Shown here: piece after piece, positions 1-64,000 of the stretch
Numbering within the stretch: position 1 is the stretch's first letter
Layout of the letters: the number at the start of each line of letters is the position of its first letter
Source: Curvibacter delicatus NBRC 14919
Lineage (GTDB): Bacteria; Pseudomonadota; Gammaproteobacteria; Burkholderiales; Burkholderiaceae_C
DNA length: 64,000 nucleotides
Reading direction: 5' to 3'
NCBI RefSeq assembly: GCF_001592265.1
Contig: NZ_BCWP01000008.1
Coordinates: 50,655-114,654 of the forward strand
Position numbers and translations under genes: made by a program
The notes under the pieces: generated by a model
What the model was told of the DNA's origin: nothing
The model's database searches: none
What the model saw: only the letters and a program-made list of their open reading frames with translations

Positions 1-842
1 TGCACCACCAGGGGCTTGTCGACCTGAAAACGGGCCGGCCGGATCGTCCGCAAGGCCACCAGGCTGTCGACCGCGGCCTCCGCACTGCGGCCCCGATAGA
101 AATTGCTGGTCATGCCGCTGATCTGATGCTGCGCGAACAGGCTGTCAATGCGGCCTGACTCCGGGGCATCCGATGTCACGCCCCGGCCCACCTGCAGGAA
201 CGGCTGCCCGCTTTGCGTCACCAGGGTCGAGCGCATGTCGGCGGCATAAAGCACGGAACGCATCACGACACCGAAGAAGTCCGGATCGAGCTTGGCGTAC
301 ACCATGCCGGCAAAACTGCCGTCGGCATCCAGCATCACCCGTCCCACCATGAGGCTGGTGACACCACGCGCCCCGACATAAGGCTCCGAGATGTAGAGCA
401 TGTGCGGATCCGGCCTGGCCTGCGGTATCGTGAAAAACTCACGCTCGCTGCGGTCGGCCCCCACCAGCGACTCCACACTGTTGGCCTCGATGACACCACG
501 GCGGTCCACGATGCTCATGAAACGCACGCCGGGCATGGCCTCGGTCAGGGCCTGAAGCCGCTTGGTCGCGCGCGCGCTGAATTCGGCACCTTTCCAGAGC
601 GGGACTTCCTCGCGCACCCCCTGCAAGGCATTGTTGACGCCACCGAGCAGCTGCTCCAGGTATTCGTCCACCACCCGGGCCTGCACCTGGAGACGGTCGC
701 GCTCGGTATGGCTGGTGTTCTGGAAGTCGTGCCAGAGCATGAGGCCCAGCAGCACGGCCGCCAGCAGAAAGACCAAGCCCAACGCCAGCCACTCGCGGTG
801 CCTGCGTCGTTTCCTGGAAAAGGTCGCTTGTTCCTTGTTCAT
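1..842 (-). CDS. Membrane-bound sensor protein, N-terminal part (runs off the window)
   Basis: Reading leftward from an ATG at 842 the frame stays open to the window edge, giving about 280 residues. The N-terminus is basic (MNKEQATFSRKRRRHREW) and is followed by one hydrophobic membrane segment at about residues 18-38. A long extracytoplasmic region follows, with PDC/Cache-type sensor character (segments such as FMSIVDRRGVIEANS and FFTIPQARPDPHMLYIS). Proteins of this build usually carry a GGDEF, EAL or histidine-kinase output domain at the C-terminus, but that part lies outside the window, so the output is unknown. The gene is divergent from the original mutS start, so it marks the left chromosomal flank of the integrated element. 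Confidence 0.75.
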   Translation of the reverse strand, partial: MNKEQATFSRKRRRHREWLALGLVFLLAAVLLGLMLWHDFQNTSHTERDRLQVQARVVDEYLEQLLGGVNNALQGVREEVPLWKGAEFSARATKRLQALTEAMPGVRFMSIVDRRGVIEANSVESLVGADRSEREFFTIPQARPDPHMLYISEPYVGARGVTSLMVGRVMLDADGSFAGMVYAKLDPDFFGVVMRSVLYAADMRSTLVTQSGQPFLQVGRGVTSDAPESGRIDSLFAQHQISGMTSNFYRGRSAEAAVDSLVALRTIRPARFQVDKPLVV

Positions 843-975
843 TCTCGGCAGCGCGCATCCTACCCCATGCGCCCGCGCTGTCGGGCGACTTCACCCCCGG
901 AGTTGCCCCAATGCGACAGGGGCGAACTGATACAGTCAGTGCCCAGTCCGCAATCGCAAACAGTCAGGCACGCCC

Positions 976-1053
976 TTGGATACCCCGACCCCCATGATGC
1001 AGCAGTACATGGGCGTGATTTCTAAGTTGTTGTCGCAAATCAACTTCTTATGA
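976..1053 (+). pseudogene. Beheaded 5' remnant of the native mutS gene
   Basis: In this frame the sequence reads LDTPTPMMQQYMGVISK and then stops at 1051-1053. TPMMQQY is the strongly conserved N-terminal motif of MutS and occurs again in the intact mutS at 45733-45753. The remnant lies on the chromosomal side of the left repeat, divergent from the sensor gene, which is where the original mutS start should be. No ATG is in frame upstream before a stop at 928-930. A TTG at 976, preceded by CAGG at 965-968, is the only plausible start seen. The remnant is a scar of integration and is not expected to make a functional protein. Confidence 0.7.
988..1008. repeat. Left attachment site (attL), 21-bp direct repeat
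   Basis: These 21 bases (beginning ACCCCCATGATGC and ending AGTAC) are identical to 45733-45753 within mutS. Similarity continues for a few bases past the repeat (ATGGGC against CTGGCC). The two copies bound a region with an integrase gene next to the right copy, as expected for attL and attR of a tyrosine-recombinase element. Confidence 0.85.
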
Positions 1054-1310
1054 AGTCTGTTTGATCGATCCCCTGCTGCGCCACCCTGCCGTTGGAGACA
1101 CATGACGACAAATGACGGTGCTGCGTGATCTTCGCCAGCGCGGTCAGCAAAGATATCTGGATCAGCTCCATGCTTCGAGGGATCCCGCGATGGTTTGCAC
1201 CGGAGGGTGAGCTCGATGTCAGCCTGCTTCATTTCTAGAGTCATGCCTGCACAAATTGCCTGACGGCCGGCATATTTTGAACTCCCAACCCATTGAATCC
1301 ATTGGTTTTT
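1054..1310. other. Left end of the island, no gene seen
   Basis: Short non-coding stretch between the mutS remnant and the first island promoter. The open frames here are short and lack family features. I see no tRNA, terminator or repeat in it. Confidence 0.5.
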
Positions 1311-1340
1311 TTCACCAAATAAGACTGAAGGTGTTAAAAT
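1311..1340 (+). promoter_or_regulatory. Candidate promoter of the DUF6088-fic pair
   Basis: TTCACC at 1311-1316 and TAAAAT at 1335-1340 are separated by 18 bp, and a TG lies just before the -10 hexamer. A small inverted repeat (TTGGT at 1302-1306, ACCAA at 1314-1318) overlaps the -35 region and could be an operator. Transcription would begin about at the first ATG (1347), so translation may start leaderless there or at the second ATG (1359). Confidence 0.4.
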
Positions 1341-1346
1341 AAAAAA

Positions 1347-2012
1347 ATGGGTTCCACGATGAAGCTTGTAGACCGGATGCGCCAGTCAATTCGACGCCGC
1401 TCCGGCCACGTCGTACTGCGCGCTGAACTCGCGCCGCTGGGTAGTGCATCGCAGGTTTCAGAAGCGCTGAAGGCGCTTCAGCGCGACGGGGAACTGATCC
1501 GCTTGGGCGCAGGCGTTTACGCGAAGGCTCTGCGGGATGAATCCACGCGCGAGGTGATGCCGGCAGTAGATGTAGAGACGCTGGCTCGTGAGGTGGCTCT
1601 CAAGCTAAAGGCTCAAGTGACTACTGACACGAAGGGCTCGCTGGTACTGGACACAGGTGACCGCCGCGTTTCCCGCAAGCTGGCCCTGGGCCAGAGTACC
1701 GTGCAATACGTCAACAATCGAAATCGCAGGACCTTCACGACCTTAAGAATGAAGCCTGGGGACACATCGAAGTTTCCGACCACAAATGTGGGCACCTATG
1801 TGCGTCAGCTTGCAGGCCGTTACGGGGTCAGGTATACGCCGACTGCTGTCGATAAGTGGGCCGAGACGGTGACCCGCCTAGCCGGGGACGAAGTTCATTC
1901 CGGCCCGGTGCAGGACTTGCTGGTCGCTCTTAAACGTGCAGGCAGGCTGACCAAGGATGAGGTGGCAGGATTGCTCGTGAACTACCTGCGGGAGCACAAG
2001 CAGAGTGTTTGA
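1347..2012 (+). CDS. DUF6088-like winged-helix protein, probable antitoxin of the Fic pair
   Basis: This 221-aa protein has an N-terminal winged-helix segment (residues about 10-60: LRAELAPLGSASQVSEALKAL followed by LIRLGAGVYAK) typical of DUF6088 and AbiEi-like type IV antitoxins. In those families the first domain binds promoter DNA. The remaining two thirds are basic and contain no catalytic motif that I can name. It overlaps the downstream fic gene by 8 bp, which implies translational coupling. By position and family it is probably the antitoxin/autoregulator of Fic, although classical Fic antitoxins (FicA/VbhA) are much smaller, so this pairing is an inference. ATG 1359 is an alternative start. 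Confidence 0.65.
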   Translation: MGSTMKLVDRMRQSIRRRSGHVVLRAELAPLGSASQVSEALKALQRDGELIRLGAGVYAKALRDESTREVMPAVDVETLAREVALKLKAQVTTDTKGSLVLDTGDRRVSRKLALGQSTVQYVNNRNRRTFTTLRMKPGDTSKFPTTNVGTYVRQLAGRYGVRYTPTAVDKWAETVTRLAGDEVHSGPVQDLLVALKRAGRLTKDEVAGLLVNYLREHKQSV

Positions 2013-2754
2013 TCCGTTCAAGGATTTCGAGACAGCTGGCTACCTGCGAAATAAGTTTTCCGAGAAGGATCCGCAGATCGTCCAGCAACTGGAACATGAG
2101 ATGTTCCGGGTCGGTTTGGACGAAGCCATCGCGTACTTGGCGAGACGGCGAAGTGCCTTGCGCTATGAAGACTTCCTCGCCGTCCATCGAATCCTCTTTG
2201 AGGGCTTCTATCCGTGGGCAGGTCAGGATCGTGCTGTCACGGCACCGGATATCGCCGTGACCAAGGGTGGGACCTGGTTCTGCCATCCTGCAGATGCAAG
2301 ACGAGCGGTGCAGGAAGGATTGCGCATCGGGAGCGACAAGCGCCTGTTGCGGCAGCGTCCCGGCGAGGTGATGGGCCTTTTCGCCTATGGTCACCCGTTT
2401 CTGGATGGCAACGGCCGCACCATGCTGGTGGTCCACAGCGAGTTATGCCATCGAGCCGGTTTCTGCATTGAATGGCACCGCACAAAAAAATCTGACTACT
2501 TGACCTCATTGAGCGCCGAGATCGCCACGCCGGGCAAAGGTATCCTGGACAAGTACCTGCTGCAATTCGTTGGTGAGAACCAAGAACGCGAAGCCTGGGG
2601 CGGCATGATCGGCGGTTTGCCAGGCCTCGACGGCAAGGGGACAGACGATGCCGTCGCAGGCAACTACAAGGACGCTGAAGTATCCCAGCAGTACCGTGAA
2701 TTCGAGCGGCGACGCGAATACCCCATTGCGCATTCCACTGATGGCGGACAGTGA
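2005..2754 (+). CDS. fic: Fic/DOC-family protein, probable AMP-transferase toxin
   Basis: This 249-aa protein carries the diagnostic Fic motif HPFLDGNGR at about residues 130-138. Its histidine is the catalytic base for transfer of AMP (or another nucleotide part) to a hydroxyl on a target protein. The GTG start at 2005 overlaps the upstream DUF6088 gene. The last eight codons (AHSTDGGQ) lie inside the terminal repeat of the IS21 element that begins at 2727. Removing the IS and one CCCCAT copy restores a frame ending IDPPAGNSTGST with a stop at 5424-5426, so the original protein was about 252 aa. The catalytic core is untouched, so the toxin may still work. No clear (S/T)xxxE(G/N) self-inhibitory motif was seen. 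Confidence 0.85.
   Translation: MFDPFKDFETAGYLRNKFSEKDPQIVQQLEHEMFRVGLDEAIAYLARRRSALRYEDFLAVHRILFEGFYPWAGQDRAVTAPDIAVTKGGTWFCHPADARRAVQEGLRIGSDKRLLRQRPGEVMGLFAYGHPFLDGNGRTMLVVHSELCHRAGFCIEWHRTKKSDYLTSLSAEIATPGKGILDKYLLQFVGENQEREAWGGMIGGLPGLDGKGTDDAVAGNYKDAEVSQQYREFERRREYPIAHSTDGGQ
2721..2726. repeat. Target-site duplication CCCCAT, left copy
   Basis: CCCCAT directly precedes the left tip of the IS21 element and matches the six bases directly after its right tip at 5384-5389. Six bases is within the 4-8 bp range known for IS21-family insertions. Confidence 0.85.
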
Positions 2755-2797
2755 TTCCATTTCCATCGCGGACAGCGTTCCAGGCGATGGCGGACAC
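2732..2797 (-). repeat. Left-end tandem repeats of the IS21 element
   Basis: Three inverted copies of the TGTCCGCCATC...GGAA unit end at about 2751, 2775 and 2797, with spacing of 22-24 bp. A further copy in the opposite orientation lies at 2839-2860, just outside istB. Confidence 0.75.
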
Positions 2798-2879
2798 GTT
2801 GCGCGGGTGTCCTGAGTGACGCTCAAATCGTAGCCGAAGTGTCCGCCATCAGCGTGGAATGGCGGTCGGCGCGGCCGGC

Positions 2880-3617
2880 TCAGACGGCCTTGGTGAGCTT
2901 GCGCATCGACTCGCCCTTGAGGGCTATCTTGTGTGAGCCGTGCACGATGCGGTCCAGGATGGCGTCGGCCAGCGTGGGCTCGTCCAGCCAGGCGTGCCAG
3001 GCCGTCACCGGCAACTGGCTGGTGATGAGCGTCGAGCGCGCACCCACCCGGTCGTCCAGCAACTCCAGCAGGTCGTTTCGCTCGTGCGCGGCAATCGGCG
3101 CGATGCCGAAGTCGTCCAAGATGAGCAGGTCCAGCCGCGCCAGTTGCGCCAGCCGTTTGCCCAGGCTGCCATCGCCGTGGGCCACGTGCAGCTCCTGCAG
3201 CAGCCGTGGCGCGCGGGTGTAGAGCACCGAGAAGCCCAGGCGCGCGGCCTGCTGCCCCAGTGCGCAGGCAAGCCACGTCTTGCCGCACCCGGTGGCGCCG
3301 GTGACCAGCACGTTGTGGCCATGGCGCAGCCAGTCCCCGCCGGCCAGGCTGGTGATGACCTCCCGGCTCAGGCCCCGGCTGACGCGCCAGTCGATGTCCT
3401 CCAGGCAGGCACTGGAGACCTTCAAACGGGCGGCCTTGAGCAGGCGCTCCAGGCGTTTGCTGTCACGCCAGTCCACCTCGCGCTGCACCAGCAGCGCCAG
3501 GCGTTGTTCAAAGGGCAGCTCGCTGGCCGTGATGTGGGTGGCCGCGTCGCTGAGGGCGGCCACCATGCCGTCCAGGCGCAGGGCACGCAGTTGGTTCAAG
3601 GTCTGTTCGTTGAGCAT
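2880..3617 (-). CDS. istB: IS21 helper ATPase IstB
   Basis: This 245-aa AAA+ protein has a Walker A motif GATGCGKT and Walker B LLILDDFG. Upstream of these is the N-terminal helical region typical of IstB/DnaC-like proteins (LRLDGMVAAL). IstB assembles on target DNA and stimulates the IstA transposase. The ATG start is at 3617, 34 bp downstream of the istA stop. Length and motifs are normal for the family. Confidence 0.93.
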   Translation of the reverse strand: MLNEQTLNQLRALRLDGMVAALSDAATHITASELPFEQRLALLVQREVDWRDSKRLERLLKAARLKVSSACLEDIDWRVSRGLSREVITSLAGGDWLRHGHNVLVTGATGCGKTWLACALGQQAARLGFSVLYTRAPRLLQELHVAHGDGSLGKRLAQLARLDLLILDDFGIAPIAAHERNDLLELLDDRVGARSTLITSQLPVTAWHAWLDEPTLADAILDRIVHGSHKIALKGESMRKLTKAV

Positions 3618-3651
3618 GGTCGTTGGTGCTTTGTTTGTCTGTATCGCGGTG

Positions 3652-5175
3652 TCAGTGGTAGTAGCCCGGCCCGCGCACGTTCTCGTGCAGCGGCAGGCTC
3701 GCCTGCACGGCCATCGGTGCATCCAGCGGCCGCTGGTCCAGGCCGCAGCCCAGGATGGAGGCGATGCTCTTGTAGGACGGTGAGCGAATCGACTGCGCCC
3801 GCGCACAGGCGGCCTCCAGCCGGTCAGCCCCGTACTCACGGCCCAGGCGCATGAGGCCCAGACAGGAGCGGTAACCCTGCTCGGGATGCTGGCGGTGCTC
3901 CATCTGCCAGCGCACCACGGCGGCGGTGGCCGCACCCACGCGCTCGCCCCAGGCGATGAGCTTGGCCGGCGTCCACTGCAGGTGCGCCCGGTGCGAGGCC
4001 GGCATGTGCTCGGGCGTGGTGGTGTGTGCACCCCGGCGGGGATTGAGGGCGTGGGCGGCCACCCGTTTGCCGCCATGCAGGACTTCGACCGTGCCGGCCG
4101 TGATGCGCAACTCCACCGGCTCGCCCACCAGCGCGTGGGGCACCGAGTAGTAGTGGCCATCGAGCTCGACGTGGTAATCGATGTTGACGCGGGCGGGTTT
4201 GAAGCGCGCAATGGGCATGCGCACCGGCGGCAGGGGACGCAGGGCTGGCCGGTCGAGTTCGGCGAAGGCGCTGGTGCGGTTGCCCGGCAGCTTCTTGAAC
4301 GCGCGCTGGTTCAAGTCCACCAGCAAGGCGGCAATCGCCCGGTTGAGCTCGGCCAGGCTGAAGAAGCTCTGGTGGCGCAGCCTGGCCAGAATCCAGCGCT
4401 CGACCACCTGCACGGCGACCTCCACCTTGGGTTTGTCGCGTGGCTTGGCCGGGCGCGCGGGCATCACAGCCAGGCTGTAGTGCGCCGAGAGCTCTTCGAG
4501 CAGGCGGTGCGCGGTGGGCTCGTAACGGTCGGGGCGGGCCATGAGGGCGCGCGGCTGGTCAGGCACCAGCAGGCGGGGCACGCCGCCGATGTACTCCAGC
4601 GCGCCAATGATGCTGGCCACCCAGTCGGTGGCCTTCTGGCTGGCGGTGGCGCAGGCGTAGGTGTAGTTCGATGCGCCCAGCACGGCCACGAAGACCTGGG
4701 CGTGGCGTATCTCGCCAGTGTCGGCATCCACCACGGGAACGGTCTGGCCGGCGTAGTCCACAAAGAGCTTGTCACCGCCCGTGTGGGTCTGGCGCATGGA
4801 GCGCTGCAGGCGCCGGGCCCAGGCCTTGTACTTCTCGCAGAAGGCGCTGTACTTGTACGCCTGACCGCTGTGCTGTTGCTGGTATTCCTCCCACAGCAGC
4901 TGCAGGGTCACGCCGGGGCGGCGCAGCTCGCGGTGGATATGGGCGTGGTCGGGTTCGAGGTGACGGGACTCGCGCGCCACGGGTGGCTTGTAAAGCCGGG
5001 CCTGGAGTTCGTCGTCGTTCAGGCTCTGGGCCAGTGCCCAGTCCACGCCGGCCACGCGCGCGTAGCTGGCTATCTCACTGACAGTGGATTTGGAGATGCC
5101 GAGGGCGGCACCGATTTGACGGGTGCTCAAGGCACCGCCGTGCAGCAGTTGCAGAGTGTGTCGTAGTTTGCTCAT
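3652..5175 (-). CDS. istA: IS21 transposase IstA
   Basis: This 507-aa protein has an N-terminal helix-turn-helix (TRQIGAALGISKSTVSEIASYA) and an rve/DDE catalytic core. The acidic residues are seen in FVDYAGQTVP, VPDQPRA and KPKVEVAVQ. The C-terminal beta domain contains LDGHYYSVPH, typical of IstA. It cuts and joins the IS ends. I chose the ATG at 5175 because CAGGG lies about eight bases upstream; an ATG at 5196 in the same frame would add seven residues. Confidence 0.92.
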   Translation of the reverse strand: MSKLRHTLQLLHGGALSTRQIGAALGISKSTVSEIASYARVAGVDWALAQSLNDDELQARLYKPPVARESRHLEPDHAHIHRELRRPGVTLQLLWEEYQQQHSGQAYKYSAFCEKYKAWARRLQRSMRQTHTGGDKLFVDYAGQTVPVVDADTGEIRHAQVFVAVLGASNYTYACATASQKATDWVASIIGALEYIGGVPRLLVPDQPRALMARPDRYEPTAHRLLEELSAHYSLAVMPARPAKPRDKPKVEVAVQVVERWILARLRHQSFFSLAELNRAIAALLVDLNQRAFKKLPGNRTSAFAELDRPALRPLPPVRMPIARFKPARVNIDYHVELDGHYYSVPHALVGEPVELRITAGTVEVLHGGKRVAAHALNPRRGAHTTTPEHMPASHRAHLQWTPAKLIAWGERVGAATAAVVRWQMEHRQHPEQGYRSCLGLMRLGREYGADRLEAACARAQSIRSPSYKSIASILGCGLDQRPLDAPMAVQASLPLHENVRGPGYYH

Positions 5176-5265
5176 GGTGACCCTGGGTGTGGGCATCGCT
5201 GGTTCCGGTCAAAAAAAGAACCGGGCAGCGTATGCCGCGTTCGGGTCACTCAGAACACCCCGCAG

Positions 5266-5379
5266 GTGTCCGCCATCAGTTTGGAATGCTGTCCGCCTTC
5301 AGCGTGGAACGGTGTCCGCCATCACGCCGGAACACTGTCCGCCATCAGCATGGAATCGTGTCCGCCATCGCGTGGAATA
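5266..5379 (+). repeat. Right-end array of five 23-bp repeats of the IS21 element
   Basis: Copies of the unit (G/C)TGTCCGCC(A/T)TC...GGAA begin at 5266, 5289, 5312, 5335 and 5358, exactly 23 bp apart. The regular phasing, about two helical turns, fits multiple IstA binding sites on one face of the DNA. The right end has more copies than the left. Confidence 0.85.
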
Positions 5380-5383
5380 CGCA

Positions 5384-5389
5384 CCCCAT
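5384..5389. repeat. Target-site duplication CCCCAT, right copy
   Basis: This matches 2721-2726 directly outside the left tip. After this copy the original fic frame resumes with CGATCCTCC and stops at 5424-5426. Confidence 0.85.
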
Positions 5390-5653
5390 CGATCCTCCAG
5401 CAGGCAACAGCACCGGATCTACCTGACTCTACAGGTCGCGCCTGATCGGTCTCAACGTCCTTGAGGGCCCCCGTTGAAGGTAAGGGTACATCGCGCGCCA
5501 GGTTATCTTGACCGGGCTCCACGGACAGAGGGAGCCTCTCATACATCCCGCTGACGCATTTTGAGGAACGCCAAGCCCTGGCGCTCACGAGCTCAGCAGA
5601 AGCTCTCGGCACATTGCGCGAGGTATCAGCTTTGGCAAAGTCGTCTGGGGGTT

Positions 5654-5673
5654 CCATACGAATTTTCGTATGG
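5654..5673. promoter_or_regulatory. Perfect 9-bp inverted repeat, candidate operator of the recombinase cassette
   Basis: CCATACGAA (5654-5662), TT, TTCGTATGG (5665-5673). The right arm overlaps the likely ribosome-binding site (TGGAGA) of the zinc-finger gene that starts at 5683. The site could be a repressor operator, or an RNA hairpin hiding the ribosome-binding site. The palindrome has a low-GC core in a GC-rich setting, which makes a chance origin less likely. Confidence 0.55.
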
Positions 5674-5682
5674 AGAAACTCG

Positions 5683-6090
5683 ATGCCCACCAAGATCTGC
5701 GCCTGCTGCGGCCAACCGTTCACCACCCGTCCCCAGGTCCGCGATCAGGCCTTCTGCTCAGCACCGGCCTGTCAGCGCGAACGACGTCTGCGCTGGCAAC
5801 GCGACAAGATGCAGTCCGATCCCGACTACCGCGACAACCAATTACGCAGCCAGCGTGCGTGGCTGGATCGTAATCCCGGTTACTGGCGGACGTACAGGAG
5901 CCAGGCGGACAAGACCAGTTCGCCGCCCGTTTCGACGGTCATGGTGGCCACCGGCACCCCACTCTCAGGTCTGTACTGGATCAAATTCCGGCAGGACGCG
6001 TCTGTAAAGAGTGACGCGTGGATTGCAGAAATCACCCCTGCGTGCGCGGACTGCCTCTGCAAAAAGGACGCGTGCAAAGAGAGGACGTGA
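5683..6090 (+). CDS. Small zinc-finger-like protein of the recombinase cassette
   Basis: This 135-aa protein starts with MPTKICACCGQPF and has a second cysteine pair in FCSAPACQRERRLRWQR. Together they form a likely four-cysteine zinc site within the first 40 residues, followed by a basic helix. A third cysteine group (CADCLCKKDAC) lies near the C-terminus. I know no assigned function. A DNA-binding regulator of the downstream recombinase/ParB genes is a reasonable inference. The ATG at 5683 was chosen because TGGAGA lies just upstream; the frame is open further upstream but without family-like sequence. A gap of 170 bp separates it from the recombinase. Confidence 0.65.
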   Translation: MPTKICACCGQPFTTRPQVRDQAFCSAPACQRERRLRWQRDKMQSDPDYRDNQLRSQRAWLDRNPGYWRTYRSQADKTSSPPVSTVMVATGTPLSGLYWIKFRQDASVKSDAWIAEITPACADCLCKKDACKERT

Positions 6091-6260
6091 TGGTCATCCC
6101 ACATGCCGGGCATTAACGTTGCCTGCAAATGAGCTCCCGAGCACCTGCATGGCAAACGCCTCAACGGTACATTGGCGCCGGCCAACGCTGGCGCCACAAC
6201 GATCGATGAAGTGGACGGCAGACCCGAGAGCACCCACACAACTTTGTGCGATCGGGTCCT

Positions 6261-7826
6261 ATGCTGCCAGAAGAAATCAAACCAGAAACACCGGACCAGC
6301 CGGCCCTCTTCCGGGCCGCAGAGTACGTCCGGATGTCGACCGAGCACCAACAATACTCGACCGAAAACCAGGCCGACAAGATCCGTGAGTACGCCGCGCA
6401 GCGTGGCATCGACATCGTGCGGACCTATGCCGACGAAGGCAAAAGCGGCCTGAACATCGGCGGGCGGCTGGCGCTGCAGCAACTGATCAAAGACGTGGAG
6501 TCGGGCGCTGCCGACTTCCAGATGGTGCTGGTGTACGACGTCAGTCGCTGGGGACGATTCCAGGATGCCGACGAAAGCGCCTATTACGAGTACATCTGTC
6601 GCCGCGCGGGCATCCACGTCACCTACGTGGCCGAGCAGTTCGAGAACGATGGCTCACCGGTGTCCACCATCGTCAAGGGTGTCAAGCGGGCGATGGCAGG
6701 CGAGTACAGCCGGGAACTGTCGGCCAAGGTGTTCGCCGGTCAGTGCCGGCTGATCGAACTGGGGTACCGCCAAGGCGGTCCGGCCGGGTATGGCTTGCGC
6801 CGGGTTCTGATTGACCAAAGCGGCTCCGTCAAAGGTGAGTTGACGCGCGGTGAGCATAAAAGCCTGCAGACGGATCGGGTGATCCTGATGCCAGGCCCGG
6901 ATCCTGAAGTTCAGACCGTCAACCAAATCTACCGGTGGTTCATTGATGACGGCCTACCGGAGTCAGAAATCGCCGCCCGGCTCAATGTCCAGGGGATTCG
7001 AACCGACCTCAACCGCGACTGGACCCGATCCACGGTGCGCGAGGTGCTGACCAACGAGAAGTACATCGGCAACAACGTCTACAACCGCATCTCCTTCAAG
7101 CTCAAGAAGCACCGGATCACAAACCAGCCGGACATGTGGATCAAGAAGGAAGGCGCGTTCGAGGCGATCGTGCCGCCGGAGGTGTTCTACATGGCTCAAG
7201 GCATCATCCGGGCGCGGGCGTACCGGTTCAGCAGCGAGGAGTTGATCGAAAAGCTGCGCAATCTTTATCAACACCGTGGCTTTTTGTCGGGCCTGATCAT
7301 CGACGAAGCCGAAGGGATGCCGTCGGCCGCCGCGTACATCCACCGCTTCGGCAGCCTGATCCGGGCGTATGAGGCGGTGGGCTTCACCCCCGATCGGGAC
7401 TACCAGTTCCTGGAGGTCAACAAGTTCCTGCGCAAGCTTCACCCGGAAATCATCGGGCAGACGGAACGGACCATCGCACAACTGGGCGGCACGGTGGTGC
7501 GGGACCCGGCCACCGACCTGTTGATGGTGAATCGGGAGTTCAGCATCTCGGTCGTTTTGGCCCGGTGTCAAACCCACGACAACGGACGCCTGCGCTGGAA
7601 AGTGCGTTTCGACACCAGCTTGGCACCGGACATCACGGTGGCCGTACGCCTGGACCAGCCCAATCAAACCCCGCTGGACTACTACTTGCTCCCGCGTCTG
7701 GATTTCGGCCTGCCGCGCATCAGCCTGGCTGAACACAACGGGATCGAATTTGAGAGCTACCGCTTCGACAGCCTGGACTATCTCCACGGTATGGCTGAGC
7801 GCACCCGCGTCAGGAGGGCCGCATGA
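6261..7826 (+). CDS. Large serine recombinase (resolvase/invertase family)
   Basis: This 521-aa protein has an N-terminal resolvase catalytic domain with the active-site serine in YVRMSTEHQ (about residue 26), the VYDVSRWGR motif, and GEYSRELSAKV of the long helix. A recombinase domain follows (YGLRR, TRSTVREVLTNEKYIGNNVYNR). These enzymes cut and exchange DNA through a 5'-phosphoserine link. The C-terminal part (about 200 residues) lacks an obvious zinc-ribbon and is unlike phage integrases; its role is unknown. The stop overlaps the next gene by 4 bp (ATGA), so it is translationally coupled to the ParB-like genes. Confidence 0.9.
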   Translation: MLPEEIKPETPDQPALFRAAEYVRMSTEHQQYSTENQADKIREYAAQRGIDIVRTYADEGKSGLNIGGRLALQQLIKDVESGAADFQMVLVYDVSRWGRFQDADESAYYEYICRRAGIHVTYVAEQFENDGSPVSTIVKGVKRAMAGEYSRELSAKVFAGQCRLIELGYRQGGPAGYGLRRVLIDQSGSVKGELTRGEHKSLQTDRVILMPGPDPEVQTVNQIYRWFIDDGLPESEIAARLNVQGIRTDLNRDWTRSTVREVLTNEKYIGNNVYNRISFKLKKHRITNQPDMWIKKEGAFEAIVPPEVFYMAQGIIRARAYRFSSEELIEKLRNLYQHRGFLSGLIIDEAEGMPSAAAYIHRFGSLIRAYEAVGFTPDRDYQFLEVNKFLRKLHPEIIGQTERTIAQLGGTVVRDPATDLLMVNREFSISVVLARCQTHDNGRLRWKVRFDTSLAPDITVAVRLDQPNQTPLDYYLLPRLDFGLPRISLAEHNGIEFESYRFDSLDYLHGMAERTRVRRAA

Positions 7827-8725
7827 GCAAGGAGCACCCGTCCAGCAACCTTCAGATGATCCCGATCGACAAGATCGAGATCCTCAACCCGCGTGAGCGC
7901 AACAGCCGGATCTTCGATGACATCGTCGGCAACATCAAAAACATCGGCTTGAAGAAGCCGATCACCGTCACGCCCCGCAAGGACGCCGATGGCCAGGAGA
8001 AATTCCTACTGATCTGCGGCGAAGGCCGGCTGAAGGCATTCAAATCCCTGGGCGAGACGACTATCCCGGCCATGGTCGTCAACGTCAGCGACGAAGAAGG
8101 CTTCATCATGAGCCTCGCTGAAAACATCGCCCGCCGCCAGGGCCGGACCTTAGAGTTGCTGGCAGGCATTGAGCAACTGCGCGACCAGGGCTACGACAAA
8201 AAGGCCATCGCCGAGAAGACGGGACTTGGCCAAGACTACGTCTACGGAATCCTGCAGTTGCTCAAGAATGGCGAGGAGCGACTGTTGATCGCTGTGGAAA
8301 GCGGGCGCATCCCTCTCAACGCCGCCCTGGCCATCGCTGGAGCCGGCAGCAACGACAAGGACATCCAGGCTGCCCTGCAAGAGGCGTATGAAAACGGCCA
8401 GTTGCGAGGCAACCACCTGATCCAGGCGCGCAAAGTCATCGAAAAACGTCGATCCCTGGGGCGGACCATTGCCAGGGGAGCGCCGCGCAAAGTGCAGGAT
8501 GTGACCTCTTCCAGCCTGATTCGGACCTACCAGCACGAGGTCGAACGGCAAAAGCTGATGGTCAAAAAGGCGGAATTCGCCCAGCAGCGACTGCTCTTCG
8601 TCGCTGAAGCCATGCGCCAACTCATGGCCAATGAGAATTTCACCAATCTGCTGCGTGCCGAAGGCTTGGACAGTCTGCCCAAGTACATAGCCGAGCGCGT
8701 CTGGCCCGCGGGAGGCGCTGCATGA
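7823..8725 (+). CDS. ParB/RepB-like protein 1 of the recombinase cassette
   Basis: This 300-aa protein has a ParB N-terminal nuclease-like fold (IPIDKIEILNPRERN, then NIGLKKPITVTPR, then ICGEGRLKAFKSLGETTIPAMVV) and the helix-turn-helix region KAIAEKTGLGQDYVYGILQLL. ParB-type proteins bind specific DNA and may hydrolyse CTP. The GEGR motif corresponds to the ParB box (G-E-R-R in classical ParB). No ParA partner is present nearby, so a normal partition role is doubtful. It overlaps the recombinase gene and the second ParB-like gene by 4 bp each. Confidence 0.8.
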   Translation: MSKEHPSSNLQMIPIDKIEILNPRERNSRIFDDIVGNIKNIGLKKPITVTPRKDADGQEKFLLICGEGRLKAFKSLGETTIPAMVVNVSDEEGFIMSLAENIARRQGRTLELLAGIEQLRDQGYDKKAIAEKTGLGQDYVYGILQLLKNGEERLLIAVESGRIPLNAALAIAGAGSNDKDIQAALQEAYENGQLRGNHLIQARKVIEKRRSLGRTIARGAPRKVQDVTSSSLIRTYQHEVERQKLMVKKAEFAQQRLLFVAEAMRQLMANENFTNLLRAEGLDSLPKYIAERVWPAGGAA

Positions 8726-9603
8726 CCCAAAGCAAGCTGGGATTCATCCCAGATCCGATCACGGTGGCCTTTGACAAGTTACTGCCCTCCCGGAAGGCGC
8801 CCGAAGGGCTGATGAGCTCACGCAAGTTCAAACAGATCATCTCGTCCATCGATACCGTGGGTCTGATCGAACCACTGACGATTGCCAAGGAAGACAAGGC
8901 CACCGGCATGCACCTGCTGCTCGATGGACACATCCGGATGCTCGCGTTGCAGGAACTCGGGTTCACCAACGCGCCGTGCCTGATCGCCAAGGACGACGAA
9001 AGCTACACCTACAACAACCGGATCAACCGGCTGTCGACCATCCAGGAGCACTTCATGATCCGGCGCGCCGTCGACCGGGGCGTAACGCCCGAGCGCTTGG
9101 CGAAGTCACTCGAGTTGGACCTGGAGCACATCACCAAGAAGATCAATCTGTTGGACGGGATCTGTGCCGAGGCGGTCCGACTGCTTCGGGACAAGCACTT
9201 CTCGGCCAACTTGAGCCCAGTGCTGCGCAAGCTCAAGCCGACCCGCCAGGTCGAATGCGTCGAACTGATGGTGGCCACCAACAACATCACCGTCTCCTAC
9301 GCCCAAGCACTGCTGGCGGCCACACCACCCAACATGCTGGTCAACGAGGGTGGCGCCAAGAAGGTCAAGGGCGTGACCCCCGATCAAATGGCGAAGATGG
9401 AGCGCGAAATGGCCAACCTGGAAAGCCAGTTCAAGCTGGTCGAGCAGTCCTATGGGCAGGACGTCCTCAACCTGGTTCTGGCCAGGGGCTACCTGACGAA
9501 ACTGCTGGACAACGAGGCCGTGATCCGCTTCTTATCGCAAAACAACCAGGACATCCTGCGAGAGTTTTCTGGGATCGTCCAAGCCACGGCCCTGGACAAG
9601 TAG
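8722..9603 (+). CDS. ParB/RepB-like protein 2 of the recombinase cassette
   Basis: This 293-aa protein is a second ParB-fold member. The N-terminal domain includes VGLIEPLTIAKED, and LLLDGHIRMLALQELG stands in place of the usual GERR box (here DGHIR). The C-terminal half resembles the RepB partition C-terminal family (HFSANLSPVLRKLKPTRQVECVELMVA). It overlaps the previous gene by 4 bp. Two different ParB-like proteins in tandem behind a serine recombinase suggest they act with it, for example as a DNA-binding scaffold, rather than in plasmid segregation. That is inference. Confidence 0.75.
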   Translation: MTQSKLGFIPDPITVAFDKLLPSRKAPEGLMSSRKFKQIISSIDTVGLIEPLTIAKEDKATGMHLLLDGHIRMLALQELGFTNAPCLIAKDDESYTYNNRINRLSTIQEHFMIRRAVDRGVTPERLAKSLELDLEHITKKINLLDGICAEAVRLLRDKHFSANLSPVLRKLKPTRQVECVELMVATNNITVSYAQALLAATPPNMLVNEGGAKKVKGVTPDQMAKMEREMANLESQFKLVEQSYGQDVLNLVLARGYLTKLLDNEAVIRFLSQNNQDILREFSGIVQATALDK

Positions 9604-9606
9604 TGA

Positions 9607-10983
9607 ATGCCGGGGTCGGACATGCACCCAGCGGACGGCGCGGAGCCCGATCAGGGCCAGACCGCAGACGAGTCAACACTCGCCGTTGCGGACGTGGGGT
9701 TGCATCGGAACGCTCCTCACCCACACCGGTCATGTCTGTACGGTCTGGTTGGCGAGGTGGCCTGCGCTGGCGGCGAAGGCACGGAAACTAACCCCTACGC
9801 CATCGCCGCCAATTTCATGGCCTATCTGTCCTGCGCCATTGGCCGCGGGGTCTACTTACCGATCGGCAACACATGGCATCACCCCCGGCTTTTTTGCCTG
9901 CACATTGGCCGATCTGGCCGAGGCCGTAAGGGCGATGCGGTGCAGTTGGTCCTGCGAATCGACCAGGCACTGCGTGGCCTTGACGACAGGCTGGCGCCCC
10001 AGATTCACAGAGGGGGTCTGTCCAGCCGCGAAGGTCTTGTGGCGTTGATGCACGATGGCTACCAGCGAGGCAAACAGGAGGTCCCGGCCATCGATGACAA
10101 AAGACTGTGGGTGGTCGAATCGGAGTTCGCGAATGTGCTGCACCAGGGGCGCCGTGAGGGAAACACACTGTCCGCTGCCCTGCGCGATTGCTGGGATGGC
10201 GTCAGCCTGAAGCCCGCCACAAAGTCCAACCGCATGTACGCCAGCCATCCCCACGTGTGCCTCAGCGGCGCCATCTCGCCCTCGGAGCTGACAGGCATGC
10301 TGACGGCTCGCGAACTGACCAATGGGTTTGCCAATCGGTTCTTGATGATCTGGGCAGAGCGGTCACAAATATTGCCCTTCCCAAAGCCGACACCACAGAC
10401 GATCGTGGACGCTTTGGCCGGTAGGGTAATAGAAGTCCTAAGATTCACAGGGTCCGCCCAGCCAGCTCGCCGAGACCACCTGCGGATGGAGTTGTCCGCC
10501 CAGGCGCAGTGGCGCTACGCCCAGTTGTACCGGACTGACCTCAACGAGGATCAGGGGAGTGAGATCGTCAACGCGATGCTGGAACGGCGTGCGCCGATGC
10601 TGCTGCGCTTGGCCATGCTGTTTGCGTTGACGGACTTGCAAACCCGCATCGACGTGCACCACATCAATGCAGCCATGGCGTGGATGCAGTTCGCCACTGC
10701 ATCTGCGCGATATGTGTTTGTCAGTGCCGCTGACGAGGCGAAGCTTGCACGGGCGCTGGAACTCTCGGCCCGGGTATTGGCATTCTTGCGTGAACGCGGA
10801 CAAGCCACGCGCAGTCAGATCAACTCCGAATGCTTCCGGGGAAAGGTCTCCAAGCCAATGATCGATGCGAGCCTTGAGACACTGCTGGCCAGCACGCCCC
10901 CCAAGATCACCGTGCAGACCGTCGAACGCAACGACGGTGCACCAGGGGCGCCGCTCCGGCTTTATAGCTTGGCGAAAGCTTGA
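9607..10983 (+). CDS. DUF3987-like protein, last gene of the recombinase cassette
   Basis: This 458-aa protein has the DUF3987/YfjI pattern: NPYAIAANFMAYLSCAIGRGVYLPIGN, a GRSGRGRKGDAV segment at the place of a degenerate P-loop, and WVVESEFANVLHQGRREGNTLSAALRDCWDG. Members are often annotated as primase/helicase-like proteins of integrated elements. The canonical GxxxxGK(S/T) is altered here (K is followed by G), so ATP binding is uncertain. It begins 3 bp after the second ParB-like gene and closes the operon. The next 116 bp, before the convergent DUF6527 gene, hold no clear terminator. Confidence 0.65.
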   Translation: MPGSDMHPADGAEPDQGQTADESTLAVADVGLHRNAPHPHRSCLYGLVGEVACAGGEGTETNPYAIAANFMAYLSCAIGRGVYLPIGNTWHHPRLFCLHIGRSGRGRKGDAVQLVLRIDQALRGLDDRLAPQIHRGGLSSREGLVALMHDGYQRGKQEVPAIDDKRLWVVESEFANVLHQGRREGNTLSAALRDCWDGVSLKPATKSNRMYASHPHVCLSGAISPSELTGMLTARELTNGFANRFLMIWAERSQILPFPKPTPQTIVDALAGRVIEVLRFTGSAQPARRDHLRMELSAQAQWRYAQLYRTDLNEDQGSEIVNAMLERRAPMLLRLAMLFALTDLQTRIDVHHINAAMAWMQFATASARYVFVSAADEAKLARALELSARVLAFLRERGQATRSQINSECFRGKVSKPMIDASLETLLASTPPKITVQTVERNDGAPGAPLRLYSLAKA

Positions 10984-11099
10984 TGCACCAGGGGATTTTT
11001 CCGCTGCCCTCGCAGCCCCAGAATCAAAAGCAAGTGCTTGTCTGAACTGTAAATTCGCAGATTTCGCTGATTTAGAGGGCCACGAAAGTGAACTCACAT

Positions 11100-11465
11100 T
11101 TAATGATCAGCGTCTGACGCTGCCTTCTTGCACCACTCTACAGCTCCATTTTTTATCCAAAAGTGGCAGGAGCATGACCGCTGTTGATGAACAGATGGGG
11201 AGAGCGTCGGCCTACCCCAAAAGTCCGTTTCGATCGACCACCGCGGCCGTCGATCCGGGTTGAGCGAAAGCGAAATCTGGACCCCGCAACCGCCTGGACA
11301 GCTCATGCACGCCCACTTCTTGACGCCGGTGTCGGTAACCAACCAAAGTTCGCCGGGCGGCACGGGAGACTTGCCCGGGTGCTGTGCCACCGGAATAACG
11401 AGCAGGTCATAGTCCAGCCAGCCAAGCCAGCGTAGCGCATGTGCAATGAGTAGCTTCATGGGCAT
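11100..11465 (-). CDS. DUF6527 family zinc-site protein of the ubiquitin-like operon
   Basis: This 121-aa protein has the DUF6527 pattern: a cysteine cluster CMSCPGGCG at about residues 53-61, a tryptophan-rich middle, and SCHFWIKNGAVEWC near the end. The conserved cysteines and histidine suggest a metal site. The family is often found beside bacterial E1/E2-like genes. Its role is not established; a substrate, adaptor or effector subunit is possible. Its ATG (11465) overlaps the stop of the JAB-E1 gene by one base (TGATG), so it is the third gene of a coupled operon. Confidence 0.8.
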   Translation of the reverse strand: MPMKLLIAHALRWLGWLDYDLLVIPVAQHPGKSPVPPGELWLVTDTGVKKWACMSCPGGCGVQISLSLNPDRRPRWSIETDFWGRPTLSPSVHQQRSCSCHFWIKNGAVEWCKKAASDADH

Positions 11466-12868
11466 CAGATCACGCCAAGAAATGGGTTGACATCACCGCG
11501 CCCCCACGTCGCCTGGCTGGCACAAACCGGGCACGAGGCGACAGGCCGGCAGGTCATGGAACGATCCTCCACGCGGTCGAACAGGCGAATCCTGTTGTGC
11601 GTCATGCCCTGGGAGCCTCGGAAGCTGGTCAAGCCCTGAATAAGCTCATCGACGGCGGCGCAGGCAATAGCCGTTGTGAACGTGACCACGGCGGGCGCGG
11701 GATCGCCGCCGCCATCCACATACGCTTCCGCCTTACGCCGCTCAAACTCGGCCGGGTCGCTGCGCCGGAGCCCTTCGGCCGCAGCGCGGAGCGGATCGGC
11801 CACCCCAAGACACATGAGACAGGGATTGCCAGGGCGAATCGTCGACACGCGGCCCGTCATGTCGTAGTCCGCGCCGCTGCGTGCCGCGCGCATGCGCAGG
11901 CCTACATCAATCAGCGGGATGCCGTAGTAGTGGGCCAGGCGGTTGAGCATCAACCGCCCCTGATGGTCGTCGGTACAACCGAACAGCACATCGCAGGAGC
12001 GCAGCAGGTCGAGCAGATCAGGGTGGCCGACCCATTCGTTCTTGGTGACGATCTGGGTGCCGAGGCCGGCCGCGCGAATCTCGCGCGCGAGGATGTCCAC
12101 CTTGGCCAGGCCGGCGGCAACGTCCGCGGCACGCGAGCCATGCACGCGGTTGAGGTTGGTGACATCGATGGTGTCTTTGTCCATCAGCCCCAAGAAGCCG
12201 ACACCGAGTCGCGCCAAAAGCATCGCGACAGCACTGCCCGTGCCGCCGCCCCCTACGACGCCGACCCGCAACGCGCGCACGACAGGATTGAACCCGCGGC
12301 CGAAGAGCGCGGCCTGCCGCGCCAGGAACTGCTCTTCATCAGCTGCAGCCACCGTGCGCGCGATCTTGATCTGGCTGCCTACCAGCGAGATCGAGGATGC
12401 CGTGACCGTCTCGCCGGGTGCGATCCAGAGCCTGCCCGCCATAGCGTCATCGCGGCCGAACACCATGCTGGCGAGGCCGGAAACGCCCTTGTTGAACGTC
12501 GTCCGGGCGAGTTCCTCCTCGTTTCGGTCATCCTGGTCAGAGAAGAACGCTGCGTCGCTCGGATGCGTGTGCACCAAGCCCGCAGCCAAGCCGCGTTCCT
12601 TCGCGATGCCGAGAACACGCATGAAGCCGCGGGTGGACCATGTGACATGGACCGGCGATGCCGAGACCATCTCATCGGCCGCGACGGGGATGACCTCGTG
12701 CGAGATCAGCCTGGTGCGAGGTTGGCCCGACCAGGGGTCCGCTGAGATGTCGGCCCTGCCGAAGAGCACATAGGCGGACGCCTCGGCCCCGTTCTCCCTA
12801 TGCAGCAGCGAGCGCAGTGCCGCCTCGTGCGGCTCCAGTAGGACGATGTCCAGAGCAGCCGGCGACAT
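11465..12868 (-). CDS. JAB deubiquitinase-E1 (ThiF) fusion protein
   Basis: This 467-aa protein has two domains. The N-terminal JAB/MPN isopeptidase has a complete JAMM motif (HTHP, six residues, S, two residues, D; about residues 97-110), so it should be an active zinc peptidase. The C-terminal ThiF/E1 domain has a nucleotide-binding loop VGGGGTGSA (about 202-212), the DKDTIDVTNLNR adenylation segment and FGCTDDHQGR. Two CxxC pairs (CLMC about 348, CPVC about 444) likely bind structural zinc. It would adenylate a ubiquitin-like C-terminus and also trim it. I start it at 12868, where ATG overlaps the E2 gene stop by one base. Longer upstream frames are antisense-type, low-complexity sequence. 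Confidence 0.88.
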   Translation of the reverse strand: MSPAALDIVLLEPHEAALRSLLHRENGAEASAYVLFGRADISADPWSGQPRTRLISHEVIPVAADEMVSASPVHVTWSTRGFMRVLGIAKERGLAAGLVHTHPSDAAFFSDQDDRNEEELARTTFNKGVSGLASMVFGRDDAMAGRLWIAPGETVTASSISLVGSQIKIARTVAAADEEQFLARQAALFGRGFNPVVRALRVGVVGGGGTGSAVAMLLARLGVGFLGLMDKDTIDVTNLNRVHGSRAADVAAGLAKVDILAREIRAAGLGTQIVTKNEWVGHPDLLDLLRSCDVLFGCTDDHQGRLMLNRLAHYYGIPLIDVGLRMRAARSGADYDMTGRVSTIRPGNPCLMCLGVADPLRAAAEGLRRSDPAEFERRKAEAYVDGGGDPAPAVVTFTTAIACAAVDELIQGLTSFRGSQGMTHNRIRLFDRVEDRSMTCRPVASCPVCASQATWGRGDVNPFLGVI

Positions 12869-13797
12869 CACTTCGCCTCCGTCAGGGCGTGCTCGATGCG
12901 CTTGAGCATGGTGTGCAGGCCGTCGATGCCCGGGCGCCACGCCGTGTTGTGGCGCGACCAGCGCTGCCAGTTGCGGCCCTGGAATGCGTGGGCCTGGTCG
13001 GCGCAGGTTGGATAGCGCCCCACGCTTTGCAGCGTCAGCCAGGGGTCGCAATAGAACATATCCGGCGCGACATCGGGATAGCCGGGCGGCAGGAGAACGA
13101 GCACGTCCGCGGCGGCATGGGTGAACTTTCCGGCAGGCAGCGGTAGCTGCTTGAAGATGACGCCCGTGTGCGCGCCGTCGCTCACCATCTCGAAGACCAC
13201 GCCATGGCTGCTCAGATAGCGCTCGTCCGCGTCGGGCAGCGCGAGCAGGCCCTCCGTGGTGTCTCGGATCAGCGTGATGAAGTGCTCGATGCCCGGCTTG
13301 CTCAGGTCGATCAGGTCGCCGTCGCGGATCAGGACGTCCTGACCGCCGCCGCGCACTTCGAGGTAAACGTCGTAGGTCTCCGGCGGGACGCCGGCCAGCG
13401 CCTTGAGCACGCGGCCACTGATGCTGGGCTTGCCCCACTCCAGCTGGCGGTCGTCGATCGTGAACTTGAACGCGCGGTCAGTCTGGAAGATGACGAAACG
13501 CTCCGCGCCGCGGGCGCGTAGATCGTAGGTTTCGTCCAGACGCAAGTCCTCAAAGTCGCCGGAGGTCAGGATCGCGTAGACGCTGTGCTCATCGACCGGG
13601 CGCGCGCCGGCGGTCTGGAGGATCTGGCGCGCTGTCGGCACCGGGTCGGCGAGATCGACTTGACGCTCGTGGAGCTGATGGTCCAGGACGACAACCCGAT
13701 AGAGCGCCGCCGCGCGCAGGCTTCGGCCTTCGCGGATCGCCGCGGCGACATCTTCGACATCGGTGCGGTCATCGCCGCTGTGGGTTTGGGTTTGCAT
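12868..13797 (-). CDS. Double ubiquitin-like domain fused to an E2-like domain
   Basis: This 309-aa protein contains two tandem multiubiquitin-type beta-grasp domains, at about residues 32-104 (YRVVVLDHQ to ERFVIF) and 107-176 (FKFTIDDRQ to EHFITL). A prokaryotic E2 family E-like domain follows (about 185-309) with PPGYPDVAPDMFYCDPWL, then WQRWSRH and a C-terminal helix. Cys250 is the best candidate for the E2 thioester residue. The start at 13797 has AAAGG seven bases upstream; an in-frame ATG at 13824 is an alternative. It heads the Ubl operon, and the 286-bp gap upstream likely holds the promoter. The Ubl domains have no free C-terminus, because the E2 follows directly, which is odd for a conjugating system. 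Confidence 0.85.
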   Translation of the reverse strand: MQTQTHSGDDRTDVEDVAAAIREGRSLRAAALYRVVVLDHQLHERQVDLADPVPTARQILQTAGARPVDEHSVYAILTSGDFEDLRLDETYDLRARGAERFVIFQTDRAFKFTIDDRQLEWGKPSISGRVLKALAGVPPETYDVYLEVRGGGQDVLIRDGDLIDLSKPGIEHFITLIRDTTEGLLALPDADERYLSSHGVVFEMVSDGAHTGVIFKQLPLPAGKFTHAAADVLVLLPPGYPDVAPDMFYCDPWLTLQSVGRYPTCADQAHAFQGRNWQRWSRHNTAWRPGIDGLHTMLKRIEHALTEAK

Positions 13798-14083
13798 TTG
13801 ATTGCCTTTCTTGGGGAGCCCCACCTGCGGGATTGCAGGATTTCTGGCCCTCTTACTCAGTCAATCGCAGTCCCAACACAAACCGGAAAGGCCGGTCAAA
13901 CTTTTTCTTGTACCCACTCGCTCGATCGCATCGATAGCGTTCGAGCGCTTCTTACCGGTCTTGGCGCAGACACCGGCTTCGTGAGCTATTCCATTCAGGC
14001 TGACAATGATCGACGCCGGCCGCGACGTTCGCACGGTGCACGCGTTCTGCTTCCCGGCTAACGGCCTAGGTGGCGTCCATCGC

Positions 14084-14677
14084 TCAGTCCGACAACGCCT
14101 TCAGCGTCGCCTGCTGCTCCGGCGTAAGCTGTGAAGTCGCGACCGCCTGGTCGAAGGTGATCTGTTCGCCAATGCTTGGCTTCACACTTGACCGAAGCGC
14201 GGGACCAGAAACCATGCCCGGCGGACCCTGCAGGTATGCGCCTACAGCTTGGACGGTGGTACCCAGCTCCGACGCAAGGTTCTCGATGAATCGGGATGGA
14301 ATGGTGGTGGCACGGATGGCCCGATCGCGCACGCGCATCAGAAAGAGATTGCTGACATCAAGGCTGCGCGCGAGTGATTTGAAGCTGCTGGTATTCAGCT
14401 TGGCGAACGGATTCGCGACCTCTGCGTCGTGCTGCTGGACAGCTCGCTCGAACCGCTGCCAGGCCGTGTCCACCAAGCTGTCCGGCACTTCGGTCGCCGA
14501 AACATCGGCTGCTGGAAGCTCATGAAGCAGATCGATCGAACAATCGACCAACGCGGTCGCATGTTGTGGGTACTCCCTGATGTAGCGCTCAAGCGTCTCC
14601 CGCCCCTGGCTGGGCTCCATAGAGAACGCCATCAGCACAGACTCTTCGTCAGCAGCGAAAGGCTTTGTTGTACTCAT
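14084..14677 (-). CDS. Unknown 197-aa protein, partner of the sigma-like factor
   Basis: I do not recognise a named family. The N-terminus (residues about 5-60) is acidic and helical. The middle (FKSLARSLDVSNLFLMRVRDRAI and then FIENLASELGTTVQAVGAYL) looks like a helix-turn-helix or related helical repressor fold. The ATG overlaps the stop of the sigma-like gene by 4 bp, and it is the last gene of the AAA-protease-sigma operon. Its place behind a sigma factor suggests an anti-sigma factor or co-regulator, possibly a target of the protease; this is inference only. Confidence 0.6.
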   Translation of the reverse strand: MSTTKPFAADEESVLMAFSMEPSQGRETLERYIREYPQHATALVDCSIDLLHELPAADVSATEVPDSLVDTAWQRFERAVQQHDAEVANPFAKLNTSSFKSLARSLDVSNLFLMRVRDRAIRATTIPSRFIENLASELGTTVQAVGAYLQGPPGMVSGPALRSSVKPSIGEQITFDQAVATSQLTPEQQATLKALSD

Positions 14678-15453
14678 GCGTCACCCTGCAGAACAGTCTT
14701 GAGGGTCTTGTACGCGCGGTCGCGGCGATTGCGTACGGTTCTCTCATCGCACTGGAGCATCTTCGCGATAGTCATGATGTTGGGGTCCTTCGAGTCGATC
14801 TGGAAGCCTTGCTGCAGCAATCCCACGACCCGTTTCTGATCGTCTGGTAATGCATCAATCGCGGCGCTCAACTCCAACCGGAAAGCTGGGTCGTCAATTT
14901 TCTGTGGGTCCCCTCCCAGGAAGTCGGCCGCCGCCTCCTCGACCTCCCGAGAAATCTCCTGACCCGCTTCTCCATCCGCGGCCAGAGGTTCTGTGAGTAC
15001 CGACAAGGGGCCAATCTGCCGCAGCACAGATTTCCGGAATCTGGCGAACGCCAGATCAAACCGCACCTCAAAGAAGTCCAGCATGACGAAACGGCCGTTG
15101 CAGTCCTTGGCGATTCGCTCTGCGAATCGGCCCATGATCTCATCTCGAATGCCTTGCGCCCCGGCCATGCGGGAGTCCGAAACCGTTGCAATCAAAGACT
15201 GCCCGACTCGCTTCATGAGCACTCCGAAAATCTGCTTGAACTCGTTCTTTGAGCCCGTCGCGTGGGCGCGCCGCAGAAAATACGTCAGCGCCTCCGACGG
15301 CACATAGCCCGTACTCTTCCTCGATCCAATGGCAAAGGCCTGCAGGCGGGCCGAGGCATCAAGCGACTCCAGCTTTGTTAAGCAGGCCTCAATCTCGGGC
15401 GGCCGATTGAACGGAGACCCGTGTCTGTCTCTGCTCTTCAACGGTTCCGGCAT
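14674..15453 (-). CDS. Sigma-70-like transcription factor of the protease/AAA operon
   Basis: This 259-aa protein ends in a sigma region-4-like domain (about 195-255): AIDALPDDQKRVVGLLQQGF, then NIMTIAKMLQCDERTVRNRRDRAYKTL. The middle (about 110-150) resembles region 2 of divergent ECF-type factors, with aromatic residues in FFEVRFDLAFARFRKSVL. It begins 53 bp after the protease gene and overlaps the 197-aa gene by 4 bp. It is likely a specialised sigma factor that switches on defence genes. Which promoters it uses is unknown. A sigma factor controlled by a protease would parallel regulated-proteolysis circuits. Confidence 0.7.
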   Translation of the reverse strand: MPEPLKSRDRHGSPFNRPPEIEACLTKLESLDASARLQAFAIGSRKSTGYVPSEALTYFLRRAHATGSKNEFKQIFGVLMKRVGQSLIATVSDSRMAGAQGIRDEIMGRFAERIAKDCNGRFVMLDFFEVRFDLAFARFRKSVLRQIGPLSVLTEPLAADGEAGQEISREVEEAAADFLGGDPQKIDDPAFRLELSAAIDALPDDQKRVVGLLQQGFQIDSKDPNIMTIAKMLQCDERTVRNRRDRAYKTLKTVLQGDA

Positions 15454-15506
15454 CGATCTCCTCCGTGTCGTCAGTCCGTCCTATGCCTGCTCTACTTCGC
15501 TCGCGG

Positions 15507-17729
15507 TCATCGAACGCGGATCGGCAAGGACACCTGCGGCTGGATCGGCACGAGAGTCTTGGCGTAAGCGCGCAGGATGTCGTTGTAGAGATCGGCGTGC
15601 TTCGGGGCTTCAACGGAGAGGATCAGTGCATATCGGATCTTCTCAGCCCCGGTGGCCCGGCCGCCACCATCTCGGGCGTTGTAATGGATATCAAACACAG
15701 GGTTCTTGAGGCTCGCCCCTCGGAAGGTCTTGAAGCCGTGGAGCACGGTTTCCCACTTGCCCTGATCAGACCGGCGCTCCTGCTCAGTGGCAAACTTCTT
15801 TAAGTCGAAAAAGCCCTTGGTGTCGGCATTGCTCTTGCCGTCCTTGACCTTCTCGTCGTTGGGACGGAAGACAATTTCGAGACCGGCCTTGGTGTAGGCC
15901 GCAGCATCCTGGGGATCGGTGGGAGATGCGTAGCAGAAGGTAGCCTTCAAGCGGACATTGCCCGTCAAACCCTCCTTCGGCAGCGGCAAGCTGGCACGCA
16001 GGTATTTGCTGGGTTTGAGCTCTCCTTGGTAGACCACTCGGGCCACACCATCCGGACAGGTGATGATGTCGAAGGTGTCCTCCGGAATCTTGCCCCAGCC
16101 CACCTCGATTGGGTCATGTTTGCCAGGATCGGCCGCATGGACCAACAAGGCCTTGATCGCAAGAGGCGTCAGGTTAGCGCCCAGAATCGCACGGATGCCA
16201 ACTGCACTGCGTAGCAGGTACGGCGCAGCGAAGCTGGTACCGAGCTGTGGTGTCAGGACTGGCTTTGCACTCGGCGCAAGGACATGGAAGTATTTGGACG
16301 CCGGGTTGCCACCAAAGGCCATCAGGTCCGGCTTAACAACGCCAGGGCTACGGCCTGGACCAATCGCGCTGTAAGGTGCGCGCGCCCAACCTGAGCCGGT
16401 GTCATCGGCCGCACCAACCGCGAGCGCATTCACGCAATCCGACGGAACCTGCACACGGCTGTACCCGAGTGCGCGGTCGCGCTCCCCGTTGTTACCCACG
16501 GCGATGGTCATAAGTGTGTCGCCATCACTCAGCAGGTCATCGATAACAGACGTCCAGGCATGGACCTCTTGATCCTCTACTTCGAGCTCAGGCCCCAAAC
16601 TCAGGTTTATGAATTCGTAAGACCGCGACAGAAGAACCTGCTCGATGAGACCGAGCGTGCGATAAAGCTCCAACGGGTCTTCGCCGTTCGATTCCTGGTC
16701 GAGTACACGCAAATGGTCCACTGGGGCAAACGGTCTGGCAGCACTACCGTTAGGCTGGATCGGTCCGAACAGCAGGGCCGACGTTACTCCCAAGCCATGC
16801 TCCGCGCCATGCGGAGCATCCTCAGCGTCCTCGTCGAGCTTTCGGTACGAGCGCAACCAAGGACCGATCGGGTGATGATCTGGCAAGCCGCCATCCAGGA
16901 TGGCAACGCGAGGCTCAGACGAAAGGGCCTGTTCGGTGGGGAGGCTACACCCAACCGAAGGACCACCGCTACGCTGTAAAGGTCGGATACCGCGCAGCTT
17001 AGGCACCGGCCGGATCACACGAACGAAAGCGAATCGCGCCAAGTCCTCCACATCGCTTGGCTTCCCCTCGACCGGAACGAACCACAGGTTGCCGGCGACG
17101 AAATCAAACTCGCTGTGGGTCTTAACGCCCGCACGTTGGGCAAACTTCACGAATGCCTTTTGAACAAGCCCCGGGTCTTCGTCCGGCAGCAGATGAAGAC
17201 CCACTTCGAAGAATCGATCCTTTGGGCCGCCCAGACTAACGATGCGCTCGGCCGGGGCAAACGCAGCGAACTGTTCAATGTGAGTTAGATCACTGCCCTC
17301 GTCAGACTCAGCATCGATAGTTTCCGTCCACTGCGAGAGGTTGCGAAAAGCTTGACGCTTGCCAGCGACGAATAACTCAGTCGTCGTGGTCTCCTGCGGC
17401 TGCCCCTTGCGGGTCCAAGCCTGCGGCTTGACCTTGACGGTACGGCTGCCGATGGACTCCAGCCCCGTGCTACGCAACAGCCCGCTCGGGAAGTAAGAGC
17501 GAGCGATGAAGCTGGGATTCATCATCAACCGCGCCACGACAAAGTCGCCCGGACAAGCGTCAGCTGGCAGTTCATCCAGCGCCTGGGCAGTACGACGGAA
17601 CTGAGGAACCAACAGTTCTCGCGCCTGTGCGAAGGTGTAGACCTCGGCCTTGCCGGGCATGCGCCGCGGTCCGACGATGTCGTGGGTCAGCAGCTCACCC
17701 CGACCGATCAGGAAATTGGCTTGGCTCAT
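15507..17729 (-). CDS. Subtilisin-like serine protease (S8 family)
   Basis: This 740-aa protein has a full subtilase triad: Asp in VAILDGGLPDHH (about 274), His in AEHGLGVTSALLFG (about 309) and Ser in GTSFAAPYL (about 497), plus the oxyanion Asn in AVGNNGE (about 411). No signal peptide is seen at the N-terminus (MSQANFLIGRGELLT), so it should act in the cytoplasm. The first 260 residues are a large non-catalytic region, and the C-terminal 200 residues form another accessory domain. The ATG overlaps the AAA gene by 4 bp. Together these suggest an intracellular protease whose activity is gated by the AAA partner, for example after sensing infection. Confidence 0.88.
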   Translation of the reverse strand: MSQANFLIGRGELLTHDIVGPRRMPGKAEVYTFAQARELLVPQFRRTAQALDELPADACPGDFVVARLMMNPSFIARSYFPSGLLRSTGLESIGSRTVKVKPQAWTRKGQPQETTTTELFVAGKRQAFRNLSQWTETIDAESDEGSDLTHIEQFAAFAPAERIVSLGGPKDRFFEVGLHLLPDEDPGLVQKAFVKFAQRAGVKTHSEFDFVAGNLWFVPVEGKPSDVEDLARFAFVRVIRPVPKLRGIRPLQRSGGPSVGCSLPTEQALSSEPRVAILDGGLPDHHPIGPWLRSYRKLDEDAEDAPHGAEHGLGVTSALLFGPIQPNGSAARPFAPVDHLRVLDQESNGEDPLELYRTLGLIEQVLLSRSYEFINLSLGPELEVEDQEVHAWTSVIDDLLSDGDTLMTIAVGNNGERDRALGYSRVQVPSDCVNALAVGAADDTGSGWARAPYSAIGPGRSPGVVKPDLMAFGGNPASKYFHVLAPSAKPVLTPQLGTSFAAPYLLRSAVGIRAILGANLTPLAIKALLVHAADPGKHDPIEVGWGKIPEDTFDIITCPDGVARVVYQGELKPSKYLRASLPLPKEGLTGNVRLKATFCYASPTDPQDAAAYTKAGLEIVFRPNDEKVKDGKSNADTKGFFDLKKFATEQERRSDQGKWETVLHGFKTFRGASLKNPVFDIHYNARDGGGRATGAEKIRYALILSVEAPKHADLYNDILRAYAKTLVPIQPQVSLPIRVR

Positions 17730-18889
17730 GCGTTAGCCTTTCTCGCTCGTACGCTCTTCCGGGGCGCAGGGATATCGTTGGTGTACTTGCGAATGGTGTC
17801 CCGACTCACGCCCGTGATGTCGGAGACGGCGTGTTGGGACAGGCGAGTCTGCCTGGCCAGCATCACGGCAAGATCGATGCGGCCCTGCCTATCGAGTGCC
17901 AGTGCGCGCGCCTTTATGAAGTCCTCGACCAGATCGGCATCGGTAGTCGTGCCCAGGGCCACAGCTCGCCGGAAACGCTGCACATCGCGCTCGATATCGC
18001 TAAACGAGTGCCCCGCGAATGCAAAAACCAGGATGTCAATCCAGCGCGCAAAAAGGGCGTAGTCCGGCCCTAGGAATCGTTTGATGGCCTCCTTAACGGC
18101 CTGCTCATCAGGCGTCTTGAACTCCACCACCAAATCGAAACGGCGCCACAACGCCGGATCGATCAGCTCCGGGTGGTTTGTGGCCGCCAGCAACACGCTG
18201 CTGGCAGGCCATTCGTCGACCTCCTGCAGGATCACCGTGACCAAGCGCTTGAGCTCGCCCACGTCGGTGTCATCACTGCGACGCTTGGCAATGGCGTCGA
18301 TCTCATCCAACAGCAGCACGCAGGGTTCGCGCTTTGCAAAGTCGATAGCCGCCCGCAGGTTGGCACCGCTTTTACCCAGCAGACTGCTCATTACGGCAGT
18401 CAGATCTAGCACGTACAGCGGCACCTTCAGCTGCGTGGCTAACCAACGTGCCGTGAGCGTCTTACCGACCCCGGGCGGTCCGACAAAGATGGCGGAGCGG
18501 GTCGGGGTCAGTCCCATGGCAAGCAGCCGATCACTCTGTCGCCGCTCGGCAACGAGCTGCCCCAAGGTCTCCTCAACGTCACTGGATAGCAGCGGCGCGT
18601 CTCTCGTCGGTTCGTCTTTAAACAGTTTCAAGAGCGAGAGGCGGGATTCATCATCGACCGGCAGGGCTTGAGCTGTCGGCTGCGAAGGCGAGAACTTGCG
18701 CATGGGTGAGACGCTGCGTGCCGGCTTCGACTTCAGGAACAGCTCGAGTTGCTCAGCCAAGTCGGGCGCCGTTCCGCGGTACTTGCGGACCAGCCGTGCT
18801 GCGAACAGGCGCACATCTTCCGTCTGCTCGGCCAGAGCCAGACGCACCATCTGGGCTAAATCCGCCTGCTCTTCTTTCATTTCGCCCAT
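17726..18889 (-). CDS. AAA+ ATPase partner of the subtilisin-like protease
   Basis: This 387-aa protein has an N-terminal helical domain, Walker A GPPGVGKT (about residue 134), Walker B CVLLLDEIDAIAKRR (about 190), sensor region LLAATNHPELIDPALWRRFD (FtsH/CDC48-like) and a C-terminal helix-turn-helix (SQHAVSDITGVSRDTIRKY, about 350-375). I chose ATG 18889 because the sequence further upstream (in-frame GTG 18934 and ATG 18928) encodes an AT-rich stretch (MIFIYINQQ) that looks like promoter DNA. It is the first gene of the four-gene operon and is translationally coupled to the protease. A remodelling ATPase that delivers substrates to, or activates, the protease is the likely role. Confidence 0.82.
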   Translation of the reverse strand: MGEMKEEQADLAQMVRLALAEQTEDVRLFAARLVRKYRGTAPDLAEQLELFLKSKPARSVSPMRKFSPSQPTAQALPVDDESRLSLLKLFKDEPTRDAPLLSSDVEETLGQLVAERRQSDRLLAMGLTPTRSAIFVGPPGVGKTLTARWLATQLKVPLYVLDLTAVMSSLLGKSGANLRAAIDFAKREPCVLLLDEIDAIAKRRSDDTDVGELKRLVTVILQEVDEWPASSVLLAATNHPELIDPALWRRFDLVVEFKTPDEQAVKEAIKRFLGPDYALFARWIDILVFAFAGHSFSDIERDVQRFRRAVALGTTTDADLVEDFIKARALALDRQGRIDLAVMLARQTRLSQHAVSDITGVSRDTIRKYTNDIPAPRKSVRARKANA

Positions 18890-18909
18890 CACTTCTGTAA
18901 CTTGTTGAT

Positions 18910-18941
18910 TTATATAGATAAAAATCATGTCCACTTTGGAC
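18910..18941 (-). promoter_or_regulatory. Candidate promoter/operator of the AAA-protease-sigma operon
   Basis: Upstream of the chosen AAA start, the minus strand has an AT-rich -10-like TATATA. Next to it is an inverted repeat GTCCA-CTT-TGGAC at 18929-18941 (5-bp perfect arms), a candidate operator. The whole non-coding gap to the BREX helicase gene is about 130 bp, so promoter and operator must lie here. Confidence 0.45.
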
Positions 18942-19018
18942 TAAGATGATTATCCCACAAATCAAAGCAAGACTGACTAACGACGCCAAGGTCAGTGACG
19001 GTGATGCTTTTCGACTGA

Positions 19019-21037
19019 CTAGAGCGTGGACACAAACAAGCGAGCAGCAATAGTGCGAGAGAGGAGGTCTGCAGGCACACAGTCTGCAAACTTGACTCCA
19101 TCGGCCAGCTGCGCGACATCCTCCAAGGTCAGCTGGGCACCTGACTCCTTGCTGGTCTGGGAAGCCAGTAAGGCTGCCGGCGCCTGAACGCTGAGCGCGT
19201 CAAATTTGACCTTCCTCCCCGCAGACGAAGCGGTACGGGCATAGGTCCGGTTCTGCTTTGTGCCGGCAAAGGTCCAGGTGCGAACCTGATTGCCTTCAGC
19301 TCTGGTCATGAAGTCGGCGTCTGGAGACAACGCCAGTTCCTCCTGCAACGCAGAAAGCTCGGACTTGCCACGTAACGAGAGGTGGACTGCGGGCGGCACT
19401 CCGTGAATGAGGGCAGCCCGAATGCCCTGGCAAACCTCACGGCTCAGGCTGCGGGCACCGCCCATCCACCGAGCCTTGCCGCCTTCTTTCGCCGGCTCCA
19501 GCCAGACGATCTTTTTGGACCACTCGATTTCTTTGACCGTCCAGCTTCGACCCGCCAAGAGCAAGAGCCGCTGAGGTTCATCACCAGTAAGTACCGTGGG
19601 GTCGATGTAGCCCACCTCGGCACTGCCATGCCGGCCAGTCAGGAGTTGCGCCCCACTGAATGACGCCAACAGGTCTCGGTAATGCCCACGGCCGTAGTCG
19701 CGCTCAGCCTGGGGACCGATACGCAACAGCCCCTCGCTGGAATCCAGGTACCCCTGCTGCACCATATGGGTCACCATCAACTGAAAGCCGTCTTCAGGCA
19801 ACTCAGGGAAGCAGCGCGACAAAAGTGCGATGACATCGCTGGCTGGCCACTCACCGTGCTCCAGTGTGGAAACGAGGATTTGTTGCCCAACGATGGGCCA
19901 GGGCTCATCCGGAGGCCGCGCCGATTCGACCCAAGACTGGGACCACAGCTGAGTGACTCCCAAAGCCAACATGAAAGCATCCTGGTTCGTCGTGAGGAAC
20001 AAGCAGTTCCTCACACCGCCCGTCCTCCGCCCGGTTCGCCCCATGCGCTGAAGGAAGGACGACACCGTGGACGGCGAATCGATCTGAATCACACGATCCA
20101 AATCTCCGACGTCGATGCCCAACTCCAGAGTCGATGTCGCAACGATCACGCAGTCCTTTTCTTCAGCGAATGCCGCTTCGGCCTGCTTGCGCTCCGCCGC
20201 GCTCAGCGATGCATGGCTCACGAAGGTCCGGACATCCTTGGCGCGCAACATACTGCTCAGCTGTTCTGCGCTGCTGCGTGAATCGCAAAACACCAGCCTT
20301 TTTTCACCTCGGTGGAGGCGCGAAATCACCGTTGCTGCGTTTTCGAGGCTGCCTACGTGATCGATCGTGACATCGGCATCGGTGCTTACGGTGGCGGTAC
20401 CGACAACCTGCCGCGCCCCCACTGGCGCGAACCATTGCAAAAGCTCTTGTGGGTTGCTGACCGTTGCAGACAGACCGATTCGTTGCAGCGGTTGCGGCAG
20501 GTAATGCTCTAGCCGCTGCAGTACCGAACGCATGTGCCACCCCCGATCATCAGCGGCAAAGGCGTGCAGCTCATCCACCACAACGGCCCGCAGATTGCCA
20601 AACCAGGTTGGCCGATCCACGCGCACGGAAATCAGCATCGCCTCAATGGACTCCGGCGTCGTCAGAAGAATGTCGGGCGCCTCTTTCATCGCCTTCATCT
20701 TCCGCGACTGCGAAACGTCGCCGTGCCAAACCGCTACTGTTCGACCCACCAGTCCAGCGTAATGGGTCAGTCTCTGCTCAAGATTGTTGAGCAGCGCCTT
20801 GATGGGGCAGATGTACAAGACACTGGTGCCCGCCCAAGACTCTCTCAACATTTTGGACAGGATCGGGATGGCTGCCGCCTCCGTCTTTCCGCCCGCCGTA
20901 GGTGCCAGCAACAGGCAGTGTGCTCCGGCATGAATCGGCGCAATGGCCGCCAGCTGGGTGGGACGCAGGGTACTCCAGCCCAGCGTGTTGACGACGTGGT
21001 ACTGAAGGGATGGGTGCAGCTGCTCGAATTCGCTCAC
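19019..21037 (-). CDS. brxHI: BREX type 2 helicase BrxHI (Lhr-like DEAD/DEAH)
   Basis: This 672-aa superfamily 2 helicase has Walker A LLLAPTAGGKT (residues about 43-52), motif II VVDELHAF (DELH, about 155) and motif VI-type QRMGRTGRR. The early QxxAI pattern fits the Lhr-like group. It is the last gene of the BREX operon and overlaps brxD by 4 bp. In type 2 BREX, BrxHI is one of the six defining genes; its exact step in blocking phage replication is not settled. Confidence 0.9.
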   Translation of the reverse strand: MSEFEQLHPSLQYHVVNTLGWSTLRPTQLAAIAPIHAGAHCLLLAPTAGGKTEAAAIPILSKMLRESWAGTSVLYICPIKALLNNLEQRLTHYAGLVGRTVAVWHGDVSQSRKMKAMKEAPDILLTTPESIEAMLISVRVDRPTWFGNLRAVVVDELHAFAADDRGWHMRSVLQRLEHYLPQPLQRIGLSATVSNPQELLQWFAPVGARQVVGTATVSTDADVTIDHVGSLENAATVISRLHRGEKRLVFCDSRSSAEQLSSMLRAKDVRTFVSHASLSAAERKQAEAAFAEEKDCVIVATSTLELGIDVGDLDRVIQIDSPSTVSSFLQRMGRTGRRTGGVRNCLFLTTNQDAFMLALGVTQLWSQSWVESARPPDEPWPIVGQQILVSTLEHGEWPASDVIALLSRCFPELPEDGFQLMVTHMVQQGYLDSSEGLLRIGPQAERDYGRGHYRDLLASFSGAQLLTGRHGSAEVGYIDPTVLTGDEPQRLLLLAGRSWTVKEIEWSKKIVWLEPAKEGGKARWMGGARSLSREVCQGIRAALIHGVPPAVHLSLRGKSELSALQEELALSPDADFMTRAEGNQVRTWTFAGTKQNRTYARTASSAGRKVKFDALSVQAPAALLASQTSKESGAQLTLEDVAQLADGVKFADCVPADLLSRTIAARLFVSTL

Positions 21038-22344
21038 AGCTCGATGTCGTCCACGGAATTCGCACTGGCCGCCGCACGCTCGGACGCGGACATTTCGCTC
21101 TCGGAAAGCGTAAGCGAATAGTGCTGCCGCGGATCAAAGTCCGGATGCAAGTCCACTCGATCCAGAACGTCTGCCACCAGCTTCTTCAAAAACAGCCGCG
21201 GTGCCACGCCGACCTTGCCTCCGAGCCCCCCCGCCACGGCACGGGCGAGGGTGTCCAGGTATGCGTCATCGACAACCGATCGCAGGCGAGTTTCGTTCGC
21301 CCGCCCCTCCGCGTAGATGTCACGCACGCGGCGCCCGACGGACAAGAGCGCTGCATGGTCAAACGGCGCCAGTCGGATCTGCACCGCGCGGGGGTTGTCG
21401 AACCTCCGGTCAGTGCCAAAGTCAACATGCAGTCTCTGCGCCAGGGGGGCCAACCGCTGTACGCCCTGTGGACCGTCATAGAAGGCAGGTGTACCGGTGA
21501 TGACCAGGTAGAGCCCAGGGTAGCGACCCGCATCAATCTCATCGATCCACTGCCGCAGAGCATTGAGCCCCTTTTCGCGAGTGTCGGTACGCATGCGCTG
21601 CAAGGTCTCTACTTCATCGAGAACCAGCACCAACCCAGAGAAGCCGCTGTCACGCAGGATCGTGAGCAGGCCAACCAGGAAGTTGCTGGCCCCAAAGTGG
21701 TCCAAATCGCCCTTGATACCTGCGGCACGCTTGACGCTGGCCGCCACGTTAGGCTGACCTGCCAGCCAGCTGATCAGACCCTCGGCCAGCATGCCGTCGT
21801 TGCTCGCCAAAGCCTGGCGATAGGTTCGAAGCACAGCGGAGAACGCCGGTGCCGTCTTGCTGATGGTGCTCAGGCGCGCCTCCATGAGCGCATCCGTCCG
21901 CTTCAGAAGGTCTTGCGCATCGTCCGGGTCTACCGAAGGGTCCGCCAGAACATCCTGCTCCAGCGCGTAAAACCAGCCGTCAATCACGCTTCTGAAAGCA
22001 CCGCTGGCCATGTCGGCCGTCCCGAGGTGCTCTACCAGGCGCCGATAGACCGTTTCCAGCCGATGCAGGGGTGTCTCGGTTTCATTGATCTGTACCTCTG
22101 TTGCGGCGAACCCTTTGCTGCGCGCCCGCTCCTGCAGCCAGCGGCCGAAAAAGGTCTTGCCAGTGCCGTACTCGCCGCGGACAGCCTTAAATCCTCCGCG
22201 GCCTGTCGCCACCAAATCGAGCTCTTCATTGAGGGTGGACGCAAACGTCTCAATCCCAACGGCAAGCGCATCCAGGCCACTGTTGGGCACAGTGCCACGG
22301 CGCAGAGCGCTGACGATGTCTTCCCGTCGAGCTGCGCTGATCAT
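21034..22344 (-). CDS. brxD: BREX type 2 ATP-binding protein BrxD
   Basis: This 436-aa P-loop protein has Walker A RGEYGTGKT (residues about 56-64), Walker B LVLVLDEVETL (about 238) and the sensor segment YLVITGTPAFYDGPQG, which is typical of BrxD. It starts MISAARREDIVSALRRGTVP, as family members do, and has normal length. Its ends overlap pglZ upstream and brxHI downstream by 4 bp each, so the three are translationally coupled. Confidence 0.92.
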   Translation of the reverse strand: MISAARREDIVSALRRGTVPNSGLDALAVGIETFASTLNEELDLVATGRGGFKAVRGEYGTGKTFFGRWLQERARSKGFAATEVQINETETPLHRLETVYRRLVEHLGTADMASGAFRSVIDGWFYALEQDVLADPSVDPDDAQDLLKRTDALMEARLSTISKTAPAFSAVLRTYRQALASNDGMLAEGLISWLAGQPNVAASVKRAAGIKGDLDHFGASNFLVGLLTILRDSGFSGLVLVLDEVETLQRMRTDTREKGLNALRQWIDEIDAGRYPGLYLVITGTPAFYDGPQGVQRLAPLAQRLHVDFGTDRRFDNPRAVQIRLAPFDHAALLSVGRRVRDIYAEGRANETRLRSVVDDAYLDTLARAVAGGLGGKVGVAPRLFLKKLVADVLDRVDLHPDFDPRQHYSLTLSESEMSASERAAASANSVDDIEL

Positions 22345-25040
22345 GACAATCCCCCCTGCGTAGGCAACCTGAACTGCTGGCGCAGCAGGGTCATGTTGAG
22401 TTCAACTGATCCTGCGGTCTCATCAACGGTGAGCACCGGTGCCTGGTCTACGTTCAGCATCCGTCGCACGGCACTCAGCAGCCCACCCATCCGAACCTCG
22501 GCCAGCGACAGCCGATTTGCCAAGGCCGTCCGAGACAGCTTTCCACCACGTTCCGACAGCGCCTCGAGCAGCAGCCTCATCTTGTCGTCGGGCAACGCGA
22601 CACGTGCTGCCAGTTGTCGCTGCGAGGCGTAAATCGGACTGGCCAGCAGGAGCCCAATCCAGTCTTGGGGGGCGCTGTCAGCTGTTGACGGCGGCAAATC
22701 GACAGCGGCAAACAGCCCTGGCTGCGCTTCTGTCGGCACCGTCTTCTTGCGTGTGGGCTTGGCTTGCGGAGCTGCCACAGCGACTGCGCCTTTGGGCTGT
22801 AGAAATGGCGGCAGTTCCCACCAATCCGGTTGAGTGGGTGGAGCGGGATTCCAGCCCGGGAGGTTCGAGCCCAGGGGAGCGAACAGGCTTAAGGGCACCG
22901 TCAACTCCTGCGGTGACAGGCCGCCGTGGTAGCCGTTCTTGCGGCCCGCATACCGGCTGCTTTCCCCCCAAAGGCACACCACCGCATTCGAGCCATCGCT
23001 GGTGACCACGCGCCCCCCGCTGACGGCCATTTCTTGGGGTGAGGCGGCGGTACGTCCCAAGCGCCAGCGATCACTCTCCCCGCCCGGAATCTGCGTCGTG
23101 CCATCTTCCAGCAGATGACCGTGGTCCGCAGTGATGATCACCACGCGACGGGCTTCACGCGCCTCGCGCAACAAGGGCAACAGCAGTCGCAGATCCTCCA
23201 ATGCCCATCGCTGGTTCAGTTGATCAGGCCCGCTGAGATGATCGTCCACCGCGTTGTAGACCACCCCGACAACCTGCTGCTTCGGGTTAGCGATGGCCGA
23301 ACGAACTTCCGATGCAAGACTTCCGCCGTCGGCCAAGTCCCCCTTGTGAAAGAGCTTGGGGGCAAGTTCCGCTCGACTGACAGCCATCAGCGCCGGATGC
23401 GACGCAAATCCGGGCTTCTCTTGCGCCTGGTTACCGGTGGTCAGCCGCCCACACAGCAAGCTGGTCCGACTGACCTCGGTGATCGTCGGGATAGCCGCCA
23501 TTCCAACGAACGGCATGCCCTGCGCGGTCGGCACCAATTCAGTCCAGCCGTGAGTGGATGCCCGTGCAAACAGTTCGCGGAAGATGCTGTTGCTCAAACC
23601 ATCCATCACCAACAGCAACGTGGGTTGAACTGCCGCAATCGGGGCGACCACACGCTCCAAAACCTGCTCGAGCAGGACAACTCGACCGCTGTTAGCGGGG
23701 GGCTGAGTGTTCCACTGCACGAGCGCATGGGCAAAAGACTTGGCGAATCCATCCCGCCGAGCAATCGCTGCCCGGCGACAGGCAGCATAGGCCTCGGACA
23801 ATTCGCTGAGTTCATCCCCACCCAACAACCTGAAGCGGGCCCAATCCACATAAGCCCCCTCGTCCGCTTGCCACTCAACGGCATCCGGCAACGCCGCCCC
23901 TGAAGGCATCGGACTGATGAGCCAGCGAGCCAGGCGCCGCGCCATTTCGACACGCTCCTTGCGGGGAAGCTGGCTATTCATCAGCATGTGCCTCAAGGCA
24001 CGGTCAGCATGCAACTCCACCTGCTGCAGGTTCGCTTCGGTGGGCTCCGCTGCATGGGTACTCAGCGCCACCGCAAAGTCCGTCAGGCGTTGATCCAACG
24101 CCAACGGCAGGACATCGCTCAAATGCGCAAACTCCGAGATCCGAAGATCCTGGAGCAAGGCATCGGCGCGATCCAGTGCCGCACGACAGCCCTCCACACC
24201 GAGACTGCGCACGACCCGCTCCGCAGCCTCCGCCCACTCACGGCCTTCCTTGACGCCCACGTGCTGGTCATTGACGAACCGCTCCAGACGAATGGCCGCC
24301 TGACCCAAGGCCGTTTGCCCTTCGCCGTCGGGGGCGAAGATCACACCACTGACCAGTCCCAGGGACAGTGCATCCCCTGTACGTCCAGCCTGGATACACC
24401 CCAACACCATGGCGCCAGCAGCGCCGGATGTCTCCGCAAGCCAGCTCAAGATGGATGCCCGCATCGCAGCCGGCAAAGGCCCCAGCCTGGCCTCAGCCTC
24501 GGGCCTCAATGACCAGGTAAGCAAACTCACTGCGTCTGGTCGAGCCACCTCGATCCCCAGGAATCGGGCTAAAACCTCACGCCAGGCCGTCTCCAAGTCC
24601 AAAAAACCGTTGGCCACTGGCTGGTAATCACCCTGGGCCGCGCCGTCGATCAGGGCTTGAGGCATCCAGGCAAACCGGCCCAAACGCGCGTCCGTCTCCT
24701 TTGCCTGGAACATCACGCGGACGATGTCCCATCCTTCCGGCTGAAACACCCGGGCACGGGCCAAACGGGCTGCAATGTCCTCGGCTACTTCATGGGTGGA
24801 CAGTGGAGTGATCACCACCATGCCGGTGGTCGGATGCTTATGCTGTTCCAGTTCGCACAGAGCCTCGCGAATCGCCAGCGACGATTCGCACCACCGAATC
24901 GCAAACGGCCTTCCCAACGGACTGATCGAGTCCGGCCAGGCCTGTTTTGCCGTCGCTCGGATCGCAACCGCCTGCGCTGCCGGATCGCTGTCCAGCACGC
25001 GCTCCAGCTGCGCTTTGATCTGAGGCGTGGACAAACTCAT
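22341..25040 (-). CDS. pglZ: BREX type 2 phosphatase-like protein PglZ
   Basis: This 899-aa protein has an alkaline-phosphatase-superfamily core. A metal/nucleophile segment LLLVMDGLSNSIFRELF lies at about residue 475 and the second metal site VIITADHGHLLEDG at about 637. PglZ is the hallmark protein shared by all BREX types and is needed for defence. The 4-bp overlaps with pglY and brxD keep the operon tight. The C-terminal 200 residues contain a helical, winged-helix-like region (LAARVALPDDKMRLLLEALSERGGKLS), common in type 2 members. Confidence 0.93.
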   Translation of the reverse strand: MSLSTPQIKAQLERVLDSDPAAQAVAIRATAKQAWPDSISPLGRPFAIRWCESSLAIREALCELEQHKHPTTGMVVITPLSTHEVAEDIAARLARARVFQPEGWDIVRVMFQAKETDARLGRFAWMPQALIDGAAQGDYQPVANGFLDLETAWREVLARFLGIEVARPDAVSLLTWSLRPEAEARLGPLPAAMRASILSWLAETSGAAGAMVLGCIQAGRTGDALSLGLVSGVIFAPDGEGQTALGQAAIRLERFVNDQHVGVKEGREWAEAAERVVRSLGVEGCRAALDRADALLQDLRISEFAHLSDVLPLALDQRLTDFAVALSTHAAEPTEANLQQVELHADRALRHMLMNSQLPRKERVEMARRLARWLISPMPSGAALPDAVEWQADEGAYVDWARFRLLGGDELSELSEAYAACRRAAIARRDGFAKSFAHALVQWNTQPPANSGRVVLLEQVLERVVAPIAAVQPTLLLVMDGLSNSIFRELFARASTHGWTELVPTAQGMPFVGMAAIPTITEVSRTSLLCGRLTTGNQAQEKPGFASHPALMAVSRAELAPKLFHKGDLADGGSLASEVRSAIANPKQQVVGVVYNAVDDHLSGPDQLNQRWALEDLRLLLPLLREAREARRVVIITADHGHLLEDGTTQIPGGESDRWRLGRTAASPQEMAVSGGRVVTSDGSNAVVCLWGESSRYAGRKNGYHGGLSPQELTVPLSLFAPLGSNLPGWNPAPPTQPDWWELPPFLQPKGAVAVAAPQAKPTRKKTVPTEAQPGLFAAVDLPPSTADSAPQDWIGLLLASPIYASQRQLAARVALPDDKMRLLLEALSERGGKLSRTALANRLSLAEVRMGGLLSAVRRMLNVDQAPVLTVDETAGSVELNMTLLRQQFRLPTQGGLS

Positions 25041-28000
25041 AGCTGCGTGCCCTTGCGCTGCAGGCGCCAGCTCAGCGTGAGCTCCAGATCTCGCTCACTG
25101 GTCACGCGGGCCTTCAGTTCCTCCAGGGCCGCAACGGCTTCAGATGCGGTCAGATTCAGCTGCTGCTTTTCCGCCACCACCTCGGGCGCCAGATTGGCAG
25201 GCACGGGTGGGATCGTGACCGGCGCCGGAGCAGGTACGGGCACACCAGGCACCGGAGCAGGCACCGCAGCCGGAGCTGGCGCGGGCGCAGCAGCGGCCAG
25301 CAAAGACATCGCATCGCGGTGCAATTCCTCCAGCCGACCCTTGAGCGCGAGCACATGCTCATCGCTGGTGAGGACCTCGGCCAGCCGCCGCCCGATCACC
25401 TGGGCCGCCTCCGCCCGGTTGTCACTGAGCTTCAAAACCACATCGAACAACTGCCAGTAGCTCCCCAGCTCAAGCGCATCGGCACAAGCCTTCGCCTGAC
25501 CCAGAGCGCGGCCAACAGCAGCCTCGGAAGTCTGCAAATCGGCCCCCGCCAGCACAGCAACAAACTCCGAATCGGCAGCCGACGCCAAAGCGGCCAGAAG
25601 CGACTGGGCAGACTCCGCCGTTTGTTGGCGCGCTCCAGCGGCGCCGCCTGCGTATCGGACTGCACGATCACGCACCTGCACCACCAGGCGCGTCACCGCA
25701 TCTCGATTTTCTCCAACTTTCAGCTTGATCTCGTCTACCAGCTTGCCCACATTGGCTGCGTTGAGCGTCTGACCAAGCGTCAAGCCAAACAGGCTGGATG
25801 CACGTTGCAGCGCAAGCTGCCAGTCGCCGGCAGAGGGCAAGGACTGCTCCCGCAACTCCAGCTCATCCGGCATGCTGTCCACTGACGGCTCGTAAGGCCC
25901 CCCACGCATGGTGAAACGCCGGCTGGTGGATGCCGCGAAGGCCAGGATGATGAGGTTCTGCAACTCCAGCGGCAGGCCCATCGGTGCAGGGGTGTCGATC
26001 CACTGGCGCAACTTGGCCACCGTGATCGGGCCGCCCCCGTCTCGCGCGTGGGCCTGGGAAAAGCGCGACTGCCAGTGCGGCTCAATCAGCAGGTGCGTCT
26101 CCGCCATCTGCCCGAGCTGGCATGGGTTGACGACGGACCGAACGAGCTTACGCAGGCCGGCGTCTTGAACCAGTCCGCGCTGGCCAGGCGATTCGATGGC
26201 CTTTTGAACCTCCGGCCAGATCTTGCGGATCACCACCGGCTTGATTTCGGTATCGAACTCCGGGTGGGCCGGATACTGGTGCGCAAACAATTGGCCCAAC
26301 AGACTCTCGAAGGCCGACTTGAAGTCAGCACCGACCGGCGGGCGCGGTGACAAGGTAGGGTCGAGCGAGCGGAACTGCTGGTCCGCGGTCAGCGGGTTGC
26401 TGACCGCATCTCGCGGCTCGGTGCTGATGCCGTACGCCACCTCCAACTGGGAACGCAATTTGATGCGCAGTTGGTCCAACTGGTTGCGTGCCAGCGCCTT
26501 CGCCTGCACGCGGTCTACGTAAGACAGATGTCCGGCGTAAGTTTCAAAGCGCTCGCCCTGAAGGATGTAATCCAGCACCACAAGGCGCCCCAGGTCCGCC
26601 ATCGCTTTATTGCTCAGGAACGAGGGGATCCACACCAGTGTCTTGGTGTCGCCACCTCGATACGCAGCAAGGCGGGCCAGGTCATCAGCTGGGCCAAAGT
26701 TGGCCTCATCAAATGGGAAGTCCAGCACCACGGTCCAAATGCCTGAGCGTCCGCGCAGACGGTCGTCCGTCATCTCACGCACGTTCTCATACAGCAACTC
26801 GACCTCTCGCCGCGTGCCGCGCCAGTTGAACTCGTAGGTGCTGAACAGGTCACCCGTGTCCTCAATCCCGAGCTCCTTGAACAAGGCCTCGCGGATGCGC
26901 TTTCGGCGGTTGCCGGGGTTGTCGTTGGCTTCAGCCGCACGCAGGATCGGCTCGATGTCAACGCCCGTCACCTGGATGGAGATGATCGGGTTCTGGTCTT
27001 CGGTGATCTTGATCTCGCCGATTTCGCTCGCCCAATCCCTGCACTTGCGCAGCACGTCCTGCGCTTCCCGCCCCGGAATGGGGGAGCGGAAAGTGCCGTG
27101 GTTCAGGGCCGCCAGACGCTGGGCTGTCAGCGCCTTGAGCGACTCCACCTCGGGCACCAGGGCACCCAGCAGCAAGGTTTTCAGCAACCGCGCATCGTTG
27201 CGCAGGTTCTTGGCCGCCGCCGGGTCGGCCTGCCCCAGCTTAATCGCCTCCCAGGTCACGCTGTGCTGTCGCTCCAGCATGGGCAACAGACGCTGGTTGT
27301 AAAGGCGCTTGGCGTTCTCAAAGTGCAGACGCATGCCTTCGCTGAACGGTTCGTCTCCTTCGGCAATCGCGTCGTACAGGTCCCCCACGGGGATGAGCTG
27401 CCCCAATTCCAGATCGTCGCGACGGTCCACCAGCAACTGCAGCATCAACTTCAGTGCTGTGCGCTCACGCTGCAAAGCCGCCGACACGGCAATCAAGGTC
27501 TGCACCAGTGCTGGAGAAAACGGGTAGACCTTGCGGAACATGTCCCGGTCAGCGGTCGTGGTCAGCAAAGTCTGAAGAACGTCTTGCCGCATCCGAAGCA
27601 GATCGTCGAATGTGCCCTGCAAGGTCTGCCGTGCGGCCTCGTCCACCGGCCGTAGCACACGCTTCTCAGCAATGGCCGGCAGGTTCCGGTCTTCCAAGGT
27701 GATGCGATGGAAGCGCGCCTCCCAGTGTTTCAGCACGTCGCTGAATTGAACCTGCACCGAGCCAGCCAGGTTCTCACCCACCAGGTCACGCAAGTCACGC
27801 TGCCGAGCCACAAAGCTGATCAGCGGAATAGGCCTGTCAGCGTTGGTGGCCTCCACCAGCTTGACCAGCTTGGTGCCTTCGCGGCTGACGAAGTTGACGT
27901 CTGCCGCATGGCTGGCCAACCACAAGACGAGCTCGTCTAGGAACAGAATGACTGCGTCATAACCCAGCGCCTTGGCATGCCGGCTCATGATGCTCAAGCC

Positions 28001-28732
28001 GTCATCCAGCGAAACGTACGATTCGCCACTGCCCGCCAGAGTGCGATAGGCCGAGAAGAACTGCGTGATCAAGTCCCCCACCAGACGCGCGCGCTCTTCA
28101 CCGTTGGGCGGCTCCAGCATGGCCGCCTCAAAAGAGACAGCATCCCATCCGCTCTCAAAGGCACCCCAGCCGCCATCGCCACCGCCACTGGCGCCTTCGT
28201 TCAGCTTGGCAAAGAAGGCGTCGTCACCCATGCGCTCGCGCAGGTCACGGGCATCCTTGAACATTCCCTCGGCCAAATAGAAGCCCGGCACCGGGGCGTC
28301 CGGGTGCTTCTTGCGGACGAACTCAGCGTACTGCCCCAGGATGGCCGACTCCATGTCGCGCGCACCGATCATGTGATACGGCACCAGCAGGAACTTGCGC
28401 CCTTCGGTCCATCCATGGCGTGCCACCACATCAGCCAGCTCAGGGGTTGCGCGGGCCTGCGCATTGCCAGCCAGCAGCAGGTTTAGCACCGCCATGAAGT
28501 GGCTCTTACCCGAGCCGAAGCTGCCATGCAGATAGGCGGCCTTGCTGCCCCCGGTCTGCACCGCCTGCTGGATGAAGCCCAGGGCGTTGGCGAACGCGTC
28601 CACCAACTGCGGTGTGACAACGTAGTCCCGCAGGGTCTGCTCTGGCTCGGTGACACCTTTGGACAGCTGGAGAACGAAGTCACCTTGGTGCACCCGCTCC
28701 GGGATCGAGATGAGATCTTTAATCAGCGGCAT
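25037..28732 (-). CDS. pglY: BREX type 2 ATPase PglY
   Basis: This 1231-aa protein has Walker A HGSFGSGKSHFM (residues about 69-80), a Walker B-like VILFLDELVLWL and the long helical body of the PglY/BrxC family (DUF6079/BrxC-like). In BREX it is the large ATPase that works with PglX and PglZ. A stretch rich in alanine and proline (PAPAPAAVPAPVPGVPVPAP) near residue 1165 is a low-complexity linker before the last helical domain. The ATG at 28732 has GGAGG eleven bases upstream, inside the end of a small ORF that follows pglX. Confidence 0.93.
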   Translation of the reverse strand: MPLIKDLISIPERVHQGDFVLQLSKGVTEPEQTLRDYVVTPQLVDAFANALGFIQQAVQTGGSKAAYLHGSFGSGKSHFMAVLNLLLAGNAQARATPELADVVARHGWTEGRKFLLVPYHMIGARDMESAILGQYAEFVRKKHPDAPVPGFYLAEGMFKDARDLRERMGDDAFFAKLNEGASGGGDGGWGAFESGWDAVSFEAAMLEPPNGEERARLVGDLITQFFSAYRTLAGSGESYVSLDDGLSIMSRHAKALGYDAVILFLDELVLWLASHAADVNFVSREGTKLVKLVEATNADRPIPLISFVARQRDLRDLVGENLAGSVQVQFSDVLKHWEARFHRITLEDRNLPAIAEKRVLRPVDEAARQTLQGTFDDLLRMRQDVLQTLLTTTADRDMFRKVYPFSPALVQTLIAVSAALQRERTALKLMLQLLVDRRDDLELGQLIPVGDLYDAIAEGDEPFSEGMRLHFENAKRLYNQRLLPMLERQHSVTWEAIKLGQADPAAAKNLRNDARLLKTLLLGALVPEVESLKALTAQRLAALNHGTFRSPIPGREAQDVLRKCRDWASEIGEIKITEDQNPIISIQVTGVDIEPILRAAEANDNPGNRRKRIREALFKELGIEDTGDLFSTYEFNWRGTRREVELLYENVREMTDDRLRGRSGIWTVVLDFPFDEANFGPADDLARLAAYRGGDTKTLVWIPSFLSNKAMADLGRLVVLDYILQGERFETYAGHLSYVDRVQAKALARNQLDQLRIKLRSQLEVAYGISTEPRDAVSNPLTADQQFRSLDPTLSPRPPVGADFKSAFESLLGQLFAHQYPAHPEFDTEIKPVVIRKIWPEVQKAIESPGQRGLVQDAGLRKLVRSVVNPCQLGQMAETHLLIEPHWQSRFSQAHARDGGGPITVAKLRQWIDTPAPMGLPLELQNLIILAFAASTSRRFTMRGGPYEPSVDSMPDELELREQSLPSAGDWQLALQRASSLFGLTLGQTLNAANVGKLVDEIKLKVGENRDAVTRLVVQVRDRAVRYAGGAAGARQQTAESAQSLLAALASAADSEFVAVLAGADLQTSEAAVGRALGQAKACADALELGSYWQLFDVVLKLSDNRAEAAQVIGRRLAEVLTSDEHVLALKGRLEELHRDAMSLLAAAAPAPAPAAVPAPVPGVPVPAPAPVTIPPVPANLAPEVVAEKQQLNLTASEAVAALEELKARVTSERDLELTLSWRLQRKGTQL

Positions 28733-28735
28733 TCT

Positions 28736-28852
28736 TCAGCTCCTCCATTGTTTTTTCAGCGGCCTGTTTCTCTTGGTCTCGACGCATTGCATCTGCAGGT
28801 CAGTCGGTCCCGCCACGGGTGTGCGGCGTTGATAAATCGGTGTCACTTTCAT
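28736..28852 (-). CDS. Possible 38-aa ORF coupled between pglX and pglY
   Basis: An ATG at 28852 overlaps the pglX stop (ATGA). The frame runs for 38 basic residues (MKVTPIYQRRTPVAGPT...KKQWRS) to a TGA at 28738-28736, four bases before the pglY start codon. It carries the pglY ribosome-binding site at its end. It could be a small protein or just a leader that couples translation of pglY to pglX. No family is recognised. Confidence 0.35.
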   Translation of the reverse strand: MKVTPIYQRRTPVAGPTDLQMQCVETKRNRPLKKQWRS

Positions 28853-31800
28853 GCGGCAGCCTTTTTGCGCCCACGCTTGGCCGCAGTCATCGCTGGCTTC
28901 CATGCGCGCAGGTCGTCCAGCGTGAAGCCCAAGCCACGCGCCTCTTCGGTCACGAAGCCGCGGTAGTAGTCGCCCATGCGCTCACCGAACACGGGGTCCA
29001 GTTCGTTGTGCCACTGCTCCAGCCATGGCACCAGCTCCAGCAGGCTGGCCAGCAGGGGTTGCAGGCGCGCTGGCTCCCAGCCTTCGCTGTCCTTCATGTC
29101 CATGTAGTACCCGGCCACGGCGGTGGCTTGCTGCAGGTGGTTCCAGCCGGCCCAGGCGATGACCAGGCTGCCGTCTGACCCGCGTTCGCAGCCGGGGTAG
29201 CTCACCCAACGCTCTTTGGGTACGTCCAGACCGCCCCGCAGGCGCCAGAAGTCAGCCTTCAGGAAGTCCTTGTTCTGGTACTTGGGCGGCACGGGAATCT
29301 TGCCGACGTTTTCACCTGCGTCTTCGCGCCGCTGCAATGCCCAGGTGTCTTCCCACTGCGCACGCTTGCGCAGGCCAGTGTCGGTGTACCGCTGCACAGG
29401 CAAGGCAGGAACAACTTCGCTGCTGACCAACTCAGCCACCAATTGCGGCACATCGAAGTCCGCATGACCGGCATACAAGGCAGCGATCTGCATGAAATCC
29501 GCATCACGCACCACGGCCTCGGCCAGCCGGCTGGTGCTGGTGAGCTGCGCCGGTTGCTCTGCGCCAGCTGGCCAAAGAGCAGGTGCTTCCAGTCTGTCCA
29601 GCAGCCAGCTGCGCAGAGCAGTCTGCTCAAGTTCTTCCCACTCTGGAGAGCTCCAGCGCCGCTTGTAAAGCGGCCGCTCCAACAGCCGCAATGTGGGATC
29701 ACGCTCAATCAGTTCGATGCGGCGCTGAACCACCTGCTTGTAAGAGTCGGGCCAGCGCGCCGGAATCTCAGTAATGGGCGTTGAGCCGTGTCGTTCGAAC
29801 CAATTGCTGGTTTCTCTACCAGCGGCCATTCGACGGGCCAGCACGATCTCAAACGCTCTTTCGCCAAGCGCTAACTCCACAGCGGTACCGTGCTCCGCCT
29901 GGTCAACATTCACATCGGCCGGTAAAAGCCCATACAGACGGTAGCAATGCCAATCCAGCTCTTCTTGCTCGAAGACCATGCGTTGCCGCACTTGGAGGGT
30001 ACGCGCACGCGCCGCATCCAGACTGGCGCGTGTCGGCAGTTGGCTTACAGCCAACAGAGCGGCGGGCTCCAGAGACTTGAGCTGTTGCACCAACCCGTCC
30101 ATGCGGCGCGCAATCGTCAGAGGCCGCCCCTCACACAAAGGAAACTCAGCGACGTTGGTGGCGTTAAATGCGAACCTTTCCTCCCACATCTGGCCCTGAC
30201 CATCTTTGGGAAAGCACACCTGCTTTAGCCAAAAGCATCCGACAGATGAGTTGAGCAACCCGAGCAGGCCCAGATGCTCGTCTTCGCTGCTGCCGGCAGG
30301 CAACTTGATCACAGGCGCCGTCTGCTTGAAGACCTTACCGCCTCGGTCGAGGACGAAGTGGTTGTGGGTGGCGATTTCGGCGAACGAAATGGTCATGGGC
30401 ACCACGAAGCGGTTCTTGAAGAACATTGAGTATTCGAACCACTCCAGACCGCGCTCGATCTGCGTCTTTCCATAGGCGACACGCTCGGACAGTCCGGTGC
30501 GGTAACGCCAAAGTGCCCGATTAACTTCGGGGGACCGATAGGCTTCAAAGGTTACCTGTCGATACGGCCACAAGGCGTGTGCAACATTGCCAATCGACCA
30601 ATCGCGAACGCTCTCTCCATCGACAGCAGGTTGCGCGAATTCGGCATGTATCCTCATTCGCCGTAAGGCACCTTCCCCAATGACAAAAGCATCGTCCTCT
30701 CTGGTAACGACGCCAAACCCCATTTCAGTTGCGACGTTCCCGAGGCGACTGATCGCGCGTGCCTCGATCTCCTCGCGTATTTCCCCGGCACCGCCGCCAC
30801 CGATGCTCCACGGGTGTTGAGCAAACGTAGCCCGTGGTGTGTCTCCCACACTGATGAATTCGCTCTCGGAGTCGGCATGATCGACCTGCCCCACGATGGA
30901 CGACCACACCAATCCGCTCGCCGGGTCTTCCGGCGTGCTTGGTTCGCCCTTGATGCCCATCACTGTCCGGACCACATCGTCCACTGGAGCACGGTGGCGG
31001 CCGAAAAGGATGACAGTGGGCGTGCCGTGGCCGGGGATATAAGCTCCCGAGGTATCGATTACGTGCGTTAAGTCCACCCTCGGCAGCACCTGCTCGATAA
31101 GCTTGCTGCCGAACTCGCGCTTCATAAAACTGTTCGCGGTGATCAGTCCGACGTAGCCTGCCTGCCTGCCGATGCCGCGTCCCGTGACCGCCAGCTCAAA
31201 GAAACGCTCAGTAAACGGACACCCTAACGAATACTGTCGGTGGCAGCTGGCGTAGCGTTGCCGGTAGGCCCCGTTCAACGCCGCGTCCTTTACGACGATG
31301 TATGGCGGGTTACCCACCACCGCGTGGTACTGACGGCCCAGGATGCGTTGCACTTCGGCCAAGTCTTCGCTGGCGTACGCGTGGGCCAGTCCAGTTTCGG
31401 CATGGCTCTCGGCCGCATCAAACAATTCCTGACTTTGAGTCAACCCAAAACGAGTGCCGTGCAGCAGGCTGTCGCCGATGGCCACATGCACCTTGAAGTC
31501 ATGGGCGTTGACCAGGCGGTGAACACCGGAGGCCTGCAACGCAGCCACGAACAGCCGGAAGCGCGAAATGGCCACGGCAAAGGGGTTGAGGTCCACCCCC
31601 GCCACAGCGTCCAGCGCTTTCTGCGCCAGGTCTACCGGGTTGCGGCCAGGCTCATTGCGCTGCCACTCGGCCAACATGCGGTGAAAGCCACCCAGTAAGA
31701 AGTGGCCAGAGCCGCAGGTGGGGTCGATCATCCGCACCTCGCGGTAGCCGAACTCCCGTATAGCGGGCGTGAGCGTGCGGTCAAGGATGAACTCCTCTAC

Positions 31801-32427
31801 AAACTCGGGCGTCTGCAGCAAGGCGTAGCGCTTGCGCGTGGCTTCCGACAGATCCTGGTAAAGGTCACCCAGGAAGCGGGTGTTCCAGGACGGATCGGTG
31901 AAGTCGTGCACCAGCAGGCCCGTACTGGGGTCCACCTGCTGCCAGAACTGGCGCAGGGCCATGGCCGCGTCACCACTGATGCCCAAGCGGAAAACCGGGT
32001 TGTGGGCCTCGTCAAAGAAGGTGTGCAGGCCGGGAAGCGTGCCGGCCTCACGGAAGGCAGCCAGCAGGTATTCGCGGTCGCTTTCCTGCGGGTAGGCCTG
32101 AAAGTAAGCGTGATGCCGGTCTCGCGCCAGCTCCAGGCGCCCCGACTCGGGTGTGCCCCCCAGCCAGGGCCGATCGACCAGTTGGTTGTCTTCGATGAAA
32201 CGCAGAAACACGCAGCTCAGCAGCCAGTGCACGCCGGCCTGGGTGATGACCTGGTCAGCCCAGGTTTCGAAGGTTTCGGCGCAACGGTCTGCATCGCGCG
32301 CGGCCTGCCATTCGGTCTGCAGGCTGGTTTTCAGCTCTGGAGTCTGCTCGATCCGTTCCAGCAAATCACCTTCCAGGCGCTTGAGCAGCTTGGTCAGATC
32401 CGAAAGCAGTGGGGTGGCGTTGATCAC
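28849..32427 (-). CDS. pglX: BREX type 2 adenine-specific DNA methyltransferase PglX
   Basis: This 1192-aa gamma-type N6-adenine methyltransferase has motif I DPTCGSGHFLLGGF (about residue 233) and the catalytic motif IV VVGNPPYIV (about 373), followed by a long target-recognition and C-terminal region. In BREX, PglX marks host DNA at a specific site so that unmarked phage DNA is blocked. I use the GTG at 32427, 11 bases after the pglW stop. It begins VINATPLLSDLTKLLKRLEGDL, like other type 2 PglX proteins. A longer frame to 32796 would overlap pglW by more than 350 bp and lacks family sequence. The DNA motif it methylates cannot be read from the sequence. Confidence 0.93.
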   Translation of the reverse strand: MINATPLLSDLTKLLKRLEGDLLERIEQTPELKTSLQTEWQAARDADRCAETFETWADQVITQAGVHWLLSCVFLRFIEDNQLVDRPWLGGTPESGRLELARDRHHAYFQAYPQESDREYLLAAFREAGTLPGLHTFFDEAHNPVFRLGISGDAAMALRQFWQQVDPSTGLLVHDFTDPSWNTRFLGDLYQDLSEATRKRYALLQTPEFVEEFILDRTLTPAIREFGYREVRMIDPTCGSGHFLLGGFHRMLAEWQRNEPGRNPVDLAQKALDAVAGVDLNPFAVAISRFRLFVAALQASGVHRLVNAHDFKVHVAIGDSLLHGTRFGLTQSQELFDAAESHAETGLAHAYASEDLAEVQRILGRQYHAVVGNPPYIVVKDAALNGAYRQRYASCHRQYSLGCPFTERFFELAVTGRGIGRQAGYVGLITANSFMKREFGSKLIEQVLPRVDLTHVIDTSGAYIPGHGTPTVILFGRHRAPVDDVVRTVMGIKGEPSTPEDPASGLVWSSIVGQVDHADSESEFISVGDTPRATFAQHPWSIGGGGAGEIREEIEARAISRLGNVATEMGFGVVTREDDAFVIGEGALRRMRIHAEFAQPAVDGESVRDWSIGNVAHALWPYRQVTFEAYRSPEVNRALWRYRTGLSERVAYGKTQIERGLEWFEYSMFFKNRFVVPMTISFAEIATHNHFVLDRGGKVFKQTAPVIKLPAGSSEDEHLGLLGLLNSSVGCFWLKQVCFPKDGQGQMWEERFAFNATNVAEFPLCEGRPLTIARRMDGLVQQLKSLEPAALLAVSQLPTRASLDAARARTLQVRQRMVFEQEELDWHCYRLYGLLPADVNVDQAEHGTAVELALGERAFEIVLARRMAAGRETSNWFERHGSTPITEIPARWPDSYKQVVQRRIELIERDPTLRLLERPLYKRRWSSPEWEELEQTALRSWLLDRLEAPALWPAGAEQPAQLTSTSRLAEAVVRDADFMQIAALYAGHADFDVPQLVAELVSSEVVPALPVQRYTDTGLRKRAQWEDTWALQRREDAGENVGKIPVPPKYQNKDFLKADFWRLRGGLDVPKERWVSYPGCERGSDGSLVIAWAGWNHLQQATAVAGYYMDMKDSEGWEPARLQPLLASLLELVPWLEQWHNELDPVFGERMGDYYRGFVTEEARGLGFTLDDLRAWKPAMTAAKRGRKKAAA

Positions 32428-32438
32428 GTCAGGGTCTT

Positions 32439-35400
32439 TCAGGAGTCGGACGAACGAACGAGGCTGCTCGCAAGCAGCCCGTTTTTCGCTCTGTGTTTGT
32501 TTTCCACCCACGCCTGCGGCAAGGCCAGGGTGCGGGTGTTGTTGATGTTGTTGACCAGGGGCACGGCCACACCGTCGATCACGGGCAGCCCTTGGTTGCT
32601 GGTGGGCAGCAGCAGCCACACAGTGGGCGTTTGCCCTGGGCGGCCTGCGTTTGACTCCAGCTCCGTGACGAGGGCCATCAGGTCGTACCGCGCCAGGAGC
32701 CCTGCGCAGACCAGCAGAACGGGTGACGGGCTGTTGAGCAAGGCTGCACGCAAGGTGGGCAGGGTGCGCTGCACCAGGCGCTGCAGGTTCGTCCAATGGC
32801 GGCTGCCTCGGTCGGCGGCGTCCGCCTGGAGCACGACATTCCAGTCCACCTTCAGGGCTTGGGCCTGTTCGCGCAGTGCCGACAGCAGCAGGGCATCGAA
32901 GTTGATCCGCTTGATGGGGTTGGCCGATGGCGGGTCGGATTCACCGAAGCGGCGGAGCAACTCAGCTTCGGCATGCCGCGCAATCCGCGGGTGCACCGTC
33001 AGGACCAAAAGCCCGCCCTGATCCAGCGACCGAATCAAGCGTTCTTCGACTGCGGCGGCCTCGGCGGCGTCGCCATCACCCATCACATGAAGGGTTTGAA
33101 GCGTGGCGTGCCTAGAGAACTGGGTGGTGGTGCCGGCGGTCTGGGCGCTGCCCAGGGTGGCCAAGCGGTAAGCGCCCCGGCCGCCCGCTGCGGTGATGTC
33201 CCAGGTCAACGGTGCGCCGGCCTCTTCAAGCAGGCGATCCAGCGCAGGCCGATCAGGCAGTGGGGAGGCCTCTGGGTAGCGGCCACGCACCCGATCCTGA
33301 ATGTCCTTGACCTTGAGCTCCGGAGCCCCCACCAGAGCACCCAAGGACTGTCGCAGCGCCTGAATGGGCGCCATGCCGCGGGCATACATTTCCTGCCGGC
33401 TGGAGACGGCCGCCTTGCGGGAGGCAGACGCTGCCAGACGCAGCAGGCGCGTTGGCGTGAGTGGCATGGGGGTGACGCCATCCAACTGGTCCGGGGACGG
33501 CATGGCTACGCCTTCCAGCATCTCCAACACGCGGGCCGGCGGCAGCAAGGGGTCTGCCAACGCGCAGGCATCGGCCGCGGTGCCCAGTTGGCGCGCATAC
33601 TCGGCCCAAGGGGCGGCGCTGGCGATCAGCAAATAGGGCTGGTGGTCGAAGGCTTCGAAACGGGGCTGATCGAGATGCGCCTCCGCCTCAATGGCTGCCC
33701 GCAGCACAGCCGTGGCCTGGCGCATCCGCTCGGTGTCGTCTTGCGAGGCACAGCCTCGCAAGGCCAGCAGGGCCAAAGCGGCTTCCTGCGCGCTCATCAC
33801 ATGGCCCTGGCTGCGCACCAGCGAGTCCATCTGCTGCCGCAGCTCGGTGAAAGCCGGGGTCTTGAGCCAACGCTCTCGCGCCTTGATCAGGGTGGCGGTC
33901 AACGTGGCCCGATCGACTTCACCGGCCTGAGCGGAATCACCCAGGCTGGGCCAGGTGCCGGCCTTCACGGTGTCGTCCAGACCCAGGTAATGCGCCAAGG
34001 CAGCCTCTTCGGGGCGGTCATCACCCGCCGGGCGGCGCGGCAACAGTTGGGCGGCCAATTCGTTGACGCTGACTGCGCCTTCGACTTCTTCGTCGGCGTC
34101 GTGCGCAACGCTGCGGCCCTGGGTCAGGTCAGGCCGCAGGCGGGCCAGCTCCTTCGCCGTGAGCCGAATCTCTTTGCGAATCTTGTCGCCGACGCCCTTG
34201 AGGTATCGAAATCGAACACGATCGACAGCGAGTAATTCGCGCGCGTTGTGAACGCCCATGCGCTCCAGGACATCCTGGGCTTCGAGGCTGTAGCCCAGCT
34301 CGGCCATCGTGGTCTGAGGCGTCGCCGTAGGAGCGATGGCGGCCAGGCCCGTTTCCGCTGGCGAATCACTCGGGTGAACGGTGCTTCGCGCGGCGAAGAT
34401 GTCCCGCCAGGCGCGGAGCATCTCCTCTGCGTTGTCGAAACGTTCGCGGAAATCGCGCCGCAACGCCTTTTCGAAGAACTTCGCAAAGCCTTCACGCGTC
34501 ACGGGATCAAAGACATCGCGCTCGATGGTGGCTTCAACGTCGAGCATGGCCGGAGACGTCTGTCCGTCACCCCACACCGGCGGCTGGCCCACGGCCATTT
34601 CGTACAGCGTGACAGCCAGCGCGAAACGCTCGGCGTAGAGGTCCCAGCGCGGCGGCCGGCGCAGGGACAGGAAGGGGTCCAGATAGGGGTGGGTGCCGGC
34701 AGTGATGTTTTCCGCCGGCGTGCGACACAGGGAGAAGTCGAACAGGACGAGCTGCAGTTTTCGCGTGCGGCTCTCAGCGATCCCGATGTTTTCGGGCTTG
34801 ATGTCCCGGTGCGCCACCCCTTCGGACTCGAGGTAGTTCACCGCTTCGATCAGCTCTTCACCAAAGCGCTGCAGCATGTCCAAGGACAGGCGCCCTTCTT
34901 CCTTGAGCTTTTCGGCCAACGTCTTGGCACCTGCGCTCTTGAGCAGCAGGGCAGTACGCCCAGAGACGGTGAGGGTCTCGCGATGGGCAACGATGTTCTG
35001 GTGGTGCAGGCGGGCAAGGACTTCGCCCTCAGCAACCAGACGGTCGTTGTGAGCGATGTCGCACGCGACCTTGAGGATGGATTCGTCGTCGCTGTCGTCG
35101 CGGCGGACAAGCAAGACGTCGCTGGATGACCCCCGCCCCATGCGTTTGATAACCGTGAATCCGCCTTCCAGCCGGTCACCCGTGCTGGCGATGCTCGGAT
35201 CTTTCGTCGTCTCAGGATCAGGCGCGGTCAGCTCATCTTCGACCGCATCCAGATCGTCCAAAAAGCCTTGGATCGTGTCGTACCGTGCCAGCAGGTCCGG
35301 TGCAGTGGCGAACTGGATCAGATCCTGCTGCTTGGCGCCGCAGCCGTCCATGGTGTCGGACAAGCGCAGGCCCTGGCCTACTCGCAGCTTTTCCGACAGC

Positions 35401-36716
35401 TCCAGAGTGGACTCGGCCGGTGGCTGGCCACTGAAAATGTAGAAAGCGATGCAGCCCAGGGAAAAGACGTCCAGGCTGGCCCCCTGGGCAGGGTCGGCCC
35501 GTGTGGTCTCGGGGGCCAGATACAGCAGGCCCAGATCCTCGACGTAGTCCTCAACGTGTTGGGTCCCGGTCGTTCGGTGGACGGTGTTGGGCGAACTGGA
35601 GCCGCCGACGTTGCGAGAGGCGGTTTGCCAGTTCATGAGCCGCAGCTGCATGGCGCCGCTGTCCAAGCCATGGACCGTGATGCTTTGCGGCCCGAGGGCA
35701 CGGTGGTACAGGCGCTTGGAGTGGGCGTACTTCAGGGTCTCTGCGATGTCGCGGACCATCTGTAGGCGCTGCGTGATCGTGAGGGTCTTGCCTCTCTCCC
35801 GCAGCAGGTGGTCCAGCCGAACGGCCTTGGGATCGTGATCAAAGATCAGCGCTGGGCCGAGTTCGGTTTCCTTGAGGTCATTGACGCGCAGGATGCCGGG
35901 GTGGTCGATCCCCTCGAGCACCTCGAATTCGCGACGCGCCTGGCGAAGCCGGGCAGCACGAGCCTCCGGCGACGACGCAGATGCGACGGTGTAGATGCGC
36001 ACACGACGCTGTATCGTGTCTACGCTGACGTGACTGGCTTCCCAATCCTGAAAGCCATCGCCTTCGGCCATGAGCTTGGTGAGCTTGTAATCACCGACCT
36101 GGCGATGCTTGTTGGAGGGGCGAATGCCGGCCTCAATCACCGCCCGGCCGATGGCGCGAGCCTGGGTGGAGTCAACAGGGGTTGTGGCGCGCGAGGTGAT
36201 GCCATTGCTGAGGGCCCCGACGATGCCCGGGTCGTCCAGCGCCCCTGGCCGCCCCCTCTGGTATGCCGCCGTCTTGGCAAGGCCCTCCAACTGGCAGGCC
36301 AGGCTGGACGAGGACAAGAAGATGGCAGGCTCGACAAACGGCAACCTGACCTTGGCCTTCACGATGGCTGGTTGACGCCGCAGCAAACTGGCCAAACGTT
36401 TGGCCTTGCGGTTGGCCAGGATCAGGGGGTTGTCGTAGGTAAAGCTGCGGCCGTCCGTGGTCCACGTCCAACTGTGGGCATCACCACGCAGTACCCCTGG
36501 GCGGCTCTTGATCTCGACCAGGAACAGGCCTGCTGGCGAAAGCACCAGTGCATCGACCTCGTTGACTTTGCCTTCGTCGTCGATGAACTCAAAGTTGGTC
36601 CAGACGTGCCAGGAATCTCGGTCGGGCAAATTGGCCCGCAGCCACTCAAGCGCCTCACGCTCCCAGGCAAAGCTGGATTCCGCGATCACATGCCATCGGG
36701 ATGCGCTGAGAGTCAT
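32439..36716 (-). CDS. pglW: BREX type 2 serine/threonine kinase PglW
   Basis: This 1425-aa protein begins with a NERD nuclease-related domain (about residues 10-120: FIDDEGKVNEVDALVLSPAGLFLVEIKSRPG). A first kinase-like domain has a broken catalytic loop (HRALGPQS, about 337), followed by a second kinase with intact HRDIKPEN (about 635) and DFS in place of DFG. A helix-hairpin-helix-like segment (about 825-850) and a long C-terminal region follow. PglW is the type 2 BREX kinase. The tandem arrangement of one likely dead and one likely active kinase is visible here. The ATG overlaps the XRE gene stop by 4 bp. Confidence 0.92.
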   Translation of the reverse strand: MTLSASRWHVIAESSFAWEREALEWLRANLPDRDSWHVWTNFEFIDDEGKVNEVDALVLSPAGLFLVEIKSRPGVLRGDAHSWTWTTDGRSFTYDNPLILANRKAKRLASLLRRQPAIVKAKVRLPFVEPAIFLSSSSLACQLEGLAKTAAYQRGRPGALDDPGIVGALSNGITSRATTPVDSTQARAIGRAVIEAGIRPSNKHRQVGDYKLTKLMAEGDGFQDWEASHVSVDTIQRRVRIYTVASASSPEARAARLRQARREFEVLEGIDHPGILRVNDLKETELGPALIFDHDPKAVRLDHLLRERGKTLTITQRLQMVRDIAETLKYAHSKRLYHRALGPQSITVHGLDSGAMQLRLMNWQTASRNVGGSSSPNTVHRTTGTQHVEDYVEDLGLLYLAPETTRADPAQGASLDVFSLGCIAFYIFSGQPPAESTLELSEKLRVGQGLRLSDTMDGCGAKQQDLIQFATAPDLLARYDTIQGFLDDLDAVEDELTAPDPETTKDPSIASTGDRLEGGFTVIKRMGRGSSSDVLLVRRDDSDDESILKVACDIAHNDRLVAEGEVLARLHHQNIVAHRETLTVSGRTALLLKSAGAKTLAEKLKEEGRLSLDMLQRFGEELIEAVNYLESEGVAHRDIKPENIGIAESRTRKLQLVLFDFSLCRTPAENITAGTHPYLDPFLSLRRPPRWDLYAERFALAVTLYEMAVGQPPVWGDGQTSPAMLDVEATIERDVFDPVTREGFAKFFEKALRRDFRERFDNAEEMLRAWRDIFAARSTVHPSDSPAETGLAAIAPTATPQTTMAELGYSLEAQDVLERMGVHNARELLAVDRVRFRYLKGVGDKIRKEIRLTAKELARLRPDLTQGRSVAHDADEEVEGAVSVNELAAQLLPRRPAGDDRPEEAALAHYLGLDDTVKAGTWPSLGDSAQAGEVDRATLTATLIKARERWLKTPAFTELRQQMDSLVRSQGHVMSAQEAALALLALRGCASQDDTERMRQATAVLRAAIEAEAHLDQPRFEAFDHQPYLLIASAAPWAEYARQLGTAADACALADPLLPPARVLEMLEGVAMPSPDQLDGVTPMPLTPTRLLRLAASASRKAAVSSRQEMYARGMAPIQALRQSLGALVGAPELKVKDIQDRVRGRYPEASPLPDRPALDRLLEEAGAPLTWDITAAGGRGAYRLATLGSAQTAGTTTQFSRHATLQTLHVMGDGDAAEAAAVEERLIRSLDQGGLLVLTVHPRIARHAEAELLRRFGESDPPSANPIKRINFDALLLSALREQAQALKVDWNVVLQADAADRGSRHWTNLQRLVQRTLPTLRAALLNSPSPVLLVCAGLLARYDLMALVTELESNAGRPGQTPTVWLLLPTSNQGLPVIDGVAVPLVNNINNTRTLALPQAWVENKHRAKNGLLASSLVRSSDS

Positions 36717-36934
36717 GGCGCACTCCCATCAGGGTCGGGCACGTGCTCAAAGAGTTCGCCCACGGAGCAACGGAACAGGCTGCACAGAGCATCGATAGCG
36801 GCCACATCGATACGCGTCACCGTCTCTTTGTACAGGGACGTGACCGTGCTGCGGTTCAGGCCGGTCAGGCGCGAAACGTCAGAGATTCGAAGCTTGTCGC
36901 GCCCCATGAGGGTCGACAGGTGACAGCGGACCAT
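36713..36934 (-). CDS. XRE-family regulator, first gene of the BREX operon
   Basis: This 73-aa protein is a single Cro/CI-type helix-turn-helix domain (LRISDVSRLTGLNRSTVTSLY, then IDALCSLFRCSVGELFEHVPD). The ATG at 36934 (MVRCHLSTLMGRDKL) matches the usual start of this group. It overlaps pglW by 4 bp, so it is made together with the BREX proteins. By position it is the likely autoregulator of the operon. It is much smaller than the WYL-type BrxR regulators of some other BREX loci. Confidence 0.82.
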   Translation of the reverse strand: MVRCHLSTLMGRDKLRISDVSRLTGLNRSTVTSLYKETVTRIDVAAIDALCSLFRCSVGELFEHVPDPDGSAP

Positions 36935-36965
36935 GGAATATCCCAAAAATGGCGGGGTGCTGCGC

Positions 36966-36994
36966 AGCATAACAAAACGCTGATTTGCGCACAA
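36966..36994 (-). promoter_or_regulatory. Candidate promoter of the BREX operon
   Basis: On the minus strand, TTGTGC (36994-36989) and TATGCT (36971-36966) are 17 bp apart and lie about 32 bp upstream of the XRE start. It is a moderate match to a sigma-70 promoter, and no other upstream gene is present to drive this operon of about 18 kb. Confidence 0.45.
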
Positions 36995-37168
36995 CCCCGT
37001 GCCGGCGCAGGTAGCCAAGTCGGTGAACCTAATTCATGACCCAGATTCAACGCTGCGGGCGGCCCACGAGGTCTTCAATGCATACCCACCTCCCCGCGAA
37101 GCTGTGCATCGGGTCGAACCTCCCTGCTCAGCGCTCATCGACATGCATGAGACAGATCCGATCTGAAC

Positions 37169-37213
37169 CATGTCATCGACTCCACCGCAATGGGGTCGCT
37201 GAGTCGATACATG
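37169..37213. repeat. Imperfect inverted repeat upstream of the mobilization genes, candidate oriT or operator
   Basis: CATGTCATCGACTC (37169-37182) and GAGTCGATACATG (37201-37213) pair over 13 bases with one bulged base and an 18-base spacer. The repeat sits about 50 bp upstream of the MobC-like gene, the usual place for oriT in mobilizable elements. A simple regulatory operator is equally possible. Confidence 0.45.
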
Positions 37214-37265
37214 GCAAGATATATAGGATCAAGAATGAACGACAAGAGAAAATCCAAAAAGCGCC

Positions 37266-37727
37266 ATGACTGAGCCCAAGACACCCAAAAAACGAACGGC
37301 AAAGGAGTTACCTGGCAGCCCGCAGGGACCTGCATCACCCAGAAAAAGAAGGGTCAGCCAACCCCGTCAAAGGGGTGTGCGAAAGGTCAAACTGAACTTC
37401 AACGTTGCAGAGCAGATGCGCAAAAAGCTCGAAATGGCCGCACAGCGTCACGATTCGAGCCTTTCCGATCTCCTGACAGGAGCGGTTCAGAGGTGCCTCA
37501 AAGACGACGTCTGGGACCCCAGGGCCCGCAATGCGGTTTCACGAAACAGAACCATCGTCCCACCCGCAGAGCTTGTGGATATCTCCAATCAGCTGTTGGC
37601 GCTCGGTTTTCTTCTGGAGCAGTTGATCAAGGCACCGACAGACCCCAAACTGATCGAAGAGGCTGCACGGATTCATCTGGATGCTCGATTGCACTTGGCC
37701 AAATTGCGCGAGGACCACGGGTGCTGA
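37266..37727 (+). CDS. MobC-like relaxosome accessory protein
   Basis: This 153-aa protein has a very basic N-terminal tail (about 40 residues rich in Lys, Arg and Pro). A ribbon-helix-helix-like region (VRKVKLNFNVAEQMRKKLEMAAQRHDSSLSDLLTGAV, about 38-75) and a C-terminal helical part follow. MobC-type proteins bind oriT and help the relaxase nick it. The next gene is a relaxase and overlaps by 7 bp, which supports the call. An unrelated RHH regulator is the main alternative. Confidence 0.65.
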   Translation: MTEPKTPKKRTAKELPGSPQGPASPRKRRVSQPRQRGVRKVKLNFNVAEQMRKKLEMAAQRHDSSLSDLLTGAVQRCLKDDVWDPRARNAVSRNRTIVPPAELVDISNQLLALGFLLEQLIKAPTDPKLIEEAARIHLDARLHLAKLREDHGC

Positions 37728-38425
37728 TCAAGATCATCAGGTTCAAGCGAAAGTCGCCCAGACGGCCGGCTGATTTGCGTCGGCTGTTCAAGTATCTGTT
37801 TACGCCCAAAGCGGATGCAGATGCGGCATCGAATCGACTGCTCGGCCCCCCGCAGCTTGATCACCTTGTTCTCAATCAGATGCCCTGGGGCAATGATGTT
37901 GAAGCCGCTGCCGATGACCTAGCCAACCAATTCGATTTCTATGTCCGCGAAGCAGGCGTGTGCCAAAAAAGGTGTGCGGGCATTGAGGGGTGTAAAGGCC
38001 TTAAAGCATGTGTGGGACGGCCTCGGCCGCGCGACTGGTACGCGCATGTCGTCTTCGCCTTTGCGCCGATCGCATCACCGGAGATTCGAAACCCGGCGGA
38101 CTACCACCAGTCTCCGCGACGAAACGCATCTTCAGCGACCAACGCGATCCGCATTGCGCGTGATGCCTTGGATTTTCTGGGGTGGGGCAGGACTCAGCCG
38201 GCTGTTTTTGTCGCGCACGGCGATACGGAGCACATCCATGTGCACGCAGTGATTGCGACACCGGTATTTGGTGGCGATGTCTGGGATGTCTTCAGGTTTT
38301 CAAGCAGACAGCTTTTTGACGTGGCAGCGGCTTGCACCAGCGCCTTCAATCTATCCACTGGGACACCGATGCTCGAGAAGTATTACGCTCAATGGCGTCA
38401 CCTCGCGGACAAACTCCAGAGTTAG
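37721..38425 (+). CDS. Minimal HUH relaxase (MOB-P-like)
   Basis: This 234-aa protein has the relaxase three-histidine motif in HGDTEHIHVHAVI (about 163-175). An early tyrosine in LRRLFKYLF (about residue 23) could be the nicking residue. The GTG start at 37721 overlaps the MobC-like gene by 7 bp. Full-size relaxases usually carry a C-terminal primase, helicase or other domain; this one is little more than the catalytic core. A cysteine group (CQKRCAGIEGCKGLKAC) at about residues 82-98 is an unusual insert. It would start conjugative transfer of the element, using the transfer machinery of another plasmid or ICE. Confidence 0.72.
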   Translation: MLIKIIRFKRKSPRRPADLRRLFKYLFTPKADADAASNRLLGPPQLDHLVLNQMPWGNDVEAAADDLANQFDFYVREAGVCQKRCAGIEGCKGLKACVGRPRPRDWYAHVVFAFAPIASPEIRNPADYHQSPRRNASSATNAIRIARDALDFLGWGRTQPAVFVAHGDTEHIHVHAVIATPVFGGDVWDVFRFSSRQLFDVAAACTSAFNLSTGTPMLEKYYAQWRHLADKLQS

Positions 38426-38569
38426 GAGTGAATCCTCAGACCAAGGGCGGCGTGCCAGAACATCGGTACGCCGCCTTTTCAAGCCCCACTATTTTGGGCG
38501 AGGCGGGGTTCGCCACCGAAGTTCATTCCGCTGGTATTGGCGTCGCACCGGTGATCTCTTGCTGCTTCG

Positions 38570-39142
38570 TCAGTCAGCGCCGCTATAGCCCGTGGCCTCT
38601 TCCCACCCAGACACATCAGCTTCACCGATCGCTCCGCGGTCGTTGGCGACAGTGTATTCAATCGCATCGAGTATTCGGGCGCATTCTTCACGATCGGGGT
38701 TCCAGTACCAGGCGAGGATGGCTGCCTCAAGGACATCGGCGTCGCCGCGATTGCGGATAGCGGCTGATCCCCGAAGTGCATTCCACACGGCCCTTTTCGC
38801 TTCGTTGTGCATCGACTCAGTAACGCGGATTTCGTACACATCCACTTCTTCGAAGCCCAACCTCCCTGCGCGCTCGACCTCGAAGTCGATATACGTATTC
38901 TCCGTACCATTTTTGTACACGAGCTGACGAATTTCAGCGTCAACCTCGACCGCGTAACCAATGGTCACCGATCCGTCGGCGTTCACTTCCCCGTCCGCCT
39001 TCAGCTGATCGAAGCTGGGGTATTGATCGCGCAGCCAAGCAGGAGAAATCAGACATTCACCACCATCACCTCCAAAGGCAACTTTGGCAGCGTAGTCGTC
39101 ATTGGCAATAAAACGATGGACCTCAACTTTCACTTCTTGCAT
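38570..39142 (-). CDS. Hypothetical 190-aa protein
   Basis: The family is not recognised. The protein is acidic. The N-terminal half (MQEVKVEVHRFIANDDYAAK...) and middle (YIDFEVERAGRLGFEEVDVYEIRVTESMHNEAKRAVWNAL) suggest an alpha/beta fold. No membrane segment or signal peptide is seen. It lies convergent to the relaxase gene and divergent from the next gene, as a single-gene unit. Confidence 0.6.
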   Translation of the reverse strand: MQEVKVEVHRFIANDDYAAKVAFGGDGGECLISPAWLRDQYPSFDQLKADGEVNADGSVTIGYAVEVDAEIRQLVYKNGTENTYIDFEVERAGRLGFEEVDVYEIRVTESMHNEAKRAVWNALRGSAAIRNRGDADVLEAAILAWYWNPDREECARILDAIEYTVANDRGAIGEADVSGWEEATGYSGAD

Positions 39143-39248
39143 GGCTTGATGCTCCTTGACCTATGAACCTGACGGTTGATTCGACTTCTTTCGAACCACG
39201 GAGAAATGTTACCAACCGATTTTTCATTTTTTGAGCAACGTGTGCATC

Positions 39249-39294
39249 TAAGGACGTTTTGTCGACAACTGGCACCTGAAGAAAAACGTCCTTA
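39249..39294. repeat. Perfect 12-bp inverted repeat with 22-bp spacer
   Basis: TAAGGACGTTTT at 39249-39260 and AAAACGTCCTTA at 39283-39294 are exact complements, separated by 22 bases. The repeat lies in the 253-bp gap between two divergent genes. It is not followed by a T-run on either strand, so it does not look like a terminator. A protein binding site (operator, excision or oriT-related) or a DNA cruciform are options. Confidence 0.7.
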
Positions 39295-39395
39295 ACTGAA
39301 ACTTGTGCAGGAGGACACTGCTTTGGTGATCAAGAATAGTTGCAGCTGAGCTGGTCCGTCCCACGACTGATCTCAGCGATTCTTGGGAGCGTTTC

Positions 39396-39803
39396 ATGAA
39401 ACGGATCACAAAAGCAGATATCGATCAACTGGCTCAGCGCCATGGGTTCGAAGATTTCCAGGACCTGAGCAACAACGTGAAGTCGTGCTCAGACAACAGT
39501 GAGTTGGCTATTGATCTGATGAGATTGAGAGGCCAGCTCAAAGAGGTCATGGCACAAGAACCGGCTGCACTGCCACAGAGGAATGGATTGGCCGACGTCG
39601 AGGTGGATGCGACGGGACTGCCCCACCTTAATGATCTGGTTTTGACGGTCAGTCGACTCATCGCGAAGCTTCTCTTCGGTTACACCGAAGACGAAATCCG
39701 CTTCATTAACGATCGAGCGCTCGACATCGATGCCAAGCACGCGCACGAAGCTCACCATCGGGCCCGGAAGGCGCCTGGAATCGGAGGACACAGTCATGCC
39801 TAA
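39396..39803 (+). CDS. Hypothetical 135-aa protein
   Basis: The family is not recognised. The protein starts MKRITKADIDQLAQRHGFEDFQDL, is mainly helical and hydrophilic, and ends in a histidine-rich tail (HAHEAHHRARK...GGHSHA) that could bind metal. The following gene overlaps it by 8 bp, so the two are likely co-expressed. Confidence 0.6.
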   Translation: MKRITKADIDQLAQRHGFEDFQDLSNNVKSCSDNSELAIDLMRLRGQLKEVMAQEPAALPQRNGLADVEVDATGLPHLNDLVLTVSRLIAKLLFGYTEDEIRFINDRALDIDAKHAHEAHHRARKAPGIGGHSHA

Positions 39804-40323
39804 GGCCTTTGACGCGATGACTGCCAAAGGTGCGACAAAGATTGCCGCCCTTCTCCAAGAACTTCCGTCCCGAATCGGCGGCTTCGTCTTCCATGGCGCT
39901 TGGATGGGACGCCGGTTCGTGATCCGCGACATCACACCTGCGGACGTACCGGTGGCTTCGGTGTCGAAGGACTACGCAACCGGTACTCTGACGCTTTCGC
40001 GGGAGATCCTCGCGGTGGCGGATGACACCGTGCGCGAAATGCGAAGCTTTGGCGCCAGTATGACCCGTCGTACACAGACAGGCGATTTCGACGTCGCGAC
40101 GGGATTCGACAGCGAAACACACCTCGTCGCCGCGGGGCATCACATCGCCCTCTGTGGCCATCGGGGCCCTTGGCCTGAAGCTTCTGATCCAATCACAGCG
40201 CAAGTGACCTGTGCACAATGCGAGGTGATTTCGCGAACGAAACCGAATCATCGCGCACGGTTACATCCGCTGACCTCAGGTCACCCGGCTCAATCGCCCA
40301 AAAATCGCGACCAGACTGATTGA
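39796..40323 (+). CDS. Hypothetical 175-aa protein with a small cysteine site
   Basis: The ATG at 39796 has GGAGGA about eight bases upstream and overlaps the previous gene by 8 bp. The N-terminal two thirds (MPKAFDAMTAKGATKIAALLQELPSRIGG onward) look alpha/beta. The C-terminus has LCGHRG and VTCAQCEV, possibly a zinc site. The function is not known to me. Confidence 0.6.
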   Translation: MPKAFDAMTAKGATKIAALLQELPSRIGGFVFHGAWMGRRFVIRDITPADVPVASVSKDYATGTLTLSREILAVADDTVREMRSFGASMTRRTQTGDFDVATGFDSETHLVAAGHHIALCGHRGPWPEASDPITAQVTCAQCEVISRTKPNHRARLHPLTSGHPAQSPKNRDQTD

Positions 40324-40735
40324 GCGATCCGCTTTTGCTCTATGGTGACGTTACTGTGAGGTTTGGCTGTACCCAGGCAGAGTGGTTATTGTAGGGTTCA
40401 CCACTACCCCGCCGAGTCATCAGGCAGGGTACAAGCCCCTCGGGTTTTGAGGTACGGCGTATTCGGTTGAACCAGTACGTCACATGCATCTGACCGTATA
40501 CCTCACCGGTCAATACCCCTCCTTTTCCGACCCGCTTTGCTGTTATCCGAAGCTGGACATCACAGCCAGTCGACTGTAGCTGTCAGTTTTTGACGTTTGT
40601 GGCCAATTGATGTACACCTTCAGCCGATCAATGGATTGGTTCGTCCTTTCGTTGTGCCGGGTGGACCGATTACATGACCAAACAGGCCGATCATTCGGCC
40701 ACTTTGGCCGTCCAATAGATTCTGGAGATTCATCG
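40324..40735. other. Non-coding stretch, no gene seen
   Basis: This 412-bp gap between two small genes has no convincing ORF. A short hairpin GGCCGA-TCAT-TCGGCC is at 40685-40700, just ahead of the next gene. The rest holds no promoter or RNA gene that I can support. Confidence 0.45.
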
Positions 40736-41011
40736 ATGGGCTACTTGAATGCAATGCAGGGCGTCGAGCTCGGAATGGTGGGTCTGCAGGCGGGGTTGAA
40801 CCGACTGACCATGCCGCAGCGTCCGCTGTTGAGCTACTACCGCTGGCAACCCGAAGTCCCTCAAGGGGTATCTGTGGATTCGTACAACGCACTGGTGGTG
40901 GAGCACAACGCTCTGGTGGATGCGTTGGTCGCCGAACGAAAGAGGACCGCCCAGCTCCAGTCCCAACTCCGTGATGCGCTTCGACTTCTGAAACAAGCTG
41001 TGGATTCCTGA
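40736..41011 (+). CDS. Hypothetical 91-aa protein with C-terminal coiled coil
   Basis: It starts MGYLNAMQGVELGMVGLQAGLN, with GGAG about ten bases upstream. The C-terminal half (YNALVVEHNALVDALVAERKRTAQLQSQLRDALRLLKQAV) has heptad-like leucine spacing and should form a coiled coil. Function unknown; possibly a small scaffold protein of the island. Confidence 0.55.
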   Translation: MGYLNAMQGVELGMVGLQAGLNRLTMPQRPLLSYYRWQPEVPQGVSVDSYNALVVEHNALVDALVAERKRTAQLQSQLRDALRLLKQAVDS

Positions 41012-41403
41012 AGCTGGGAGGTTGGGGTTGGCGCCAGGGACTGGATGGCTGCCCATGGAGTCGCGTAACCGTTGTGACGGACGACACCTCCACCATTTCC
41101 CATCGGAAGATGGTCATTGCAGGCGGCTTACATGAATTTCGATGGCGGGGCAAATTACAACGCGGCCTGGTCACCACAAGACATTCGACATCCAGCCTTC
41201 ACTTGCGTACGATTCCGGACATGAATCTAAGCGTCACGTCTTTCAACCCAGCCAAGGTGTCTCAGCAACACCAGGGGTTGATTCGTGTCGACCTGGTCGG
41301 GCTTGCCGTTTTTCATTTCATAAGACCCTGAACTGAATTCGTTACTTGGATCTGTGCTATCACGGCATGGCTCTCCCGGTTGAGATCAGCTTCAGGAGTT
41401 TTT
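41012..41403. other. Non-coding stretch, no clear gene
   Basis: This 392-bp gap contains an open frame of about 85 codons from 41074 to 41331, but it lacks a good start or family features, so I do not call it. CAGGAG at 41392-41397 is the ribosome-binding site of the next gene. Confidence 0.45.
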
Positions 41404-41685
41404 GTGTCCCCGATCCTTGATTCTTTGGCGGTATGCCTTGGCGCCGTCAGCGCTTTGCGCGCAGCTCTCTGCGTTGAAGAGGGGCTTCGCTACCCCACTT
41501 TTACCGCCTTGCTGCGGCATTTACCTTGGCAGTCTCACGCCCTCAACGTGATCGCCTGCCTGGGCACCGTGATCTACGCCCTGGCCGGCGGATCACGGGA
41601 GGTTCTGGTGGCGAGCGTTTTGATTCTGCTCGCCGGCGCTTGCGTTCCCTTGGTCGTTGGACCACTGCAAGGAGCGCAACAATGA
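41404..41685 (+). CDS. Small membrane protein (93 aa) coupled to the Lon-like AAA gene
   Basis: It is read from GTG 41404, which has CAGGAG seven bases upstream; an ATG at 41380 is in frame but has a poorer context. The protein has a hydrophobic segment at the start and a stronger one near the C-terminus (REVLVASVLILLAGACVPLVV), so two or three membrane helices are likely. It overlaps the next gene by 4 bp (ATGA). A membrane anchor or receptor for the AAA ATPase is a fair inference. Confidence 0.6.
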   Translation: MSPILDSLAVCLGAVSALRAALCVEEGLRYPTFTALLRHLPWQSHALNVIACLGTVIYALAGGSREVLVASVLILLAGACVPLVVGPLQGAQQ

Positions 41686-43061
41686 AGCTGCCAATCCCTC
41701 GGTTTCCGGAGCTGTCGGTGGTCTTACCGGATGGGGATGATGCTTTGACGCTCGAGGCCTATCAGATGCTGGCCGTCAGTCTGGCCATTCACCTGAGCGG
41801 TCGACGAGCTGTATTCGCCTTGGAACTGCGCAGGGGTCCGCTCTGGCTGGGAGTCAAAGTGCACACGACCCCAGCACTGTCCCGGCGCGAAAGGCAGTCT
41901 CTGCTGCCATTGGTTCGGAATCTCGAGTTCATGTTTCCTTGGATGCCGAAATCCGCGCAGCCAGACGAGTATCGCCAGGCCGAGCCGTTGGAGCCAAGTA
42001 CCGAAGCGGGGACGGAGACGAATGCGGAGGGAGAGGCATCAATGGAAGCGTTTGTGCGATCGCTAATCGACGAGGATGTGGATCGCAGGACGGTGCAAGT
42101 GTTTGATCCGGGGCTAACCGATCCGGCTGCGCTGATTCAACAACTGCCGATCGACGGCGAATCCCGCCAGAAGATGCAGACGGCGCTGAAGAAGATCCTG
42201 GCCTACGGGACCACGCGCCCGAGGAGCCAACCGGATCATTCATGGCTCAAGGATTTGGAAACACTTCGGGGTGAGTTTCCAGGATTTACCGCGGTGTTGG
42301 ATCAGGTGGTGCAGCCGCATCTGAGCCTGATCGCCGCCGGTGCCCGGCGTGTCCGTATGCCTCCGATCTTGCTGGTTGGGCCTCCAGGGGTAGGCAAGAC
42401 CGCGTTCGCGCGCCGCTTGGCGGAAATGCTGGGCACGGGATGTCTGAACATTGACATGGCCAGCGCGACGAACGGGGCCGCCTTGGCAGGCAGCAGCACG
42501 TTCTGGTCCAACTCACAACCCTCCCAGCTGTTCAACGCCATCGCGTATGGTCTCCCGGGGCGTCCACCCGTTGCAGACCCTGTGATTGTGTTGGACGAGA
42601 TCGACAAAGTTTCGACCGACCGGTACGACCCAATGGGTCCGCTGTACACCCTGCTTGAGGAGGAAACCGCGCGTGTGTTTGAGGACCAGTCACTGCCAGG
42701 CATCGTCTTCGACGCTTCGCTGATTCGATGGATCCTGACCGCGAACGACATCCGCCGTATCCCGGAGCCCATTCTCAGCAGGGTCCTGGTTTACGAGATT
42801 GAACCACCCAGTGGGAATGCGATGTTCAGCATCGCCCAACGAATGTTGGAATCGACCGTTCGGGAGTTGGAAATCCACTTCCAGACACGCCTACCTCGGG
42901 AGTTGGCGCCGCTGATCGGAGATCAGACGCCAAGGACGTTGAAGGTCCGGCTTGAGTTGGCGGTCGGAGCGGCCATGTCAGCGGGCCGGAACTACCTCGT
43001 GCTGGACGACCTGACCACACTGTTTCGCACGCAGACGAAACTGTCGATGGGGTTCGTCTGA
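41682..43061 (+). CDS. Lon-like AAA+ ATPase without protease domain
   Basis: This 459-aa protein has an N-terminal domain of about 200 residues. The AAA module follows, with Walker A VGPPGVGKTAFARR (about 230-243), Walker B PVIVLDEIDKVS (about 300) and sensor ILTANDIRRIPEPILSR. The order of motifs is Lon-like, but no serine-lysine protease domain follows; the chain ends after the helical lid. It is coupled to the small membrane protein upstream and ends 9 bp from the convergent excisionase-like gene. Such ATPases act as unfoldases or motor proteins; no substrate can be named. Confidence 0.75.
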   Translation: MKLPIPRFPELSVVLPDGDDALTLEAYQMLAVSLAIHLSGRRAVFALELRRGPLWLGVKVHTTPALSRRERQSLLPLVRNLEFMFPWMPKSAQPDEYRQAEPLEPSTEAGTETNAEGEASMEAFVRSLIDEDVDRRTVQVFDPGLTDPAALIQQLPIDGESRQKMQTALKKILAYGTTRPRSQPDHSWLKDLETLRGEFPGFTAVLDQVVQPHLSLIAAGARRVRMPPILLVGPPGVGKTAFARRLAEMLGTGCLNIDMASATNGAALAGSSTFWSNSQPSQLFNAIAYGLPGRPPVADPVIVLDEIDKVSTDRYDPMGPLYTLLEEETARVFEDQSLPGIVFDASLIRWILTANDIRRIPEPILSRVLVYEIEPPSGNAMFSIAQRMLESTVRELEIHFQTRLPRELAPLIGDQTPRTLKVRLELAVGAAMSAGRNYLVLDDLTTLFRTQTKLSMGFV

Positions 43062-43070
43062 GGACAAAAG

Positions 43071-43658
43071 TCACATTGACTTCAAGATTTTCATGGTCTG
43101 CTCAAGAGCACCCTGAATCTCTTCAACGTAAATCGCCTTTGAACCCGAATCCCCCCAACTCAACATCGCAGCATGAACCGGGTTTAACCAAGCAATCCTG
43201 AATTGCCCAAGGCTATCGATGAATTCGGACATTGGCACATTCAATACGCATCGAAAAACCTCCAATTCGCCACTCATCATATAGAAGGGGCGCTTTGTGA
43301 CGAGGTCAAAATTTGACCGCTTTGGTATGGGCTTCGCGTATGGAAGGAGGAAGGCCTGTCCTTTTCGTACAGCGGCAGACATACTGCTTTGGACTTTCAG
43401 GCTTTGCTGATATGCAATAAGATCTGCTTTGAAGTAAGTGATCTTCTGATTTGTGCCTTTCGCTCCCTTCGTGCCGCCCTGTATGTAAGCAGGGCCCGAT
43501 TTGTCCCTCCTCAGACGCTCCAACGTCGTTGAGGACACACGCAACAGAACAGCGGCCTCCTCAGGTGTCAGAGCGGCAAGATCTGGCAAAAGATGAAGTG
43601 CCCTGAGAACTTCCAAATCTCGAATCAGCGTTTCCTTATCTTTGCGAGCCACGATCAA
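43071..43658 (-). CDS. Excisionase/AlpA-like DNA-binding protein
   Basis: This 195-aa protein has a MerR/AlpA-type helix-turn-helix at about residues 30-62 (LTPEEAAVLLRVSSTTLERLRRDKSGPAYIQGGTKGAKG), as in excisionases and phage regulators. The rest (about 130 residues) is longer than a classical excisionase and is unassigned. It lies beside the integrase gene on the same strand. It may direct excision of the element or regulate integrase. Confidence 0.65.
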   Translation of the reverse strand: MIVARKDKETLIRDLEVLRALHLLPDLAALTPEEAAVLLRVSSTTLERLRRDKSGPAYIQGGTKGAKGTNQKITYFKADLIAYQQSLKVQSSMSAAVRKGQAFLLPYAKPIPKRSNFDLVTKRPFYMMSGELEVFRCVLNVPMSEFIDSLGQFRIAWLNPVHAAMLSWGDSGSKAIYVEEIQGALEQTMKILKSM

Positions 43659-43806
43659 ATCTCCGAAACTTTCTGCTTTTGCAGCATGTTTTGAATCGTC
43701 TGCTTACACGGGCATGCTGCATGAATTTCGTACGATGTAAATGATAGGCGCACTCCGAGCCCTGAGTCGGAGGGGTGATTAATCGGGACCATCAGTCTCA
43801 GCATCA

Positions 43807-45432
43807 TCACTGAGGATTGCCGATCTTGCGCGGTCGTCCCGTTCGGGGTTTCGGTGGACGGCAGACATGCGGTGCGGGCGCAGGAAGTGGCGGCCAATCC
43901 GCTGGCTTGAGGGCGTTGTACACGTTCGGAGCTTTGGAGAGGATCGCTTGTTCGATCTTCATCATCGATTCCCGCAGCAACTGCCACTCTGCTTGCGTAT
44001 AGGTATCCGTCACGTTTGCGCGGGCATGGTTGAGGAAACGACTTTTGATCACCTCGTCGATGCCCAGCGAAGTCATCACCGCGCCGAAAGAGCGGCGCAG
44101 GTCGTGCCGGTTGAGCTTTTCCAAGCCAATCTCTTCGCGCAGGTCGTCGAGCAGGTCGGTCGCGTCCATGTAATGCCCCGTCTTCGAGAACCTGCTGCGC
44201 GCAGGAAATACGAACGGTCGGGACTTTGCATGGAAGCCACGGCGGATGACCTCATCTGCAGCGCAGCGCTGGCGCTGCCTTAACAACTCCAAGACCATCG
44301 GCGTGATCGGCAACCGATGAGAGCGGCCGTTCTTTGTCTTATAGAAAAAGACGTATGGCCCCCAATCCGGATGATCTTTGAGCCAGACATGGCTGGTTGT
44401 GCTCCTCCCTTTACCAGTCTCGCCAATCTCATCCAGCAACTCACCCCACACAAGGCACGCATGCTCGCTCTTGCGGCACCCCCAAAGCAGCATGAGCATC
44501 AAGTAGTGGATGCCGGTCATGTTGTCATTCACAAGGCGCTTAGACCAGCACGCTTCGAGAAATGGCCCTAAGTCCGCAGAGGGTCGAAGGGGATTTCGCT
44601 TGCCTTTCTCCTGACGCTCCTGCTCGATTTGTTCTTTGGTTCGGTAGAAGCGGTTGAGAGCCAGGGTCTTGAACGGATTGCCCTTGAGCGCGGGCTCGCG
44701 ATCCTGCGCCTCAGCCCTAATTTTCTCGTTCTCGATGAACCAGTCGATCGCCCGGGCAGGCCACTGGAAGGCCTGCTCCGTTGCAGTCGGGGTCGCCTTG
44801 TGGGTCTCCAAGAATTTCTTGGCGATCTCTTTGTCGTCGATCTCTCTCACCTTTCGATCGGCCCAGCCCCAAGCCTCGTGCCGGCGTGCCACTCGATCAA
44901 AGACCCTTAGGGACTCGGATCTAGCTGGCTTTTGTGTCCGCGTGGTCCAGTGCTCACGATAAGCGGCCATCACTTGGCGCAGTGTTACCTCAGCAGCATT
45001 GATCTGCCGAGCCAGAGTGTTGGGGTTCTGGCCCGTTTCGATCATCGCTCGGGCCAGCTCCGCCGCTTTTGCTCGGGCGTCTTGGATGCGATTGAAGTCA
45101 GCGAAGTTACCAACGGTGGCGAGCATCGACCTGCCCATGACCTTGCGGCGCAGGATGTAGACCTTCTTCCTGCCCACCTTCAGTCCAAAACCGGGCGGAG
45201 CGTCTCGGGAGACGTCCCATAAGATGTAGGGTTGCGAAGATGCGACAGGCTTTGCCGCGAAGACCAATTTGCCCTTTTCGTCGTAACCGGTAGGGGGCAG
45301 CTCCAGCCGCCTGAGCTTGCAGTAGTTGTCGTTCAACTCTGCCCGCCAAGATGGGCTGCGATCCTTGTCCTTGTGCTGGCTGGGTGGGACACCCGAGGGT
45401 TCGGATACGAAGGTTTCTTGGTCTTTCTGCAT
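43807..45432 (-). CDS. int: Tyrosine-type site-specific integrase of the island
   Basis: This 541-aa protein has the tyrosine recombinase catalytic set: Arg in LLWGCRKSEHACLVW (about 318), HDLRRS box (about 442), FLNHARANVTD and the nucleophile Tyr in TDTYTQAEW (about 476). The N-terminal part has a DUF4102-like arm-binding character (GFGLKVGRKKVYILRRKV). The C-terminus carries an AT-hook-like RTGRPRKIG. It is transcribed inward from the right end, and its start is about 300 bp from attR. It would join the element to the TPMMQQY coding segment of mutS. Confidence 0.92.
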   Translation of the reverse strand: MQKDQETFVSEPSGVPPSQHKDKDRSPSWRAELNDNYCKLRRLELPPTGYDEKGKLVFAAKPVASSQPYILWDVSRDAPPGFGLKVGRKKVYILRRKVMGRSMLATVGNFADFNRIQDARAKAAELARAMIETGQNPNTLARQINAAEVTLRQVMAAYREHWTTRTQKPARSESLRVFDRVARRHEAWGWADRKVREIDDKEIAKKFLETHKATPTATEQAFQWPARAIDWFIENEKIRAEAQDREPALKGNPFKTLALNRFYRTKEQIEQERQEKGKRNPLRPSADLGPFLEACWSKRLVNDNMTGIHYLMLMLLWGCRKSEHACLVWGELLDEIGETGKGRSTTSHVWLKDHPDWGPYVFFYKTKNGRSHRLPITPMVLELLRQRQRCAADEVIRRGFHAKSRPFVFPARSRFSKTGHYMDATDLLDDLREEIGLEKLNRHDLRRSFGAVMTSLGIDEVIKSRFLNHARANVTDTYTQAEWQLLRESMMKIEQAILSKAPNVYNALKPADWPPLPAPAPHVCRPPKPRTGRPRKIGNPQ

Positions 45433-45502
45433 GGCCTATGAAACTCAGATCGACTGCAGGCTGGGTTGGGGACTGATTTTTTGAGCCAAGTCTTTGATTT
45501 TA

Positions 45503-45533
45503 TTGACTTTATTATTTTAATGGGGATTAAAAT
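45503..45533 (+). promoter_or_regulatory. Island-borne promoter and palindrome upstream of mutS
   Basis: TTGACT (45503-45508) is followed after 17 bp by ATTAAA (45526-45531) on the plus strand, facing mutS. A perfect inverted repeat ATTTTAAT-GGGG-ATTAAAAT covers 45514-45533, and the minus strand has -10-like sequences that could serve the integrase. The stretch is strongly AT-rich against its surroundings. It could be a shared control region for integrase and mutS. Confidence 0.5.
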
Positions 45534-45657
45534 CTATCACAGCCGGCAGTCAGAGACAATCGTCCCCATCTGGTCCCCGTCACTGCTGCTGACAGATGAG
45601 GTCAATTGACGGTAAGTGAAGGTGAGCGACGACGGCAGGGTCTCGACAAGTAATTGA

Positions 45658-48303
45658 ATGACAAAGAAAAAAGACGATCATGGCGGTGTAAGCAAGCTTC
45701 CATCTGAAGGGATGAAAGAACTCGAAAGTCACACCCCCATGATGCAGCAGTACCTGGCCATCAAGGCCGGGTACCCCCAGACGCTGGTGTTCTACCGCAT
45801 GGGCGACTTCTACGAGCTCTTCTACGAAGACGCCGAGCGCGCCGCCCGCCTGCTCGACATCACCCTCACCCAGCGCGGCCAGTCGGCCGGCAAGCCGGTC
45901 ATCATGGCTGGCGTCCCCTTCCACTCGGTCGAGACCTACCTCGCCCGCCTCATCAAGCTGGGCGAATCGGTCGCCATCTGCGAGCAGGTGGGCGAAGTTG
46001 GTGCATCCAAAGGCCCGGTAGAGCGCAAAGTGGTGCGTGTGGTCACGCCCGGCACACTGACCGACAGCGCCCTGTTGAGCGACAAGTCCGAATCCTTCCT
46101 GCTCTCGGTGCACCAGGGGCCGCGCCACGGCTGCGGCCTAGCCTGGCTCAGCGTCACGCAGGGCGAGGTGTTCCTGGCCGAATGCAGCCCCGACGCGCTG
46201 GAGGAATGGATCGCCCGCATCGCGCCGGGCGAACTCATCTACAGCGCCGGCGTCACGCCCGCCTTCGAGCAGCGGCTGCAGGCCCTGCGCCAGGCCAGCC
46301 CCGTCTCCCTGAGCCTGCGCCCCGAGTGGCAGTTCGATGCCACCCTGGGCCAGGCCAAGCTGCTGGAGCTGCTGGGCGCGGCCAGCCTGGCCTCCTGGAG
46401 CGCCGACGACCTGCCCCTGGCCCATGCCGCTGCCGCCGCGCTGCTGGCCTATGCCGAACACACCCAGGGCCGCGCGCTGACCCACGTGCACGGCGTGCGG
46501 GTGCAACGCAACGACCAGTTGATCGACCTGCCGCAGACCACGCGGCGCAACCTGGAGCTGGTGCAGACCCTGCGCGGCGAGGACGCGCCCACCCTGTTCT
46601 CGCTGCTCGACACCTGCATGACCGGCATGGGCAGCCGCCTGCTGAAAAACTGGCTGCTGGCGCCGCAACGCGACCGCGCGCCGGCGCAGCAGCGGCTGGA
46701 GGCGATTTCCGCCTTGCGCACCGGTCCCTGGCAGAAACTGCGCGAACAGCTCAAGGGCTGCAGCGACGTGGAGCGCATCACGGCCCGTATCGCACTGCGC
46801 CAGGTGCGCCCGCGCGAGCTGGTGGCCCTGCAACAGACGCTACAAAAAACGGAGCTTCTCGCGCCCGTCCTGTCTGGCCAGACGGCACTTTTGGCTCAAA
46901 TTTCCCAGCACCTTCTGCCGCCGCAGGGCTGCGCCGAACTGCTGCAGCGTGCCATCCTGGCCGAACCGGCCGCGCTGGTGCGCGACGGCGGCGTCATCAA
47001 TGACGGCTTTGATGCCGACCTGGACGAACTGCGCGCCATCCAGACCAACTGCGACGGTTTCCTGCTCGACCTCGAAACGCGCGAACGCGCACGCACCGGC
47101 ATCGCCAACCTGCGCGTGCAGTTCAACAAGGTGCACGGCTTCTACATCGAGGTCACGCAGGGCCAGATCGACAAGGTGCCGGATGACTACCGCCGCCGCC
47201 AGACGCTGAAAAACGCCGAGCGTTTCATCACGCCCGAGCTGAAAGCCTTCGAAGACAAGGCCCTGAGTGCGCAGGAACGCGCGCTGGCGCGCGAGAAGTG
47301 GCTGTACGAACAGCTGCTCGACCAGTTGCAGCCGCATGTACCCGCACTCACGCGCACGGCGCGCGCGCTGGCCGCGCTGGACGTGCTGTGTACGCTGGCC
47401 GAACGCTCGTTCACGCTCGACTGGAACGCCCCCCAGTTCGCCACGGAACCCTGCATCGACATCGTGCAGGGCCGGCACCCGGTGGTGCAGGCGCGGCTGG
47501 CCGAGACGAGCAGCGGCGCCTTCATCGCCAACGACACCCGGCTGGGCGTCAAGCAGCGCATGCAGATCATCACCGGCCCCAACATGGGCGGTAAATCCAC
47601 CTACATGCGGCAGGTCGCGCTCATCGTGCTGCTGGCCTCCATCGGCTCCTACGTGCCGGCCGCCAGCTGCCGCCTGGGGCCGATCGACGCCATCTACACC
47701 CGCATCGGCGCCGCCGACGACCTGGCCAACGCCCAGTCCACCTTCATGCTGGAGATGACCGAAGCAGCGCAGATCCTGCACGCCGCCAGCCCCAACTCGC
47801 TGGTGCTGATGGACGAGATCGGCCGCGGCACCTCCACCTTCGACGGCCTGGCGCTGGCCGGTGCCATCGCCACGCAACTGCACGACAAGACCCAGGCCTT
47901 CACCCTGTTCGCCACCCATTACTTCGAACTCACCGAGTTCCCGGCCAAACACCACGCCGCGGTGAACGTGCACGTGAGTGCCACCGAGTCGGGCCACGAC
48001 ATCGTCTTCCTGCACGAGATCCAGCCGGGCCCGGCCAGCCGCAGCTACGGCATCCAGGTGGCGCGCCTGGCCGGCATGCCGGCGGCCGTGGTCAACCACG
48101 CACGCCATGCGCTGGAAAACCTGGAGGCCAATGCCTCGGAGTCGCAGGCCCAGGTCGATCTCTTCGCTCCGCCACCGGCCGAGGCCGTGGGCACCCCCAG
48201 CGCCGTGGAGGCACGCCTGGCCGAGATCGACCCCGACGCCCTGAGCCCGCGCGAAGCGCTGGACGCCTTGTACGTCCTGAAAAAATTGGGAGACAAAAAA
48301 TGA
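45658..48303 (+). CDS. mutS: DNA mismatch repair protein MutS, with island-derived N-terminus
   Basis: This 881-aa protein binds mismatches and starts repair with MutL. The mismatch-contact motif [11 protein letters not shown] is near residue 46, and the ATPase Walker [14 protein letters not shown] is at about 641. [16 protein letters not shown] and [11 protein letters not shown] are intact. The first 25 codons ([25 protein letters not shown]) lie inside the island, before attR. The start at 45658 lacks a clear ribosome-binding site; ATG 45712 is an alternative. Compared with the left remnant, the native N-terminus was different and probably shorter. The protein core is complete, so function is likely kept. 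The next gene overlaps by 4 bp. Confidence 0.95.
45733..45753. repeat. Right attachment site (attR), 21-bp direct repeat within mutS
   Basis: Identical to 988-1008. In the mutS frame it encodes TPMMQQY, a motif conserved across MutS proteins, which gives the integrase a stable target. Confidence 0.85.
46839..46855 (+). repeat. 17-bp GCT...AGC repeat inside mutS
   Basis: GCTACAAAAAACGGAGC. This AT-rich core framed by GCT and AGC is one of four 17-bp copies in core genes of this window. It stands out from the GC-rich coding sequence around it. Confidence 0.5.
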
Positions 48304-49142
48304 ACAATCACCTGCCCACCATCATCTTCTCGCACGGCAACAGCTTTCCGGCCAGCACCTATCGCATGCTCTTCGGCGAACTGCGCCGGCGCGGCTTCAA
48401 GGTCAAGGCGGTGGACAAGTTCGGCCATGACGAGCGCTATCCGGTCACCAGCAACTGGCCGCACCTGGTGCAGCAGCTGGCCGACTTCGCGGCCGAGCAC
48501 CAGCAGAAAACCGGCGAACAGGTCTTTCTGGTCGGCCACTCGCTCGGTGGTTTCCTGAGCCTGATGGCGGCCGCACGCCACCCCGACCTGGCCCAAGCGG
48601 TGCTGCTGATCGACTCGCCCATCCTGGGCGGCTGGCGTGCCACCGGCGTCAGCGTGGCCAAGACCACGCAGATCATCGGCGCGGTGTCGCCCGGCGCCGT
48701 GAGCCGCCAGCGGCGCAACAGCTGGCCCGACACCGACACCGCCTTCGAACACTTCCGCCACAAGAAGGCTTTCGCCCACTGGGACGCGCAGGTGCTGCGC
48801 GACTACGTGGAGCACGGCATGCACGACGAGGACGGCAAGCGCGTGCTGAGCTTCGACCGCGAGGTGGAAACCGCCATCTACAACACCATCCCCGACAACC
48901 TGGACAAGCTGCTCAAGCGCCACCCGCTCAAGTGCCCGGTGGCCTTCATTGGCGGTCGCCATTCGGTGGAGATGCGCCAGGTCGGCATGACCATGACCGA
49001 GAAGGTCACCAAGGGCCGCATCATGATGCTCGACGGCTCACACCTCTTTCCGATGGAGCAACCGGTGGCCACCGCCGCGGCCATCGAGGCCTCGCTGCTG
49101 AACCTGCAGCGCGTGTGCGAGCTCAAGCACAGCGGGCACTGA
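48300..49142 (+). CDS. Alpha/beta hydrolase
   Basis: This 280-aa protein has the nucleophile elbow GHSLGG (Ser about 81), an early HGNSFPAS oxyanion segment and a late histidine in [10 protein letters not shown]. No signal peptide is seen. The substrate is unknown; an esterase or lipase-like role is likely. It overlaps mutS by 4 bp, so it is translationally coupled to it, a pairing that may be conserved in related genomes. Confidence 0.85.
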
Positions 49143-49187
49143 CCCCAGCAAACCTTCACCGCATTCAACTACTTCGTCTCTTCAGCC

Positions 49188-49445
49188 ATGGCAAACCACA
49201 ACCAACTGGTCAAGGAACAACTGCAACACATGCTGTTCGGCTCATTGCTCTTTGTCTGCCTGGCCTCCATTGCGGTCGCCTTGGACATCGGGGCAGACGC
49301 CATCGTCAGTCTGGGCGGCGTCAGCCACTTCACCTACCTGGCGATCGAAACAATGGCCCATGCCCTGCTGGTGCTTGATCTGATTCTTTTTGTCCTGTAC
49401 CTCTACAAGTCCAGCATTACCCTGGTCAAAGAAATTTTCAGCTGA
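49188..49445 (+). CDS. Small inner-membrane protein (85 aa)
   Basis: It has two hydrophobic helices (about 15-35 and 55-78; HMLFGSLLFVCLASIAVAL and ALLVLDLILFVLYLY). No catalytic motif or named family is seen. It lies 45 bp after the hydrolase and just before a bidirectional terminator. Confidence 0.6.
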   Translation: MANHNQLVKEQLQHMLFGSLLFVCLASIAVALDIGADAIVSLGGVSHFTYLAIETMAHALLVLDLILFVLYLYKSSITLVKEIFS

Positions 49446-49475
49446 TCGCCATTTCGCTCGGCGAGTTGCCAGCCC

Positions 49476-49504
49476 AAAAAAGGCCGCATGCAGCGGCCTT
49501 TTTT
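49476..49504. terminator. Bidirectional Rho-independent terminator
   Basis: Six A, GGCCGC, a 5-base loop, GCGGCC, six T. It works on both strands and separates the plus-strand mutS group from the convergent uppP gene. Confidence 0.9.
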
Positions 49505-49520
49505 GTGCGTCAGTACGGCC

Positions 49521-50354
49521 TCAGGCAGTCCACTGCACCACACCCGTCCAGGCCGTGGCCAGCACCACGATGCCGAACACGATGCGGTACCAGGCAAAGC
49601 CGTTGAAGTTGTGTGTCGAGATGAAACGCAAGAGCCAACGCACACACAGCCAGGCGCTGATGAAGGAGAGCAGCAGCCCGACGCCGAACAGCGGCAGATC
49701 GGCCATCGACAGCAGCGCGCGTTCCTTGTACAGGCTGTAGGCACCGGCGCCGATCAACGTGGGGATGGCGAGGTAAAACGAAAAATCGGTGGCCGCCTTG
49801 CGCGACAGGCCCAACAACATGCCGCCGATGATGGTGGCACCACTACGGCTGGTACCCGGCACCATGGCCAGGCATTGCACCAGCCCCACCTTCACCGCAT
49901 CCTTCCAGCCCATCGCATCCACGTCGAGGATGCGCGGCGCCGTGGCCGCATTGGCCTGGCGCTTCTCGGCCCACAGGATGATGAAGCCGCCGATGATGAA
50001 GGTGCTGGCCACCACCACCGGCGTGAACAGGTGCGCCTTGATGGCCTTGCCGAACAGCAGGCCCAGCAGCACCGCCGGCACGAAGGCGATCAGCACATTC
50101 AGTGCGAACTGCTGTGCCTGCTTTTGCGTCGGCAGCGCCACCAGCGTGTCGCGGATCTTCTGCCAGTACACCAGGATCACCGCCAGGATGGCGCCGGTCT
50201 GGATCGCGATGTCGAACACCTTGGCCTTGTCGTCGTCGAAGCCCAGCAGCGCGCCGGCCAGAATCAGGTGGCCGGTCGACGAGATCGGCAGGAATTCGGT
50301 CAGGCCCTCGACCACACCCATGAGGGCGGCCTTGATCAGCAACGCAATATCCAC
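49521..50354 (-). CDS. uppP: Undecaprenyl-diphosphatase UppP (BacA family)
   Basis: This 277-aa polytopic membrane enzyme recycles the lipid carrier for cell-wall synthesis and confers some bacitracin resistance. The two signature motifs are present: [17 protein letters not shown] near the start and [12 protein letters not shown] in the middle. I use the GTG at 50354, because GGGAG lies seven bases upstream; a longer upstream frame is not supported by family sequence. Confidence 0.95.
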
Positions 50355-50436
50355 GGAAACTCCCGAAAAAAGATGCTGGATTATCGCTGCGGGAGACCCG
50401 ATGCCGGCGCCCGCTCGCTGTCCCGGCCGGAGCGTG

Positions 50437-50464
50437 TTGACTTTGAGACCATATCCTGTAGATT
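50437..50464 (+). promoter_or_regulatory. Candidate promoter of the DUF3079 gene
   Basis: TTGACT (50437-50442) and TAGATT (50459-50464) are 16 bp apart, 70 bp upstream of the ATG at 50534. A moderate sigma-70 match. Confidence 0.4.
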
Positions 50465-50533
50465 GGAGCCGTTCAAGACGGTAGCCTGCATGTTGGCAAC
50501 GGCCCCATATGGATGCCGCTTGAACGATCTGCC

Positions 50534-50740
50534 ATGGTGAAGAAATTTCCCTCGAATCCGGCCAACCCAGAGCGAATCTGCTGGGGGTGCGATCTGTATT
50601 GCCCCGCCAGCTCCATGCGCTGCGGCAATGGATCAGACCGGACTCAGCACCCTGTCGAACTTTTTGGCGAGGGCTGGGAAGACTGGGGCAAGGAGGCGCC
50701 GGAAAAACCGGCAACGCCGCCCCAAACCGAAGAAACCTGA
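50534..50740 (+). CDS. DUF3079 family protein
   Basis: This 68-aa protein contains the compact DUF3079 signature: [24 protein letters not shown], then [23 protein letters not shown]. Four cysteines suggest a metal site. The family is common in beta-proteobacteria, and its function is not known. The ATG at 50534 gives the usual length. Confidence 0.85.
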
Positions 50741-50791
50741 GCCCGCGGCCATGCCGGCAGGCCATACCGCCCCATCTGTCTCACACGGCGA

Positions 50792-52027
50792 TCACTCGTA
50801 GCGCAGCGCCTGAATCGGCAGCAGCTTGGAGGCGCGTCGCGCCGGGTAGAAGCCGAAGAACACGCCCACCAGCGCCGAGAAGCCGGCCGCCAGCAGGATG
50901 GCGCCAATCGACATGCTGACCTGCCAGCCGGCAAAACGGCCCACCGCCCAGGTCGATACCGCGCCCAGCAGCACGCCGATGGCGCCGCCGATGAGTGACA
51001 GCGTGACCGCTTCGATGAGGAACTGCGCCAGGATGTCCTTGCCGCGTGCGCCCACCGCCATGCGCAGGCCGATCTCGCGCGTGCGCTCGGTCACGCTCAC
51101 CAGCATGATGTTCATGATGCCGATGCCGCCGATGATCAGGCTGATGCCGGCCACCGCCGCCAGCAGCAGCGTCATGATGCGGCTGGCCTCTTCCTGCGCC
51201 TGCAGGATTTCCGTCAGGTTGCGCACCATGAACGGGTCCTCGCCGCCGGCCTGCACCTTGAAGCGCTGACGCAGTAGGTCCTTGATGCCTTCTTCCGCCA
51301 CCTTCATGCTCTGGCCTTCGCGGATCTTCACCGAGATCGAACCTACACGCTTGAGCCGGCTGGTGGCATCACCACCCCAGATGCGGTTGCGCAGCGTGCT
51401 GATGGGGATCATCAGCACATCGTCCTGGTCCTGTCCCATCGAATTCTGGCCCTTGGTGGCCAGCACGCCGATGATCTTCATCGGCACACCGCGCACGCGC
51501 ACCATCTGGTCCACCGGGTCCTGCTCGCCGAACAGCTCGCGCGCCACGGTGGCGCCAATCCAGGCCACCTTGGCCGAACCGGCCAGCTCGGCGGGGTCGA
51601 ACAAGCGGCCCGACACCAGGCCCCAGTCGCGCGCCTCCAGGTAGTCGTTGGTCACGCCGAAGATGGTGGTGCCCCAGTTGCTGTTACCGGCTACCACCTG
51701 GCCGCTGGTGCGCGAGGTCGGTGCCGCCACCTGCACCTCGGGAATCTCGAAAGCGATGGCCTGCGCGTCTTCCTCCGTCAGACGCTGGCGCGTCTGGGCG
51801 CCCAGGCGCACACCGGCCTGCGACACGCCGCCGGGCAGCACAAGCATGATGTTGGAGCCCAGCCCCTTCATCTGCGCCTGCACACGCGCCGTGGCGCCGT
51901 TGCCCACGGCAATCATGGTGATCACCGCGGCCACGCCGATGATGATGCCCAACATGGTCAGGATGCTGCGCAGCGTGTTGGCGGCCAGAGCGCGCCAGGC
52001 GCTGCGCAAAGCAGCAAGCAGGTTCAT
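50792..52027 (-). CDS. MacB-like ABC transporter permease
   Basis: This 411-aa protein has a first transmembrane helix (TLRSILTMLGIIIGVAAVITMIAVGNGA), a large periplasmic MacB_PCD domain and three C-terminal helices of the FtsX type (ERTREIGLRMAVGARGKDIL). It is the permease part of a MacAB-type exporter, here separate from its ATPase. The gene overlaps the ATPase gene by 4 bp. Confidence 0.9.
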   Translation of the reverse strand: MNLLAALRSAWRALAANTLRSILTMLGIIIGVAAVITMIAVGNGATARVQAQMKGLGSNIMLVLPGGVSQAGVRLGAQTRQRLTEEDAQAIAFEIPEVQVAAPTSRTSGQVVAGNSNWGTTIFGVTNDYLEARDWGLVSGRLFDPAELAGSAKVAWIGATVARELFGEQDPVDQMVRVRGVPMKIIGVLATKGQNSMGQDQDDVLMIPISTLRNRIWGGDATSRLKRVGSISVKIREGQSMKVAEEGIKDLLRQRFKVQAGGEDPFMVRNLTEILQAQEEASRIMTLLLAAVAGISLIIGGIGIMNIMLVSVTERTREIGLRMAVGARGKDILAQFLIEAVTLSLIGGAIGVLLGAVSTWAVGRFAGWQVSMSIGAILLAAGFSALVGVFFGFYPARRASKLLPIQALRYE

Positions 52028-52830
52028 GGTTGCACCGCCCCGGCCAGTTGCCCCACATCGGCCGCGCTCACCGTGCCGGCCACGCGCGCATGTTTTTCCG
52101 TCTGGCGCCATTCGGCCAGCGGGCTGCGTTGGCTGTCCTCCACGATCTGGCCATCGCGAAACACCAGCTTGCGCCGCGCCCAGGTCGCGATGTCGGGCTC
52201 GTGCGTCACGATCACCACCGTCATGCCTTGGTGGTTCAGCTCGTTGAGCAGGTGCATGATGTCTTCGCTGGTCTTGCTGTCCAGCGCGCCGGTCGGCTCA
52301 TCGGCCAGGATCAGTTGCGGGTTGTTCACCAGCGCGCGCGCAATCGCCACACGCTGCTGCTGCCCGCCCGACAGCTCCGACGGCGTGTGCTGCCAACGCT
52401 CACCCAGCCCCACCCGCTGCAACGCGGCCAGCGCGCGCTCGCGCCGCTGCACCGCCGTCACGCCGGCATAGACCATCGGCAGCTCCACGTTCTCCAGCGC
52501 ACTGGTGCGCGGCAACAGGTTGAACTGCTGGAACACGAAACCGATGCGCCGGTTGCGGATCGAGGCCAACTGGTCGGACGCCATCGCCTCCACCTCTTCA
52601 CCCGCCAGCCGGTACTCGCCGCTGGTGGGCAGGTCCAGGCACCCCAGGATGTTCATCAAGGTGGACTTGCCGGAACCCGACGCCCCCATGATGGCCACGA
52701 AGTCACCTTCCTCGATGTCGAGCGACACGCCTTGCAGCGCATGCACCGTCATGCCGCCACCCGCCGCCTGCTGCTTGGCAGTGCCCATGCGGTAGGTCTT
52801 GGTCAGTTGACGCGCTTCGATCAGAGCCAT
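52024..52830 (-). CDS. MacB/LolD-like ABC transporter ATPase
   Basis: This 268-aa ATPase has Walker A GASGSGKST, Q-loop FQQFNLL, signature LSGGQQQRVAIARAL and Walker B LILADEPTGALD, as in the MacB/LolD group. In E. coli MacB the ATPase and permease are one chain; here they are split into two coupled genes. It follows the adaptor gene after 2 bp. Its likely job is efflux or peptide/lipoprotein export driven at the inner membrane. Confidence 0.92.
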   Translation of the reverse strand: MALIEARQLTKTYRMGTAKQQAAGGGMTVHALQGVSLDIEEGDFVAIMGASGSGKSTLMNILGCLDLPTSGEYRLAGEEVEAMASDQLASIRNRRIGFVFQQFNLLPRTSALENVELPMVYAGVTAVQRRERALAALQRVGLGERWQHTPSELSGGQQQRVAIARALVNNPQLILADEPTGALDSKTSEDIMHLLNELNHQGMTVVIVTHEPDIATWARRKLVFRDGQIVEDSQRSPLAEWRQTEKHARVAGTVSAADVGQLAGAVQP

Positions 52831-52832
52831 AT

Positions 52833-54482
52833 CTAGAACATCATGCGCGGGCCGGTGGTGGCCGGGCGCGTCGTCGTTTGAGCGGAACCGGCACTTACAG
52901 TGCCAGTGATCACCGTTGCGCCTTCCTTCAGCTCAGCCGCATCGGGCGAGTTCGGCAGCACCAGCAGTTCGGTGCTGGTGCCGTCGGTGATGCCCAGGCG
53001 CACATTCAGCGCCTTCGGGTTGCCACTGGCGTCCATCACGTAGATGCGGCCACGCGTCACGGTGCGGCCCGCGGCCTCCATCACCAGCGCGGCGTAGCGG
53101 GTCTTCTGCTCCGGCGTCAGCAGCTCACCGATGCGGGCGCGGATGTCGGCCGTGATGCGCTCGCGCGCCTTCGCACGCTCGGCTTCCGGCACGTCGCGCA
53201 GCTGCATGAACTTCGGCCGTGCGTCGGCATAGATGGCGTCCACCTTCTCGGTCTGCGCCGCATCCAGTTGCAGCTCCTTCACCAGCCGGTTGCGGAACTC
53301 GGTGGCGGGACCGCCGGCCGCCGGTGCCGCAGGGGCTGCGGCCGCCGGTTTCTCGGTAGCATTTGGGGCTGAAGCCCCCGTCCCTGCTGCGCCAGCCGCT
53401 GCATTTTTAGTAGCATCCTGCGCTTGCGGTGCCGGCTCCACGCCGGTGATGCGCACACGCAGCGCCGAGTTCGGCACCTTCAGCGCGCTCTCGCGCACAT
53501 CCGTCACCACCCGCACATTGGCCGTCATGCCGGGCAGCAGGCGGCCGTCGTTGTTGGCAAAGGTCACCACCGCCACATAGGTCACCACATTGGCCACGTT
53601 GGTCGCGGCCTTGCGCACCTGGCTGATCTGGCCCTCGAAGGTCTGGCCGGGGTAGGCGTCCACCGTGAAGCTGGCCTTCTGCCCGCCGCGGATGCGGCCC
53701 ACGTCGGCCTCGTCAATGGCGGCCTCCACCTGCATCTCGCGCAGGTTCTGCGCAATGATGAACAGCTCGGGCGACTGCAGGCTGGCGGCCACGGTCTGGC
53801 CTTTCTCGATGGCGCGCTTGATCACAATGCCGTCCACCGGCGAGGTGATGCGCGTGCGCGCCAGGTCGATACGGGCCTGCGCCAGCGCCGCGTCGCGCTG
53901 CGCCACGGAAGCCTGTGCGCTCTTCACCTGCGCCTCGGTCACGCCCAGTTGCGCCTCGGCCGCTTTCACCGCCTCCAGCGAGGTGTTGACCAGCGCGTTC
54001 GACTTGTCGGCCTCGCTGCGCGCGATGAACTCCTTGCTCACCAGCATCAGGTTGCGCTCGTGCGTGCGGCGCGCCTCGGCCAGGTCGGTCTGCGCGCGCG
54101 ACACCTGCGCCTTGCTGGCCGCCACATTGGCCTGCGCTGTCATCACCACGGCACGCGCGGCGTCCACATCGGCCTGGGCCGAGCGCACGCGGTATTCAAA
54201 GGTCTCGGGGTCGATCACGGCAATCAGTTGGCCGGCCTTCACCTCGGAATTGAAGTCGGCCAGGATCTCCTTGATCTGGCCCGACACCTGGGTACCCACC
54301 GTCACCTGCGTCACCGGGCTCACCGCCCCGGTGGCCGCCACCGCCGCCTGCAGCGGCCCGCGTTCGATCTTGCCGGTGCGGTACTGCACGTCGTCGGCGC
54401 CGCCGCGCTGAAACCACCACCAGCCGGCCGCACCCAGCACCACCGCCGCCGCCACACCTGCCACGAGATATGTTTTCTTCAT
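52833..54482 (-). CDS. MacA-like periplasmic adaptor with an inserted helical domain
   Basis: This 549-aa protein has an N-terminal membrane anchor (TYLVAGVAAAVVLGAAGWWW) and an HlyD/RND adaptor core with hairpin (about 105-190) and barrel domains. About 110 additional residues (about 375-485) form an Ala/Pro-rich linker plus a Spy/LTXXQ-like helical unit (ELQLDAAQTEKVDAIYADARPKF and LLTPEQKTRYAAL), which ordinary MacA lacks. A TolC-type partner is not in the window. The start at 54482 (MKKTYL) fits the signal anchor. Confidence 0.85.
   Translation of the reverse strand: MKKTYLVAGVAAAVVLGAAGWWWFQRGGADDVQYRTGKIERGPLQAAVAATGAVSPVTQVTVGTQVSGQIKEILADFNSEVKAGQLIAVIDPETFEYRVRSAQADVDAARAVVMTAQANVAASKAQVSRAQTDLAEARRTHERNLMLVSKEFIARSEADKSNALVNTSLEAVKAAEAQLGVTEAQVKSAQASVAQRDAALAQARIDLARTRITSPVDGIVIKRAIEKGQTVAASLQSPELFIIAQNLREMQVEAAIDEADVGRIRGGQKASFTVDAYPGQTFEGQISQVRKAATNVANVVTYVAVVTFANNDGRLLPGMTANVRVVTDVRESALKVPNSALRVRITGVEPAPQAQDATKNAAAGAAGTGASAPNATEKPAAAAPAAPAAGGPATEFRNRLVKELQLDAAQTEKVDAIYADARPKFMQLRDVPEAERAKARERITADIRARIGELLTPEQKTRYAALVMEAAGRTVTRGRIYVMDASGNPKALNVRLGITDGTSTELLVLPNSPDAAELKEGATVITGTVSAGSAQTTTRPATTGPRMMF
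53398..53414 (+). repeat. 17-bp GCT...AGC repeat in the adaptor gene
   Basis: GCTGCATTTTTAGTAGC lies in the Ala/Pro-rich linker region of the adaptor. It belongs to the same group as the copies at 46839, 58347 and 58826. Confidence 0.5.
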
Positions 54483-54706
54483 GCGGCCATTGTAGAAAGG
54501 GCGCCCCTGTCCCCGCGTCAAGTCAGGTATCCGCCATGTAAAGACGCGGCAAACCTGGCCGCCTTCTTGCCCTCCCTTGGCCGCCGTTCACGCCGGCCCA
54601 TGGCATTTCACGCCGCGCCGGCTGCATTCCGTCGCACGGCGCTGGCACCGCCGGCACCGTGCGCGCACAGTCCGCTCCACGGTTCAACCCACCCCTGGAG
54701 GACACC

Positions 54707-55675
54707 ATGCAACTGACACCCGTCATCGCCATCCATCTCAGCGCCGCCCTGGCGGCCACCGTCATCGGCCCCTTTGCCCTGTGGGCGCGCCGCGGCCGCA
54801 CCCAGCGCCCGCGCCTGCACCGCGCCCTTGGCTATGCCTGGGTCACGCTGATGATCGCCACCGCCGTCTCGGCCCTCTTCATCCATGGCAACAACCTGCC
54901 GCACATCTACGGCTACGGCCCCATCCACCTGCTGATCCCGATCGTCTTCGTCGCCCTGTTCGGCGCCTTCTGGTACCTGGCGCGCGGCAACATCGCCGGC
55001 CACCGCCGCACCATGCAGATCACCTACGTCGCCTCCTGCGTGGTGGCCGGCGGCTTCACCCTGCTGCCCAGCCGCTACCTGGGACAGGTGCTCTGGGGCG
55101 AGTGGCTGGGCCTGCTATCGCCCGGCGCAGCCAGGCCCGGCATGCTGGCCGGCATCCTCGGCAGCACACCCTTCTGGGTCTGGGCCTTGCTGGCCGGCCT
55201 GCTGATCCTGGGCTACTCGCAGACGCGCCCGCGCCAAACCAGTCCGACCCGCACGCTGGCCATGCCCCTGGCCATGGGCGCGCTGTCGTTCTACGGCACG
55301 ATCTCGGCCTTGGGCACCTCCGTCCCCGTGCTGGCCGGCTGGCTGCTCAGCACTGTGCTGGCCGTCGCCTGCATGGCCCGCTTGCCCGCTACGGGCGGCA
55401 CCCATTACGACGCCATCCGACGCATGATTGAGTTGCCTGGCAGTTGGGTACCGATGTTGCTGATCCTCGGCATCTTTCTCACCAAATACAGTGTCGGCGT
55501 CGGCCTCGCGCTGCGCCCCGCGCTGCAGCAGGAGCTGGCCTTTGCCCTGCCCATCGCCATGCTCTATGGCCTGTTCACCGGTCTGTTCGCCGGTCGCGCC
55601 CTGCGCCTGCTGCGCCTGGTCCTGGCCGCCCACCGTAGCCCCGCCCCCACGTTGACGCCTGCCACCCAGGCCTGA
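54707..55675 (+). CDS. DUF2306-like multi-pass membrane protein
   Basis: This 322-aa protein has about eight membrane helices. The first half has the DUF2306 pattern (IHLSAALAATVIGPFALWARRG, RLHRALGYAWVTLMIATAVSALFI, HRRTMQITYVASCVVAGGFTLLPSRYLG). The second half is an additional membrane domain resembling DUF6622. Function unknown. The ATG at 54707 has GGAGG six bases upstream. It starts a plus-strand run of six genes ending with the LytTR regulator. Confidence 0.75.
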   Translation: MQLTPVIAIHLSAALAATVIGPFALWARRGRTQRPRLHRALGYAWVTLMIATAVSALFIHGNNLPHIYGYGPIHLLIPIVFVALFGAFWYLARGNIAGHRRTMQITYVASCVVAGGFTLLPSRYLGQVLWGEWLGLLSPGAARPGMLAGILGSTPFWVWALLAGLLILGYSQTRPRQTSPTRTLAMPLAMGALSFYGTISALGTSVPVLAGWLLSTVLAVACMARLPATGGTHYDAIRRMIELPGSWVPMLLILGIFLTKYSVGVGLALRPALQQELAFALPIAMLYGLFTGLFAGRALRLLRLVLAAHRSPAPTLTPATQA

Positions 55676-55686
55676 AACCACCCACC

Positions 55687-55986
55687 ATGAACACACCATC
55701 CAACACCCTGAGCCACGACGAGATCGAACGCCTGGCCCACCGCCACGCCAAGGTCAAGCTCGGCTGGTACTTCCACGCCTGCATCTACATCCTCGTCAAC
55801 CTGCTGCTCGCCGGCCTGTCCAGCCTCGGAGAACGCTCGTGGGCCGTCTACCCCGCCCTGGGCTGGGGCCTGGGCCTGGCCATCCACGGCCTGGCCGTGC
55901 TGCTGTCCACCCACGGCCACCAGCTGCATGAGCGCCTGGTGGAGCGCGAACGCCAACGCCTGGCAACCCGACGCGACCCGTGGTAA
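55687..55986 (+). CDS. 2TM domain protein (copy 1)
   Basis: This 99-aa protein has two membrane helices and the conserved start SHDEIERLAHRHAKVKLGWYFHACIYILVNLLL, ending with basic helix RLVERERQRL. The 2TM domain is often found next to or within LytS-type histidine kinases. A close relative is encoded at 57062, so the two are likely duplicates. Confidence 0.8.
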   Translation: MNTPSNTLSHDEIERLAHRHAKVKLGWYFHACIYILVNLLLAGLSSLGERSWAVYPALGWGLGLAIHGLAVLLSTHGHQLHERLVERERQRLATRRDPW

Positions 55987-56000
55987 ATAAGGGGCTCCCC

Positions 56001-57050
56001 ATGACAAACACCCTCTGGCTCCCTCTGCTGCGCTTGGCCGCCCTGGGCGCAGGCGCGCTCATCAGCCTGGCCACCCAGGCCGCCGTGGGCTTGGACGAAC
56101 TGCCTGGCCGCGAAGGTGACGGCCCCGTCACCGTCTTCTACCCCTCCAGCAGCCCGGCCCAGCCTGTGCAACGCGCCCGACTCACGCTGTCCGTCGCGCC
56201 ACAAGGCGTGCCCGAACGCGGCAACGGACGCCTCATCGTGCTCTCGCACGGATCCGGTGGTGAACCCTGGTCGCAAAGCGACCTGGCCCTGCACCTGGCT
56301 GGCGCCGGTTTTGTCGTGGCCCTGCCCGAACACGCCGGCGACAACTGGCGCGACCTCAGCAAGATCGGCCCCGAAAGCTGGAAGCTGCGCCCGCTCGAAG
56401 TCACGCGCGCCATCGACGCACTGGGCCACGACCCGCGCTTCGCCCCGCTGTTGGACCTGCAGCGCGTCGGTGTCTACGGCATGTCGGCCGGCGGCCACAC
56501 CGCGCTCACCCTGGCCGGCGGGCGCTGGTCCCCCGCGCGCCTGCGTGCGCATTGCGACGCGCACCTGGCCGAAGACTTCGTGGGCTGCACCGGCGCGGCC
56601 AGCGAACTCACCGGCGGCTGGACCGACAGTCTCAAGCAAAGCGTTGCCCGCTTCATCATCCATCGCAAACTGCAGGACGACACTCTCTACGGCCACACCG
56701 ACCCGCGCATCCGCGCCGTCGTCGCGGCCGTGCCCTTCGCGGTGGACTTCGACCTGGACAGCCTGGCCCATCCGGTCGTGCCACTGGCCCTGATCGAAGC
56801 CGGGCAAGACCGCTGGCTGCTGCCGCAATTCCACAGCGGCCCCGTGCTGGCCGCCTGCAGCAGCTGCACCCGGCTGGCCCTGCTACCCACTGGCGGCCAC
56901 GGCGCGCTGCTCGCGCCCCTGCCGCCAGCTGACAAACTGCCGCCCCGCGTCGCGCGCCTGCTGGCCGACCCGCCGGGTTTCGACCGGGCGGAGCTGCCCG
57001 CGCTCTACCAGCACATCAGCAGCTTCTTCCAAAAACACCTGCTGCCCTAG
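56001..57050 (+). CDS. Exported dienelactone-hydrolase-like alpha/beta hydrolase
   Basis: This 349-aa protein starts with a signal-peptide-like stretch (LRLAALGAGALISLATQAAVG). It has the nucleophile elbow YGMSAGGHTAL and a late histidine in PTGGHGALL. An early LSHGSGGEPW segment is typical of oxyanion loops in this group. It likely acts in the periplasm on an ester; substrate unknown. It lies between two paralogous 2TM genes. Confidence 0.8.
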   Translation: MTNTLWLPLLRLAALGAGALISLATQAAVGLDELPGREGDGPVTVFYPSSSPAQPVQRARLTLSVAPQGVPERGNGRLIVLSHGSGGEPWSQSDLALHLAGAGFVVALPEHAGDNWRDLSKIGPESWKLRPLEVTRAIDALGHDPRFAPLLDLQRVGVYGMSAGGHTALTLAGGRWSPARLRAHCDAHLAEDFVGCTGAASELTGGWTDSLKQSVARFIIHRKLQDDTLYGHTDPRIRAVVAAVPFAVDFDLDSLAHPVVPLALIEAGQDRWLLPQFHSGPVLAACSSCTRLALLPTGGHGALLAPLPPADKLPPRVARLLADPPGFDRAELPALYQHISSFFQKHLLP

Positions 57051-57061
57051 AATCGTTGCGC

Positions 57062-57358
57062 ATGTCCTCACCACTCTCCCCTGAAGAAATCGAGCGCCTG
57101 GCGCAACGACGCGCCAGTGCCAAGCTCGGCTGGTACGCCCATGCGGCGGTGTATGTGCTGGTGAACCTGTTTCTTTTTGCCATCTCCCGTTACGCCTTTG
57201 GCACGCGGCCCTGGTCGGTGGCACCGCTGCTGGGCTGGGGCATCGGGCTGGCACTGCATGGCCTTTCTGTCTTCCTGCTGGGCAAAGGAAGCGGCCTGCG
57301 CGAGCGCATGGTGCAGAAAGAGCGCGAACGCCTGCAAGGCACGACCGACCGGCGCTGA
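57062..57358 (+). CDS. 2TM domain protein (copy 2)
   Basis: This 98-aa paralogue of the protein at 55687 shares EEIERLAQRRASAKLGWYAHAAVYVLVNL and the C-terminal RMVQKERERL. It lies 10 bp before the histidine kinase gene and is probably part of its signalling unit. Confidence 0.8.
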   Translation: MSSPLSPEEIERLAQRRASAKLGWYAHAAVYVLVNLFLFAISRYAFGTRPWSVAPLLGWGIGLALHGLSVFLLGKGSGLRERMVQKERERLQGTTDRR

Positions 57359-57368
57359 ACGGCCCGCC

Positions 57369-58415
57369 ATGAAGATCGACTGGTTCGAAAAACTCCGCAC
57401 CTACCTGCAGGTGCTGGCCTTCGCGCTGGTCGTGGCCACCCTGCAATACACCTTCATGCCCGAGCGGCCTTACGGCCCGCCGGTGGTCTACTCGCTGTTC
57501 ATCGCCTCCATCACCTGGGCCATCATTGACCTCGGGCGCGAATTCTTCCCCTCCAGCGCCGAGACCGGCTGGCCCCACGGCTGGCCAGGCATCGCGCTGG
57601 TGGTGGGCGGCATCGCCGTCGGCTACCTGCTGGGCAGCGGCATTGCTGACCGCCTGTGCTTCCTGTTCGGCTGGCAGCAGTCCGACATCGGCGTGCGCGA
57701 GAACCTCACACGCAGTTCCATCCTCATCACCGCGCTGGCCGGCATCGCAGGCACCTACTACTTCTACAGCAGCCACAAGAGCGCCTACCTCGAACGCAAG
57801 ATGGACGAGACCAGCCGCCAGGCTGACGAAGCGCGTCTGCGCCTGCTGGAAACGCAGCTCGAGCCGCACATGCTGTTCAACACCCTGGCCAACCTGCGCG
57901 CGCTCATCACCACCGACCCGCCGCGCGCCACCGCCATGCTCGACCGCATGATTGCCTACCTGCGCGCCACGCTCAGTGCCTCGCGCCAGGGCACGCACCC
58001 GCTGGCGGCCGAGTTCGAGCGCCTGCAGGACTACCTGGAACTCATGGCCGTGCGCATGGGCCCGCGCCTGCACTACACGCTGGACCTGCCACCCGAACTG
58101 GCCACCTGCCCGGTGCCGGCGCTGCTGCTGCAGCCGCTGGTGGAAAACAGCATCGCGCACGGGCTGGAGCCCAAGGTGGAGGGCGGCAGCATCACCGTGC
58201 AGGCGCGGCGCGACGGCGCGCAGCTGGTGCTGGAGGTCATCGACACCGGCCTGGGCCTGGACGCCAGCCAAGGCAGCTCCGACGGCACCGGCTTCGGCCT
58301 GGCGCAGGTGCGCGAACGGCTGGCCACCGAGTACGGCGCGCAGGCTGCTCTGAATTTTGTAGCTGGTGGCGAAGGCGGAACAAGGGCTACCATCACATTT
58401 CCTTGCAAACCATGA
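57369..58415 (+). CDS. LytS/AlgZ-like sensor histidine kinase
   Basis: This 348-aa membrane kinase has four hydrophobic helices in the first 135 residues. A coiled linker and a His_kinase domain follow, with phosphoacceptor His167 in QLEPHMLFNTLANLRAL (the hallmark of LytS-type kinases). The ATPase has ENSIAHGLEPK and DTGLGL. It would phosphorylate the LytTR regulator encoded next, with which it overlaps by 4 bp. Confidence 0.9.
   Translation: MKIDWFEKLRTYLQVLAFALVVATLQYTFMPERPYGPPVVYSLFIASITWAIIDLGREFFPSSAETGWPHGWPGIALVVGGIAVGYLLGSGIADRLCFLFGWQQSDIGVRENLTRSSILITALAGIAGTYYFYSSHKSAYLERKMDETSRQADEARLRLLETQLEPHMLFNTLANLRALITTDPPRATAMLDRMIAYLRATLSASRQGTHPLAAEFERLQDYLELMAVRMGPRLHYTLDLPPELATCPVPALLLQPLVENSIAHGLEPKVEGGSITVQARRDGAQLVLEVIDTGLGLDASQGSSDGTGFGLAQVRERLATEYGAQAALNFVAGGEGGTRATITFPCKP
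58347..58363 (+). repeat. 17-bp GCT...AGC repeat in the histidine kinase gene
   Basis: GCTCTGAATTTTGTAGC, near the kinase 3' end. It shares the core TGAATTTTG with the copy at 58826. Confidence 0.55.
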
Positions 58416-59230
58416 GCAACCACCCCACCGCCCTGATTGCCGAAGACGAACCGCTGCTGGCCCAGGCCCTGCAGGCCGAGCTGGCGCGCGCCTGGCCGGC
58501 GCTGCAGGTGCTGGGGGTGGCCGGCAACGGCGAAGCGGCGGTGGCACAAGCGCTGGCACAGCAACCCGACGTCTTGTTCTTCGACATCCGCATGCCGGCC
58601 CTCAGCGGGCTGGAAGCCGCCGCTGCGCTGGCCGATGCCTGGCCGCAAGATGGGCCGCAGACCAAGCCTTTTCCGGCGCTGGTGTTCGTCACCGCCTACG
58701 ACCAGTACGCCGTGCAGGCCTTCGAAGCGCAGGCGGTGGACTACCTGCTCAAGCCGGTGCAACCCGAGCGGCTGCAGAAAACCGTGGCCAAAGTGCAGTT
58801 GGCCCTTGCCAACCATGCGCCAGCCGCTATGAATTTTGAAGCAACGCTGGCACAGCTGCGCCACCTGCTTGGCGCGCAGGCGGGCACCGCACCGGTACCC
58901 GCGGCACCGCTGCGCCTGCTGCAGGCCAGCGTGGGCACGGCCATCCGCATGGTGCCGGTGGACGAGGTGCTGTACTTTGAAGCCGCCGACAAGTACGTGC
59001 GCGTGCTCACGGCCGAGCACGAGTACCTGCTACGCACCCCGCTCAAGGAGTTGCTGCCGCAGCTCGACCCGCAGGCCTTCTGGCAGGTGCACCGCGGCAC
59101 CGTGGTGCGCGCGGCTGCCATTGAAGCCGTGGCGCGCGACGAAGCCGGCAAGCTCTGGCTGCGCCTGCGCGGCAGCACGGCGCGGCTGGCCGTGAGCCGG
59201 CTCTACGCGCACCTGTTCAAGGCCATGTAA
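58412..59230 (+). CDS. LytTR-type response regulator
   Basis: This 272-aa regulator has a receiver domain with acidic pocket (EDE at 11-13), phosphoacceptor Asp58 in FFDIRMP and Lys in YLLKPVQP. A LytTR DNA-binding domain fills the C-terminal 100 residues (VPVDEVLYFEAADKYVRV, then FWQVHRGTVV). It is translationally coupled to the kinase. Target promoters cannot be read here. Confidence 0.92.
   Translation: MSNHPTALIAEDEPLLAQALQAELARAWPALQVLGVAGNGEAAVAQALAQQPDVLFFDIRMPALSGLEAAAALADAWPQDGPQTKPFPALVFVTAYDQYAVQAFEAQAVDYLLKPVQPERLQKTVAKVQLALANHAPAAMNFEATLAQLRHLLGAQAGTAPVPAAPLRLLQASVGTAIRMVPVDEVLYFEAADKYVRVLTAEHEYLLRTPLKELLPQLDPQAFWQVHRGTVVRAAAIEAVARDEAGKLWLRLRGSTARLAVSRLYAHLFKAM
58826..58842 (+). 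repeat. 17-bp GCT...AGC repeat in the response regulator gene
   Basis: GCTATGAATTTTGAAGC, in the linker between receiver and LytTR domains. It adds AMNFEA to the protein, a place where an insert is easily tolerated. Confidence 0.55.
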
Positions 59231-59390
59231 GCAAGCCAGGCCTCACGTTTTTCAAGCGCGGCCTCAAGTCTTCGCGCCAGCTGCCGTTAATAAAAACATC
59301 GGGCCCGGTTTTGGCGAACTGCCCGGTGGCCCACTCCTCGGGGTGGTGCCGGTTTGTCTCCTCGGCCATGCTTTATCAGGGTCTGGTCTT

Positions 59391-59425
59391 AAGCCCGCAG
59401 GTGCTCCTTTCCTGCGGGCTTTTTT
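59391..59425 (+). terminator. Rho-independent terminator after the LytTR operon
   Basis: AAGCCCGCAGG (59391-59401), 9-base loop, CCTGCGGGCTT (59411-59421), then a T-run. The 160 bp between the regulator stop and this hairpin hold no other gene. Confidence 0.85.
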
Positions 59426-59463
59426 ATTGGGCCAACCCTGGCCCGCGGGGCTCGGTCACGCGC

Positions 59464-59814
59464 TCAATCGCGGTCCCAGCCGCGGCGCCCTTCCCAGCGG
59501 CCTTCGCGCCCACCATAGGCGTAGCCACGGTCCCAGCCACGGTGGTGGTGATGGCGCCAGCCGGGCGGCGGGCCGTAGTACACCGGGGCCGGCGGCATGT
59601 AGACCACCGGGCGCGGTGGTGGCATGTACACCACGGGCGGGTAGGCCACCACCGGCGGTGCGCTGGCCACACCCACCTGCACACCGGGCGAGGCCACGCC
59701 GATGGACCAGTAGATGTTGTCGCCGTGCGCGTGCGCCGCGCCGCTGGCACCCAGTGTCAGCGCGGCTGCGCATGCAAACGCGGCAAGGGTTTTGACGGAC
59801 GTTTTGGCTTTCAT
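59464..59814 (-). CDS. Exported proline/tyrosine-rich small protein
   Basis: This 116-aa protein has a clear signal peptide (KTLAAFACAAALTLGASGAAHA). The mature chain has repeats of PPVVYMPPPRPVVYMPP and a tail rich in Gly, Arg, Trp and His (RHHHHRGWDRGYAYGG). Similar low-complexity exported proteins are common in this bacterial family. A surface or stress role is possible, but nothing specific can be said. Confidence 0.75.
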   Translation of the reverse strand: MKAKTSVKTLAAFACAAALTLGASGAAHAHGDNIYWSIGVASPGVQVGVASAPPVVAYPPVVYMPPPRPVVYMPPAPVYYGPPPGWRHHHHRGWDRGYAYGGREGRWEGRRGWDRD

Positions 59815-59973
59815 CGCATTTCCTTTCAGGGATCAAGCGGGGCCGTGTCACAAGCCCCTGCTACCTACAACGACTGCCAGACCGCTTGGCCGACCACCCA
59901 GATGTGACTTGCGTTTCAGTGTGTAAAGAGACGACACAGGCCCGGCCGCGTACAGGCGGGCCGCATACCGCCT

Positions 59974-62900
59974 TCAGCGCCGCAGTTCGGCCAGCGTGAA
60001 GTCGGGCACCCCCTGCAGCACCGGGGTCACCGGGGTCTGTTCGCCCCGGGTCAGCTCGTCCACACGGTCGGCCACATAGGCATCCAACCCCTTGTAGGTC
60101 ACACGTCCGCGCTGCTTGAAATCGGCCGCCCCACGCAGCCCCTCTACCACGGCCTTTGTAAAAGCACCGTTGCCCCAGGCCGGGTTCTCCTGCGACAGTT
60201 GCTCCCCCGTGGACGACGCGAACACCACCAAGCCGTTTTCCGAACTGGCCAGATCGTTGATGGCGTTCGTGGCATCACTGGCGCGACGCGGCAGCGTCTT
60301 GCCGATCACATTGCCCGAATGACAGGTGTCGACAAAAATCACCACGCGTCCCGGCAGGCCCGCCAGCGTGTCGCGTATGGTGTTGAACGGCACCGCCGTA
60401 TGGGGCAGGCGGTCCAGATCTGCCTCATGCGTCATGAAGTAATAGGCCGACCCCTCGTTCAAACCGTGACCGGCAAAAAACACCATCACCGTGTCCTGCG
60501 CCGTCACGTTCTGCTTGAGCCATTGGAACCCGGCTTCCACCCCCTTCTTGGAGGCGTCCTTGTCCAGCAACTGCTTGACATACACCTCGTTGTACCTGGC
60601 GCCGCGCTGGCCCTGCAGGGTCGCCACAAAATCACGTGCATCCTTGGACGGCAAACCCAAGTTGAAGGCCGTATTGTCATAACGCGACACCCCCGCTGCC
60701 AGCAGGAACAGATTGCCCTTGCCCAGCTGTTGGCGGGGGCCGGTGTAGTTCATACGGATCAGCGTGGGCACCGACGCGCCGTAGCGGTTCTCCGCCACCA
60801 GACGGATCTCGGCATCCTCGGCCGGTACATCGATCACCAACTCCCGCTCGTCCCCTGCGGCCATGGTGGTCGCCTCCTCACGCTTGCTGGTGGCCGAAGC
60901 CGAGACCACCGTGGTGCGCAGATGCGTGACCGGCGCCTGCGCGGCCGACACGGCCTTGAAGCGCACACGCACCTGCCGCTTCTCGGAGCTGAACTCGAAA
61001 CCGGGTGAGATCACCTCGATGCGTGGCGGCAAGGCCTCCAGGCGCACGGCCGAAGCCGCAATGAGCGGGGCGCCCGCTTCGGACGCGCTGACGGCATCAG
61101 CCTCGTCGTCGTTATCTTGCGTCGGCGCCGCAGCAGGCGGTGCGGGCCGGGGGCTGGCCGCCACCACCGGCGGCGGGACACTCGGGCGAGCGTCCGGGCG
61201 GGTCGCCGGCGCAGCCTTGGGCGATGCCGCATCACCCTGCGCCGTACTGCGCTGGGCCAGCAAGAGGCGAATGGCCTCGTCCTCTTTGCCGCTCTCCCAG
61301 GCCTGGCGGCCCAGGCCGCTGAGCAGCAACGTGGAGCGCAAACGCGACATGGGCATGAAATCGGCCACACGGTTGTCGCTGGGGTTGACGATCCAGCCGG
61401 CCAGGTCTTCGGCACCGGTGCTGGCCTCGTAATAGCCCTGGCTGCTGATGGCCAGCCAGCGCCGGCTCAACGGCTGCAGGTAATAGGCCATCACCGGCGC
61501 ACCGGTCGACCAGCGGAACAGCCACAACATGCCGTTGGACGTGGTGGCCACCACCAGATCTCGCGGCTCGATCAGGTTCACTGCCGTCACGTCTGAACCG
61601 AGGTAGGTCACCCACAGGCGCTCCCCCTTGGCCGACACCCGGTACAAACGTTCGCGGTTGCTGCCCACCGCCACCGTGCCATCGGTGGAATGCACGGCCA
61701 CGCACAAAGAGCGTTCGTTGCTGCCCTTCAAAGGCAGTCGGACATCGTTCACCGTGCCATCACGGGTGCCCTCCCAAGCCAGCACCTTCACGCCGCGCCC
61801 ACTGGTGGCGGGGGCATTCCAGCGCTCGCGCACACGTGACAACGGCGCGAATTCCGGCGAGGCCAGGTTGAAGGCCACCTCACGGTCGCCCTCAGCCGTG
61901 GCCACCGGCAAGGCCACCCAACCCGCATCGGTGACCTTCAAGGCCTGCGGTCGGTTTTCCAGGTTGGGCGTGTCGTGCGCCACCCGCCAGGCCAGCTTGA
62001 AATCGCCGCCCACCAGACCCACCGCACCGCGGTCGGACACATACACCACCTCACCCTTGCGCGTCACGGCCAGATCGGCCACCCGAGGATCGGGCAATTG
62101 CAACTGCACAAAACTGTCGCTGCGCCCGCCGCCGCTCCAACGGCGCATGAAACCGTGCGCGTGATGGAACGACCAGGTCGCGCCAAAAAAATACTTGCCA
62201 TCGGGCGACTGCGCCAGGCGCGAGAACCCCATGGAACTCGGGGTGCCGCGCCGGTCGGGGTCGTGCGGCAGCTCATTCAAAGTCTCGCCATCCAGCCGGG
62301 TGCGCGCTCCTACCAGAATCGTTTTGCCAGCCGCGTCCCAGCGGCTGCTGGCGTCTCCCCAGCGCGGCACCTTGCTGGCCGCCAGGTGCCACGTCCCGCG
62401 CTCGGGCCGGTAGAGCTTGACGGTGCTGTTGCGCCGGCCACTGGAGGTGGCGGCAAACAAGGTGCCATCTGCGCGAAACGCCAGGCCGGTCACGTCGGAT
62501 TCGTCATAGTCCGTATCGCGAAACACCTCGGCGCCGTTGTCCACGTTGTAGATACGAATGCCACGCGCCGACACCCCGCGCGGTTTGCCCGCCGCCAGAA
62601 AACGACCGTCCGGCGACCAGGCCAACGACGCCGTGTCTTCAGGCGCCTGGATCACCCGCTCCACCCGCCCGGTCTGCAAAGACAGGATCATGATGATGTG
62701 GCGCAGGTCGTACCCCGTCACCGCCACACGCTGCCCGTCCGGCGCCATGGCCAGCCCGCGCAAACGTGCGCCGTTGGCCGACGTTTTGGGAAAAAAGAAA
62801 CGCTGACGCAGCTCGCCGGTCTGGACGTCCCACACCCGCAAAGTACCGTCATAAGAGGCCGTGACCGCATGCCGTTCGTCCGGCGTGAGCACGATGTAGC

Positions 62901-63063
62901 CAGCCTCATCGGTATGGGCGGCTGAATCGATGCCCAAGAACGGCTGTTGCGGCCAGGGATCTGGCGCCGGGGTTGCCCCCTGCGCGCCCACCAGCCCCGC
63001 GGGCAACACCCACCATGACAGCCAGGCCTTGACGATCCAACGCGACATCTTCATGCCAGCCAT
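59974..63063 (-). CDS. Exported WD40-repeat protein with C-terminal caspase (C14) domain
   Basis: This protein of about 1029 aa starts with a signal-peptide-like N-terminus. WD40-like repeats follow (about 40-560, for example AVTASYDGTLRVWDVQTGELRQRF), then an Ala/Pro-rich linker, and a C14 caspase-like domain. Its catalytic pair is visible: His in MVFFAGHGLNEG (about 863) and Cys in FVDTCHSGN (about 912). Bacterial metacaspase-like proteins cleave after basic or acidic residues; no substrate is known here. Starts at 63063, 63054 or 63048 are all possible. Confidence 0.85.
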   Translation of the reverse strand: MAGMKMSRWIVKAWLSWWVLPAGLVGAQGATPAPDPWPQQPFLGIDSAAHTDEAGYIVLTPDERHAVTASYDGTLRVWDVQTGELRQRFFFPKTSANGARLRGLAMAPDGQRVAVTGYDLRHIIMILSLQTGRVERVIQAPEDTASLAWSPDGRFLAAGKPRGVSARGIRIYNVDNGAEVFRDTDYDESDVTGLAFRADGTLFAATSSGRRNSTVKLYRPERGTWHLAASKVPRWGDASSRWDAAGKTILVGARTRLDGETLNELPHDPDRRGTPSSMGFSRLAQSPDGKYFFGATWSFHHAHGFMRRWSGGGRSDSFVQLQLPDPRVADLAVTRKGEVVYVSDRGAVGLVGGDFKLAWRVAHDTPNLENRPQALKVTDAGWVALPVATAEGDREVAFNLASPEFAPLSRVRERWNAPATSGRGVKVLAWEGTRDGTVNDVRLPLKGSNERSLCVAVHSTDGTVAVGSNRERLYRVSAKGERLWVTYLGSDVTAVNLIEPRDLVVATTSNGMLWLFRWSTGAPVMAYYLQPLSRRWLAISSQGYYEASTGAEDLAGWIVNPSDNRVADFMPMSRLRSTLLLSGLGRQAWESGKEDEAIRLLLAQRSTAQGDAASPKAAPATRPDARPSVPPPVVAASPRPAPPAAAPTQDNDDEADAVSASEAGAPLIAASAVRLEALPPRIEVISPGFEFSSEKRQVRVRFKAVSAAQAPVTHLRTTVVSASATSKREEATTMAAGDERELVIDVPAEDAEIRLVAENRYGASVPTLIRMNYTGPRQQLGKGNLFLLAAGVSRYDNTAFNLGLPSKDARDFVATLQGQRGARYNEVYVKQLLDKDASKKGVEAGFQWLKQNVTAQDTVMVFFAGHGLNEGSAYYFMTHEADLDRLPHTAVPFNTIRDTLAGLPGRVVIFVDTCHSGNVIGKTLPRRASDATNAINDLASSENGLVVFASSTGEQLSQENPAWGNGAFTKAVVEGLRGAADFKQRGRVTYKGLDAYVADRVDELTRGEQTPVTPVLQGVPDFTLAELRR

Positions 63064-63109
63064 TGTAGGAACAAGCCGCCGCTCACCCGCGGCCAAGGGG
63101 TCTGTGGCG

Positions 63110-63859
63110 TCAGCGCGCCAGGTAGCCGCCGTCCACCGGGTAGTAGGAACCGGTGACGAAGGACGCGCGGTCCGAACACAACCAGGCCACCAGCTCGGCC
63201 ACCTCTTCCGGCCGGCCCAGGCGGCCGATGGGGTGCGCCGCCACCAGCATGGCGTTCACGGCGGCGTTCTGCTCCAGTGCGCCGATCATGGGCGTGTGGA
63301 TGAACCCCGGCCCCACCGCGTTCACGCGAATGCCCTGCGGGCCGTAGTCCAGCGCGGCGGTCTGGGTCAGCCCCAGCACGCCGTGCTTGGCCGCGGTATA
63401 GGCCGGCGAGCCGGAAAAACCCACCGCCCCCAGAATGGACGCCATGTTGACGATGGCGCCGCCCCCGGTCTTGAGCATGGCGGCGGTCTGGTACTTCATG
63501 CCGTAGAACACGCCCGACAGGTTGATGTTGATCACCTGCGCCCAGCCATCCAGCGGGTAGTCGGCCAGCGGCGCCTGCGGGCCGCCAATGCCGGCGTTGT
63601 TGCAGGCCATGTCAAGCCGGCCGTAGTGCGCCACTGCCTTGGCCACCAGCGCCTCGTTATCTTGCGGTTTGCCCACATCGGCCGCCACAAAAATCGCATC
63701 GCCACCCTGCAGCCGCACCAGCGCCACGGTTTCCTCGCCGCCGGTCGTATCCACGTCCGACACCACCACCTTGGCGCCCTCGCGCGCCCACACCAGCGCA
63801 ATCGCGCGGCCGATGCCCGACGACGCGCCCGTGACCAGACCCACCTTGTTCTTCAGCAT
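63110..63859 (-). CDS. Short-chain dehydrogenase/reductase
   Basis: This 249-aa classical SDR has the NAD(P)-binding motif [16 protein letters not shown] (about residue 89), and the catalytic Tyr-Lys in [10 protein letters not shown] (about 153-157). An Asp after strand 2 (VSDVDTTGG) suggests NAD preference. The substrate is unknown. No gene is seen in the last 140 bp of the window. Confidence 0.9.
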
Positions 63860-64000
63860 GACACTCTCCTTTGACTGAACCCAAACATCGGAATCATCTT
63901 AGTGCCGCCCGCTTGACGGCCGTATGACATGGCGCAAGTTTTCGCCCTGGTGCCGCAGGGCGCACGGCCATGGGCAGGCGCCTGGTCGCCGGGTCTAGGG

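Follow-up and report, generated by a model that had tools for sequence, protein, structure and literature searches.

The locus examined here raised the question of whether four adjacent genes beside a set of BREX genes make up a defence system of their own. The window, a 64,000-nucleotide stretch of the Curvibacter delicatus NBRC 14919 genome, had been described in an earlier note as holding a candidate undescribed system of an AAA ATPase, a subtilisin-like protease, a sigma-like factor and a 197-aa protein, with BREX on one side and a Ubl operon, taken as separate, on the other. It was concluded that this set does not stand alone but makes up the first half of an eight-gene operon that is conserved.

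The four genes and the operon to which they belong

All four ORFs were confirmed to be intact on the minus strand of the window, with 4-nt overlaps between the AAA ATPase and protease genes and between the sigma-like and 197-aa genes. They do lie in one conserved unit; however, its boundary had been misplaced at 14084, as the unit also takes in the Ubl genes, down to 11100. Rather than being neighbours of the Ubl operon, the four genes form its front part. The following features were identified:

18938..18963, minus strand: conserved 26-bp element upstream of IetA, candidate sigma promoter or operator (regular-expression match)
17726..18889, minus strand: IetA-like AAA ATPase, ORF open to a GTG at 18934 (PADLOC IetA, 2e-81; PF00004, 3.4e-30; NCBIfam IteA, 234.8 of 510 bits)
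15507..17729, minus strand: IetS-like subtilase, triad D279/H311/S499 (PADLOC IetS, 2e-42; PF00082, E 1.2e-19)
14674..15453, minus strand: ECF-type sigma-like factor (PF08281, 1.1e-4, under cut-off; AlphaFold2 model, mean pLDDT 78; fold searches)
14084..14677, minus strand: p197, the 197-aa protein, helical, XRE/DdrO-like HTH at about residues 85-153, proposed sigma partner
13921..14083, minus strand: scar of an M78-protease/UvrD/PD-(D/E)XK gene (tblastn and blastn against relatives)
12868..13824, minus strand: PolyUbl with two Multi_ubiq domains, fused to Prok-E2_E (PF14452, 2.6e-43; PF14462, 6.4e-55)
11465..12874, minus strand: JAB-E1 (Prok-JAB and ThiF), JAMM residues H102, H104, S112 and D115 (PF14464, PF00899)
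11100..11465, minus strand: DUF6527, Cys/His-rich, probably metal-binding (PF20137, 3e-24; alignment)

For IetA, the ATG at 18889 was preferred as the start over the GTG at 18934 because of the conserved promoter-like element at 18938-18963.

The AAA-protease pair was not new, its proteins being assigned by PADLOC to IetA and IetS at the E-values given above. The name and origin of the ietAS defence system reportedly go back to Gao et al. 2020. As in ietAS, the AAA ATPase gene is followed by a coupled S8 protease gene, and the PADLOC models cover most of both window proteins. In contrast to ietAS, the window pair falls far under the NCBIfam equivalog cut-offs (234.8 against 510 bits for IteA and 104.6 against 900 bits for IteS) and is embedded with sigma, p197 and Ubl genes. 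Judged by sequence comparison, it is a distant, homologous branch of the ietAS (IteA/IteS) family, outside the NCBIfam equivalog. The complete catalytic triad claimed for the protease was borne out, D279, H311 and S499 being conserved in at least 95% of 24 aligned rows (23 relatives and the window), and no export signal was seen by eye, as had been stated. The helix-turn-helix with which the ATPase was said to end gave a weak match (HTH_3, E 0.0078, under the Pfam cut-off).

The downstream genes were compared with the type 6e polyUbl operon of Iyer, Burroughs and Aravind (2006, PMC1779556), which is described there as containing PolyUbl proteins, a part of which carry an inactive E2-like domain as a fusion, together with a JAB-E1 fusion and a metal-binding protein. 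The same parts were found in the window, namely tandem Ubl domains, an E2-like domain without the catalytic Cys, JAB-E1 and a probable metal-binding protein, whereas the control head and IetAS are additions of the present operon. No Cys of the E2-like domain reaches 95% conservation, and none is common to the window and all 11 relatives shown. We infer that DUF6527 is protein Y of the type 6e operon. A variant E1 with another domain in place of JAB is also described in PMC1779556, and the terms "sigma factor" and "AAA" are absent from its main text.

Distribution of the operon and its parts

The locus set was obtained by scanning genome contigs with the sigma alignment; the best 80 of 104 confirmed loci were taken and their neighbourhoods were classified by purpose-built profiles. 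The full order is IetA, IetS, sigma, p197, M78/UvrD, polyUbl/E2, JAB/E1 and DUF6527, and the window has the same order with M78/UvrD as a scar. This order recurs in genomes of many families. All eight genes were seen in 17 of the best 80 of 104 loci; among these 17, IetS is split in L019 and is 25% identical to that of the window in L031. L030, one of the 17, has a sigma ORF that overlaps IetS. The p197 gene directly follows sigma in 79 of the 80 loci, the contig of the 80th ending there. A fusion gene of at least 900 aa comes next in 69/80 (most of the other 11 are cut by contig ends), the Ubl gene was seen in 68/80 and DUF6527 in 66/80. IetAS lies directly upstream of sigma in 25 loci and not in 45, the remaining 10 contigs being too short. 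The co-occurrence that the earlier note had proposed to check was more than chance, both for the sigma/197-aa pair (79/80) and for IetAS in front of it (25/80).

Six plasmid relatives of sigma gave a similar picture of the downstream part: p197 and then a UvrD-type gene were present in 6/6, a multiubiquitin-E1-DUF6527 cassette in 5/6, and IetAS within the stretch in 0/6. In a search of 369 genomes of the class, the sigma gene itself was found in just 2, the window's own included. The sigma-p197-M78/UvrD head precedes another E1/JAB operon in L101. It was also observed at L028:14867-17515 before a different E1/JAB operon without Multi_ubiq. Neither an ietAS-sigma-polyUbl operon nor an M78-UvrD-controlled sigma factor was found among the listed matches in open-access full text. 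Each module is known; their combination with the sigma-p197-M78/UvrD head is apparently new in that literature.

Two forms of the cassette were distinguished. Loci with IetAS have polyUbl fused to Prok-E2_E plus JAB-E1, whereas loci with a DUF6791-E1 have polyUbl without E2 or JAB. When loci resolved at both ends were compared (3.6 kb upstream for DUF6791-E1 loci, plasmids and the window included), IetAS was present in 21/25 E2+JAB loci versus 0/40 DUF6791-E1 loci (Fisher 2e-13, a value overstated by locus kinship). For genome loci alone, it was present in 20 of the 24 E2+JAB-cassette loci with upstream sequence. This is an association and not a count of independent events, as the loci share ancestry.

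Some further genes were recorded near these cassettes. In 20 of 47 DUF6791-type loci, the polyUbl operon has a PD-(D/E)XK nuclease gene close by, for example at L006:14347-14735 (a 129-aa fragment was used as the query), often accompanied by a second UvrD-type gene. In two acidobacterial loci without IetAS, a double-AAA protein follows DUF6527 directly (L076:17909-20032 and L082:17908-20031; Pfam for L076).

IetAS was also traced outside the sigma loci. A tblastn search with IetS matched 46 plasmid records, 28 of them with at least 80% coverage, and 18 neighbourhoods were examined. Ubl-conjugation genes adjoin IetAS in six (L097, L098, L101, L148, L149 and L150) and were not seen in the other 12 of the 18, one of these 12 being cut at the record start. 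L097 and L098 carry XRE, M78 and Ubl/E1 genes according to Pfam, with a weak JAB match in L098 (E 0.006). L101 has a sigma-like gene, M78-UvrD, JAB and ThiF (Pfam), and with the p197 profile a protein of 207 aa was recognised there at 6e-14. A separate XRE + M78 pair accompanies polyUbl cassettes without sigma in L097 and L098 (Pfam), in L148 and L150 (annotation), and in L136 and L142 (M78 by profile, XRE by eye).

The sigma-like and 197-aa genes were absent from most AAA-protease loci, a result that the earlier note had itself named as speaking against its four-gene set. They were present in 1/18 plasmid neighbourhoods. IetS homologues were found in 6 of 398 phylum genomes, the window's own included, and neither sigma, p197 nor Ubl genes were found near IetS in the other five, two of which have it on short contigs. 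Conversely, polyUbl was found in 15 genomes of the same kind of sample, the window's own included; the other 14 have the sigma-p197-M78/UvrD head in 5 and IetAS in 0, one contig being too short. For the most part, then, IetAS occurs on its own, and where it has been combined with Ubl operons the layout is not always the same.

A single clade of operon-linked IetS proteins was considered and rejected, since 25 rows require three changes on the tree. The solo proteins of L094 and L095 are sisters, L093 falls weakly inside the linked group, and L031 stands apart on a very long branch. The L031 protein (1974-4319), just 25% identical to window IetS, occupies the eight-gene position and may represent a protease replacement. 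On the L094 and L095 plasmids, a caspase-family operon (annotation) lies divergently beside IetAS.

Putative control genes, the 26-bp element and a lost gene

The identity of the sigma-like protein, as claimed previously, was supported by its structure model, its Pfam and NCBIfam matches staying under the cut-offs. Sigma chains were at the top of the fold searches with the AlphaFold2 model, and the Sigma4 domain expected of an ECF sigma factor was found. Model helices 53-147 form a putative Sigma2 domain; rows spanning both domains had rmsd above 11, and the E-values from Foldseek were 0.05 or higher. Against PDB sequence profiles, just two proteins were matched, FliA (E 0.0071) and, more weakly, one that is not a sigma factor. 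The protein models as an ECF-type sigma factor with a probable sigma2 domain. No PADLOC family was obtained for either the sigma-like or the 197-aa protein. The sigma alignment gave 30 pattern matches in viral contigs, of which 0 were confirmed, and p197 had no match in phage records.

ECF sigma factors are known to be paired with anti-sigma factors, as in SigE-RseA. The present pair resembles such pairs in its Sigma4 fold, probable sigma2 and small coupled partner gene. It differs in that p197 has a putative XRE-like HTH, similar to that of DdrO, and no anti-sigma Pfam domain was found in it. The comparison of p197 with PDB sequence profiles gave nothing convincing.

The 26-bp element was matched by a regular expression in 18/24 IetA-IetS loci, the window included. 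It was missed in L013, L020, L022, L023, L025 and L031, of which L022, L023 and L025 could be aligned as shortened variants. Its best match in the window scores 27.9 bits and the next 10.4, and it occurs once in the 3.76-Mb genome with at most two mismatches allowed. The element sites score 28.7-36.0 versus at most 14.9 in 42 DUF6791-type loci, and no score above 14.1 was obtained in nine further neighbourhoods of IetAS. The element was found neither upstream of sigma in DUF6791-type loci nor in sigma-bearing loci without IetAS; therefore, the protein acting on it could be sigma, p197 or, through its HTH, IetA. Its most conserved bases lie, by eye, between the usual -35 and -10 positions.

In relatives, the gene after p197 encodes a fusion of Peptidase_M78 (IrrE-type), a UvrD helicase and a PD-(D/E)XK nuclease, and the HExxH of M78 is kept in 73 of 74 full-length fusions. 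The window has lost this one gene between p197 and the Ubl gene by deletion. The two are separated by 259 bp, in which only the 5' start and a near-3' piece of the fusion gene remain. The former covers some 29 initial codons; the latter corresponds to residues 1021-1055 of the protein from L011 and is in a different frame. In the window, the M78 protease adjoining p197 survives just as this scar; it is encoded in intact relatives. No second M78/UvrD copy was found in the window's genome, where just three generic helicases of 30-33% identity were matched. As the gene for the predicted sensor-protease is lost, the window operon may be silent, expressed constitutively or under the control of a different M78 protease. 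One other, unrelated M78 protein was found in the genome (G000:C17:34999-35343) and might act in trans on p197. Two more M78/UvrD gene losses, in L034 and L017, look independent, and both start near codon 28 as in the window; in L017, IetS is broken as well.

Proposed mechanism and its alternatives

We proposed, with a probability of about 0.5, that the eight-gene operon senses damaged DNA, frees its own sigma factor through cleavage of p197 and degrades Ubl-tagged proteins. Infection or DNA damage would engage the helicase-nuclease and so activate the fused M78 protease, the fusion placing the M78 domain on damaged or phage DNA. The protease would then cut p197, whose HTH is like that of DdrO and which would have held sigma inactive. 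The freed sigma factor would transcribe from the element upstream of IetA, with IetAS and the Ubl cassette as the output. The E1/JAB cassette would attach and remove polyUbl, and IetA would unfold and IetS cleave the tagged proteins, unless the pair were a killing effector. Induction of the operon is thus predicted to follow damage to DNA, and its likely effect when phages attack is the destruction of tagged proteins.

Related control has been described. In the account of PMC13373217, Bub and Bil operons are controlled by CapH+CapP, CapW or CapK+CapS, and the XRE + M78 pair CapH+CapP, which controls immune operons, is activated by ssDNA. These operons share with the present one a Ubl pathway and, as proposed here, DNA-damage-activated control, M78-type protease included; unlike them, the present operon fuses M78 to a helicase-nuclease and has a sigma-like factor. 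Likewise, IrrE/PprI of Deinococcus is described as an M78 metallopeptidase that senses damage via ssDNA and cleaves the HTH repressor DdrO (PMC10904395). The proposed action of an M78 metallopeptidase on a putative HTH protein is the same, whereas neither a sigma factor nor a protease-UvrD fusion was found in the account of PMC10904395.

The operon may, with somewhat less than even odds, combine a shared switch with separate weapons, sigma, p197 and M78-UvrD being the damage switch and IetAS a stand-alone killer that occupies an exchangeable slot and ignores the Ubl tag. AbiEi/AbiEii lie directly upstream of sigma in 15/43 DUF6791-type loci with more than 2.2 kb upstream (e.g., L006, L046 and L058) and in 0/26 IetAS loci, which suggests an effector slot at this position, and IetAS is mostly solo elsewhere. 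However, IetAS adjoins polyUbl cassettes without sigma in L097, L098 and L148-L150, and among the loci of the sigma family it is confined to those of the E2+JAB form.

Equally tentative is the possibility that p197 is a DNA-binding repressor of the CapH/DdrO type, the sigma-like protein being just an activator, so that M78 cleavage lifts repression. The XRE-like HTH, the XRE + M78 pairs that stand as a replacement in other polyUbl loci, and the location of the best-conserved element bases between the usual -35 and -10 (by eye) all favour such a repressor. Against this, the coupling of p197 to a sigma-like gene of its own in 79/80 loci suggests direct partnership.

The fuller form of the preferred reading, in which the operon would be an inducible counterpart of the ubiquitin-proteasome system, is considered unlikely. 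It would comprise polyUbl, E1, the E2-like domain, JAB (Rpn11-like), IetA as unfoldase and IetS as protease, with sigma freed by a DNA-damage-sensing protease-helicase-nuclease. The AAA ATPase, protease, E1, Ubl and JAB in one operon recall the proteasome; solo IetAS exists, and therefore the proposed link between tag and protease is not obligatory.

Quite improbable is the model of the earlier note, by which IetA-IetS would be switched on by infection and sigma would be released once IetS had cut p197. A protease that frees sigma from its 197-aa partner was a sensible type of model, and adjacency and translational coupling in the window pointed to the subtilase. However, 45 of the 70 genome loci with enough upstream sequence keep sigma and p197 but have no IetAS, and the M78-protease/UvrD fusion of at least 900 aa is nearly constant downstream (69/80). 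Chance neighbourhood of ietAS and an unrelated Ubl operon in a defence island, for which the adjoining BREX genes could be cited, was rejected as extremely improbable given the conserved gene order in genomes of many families.

If the proposed mechanism of damage sensing and sigma release is true, bacteria join Ubl tagging, deconjugation, unfolding and proteolysis in a single inducible anti-phage operon, controlled by a sigma factor that is set free when a protease senses DNA damage. The mechanism would give ietAS and polyUbl operons a common, testable pathway and would explain the frequent M78 proteases in polyUbl operons. The case also calls for caution, as a set of four genes taken for a "system" in a defence island can be one half of a larger operon.

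The surroundings of the operon in the window were recorded as well. PADLOC assigned BrxHI, BrxD, PglZ, BrxC, PglX and PglW of BREX at 19019-36716. The island is flanked at 6246-9603 and 37493-38425 by a recombinase, ParB/RepB-like proteins and a weak relaxase match, which suggests a mobile element.
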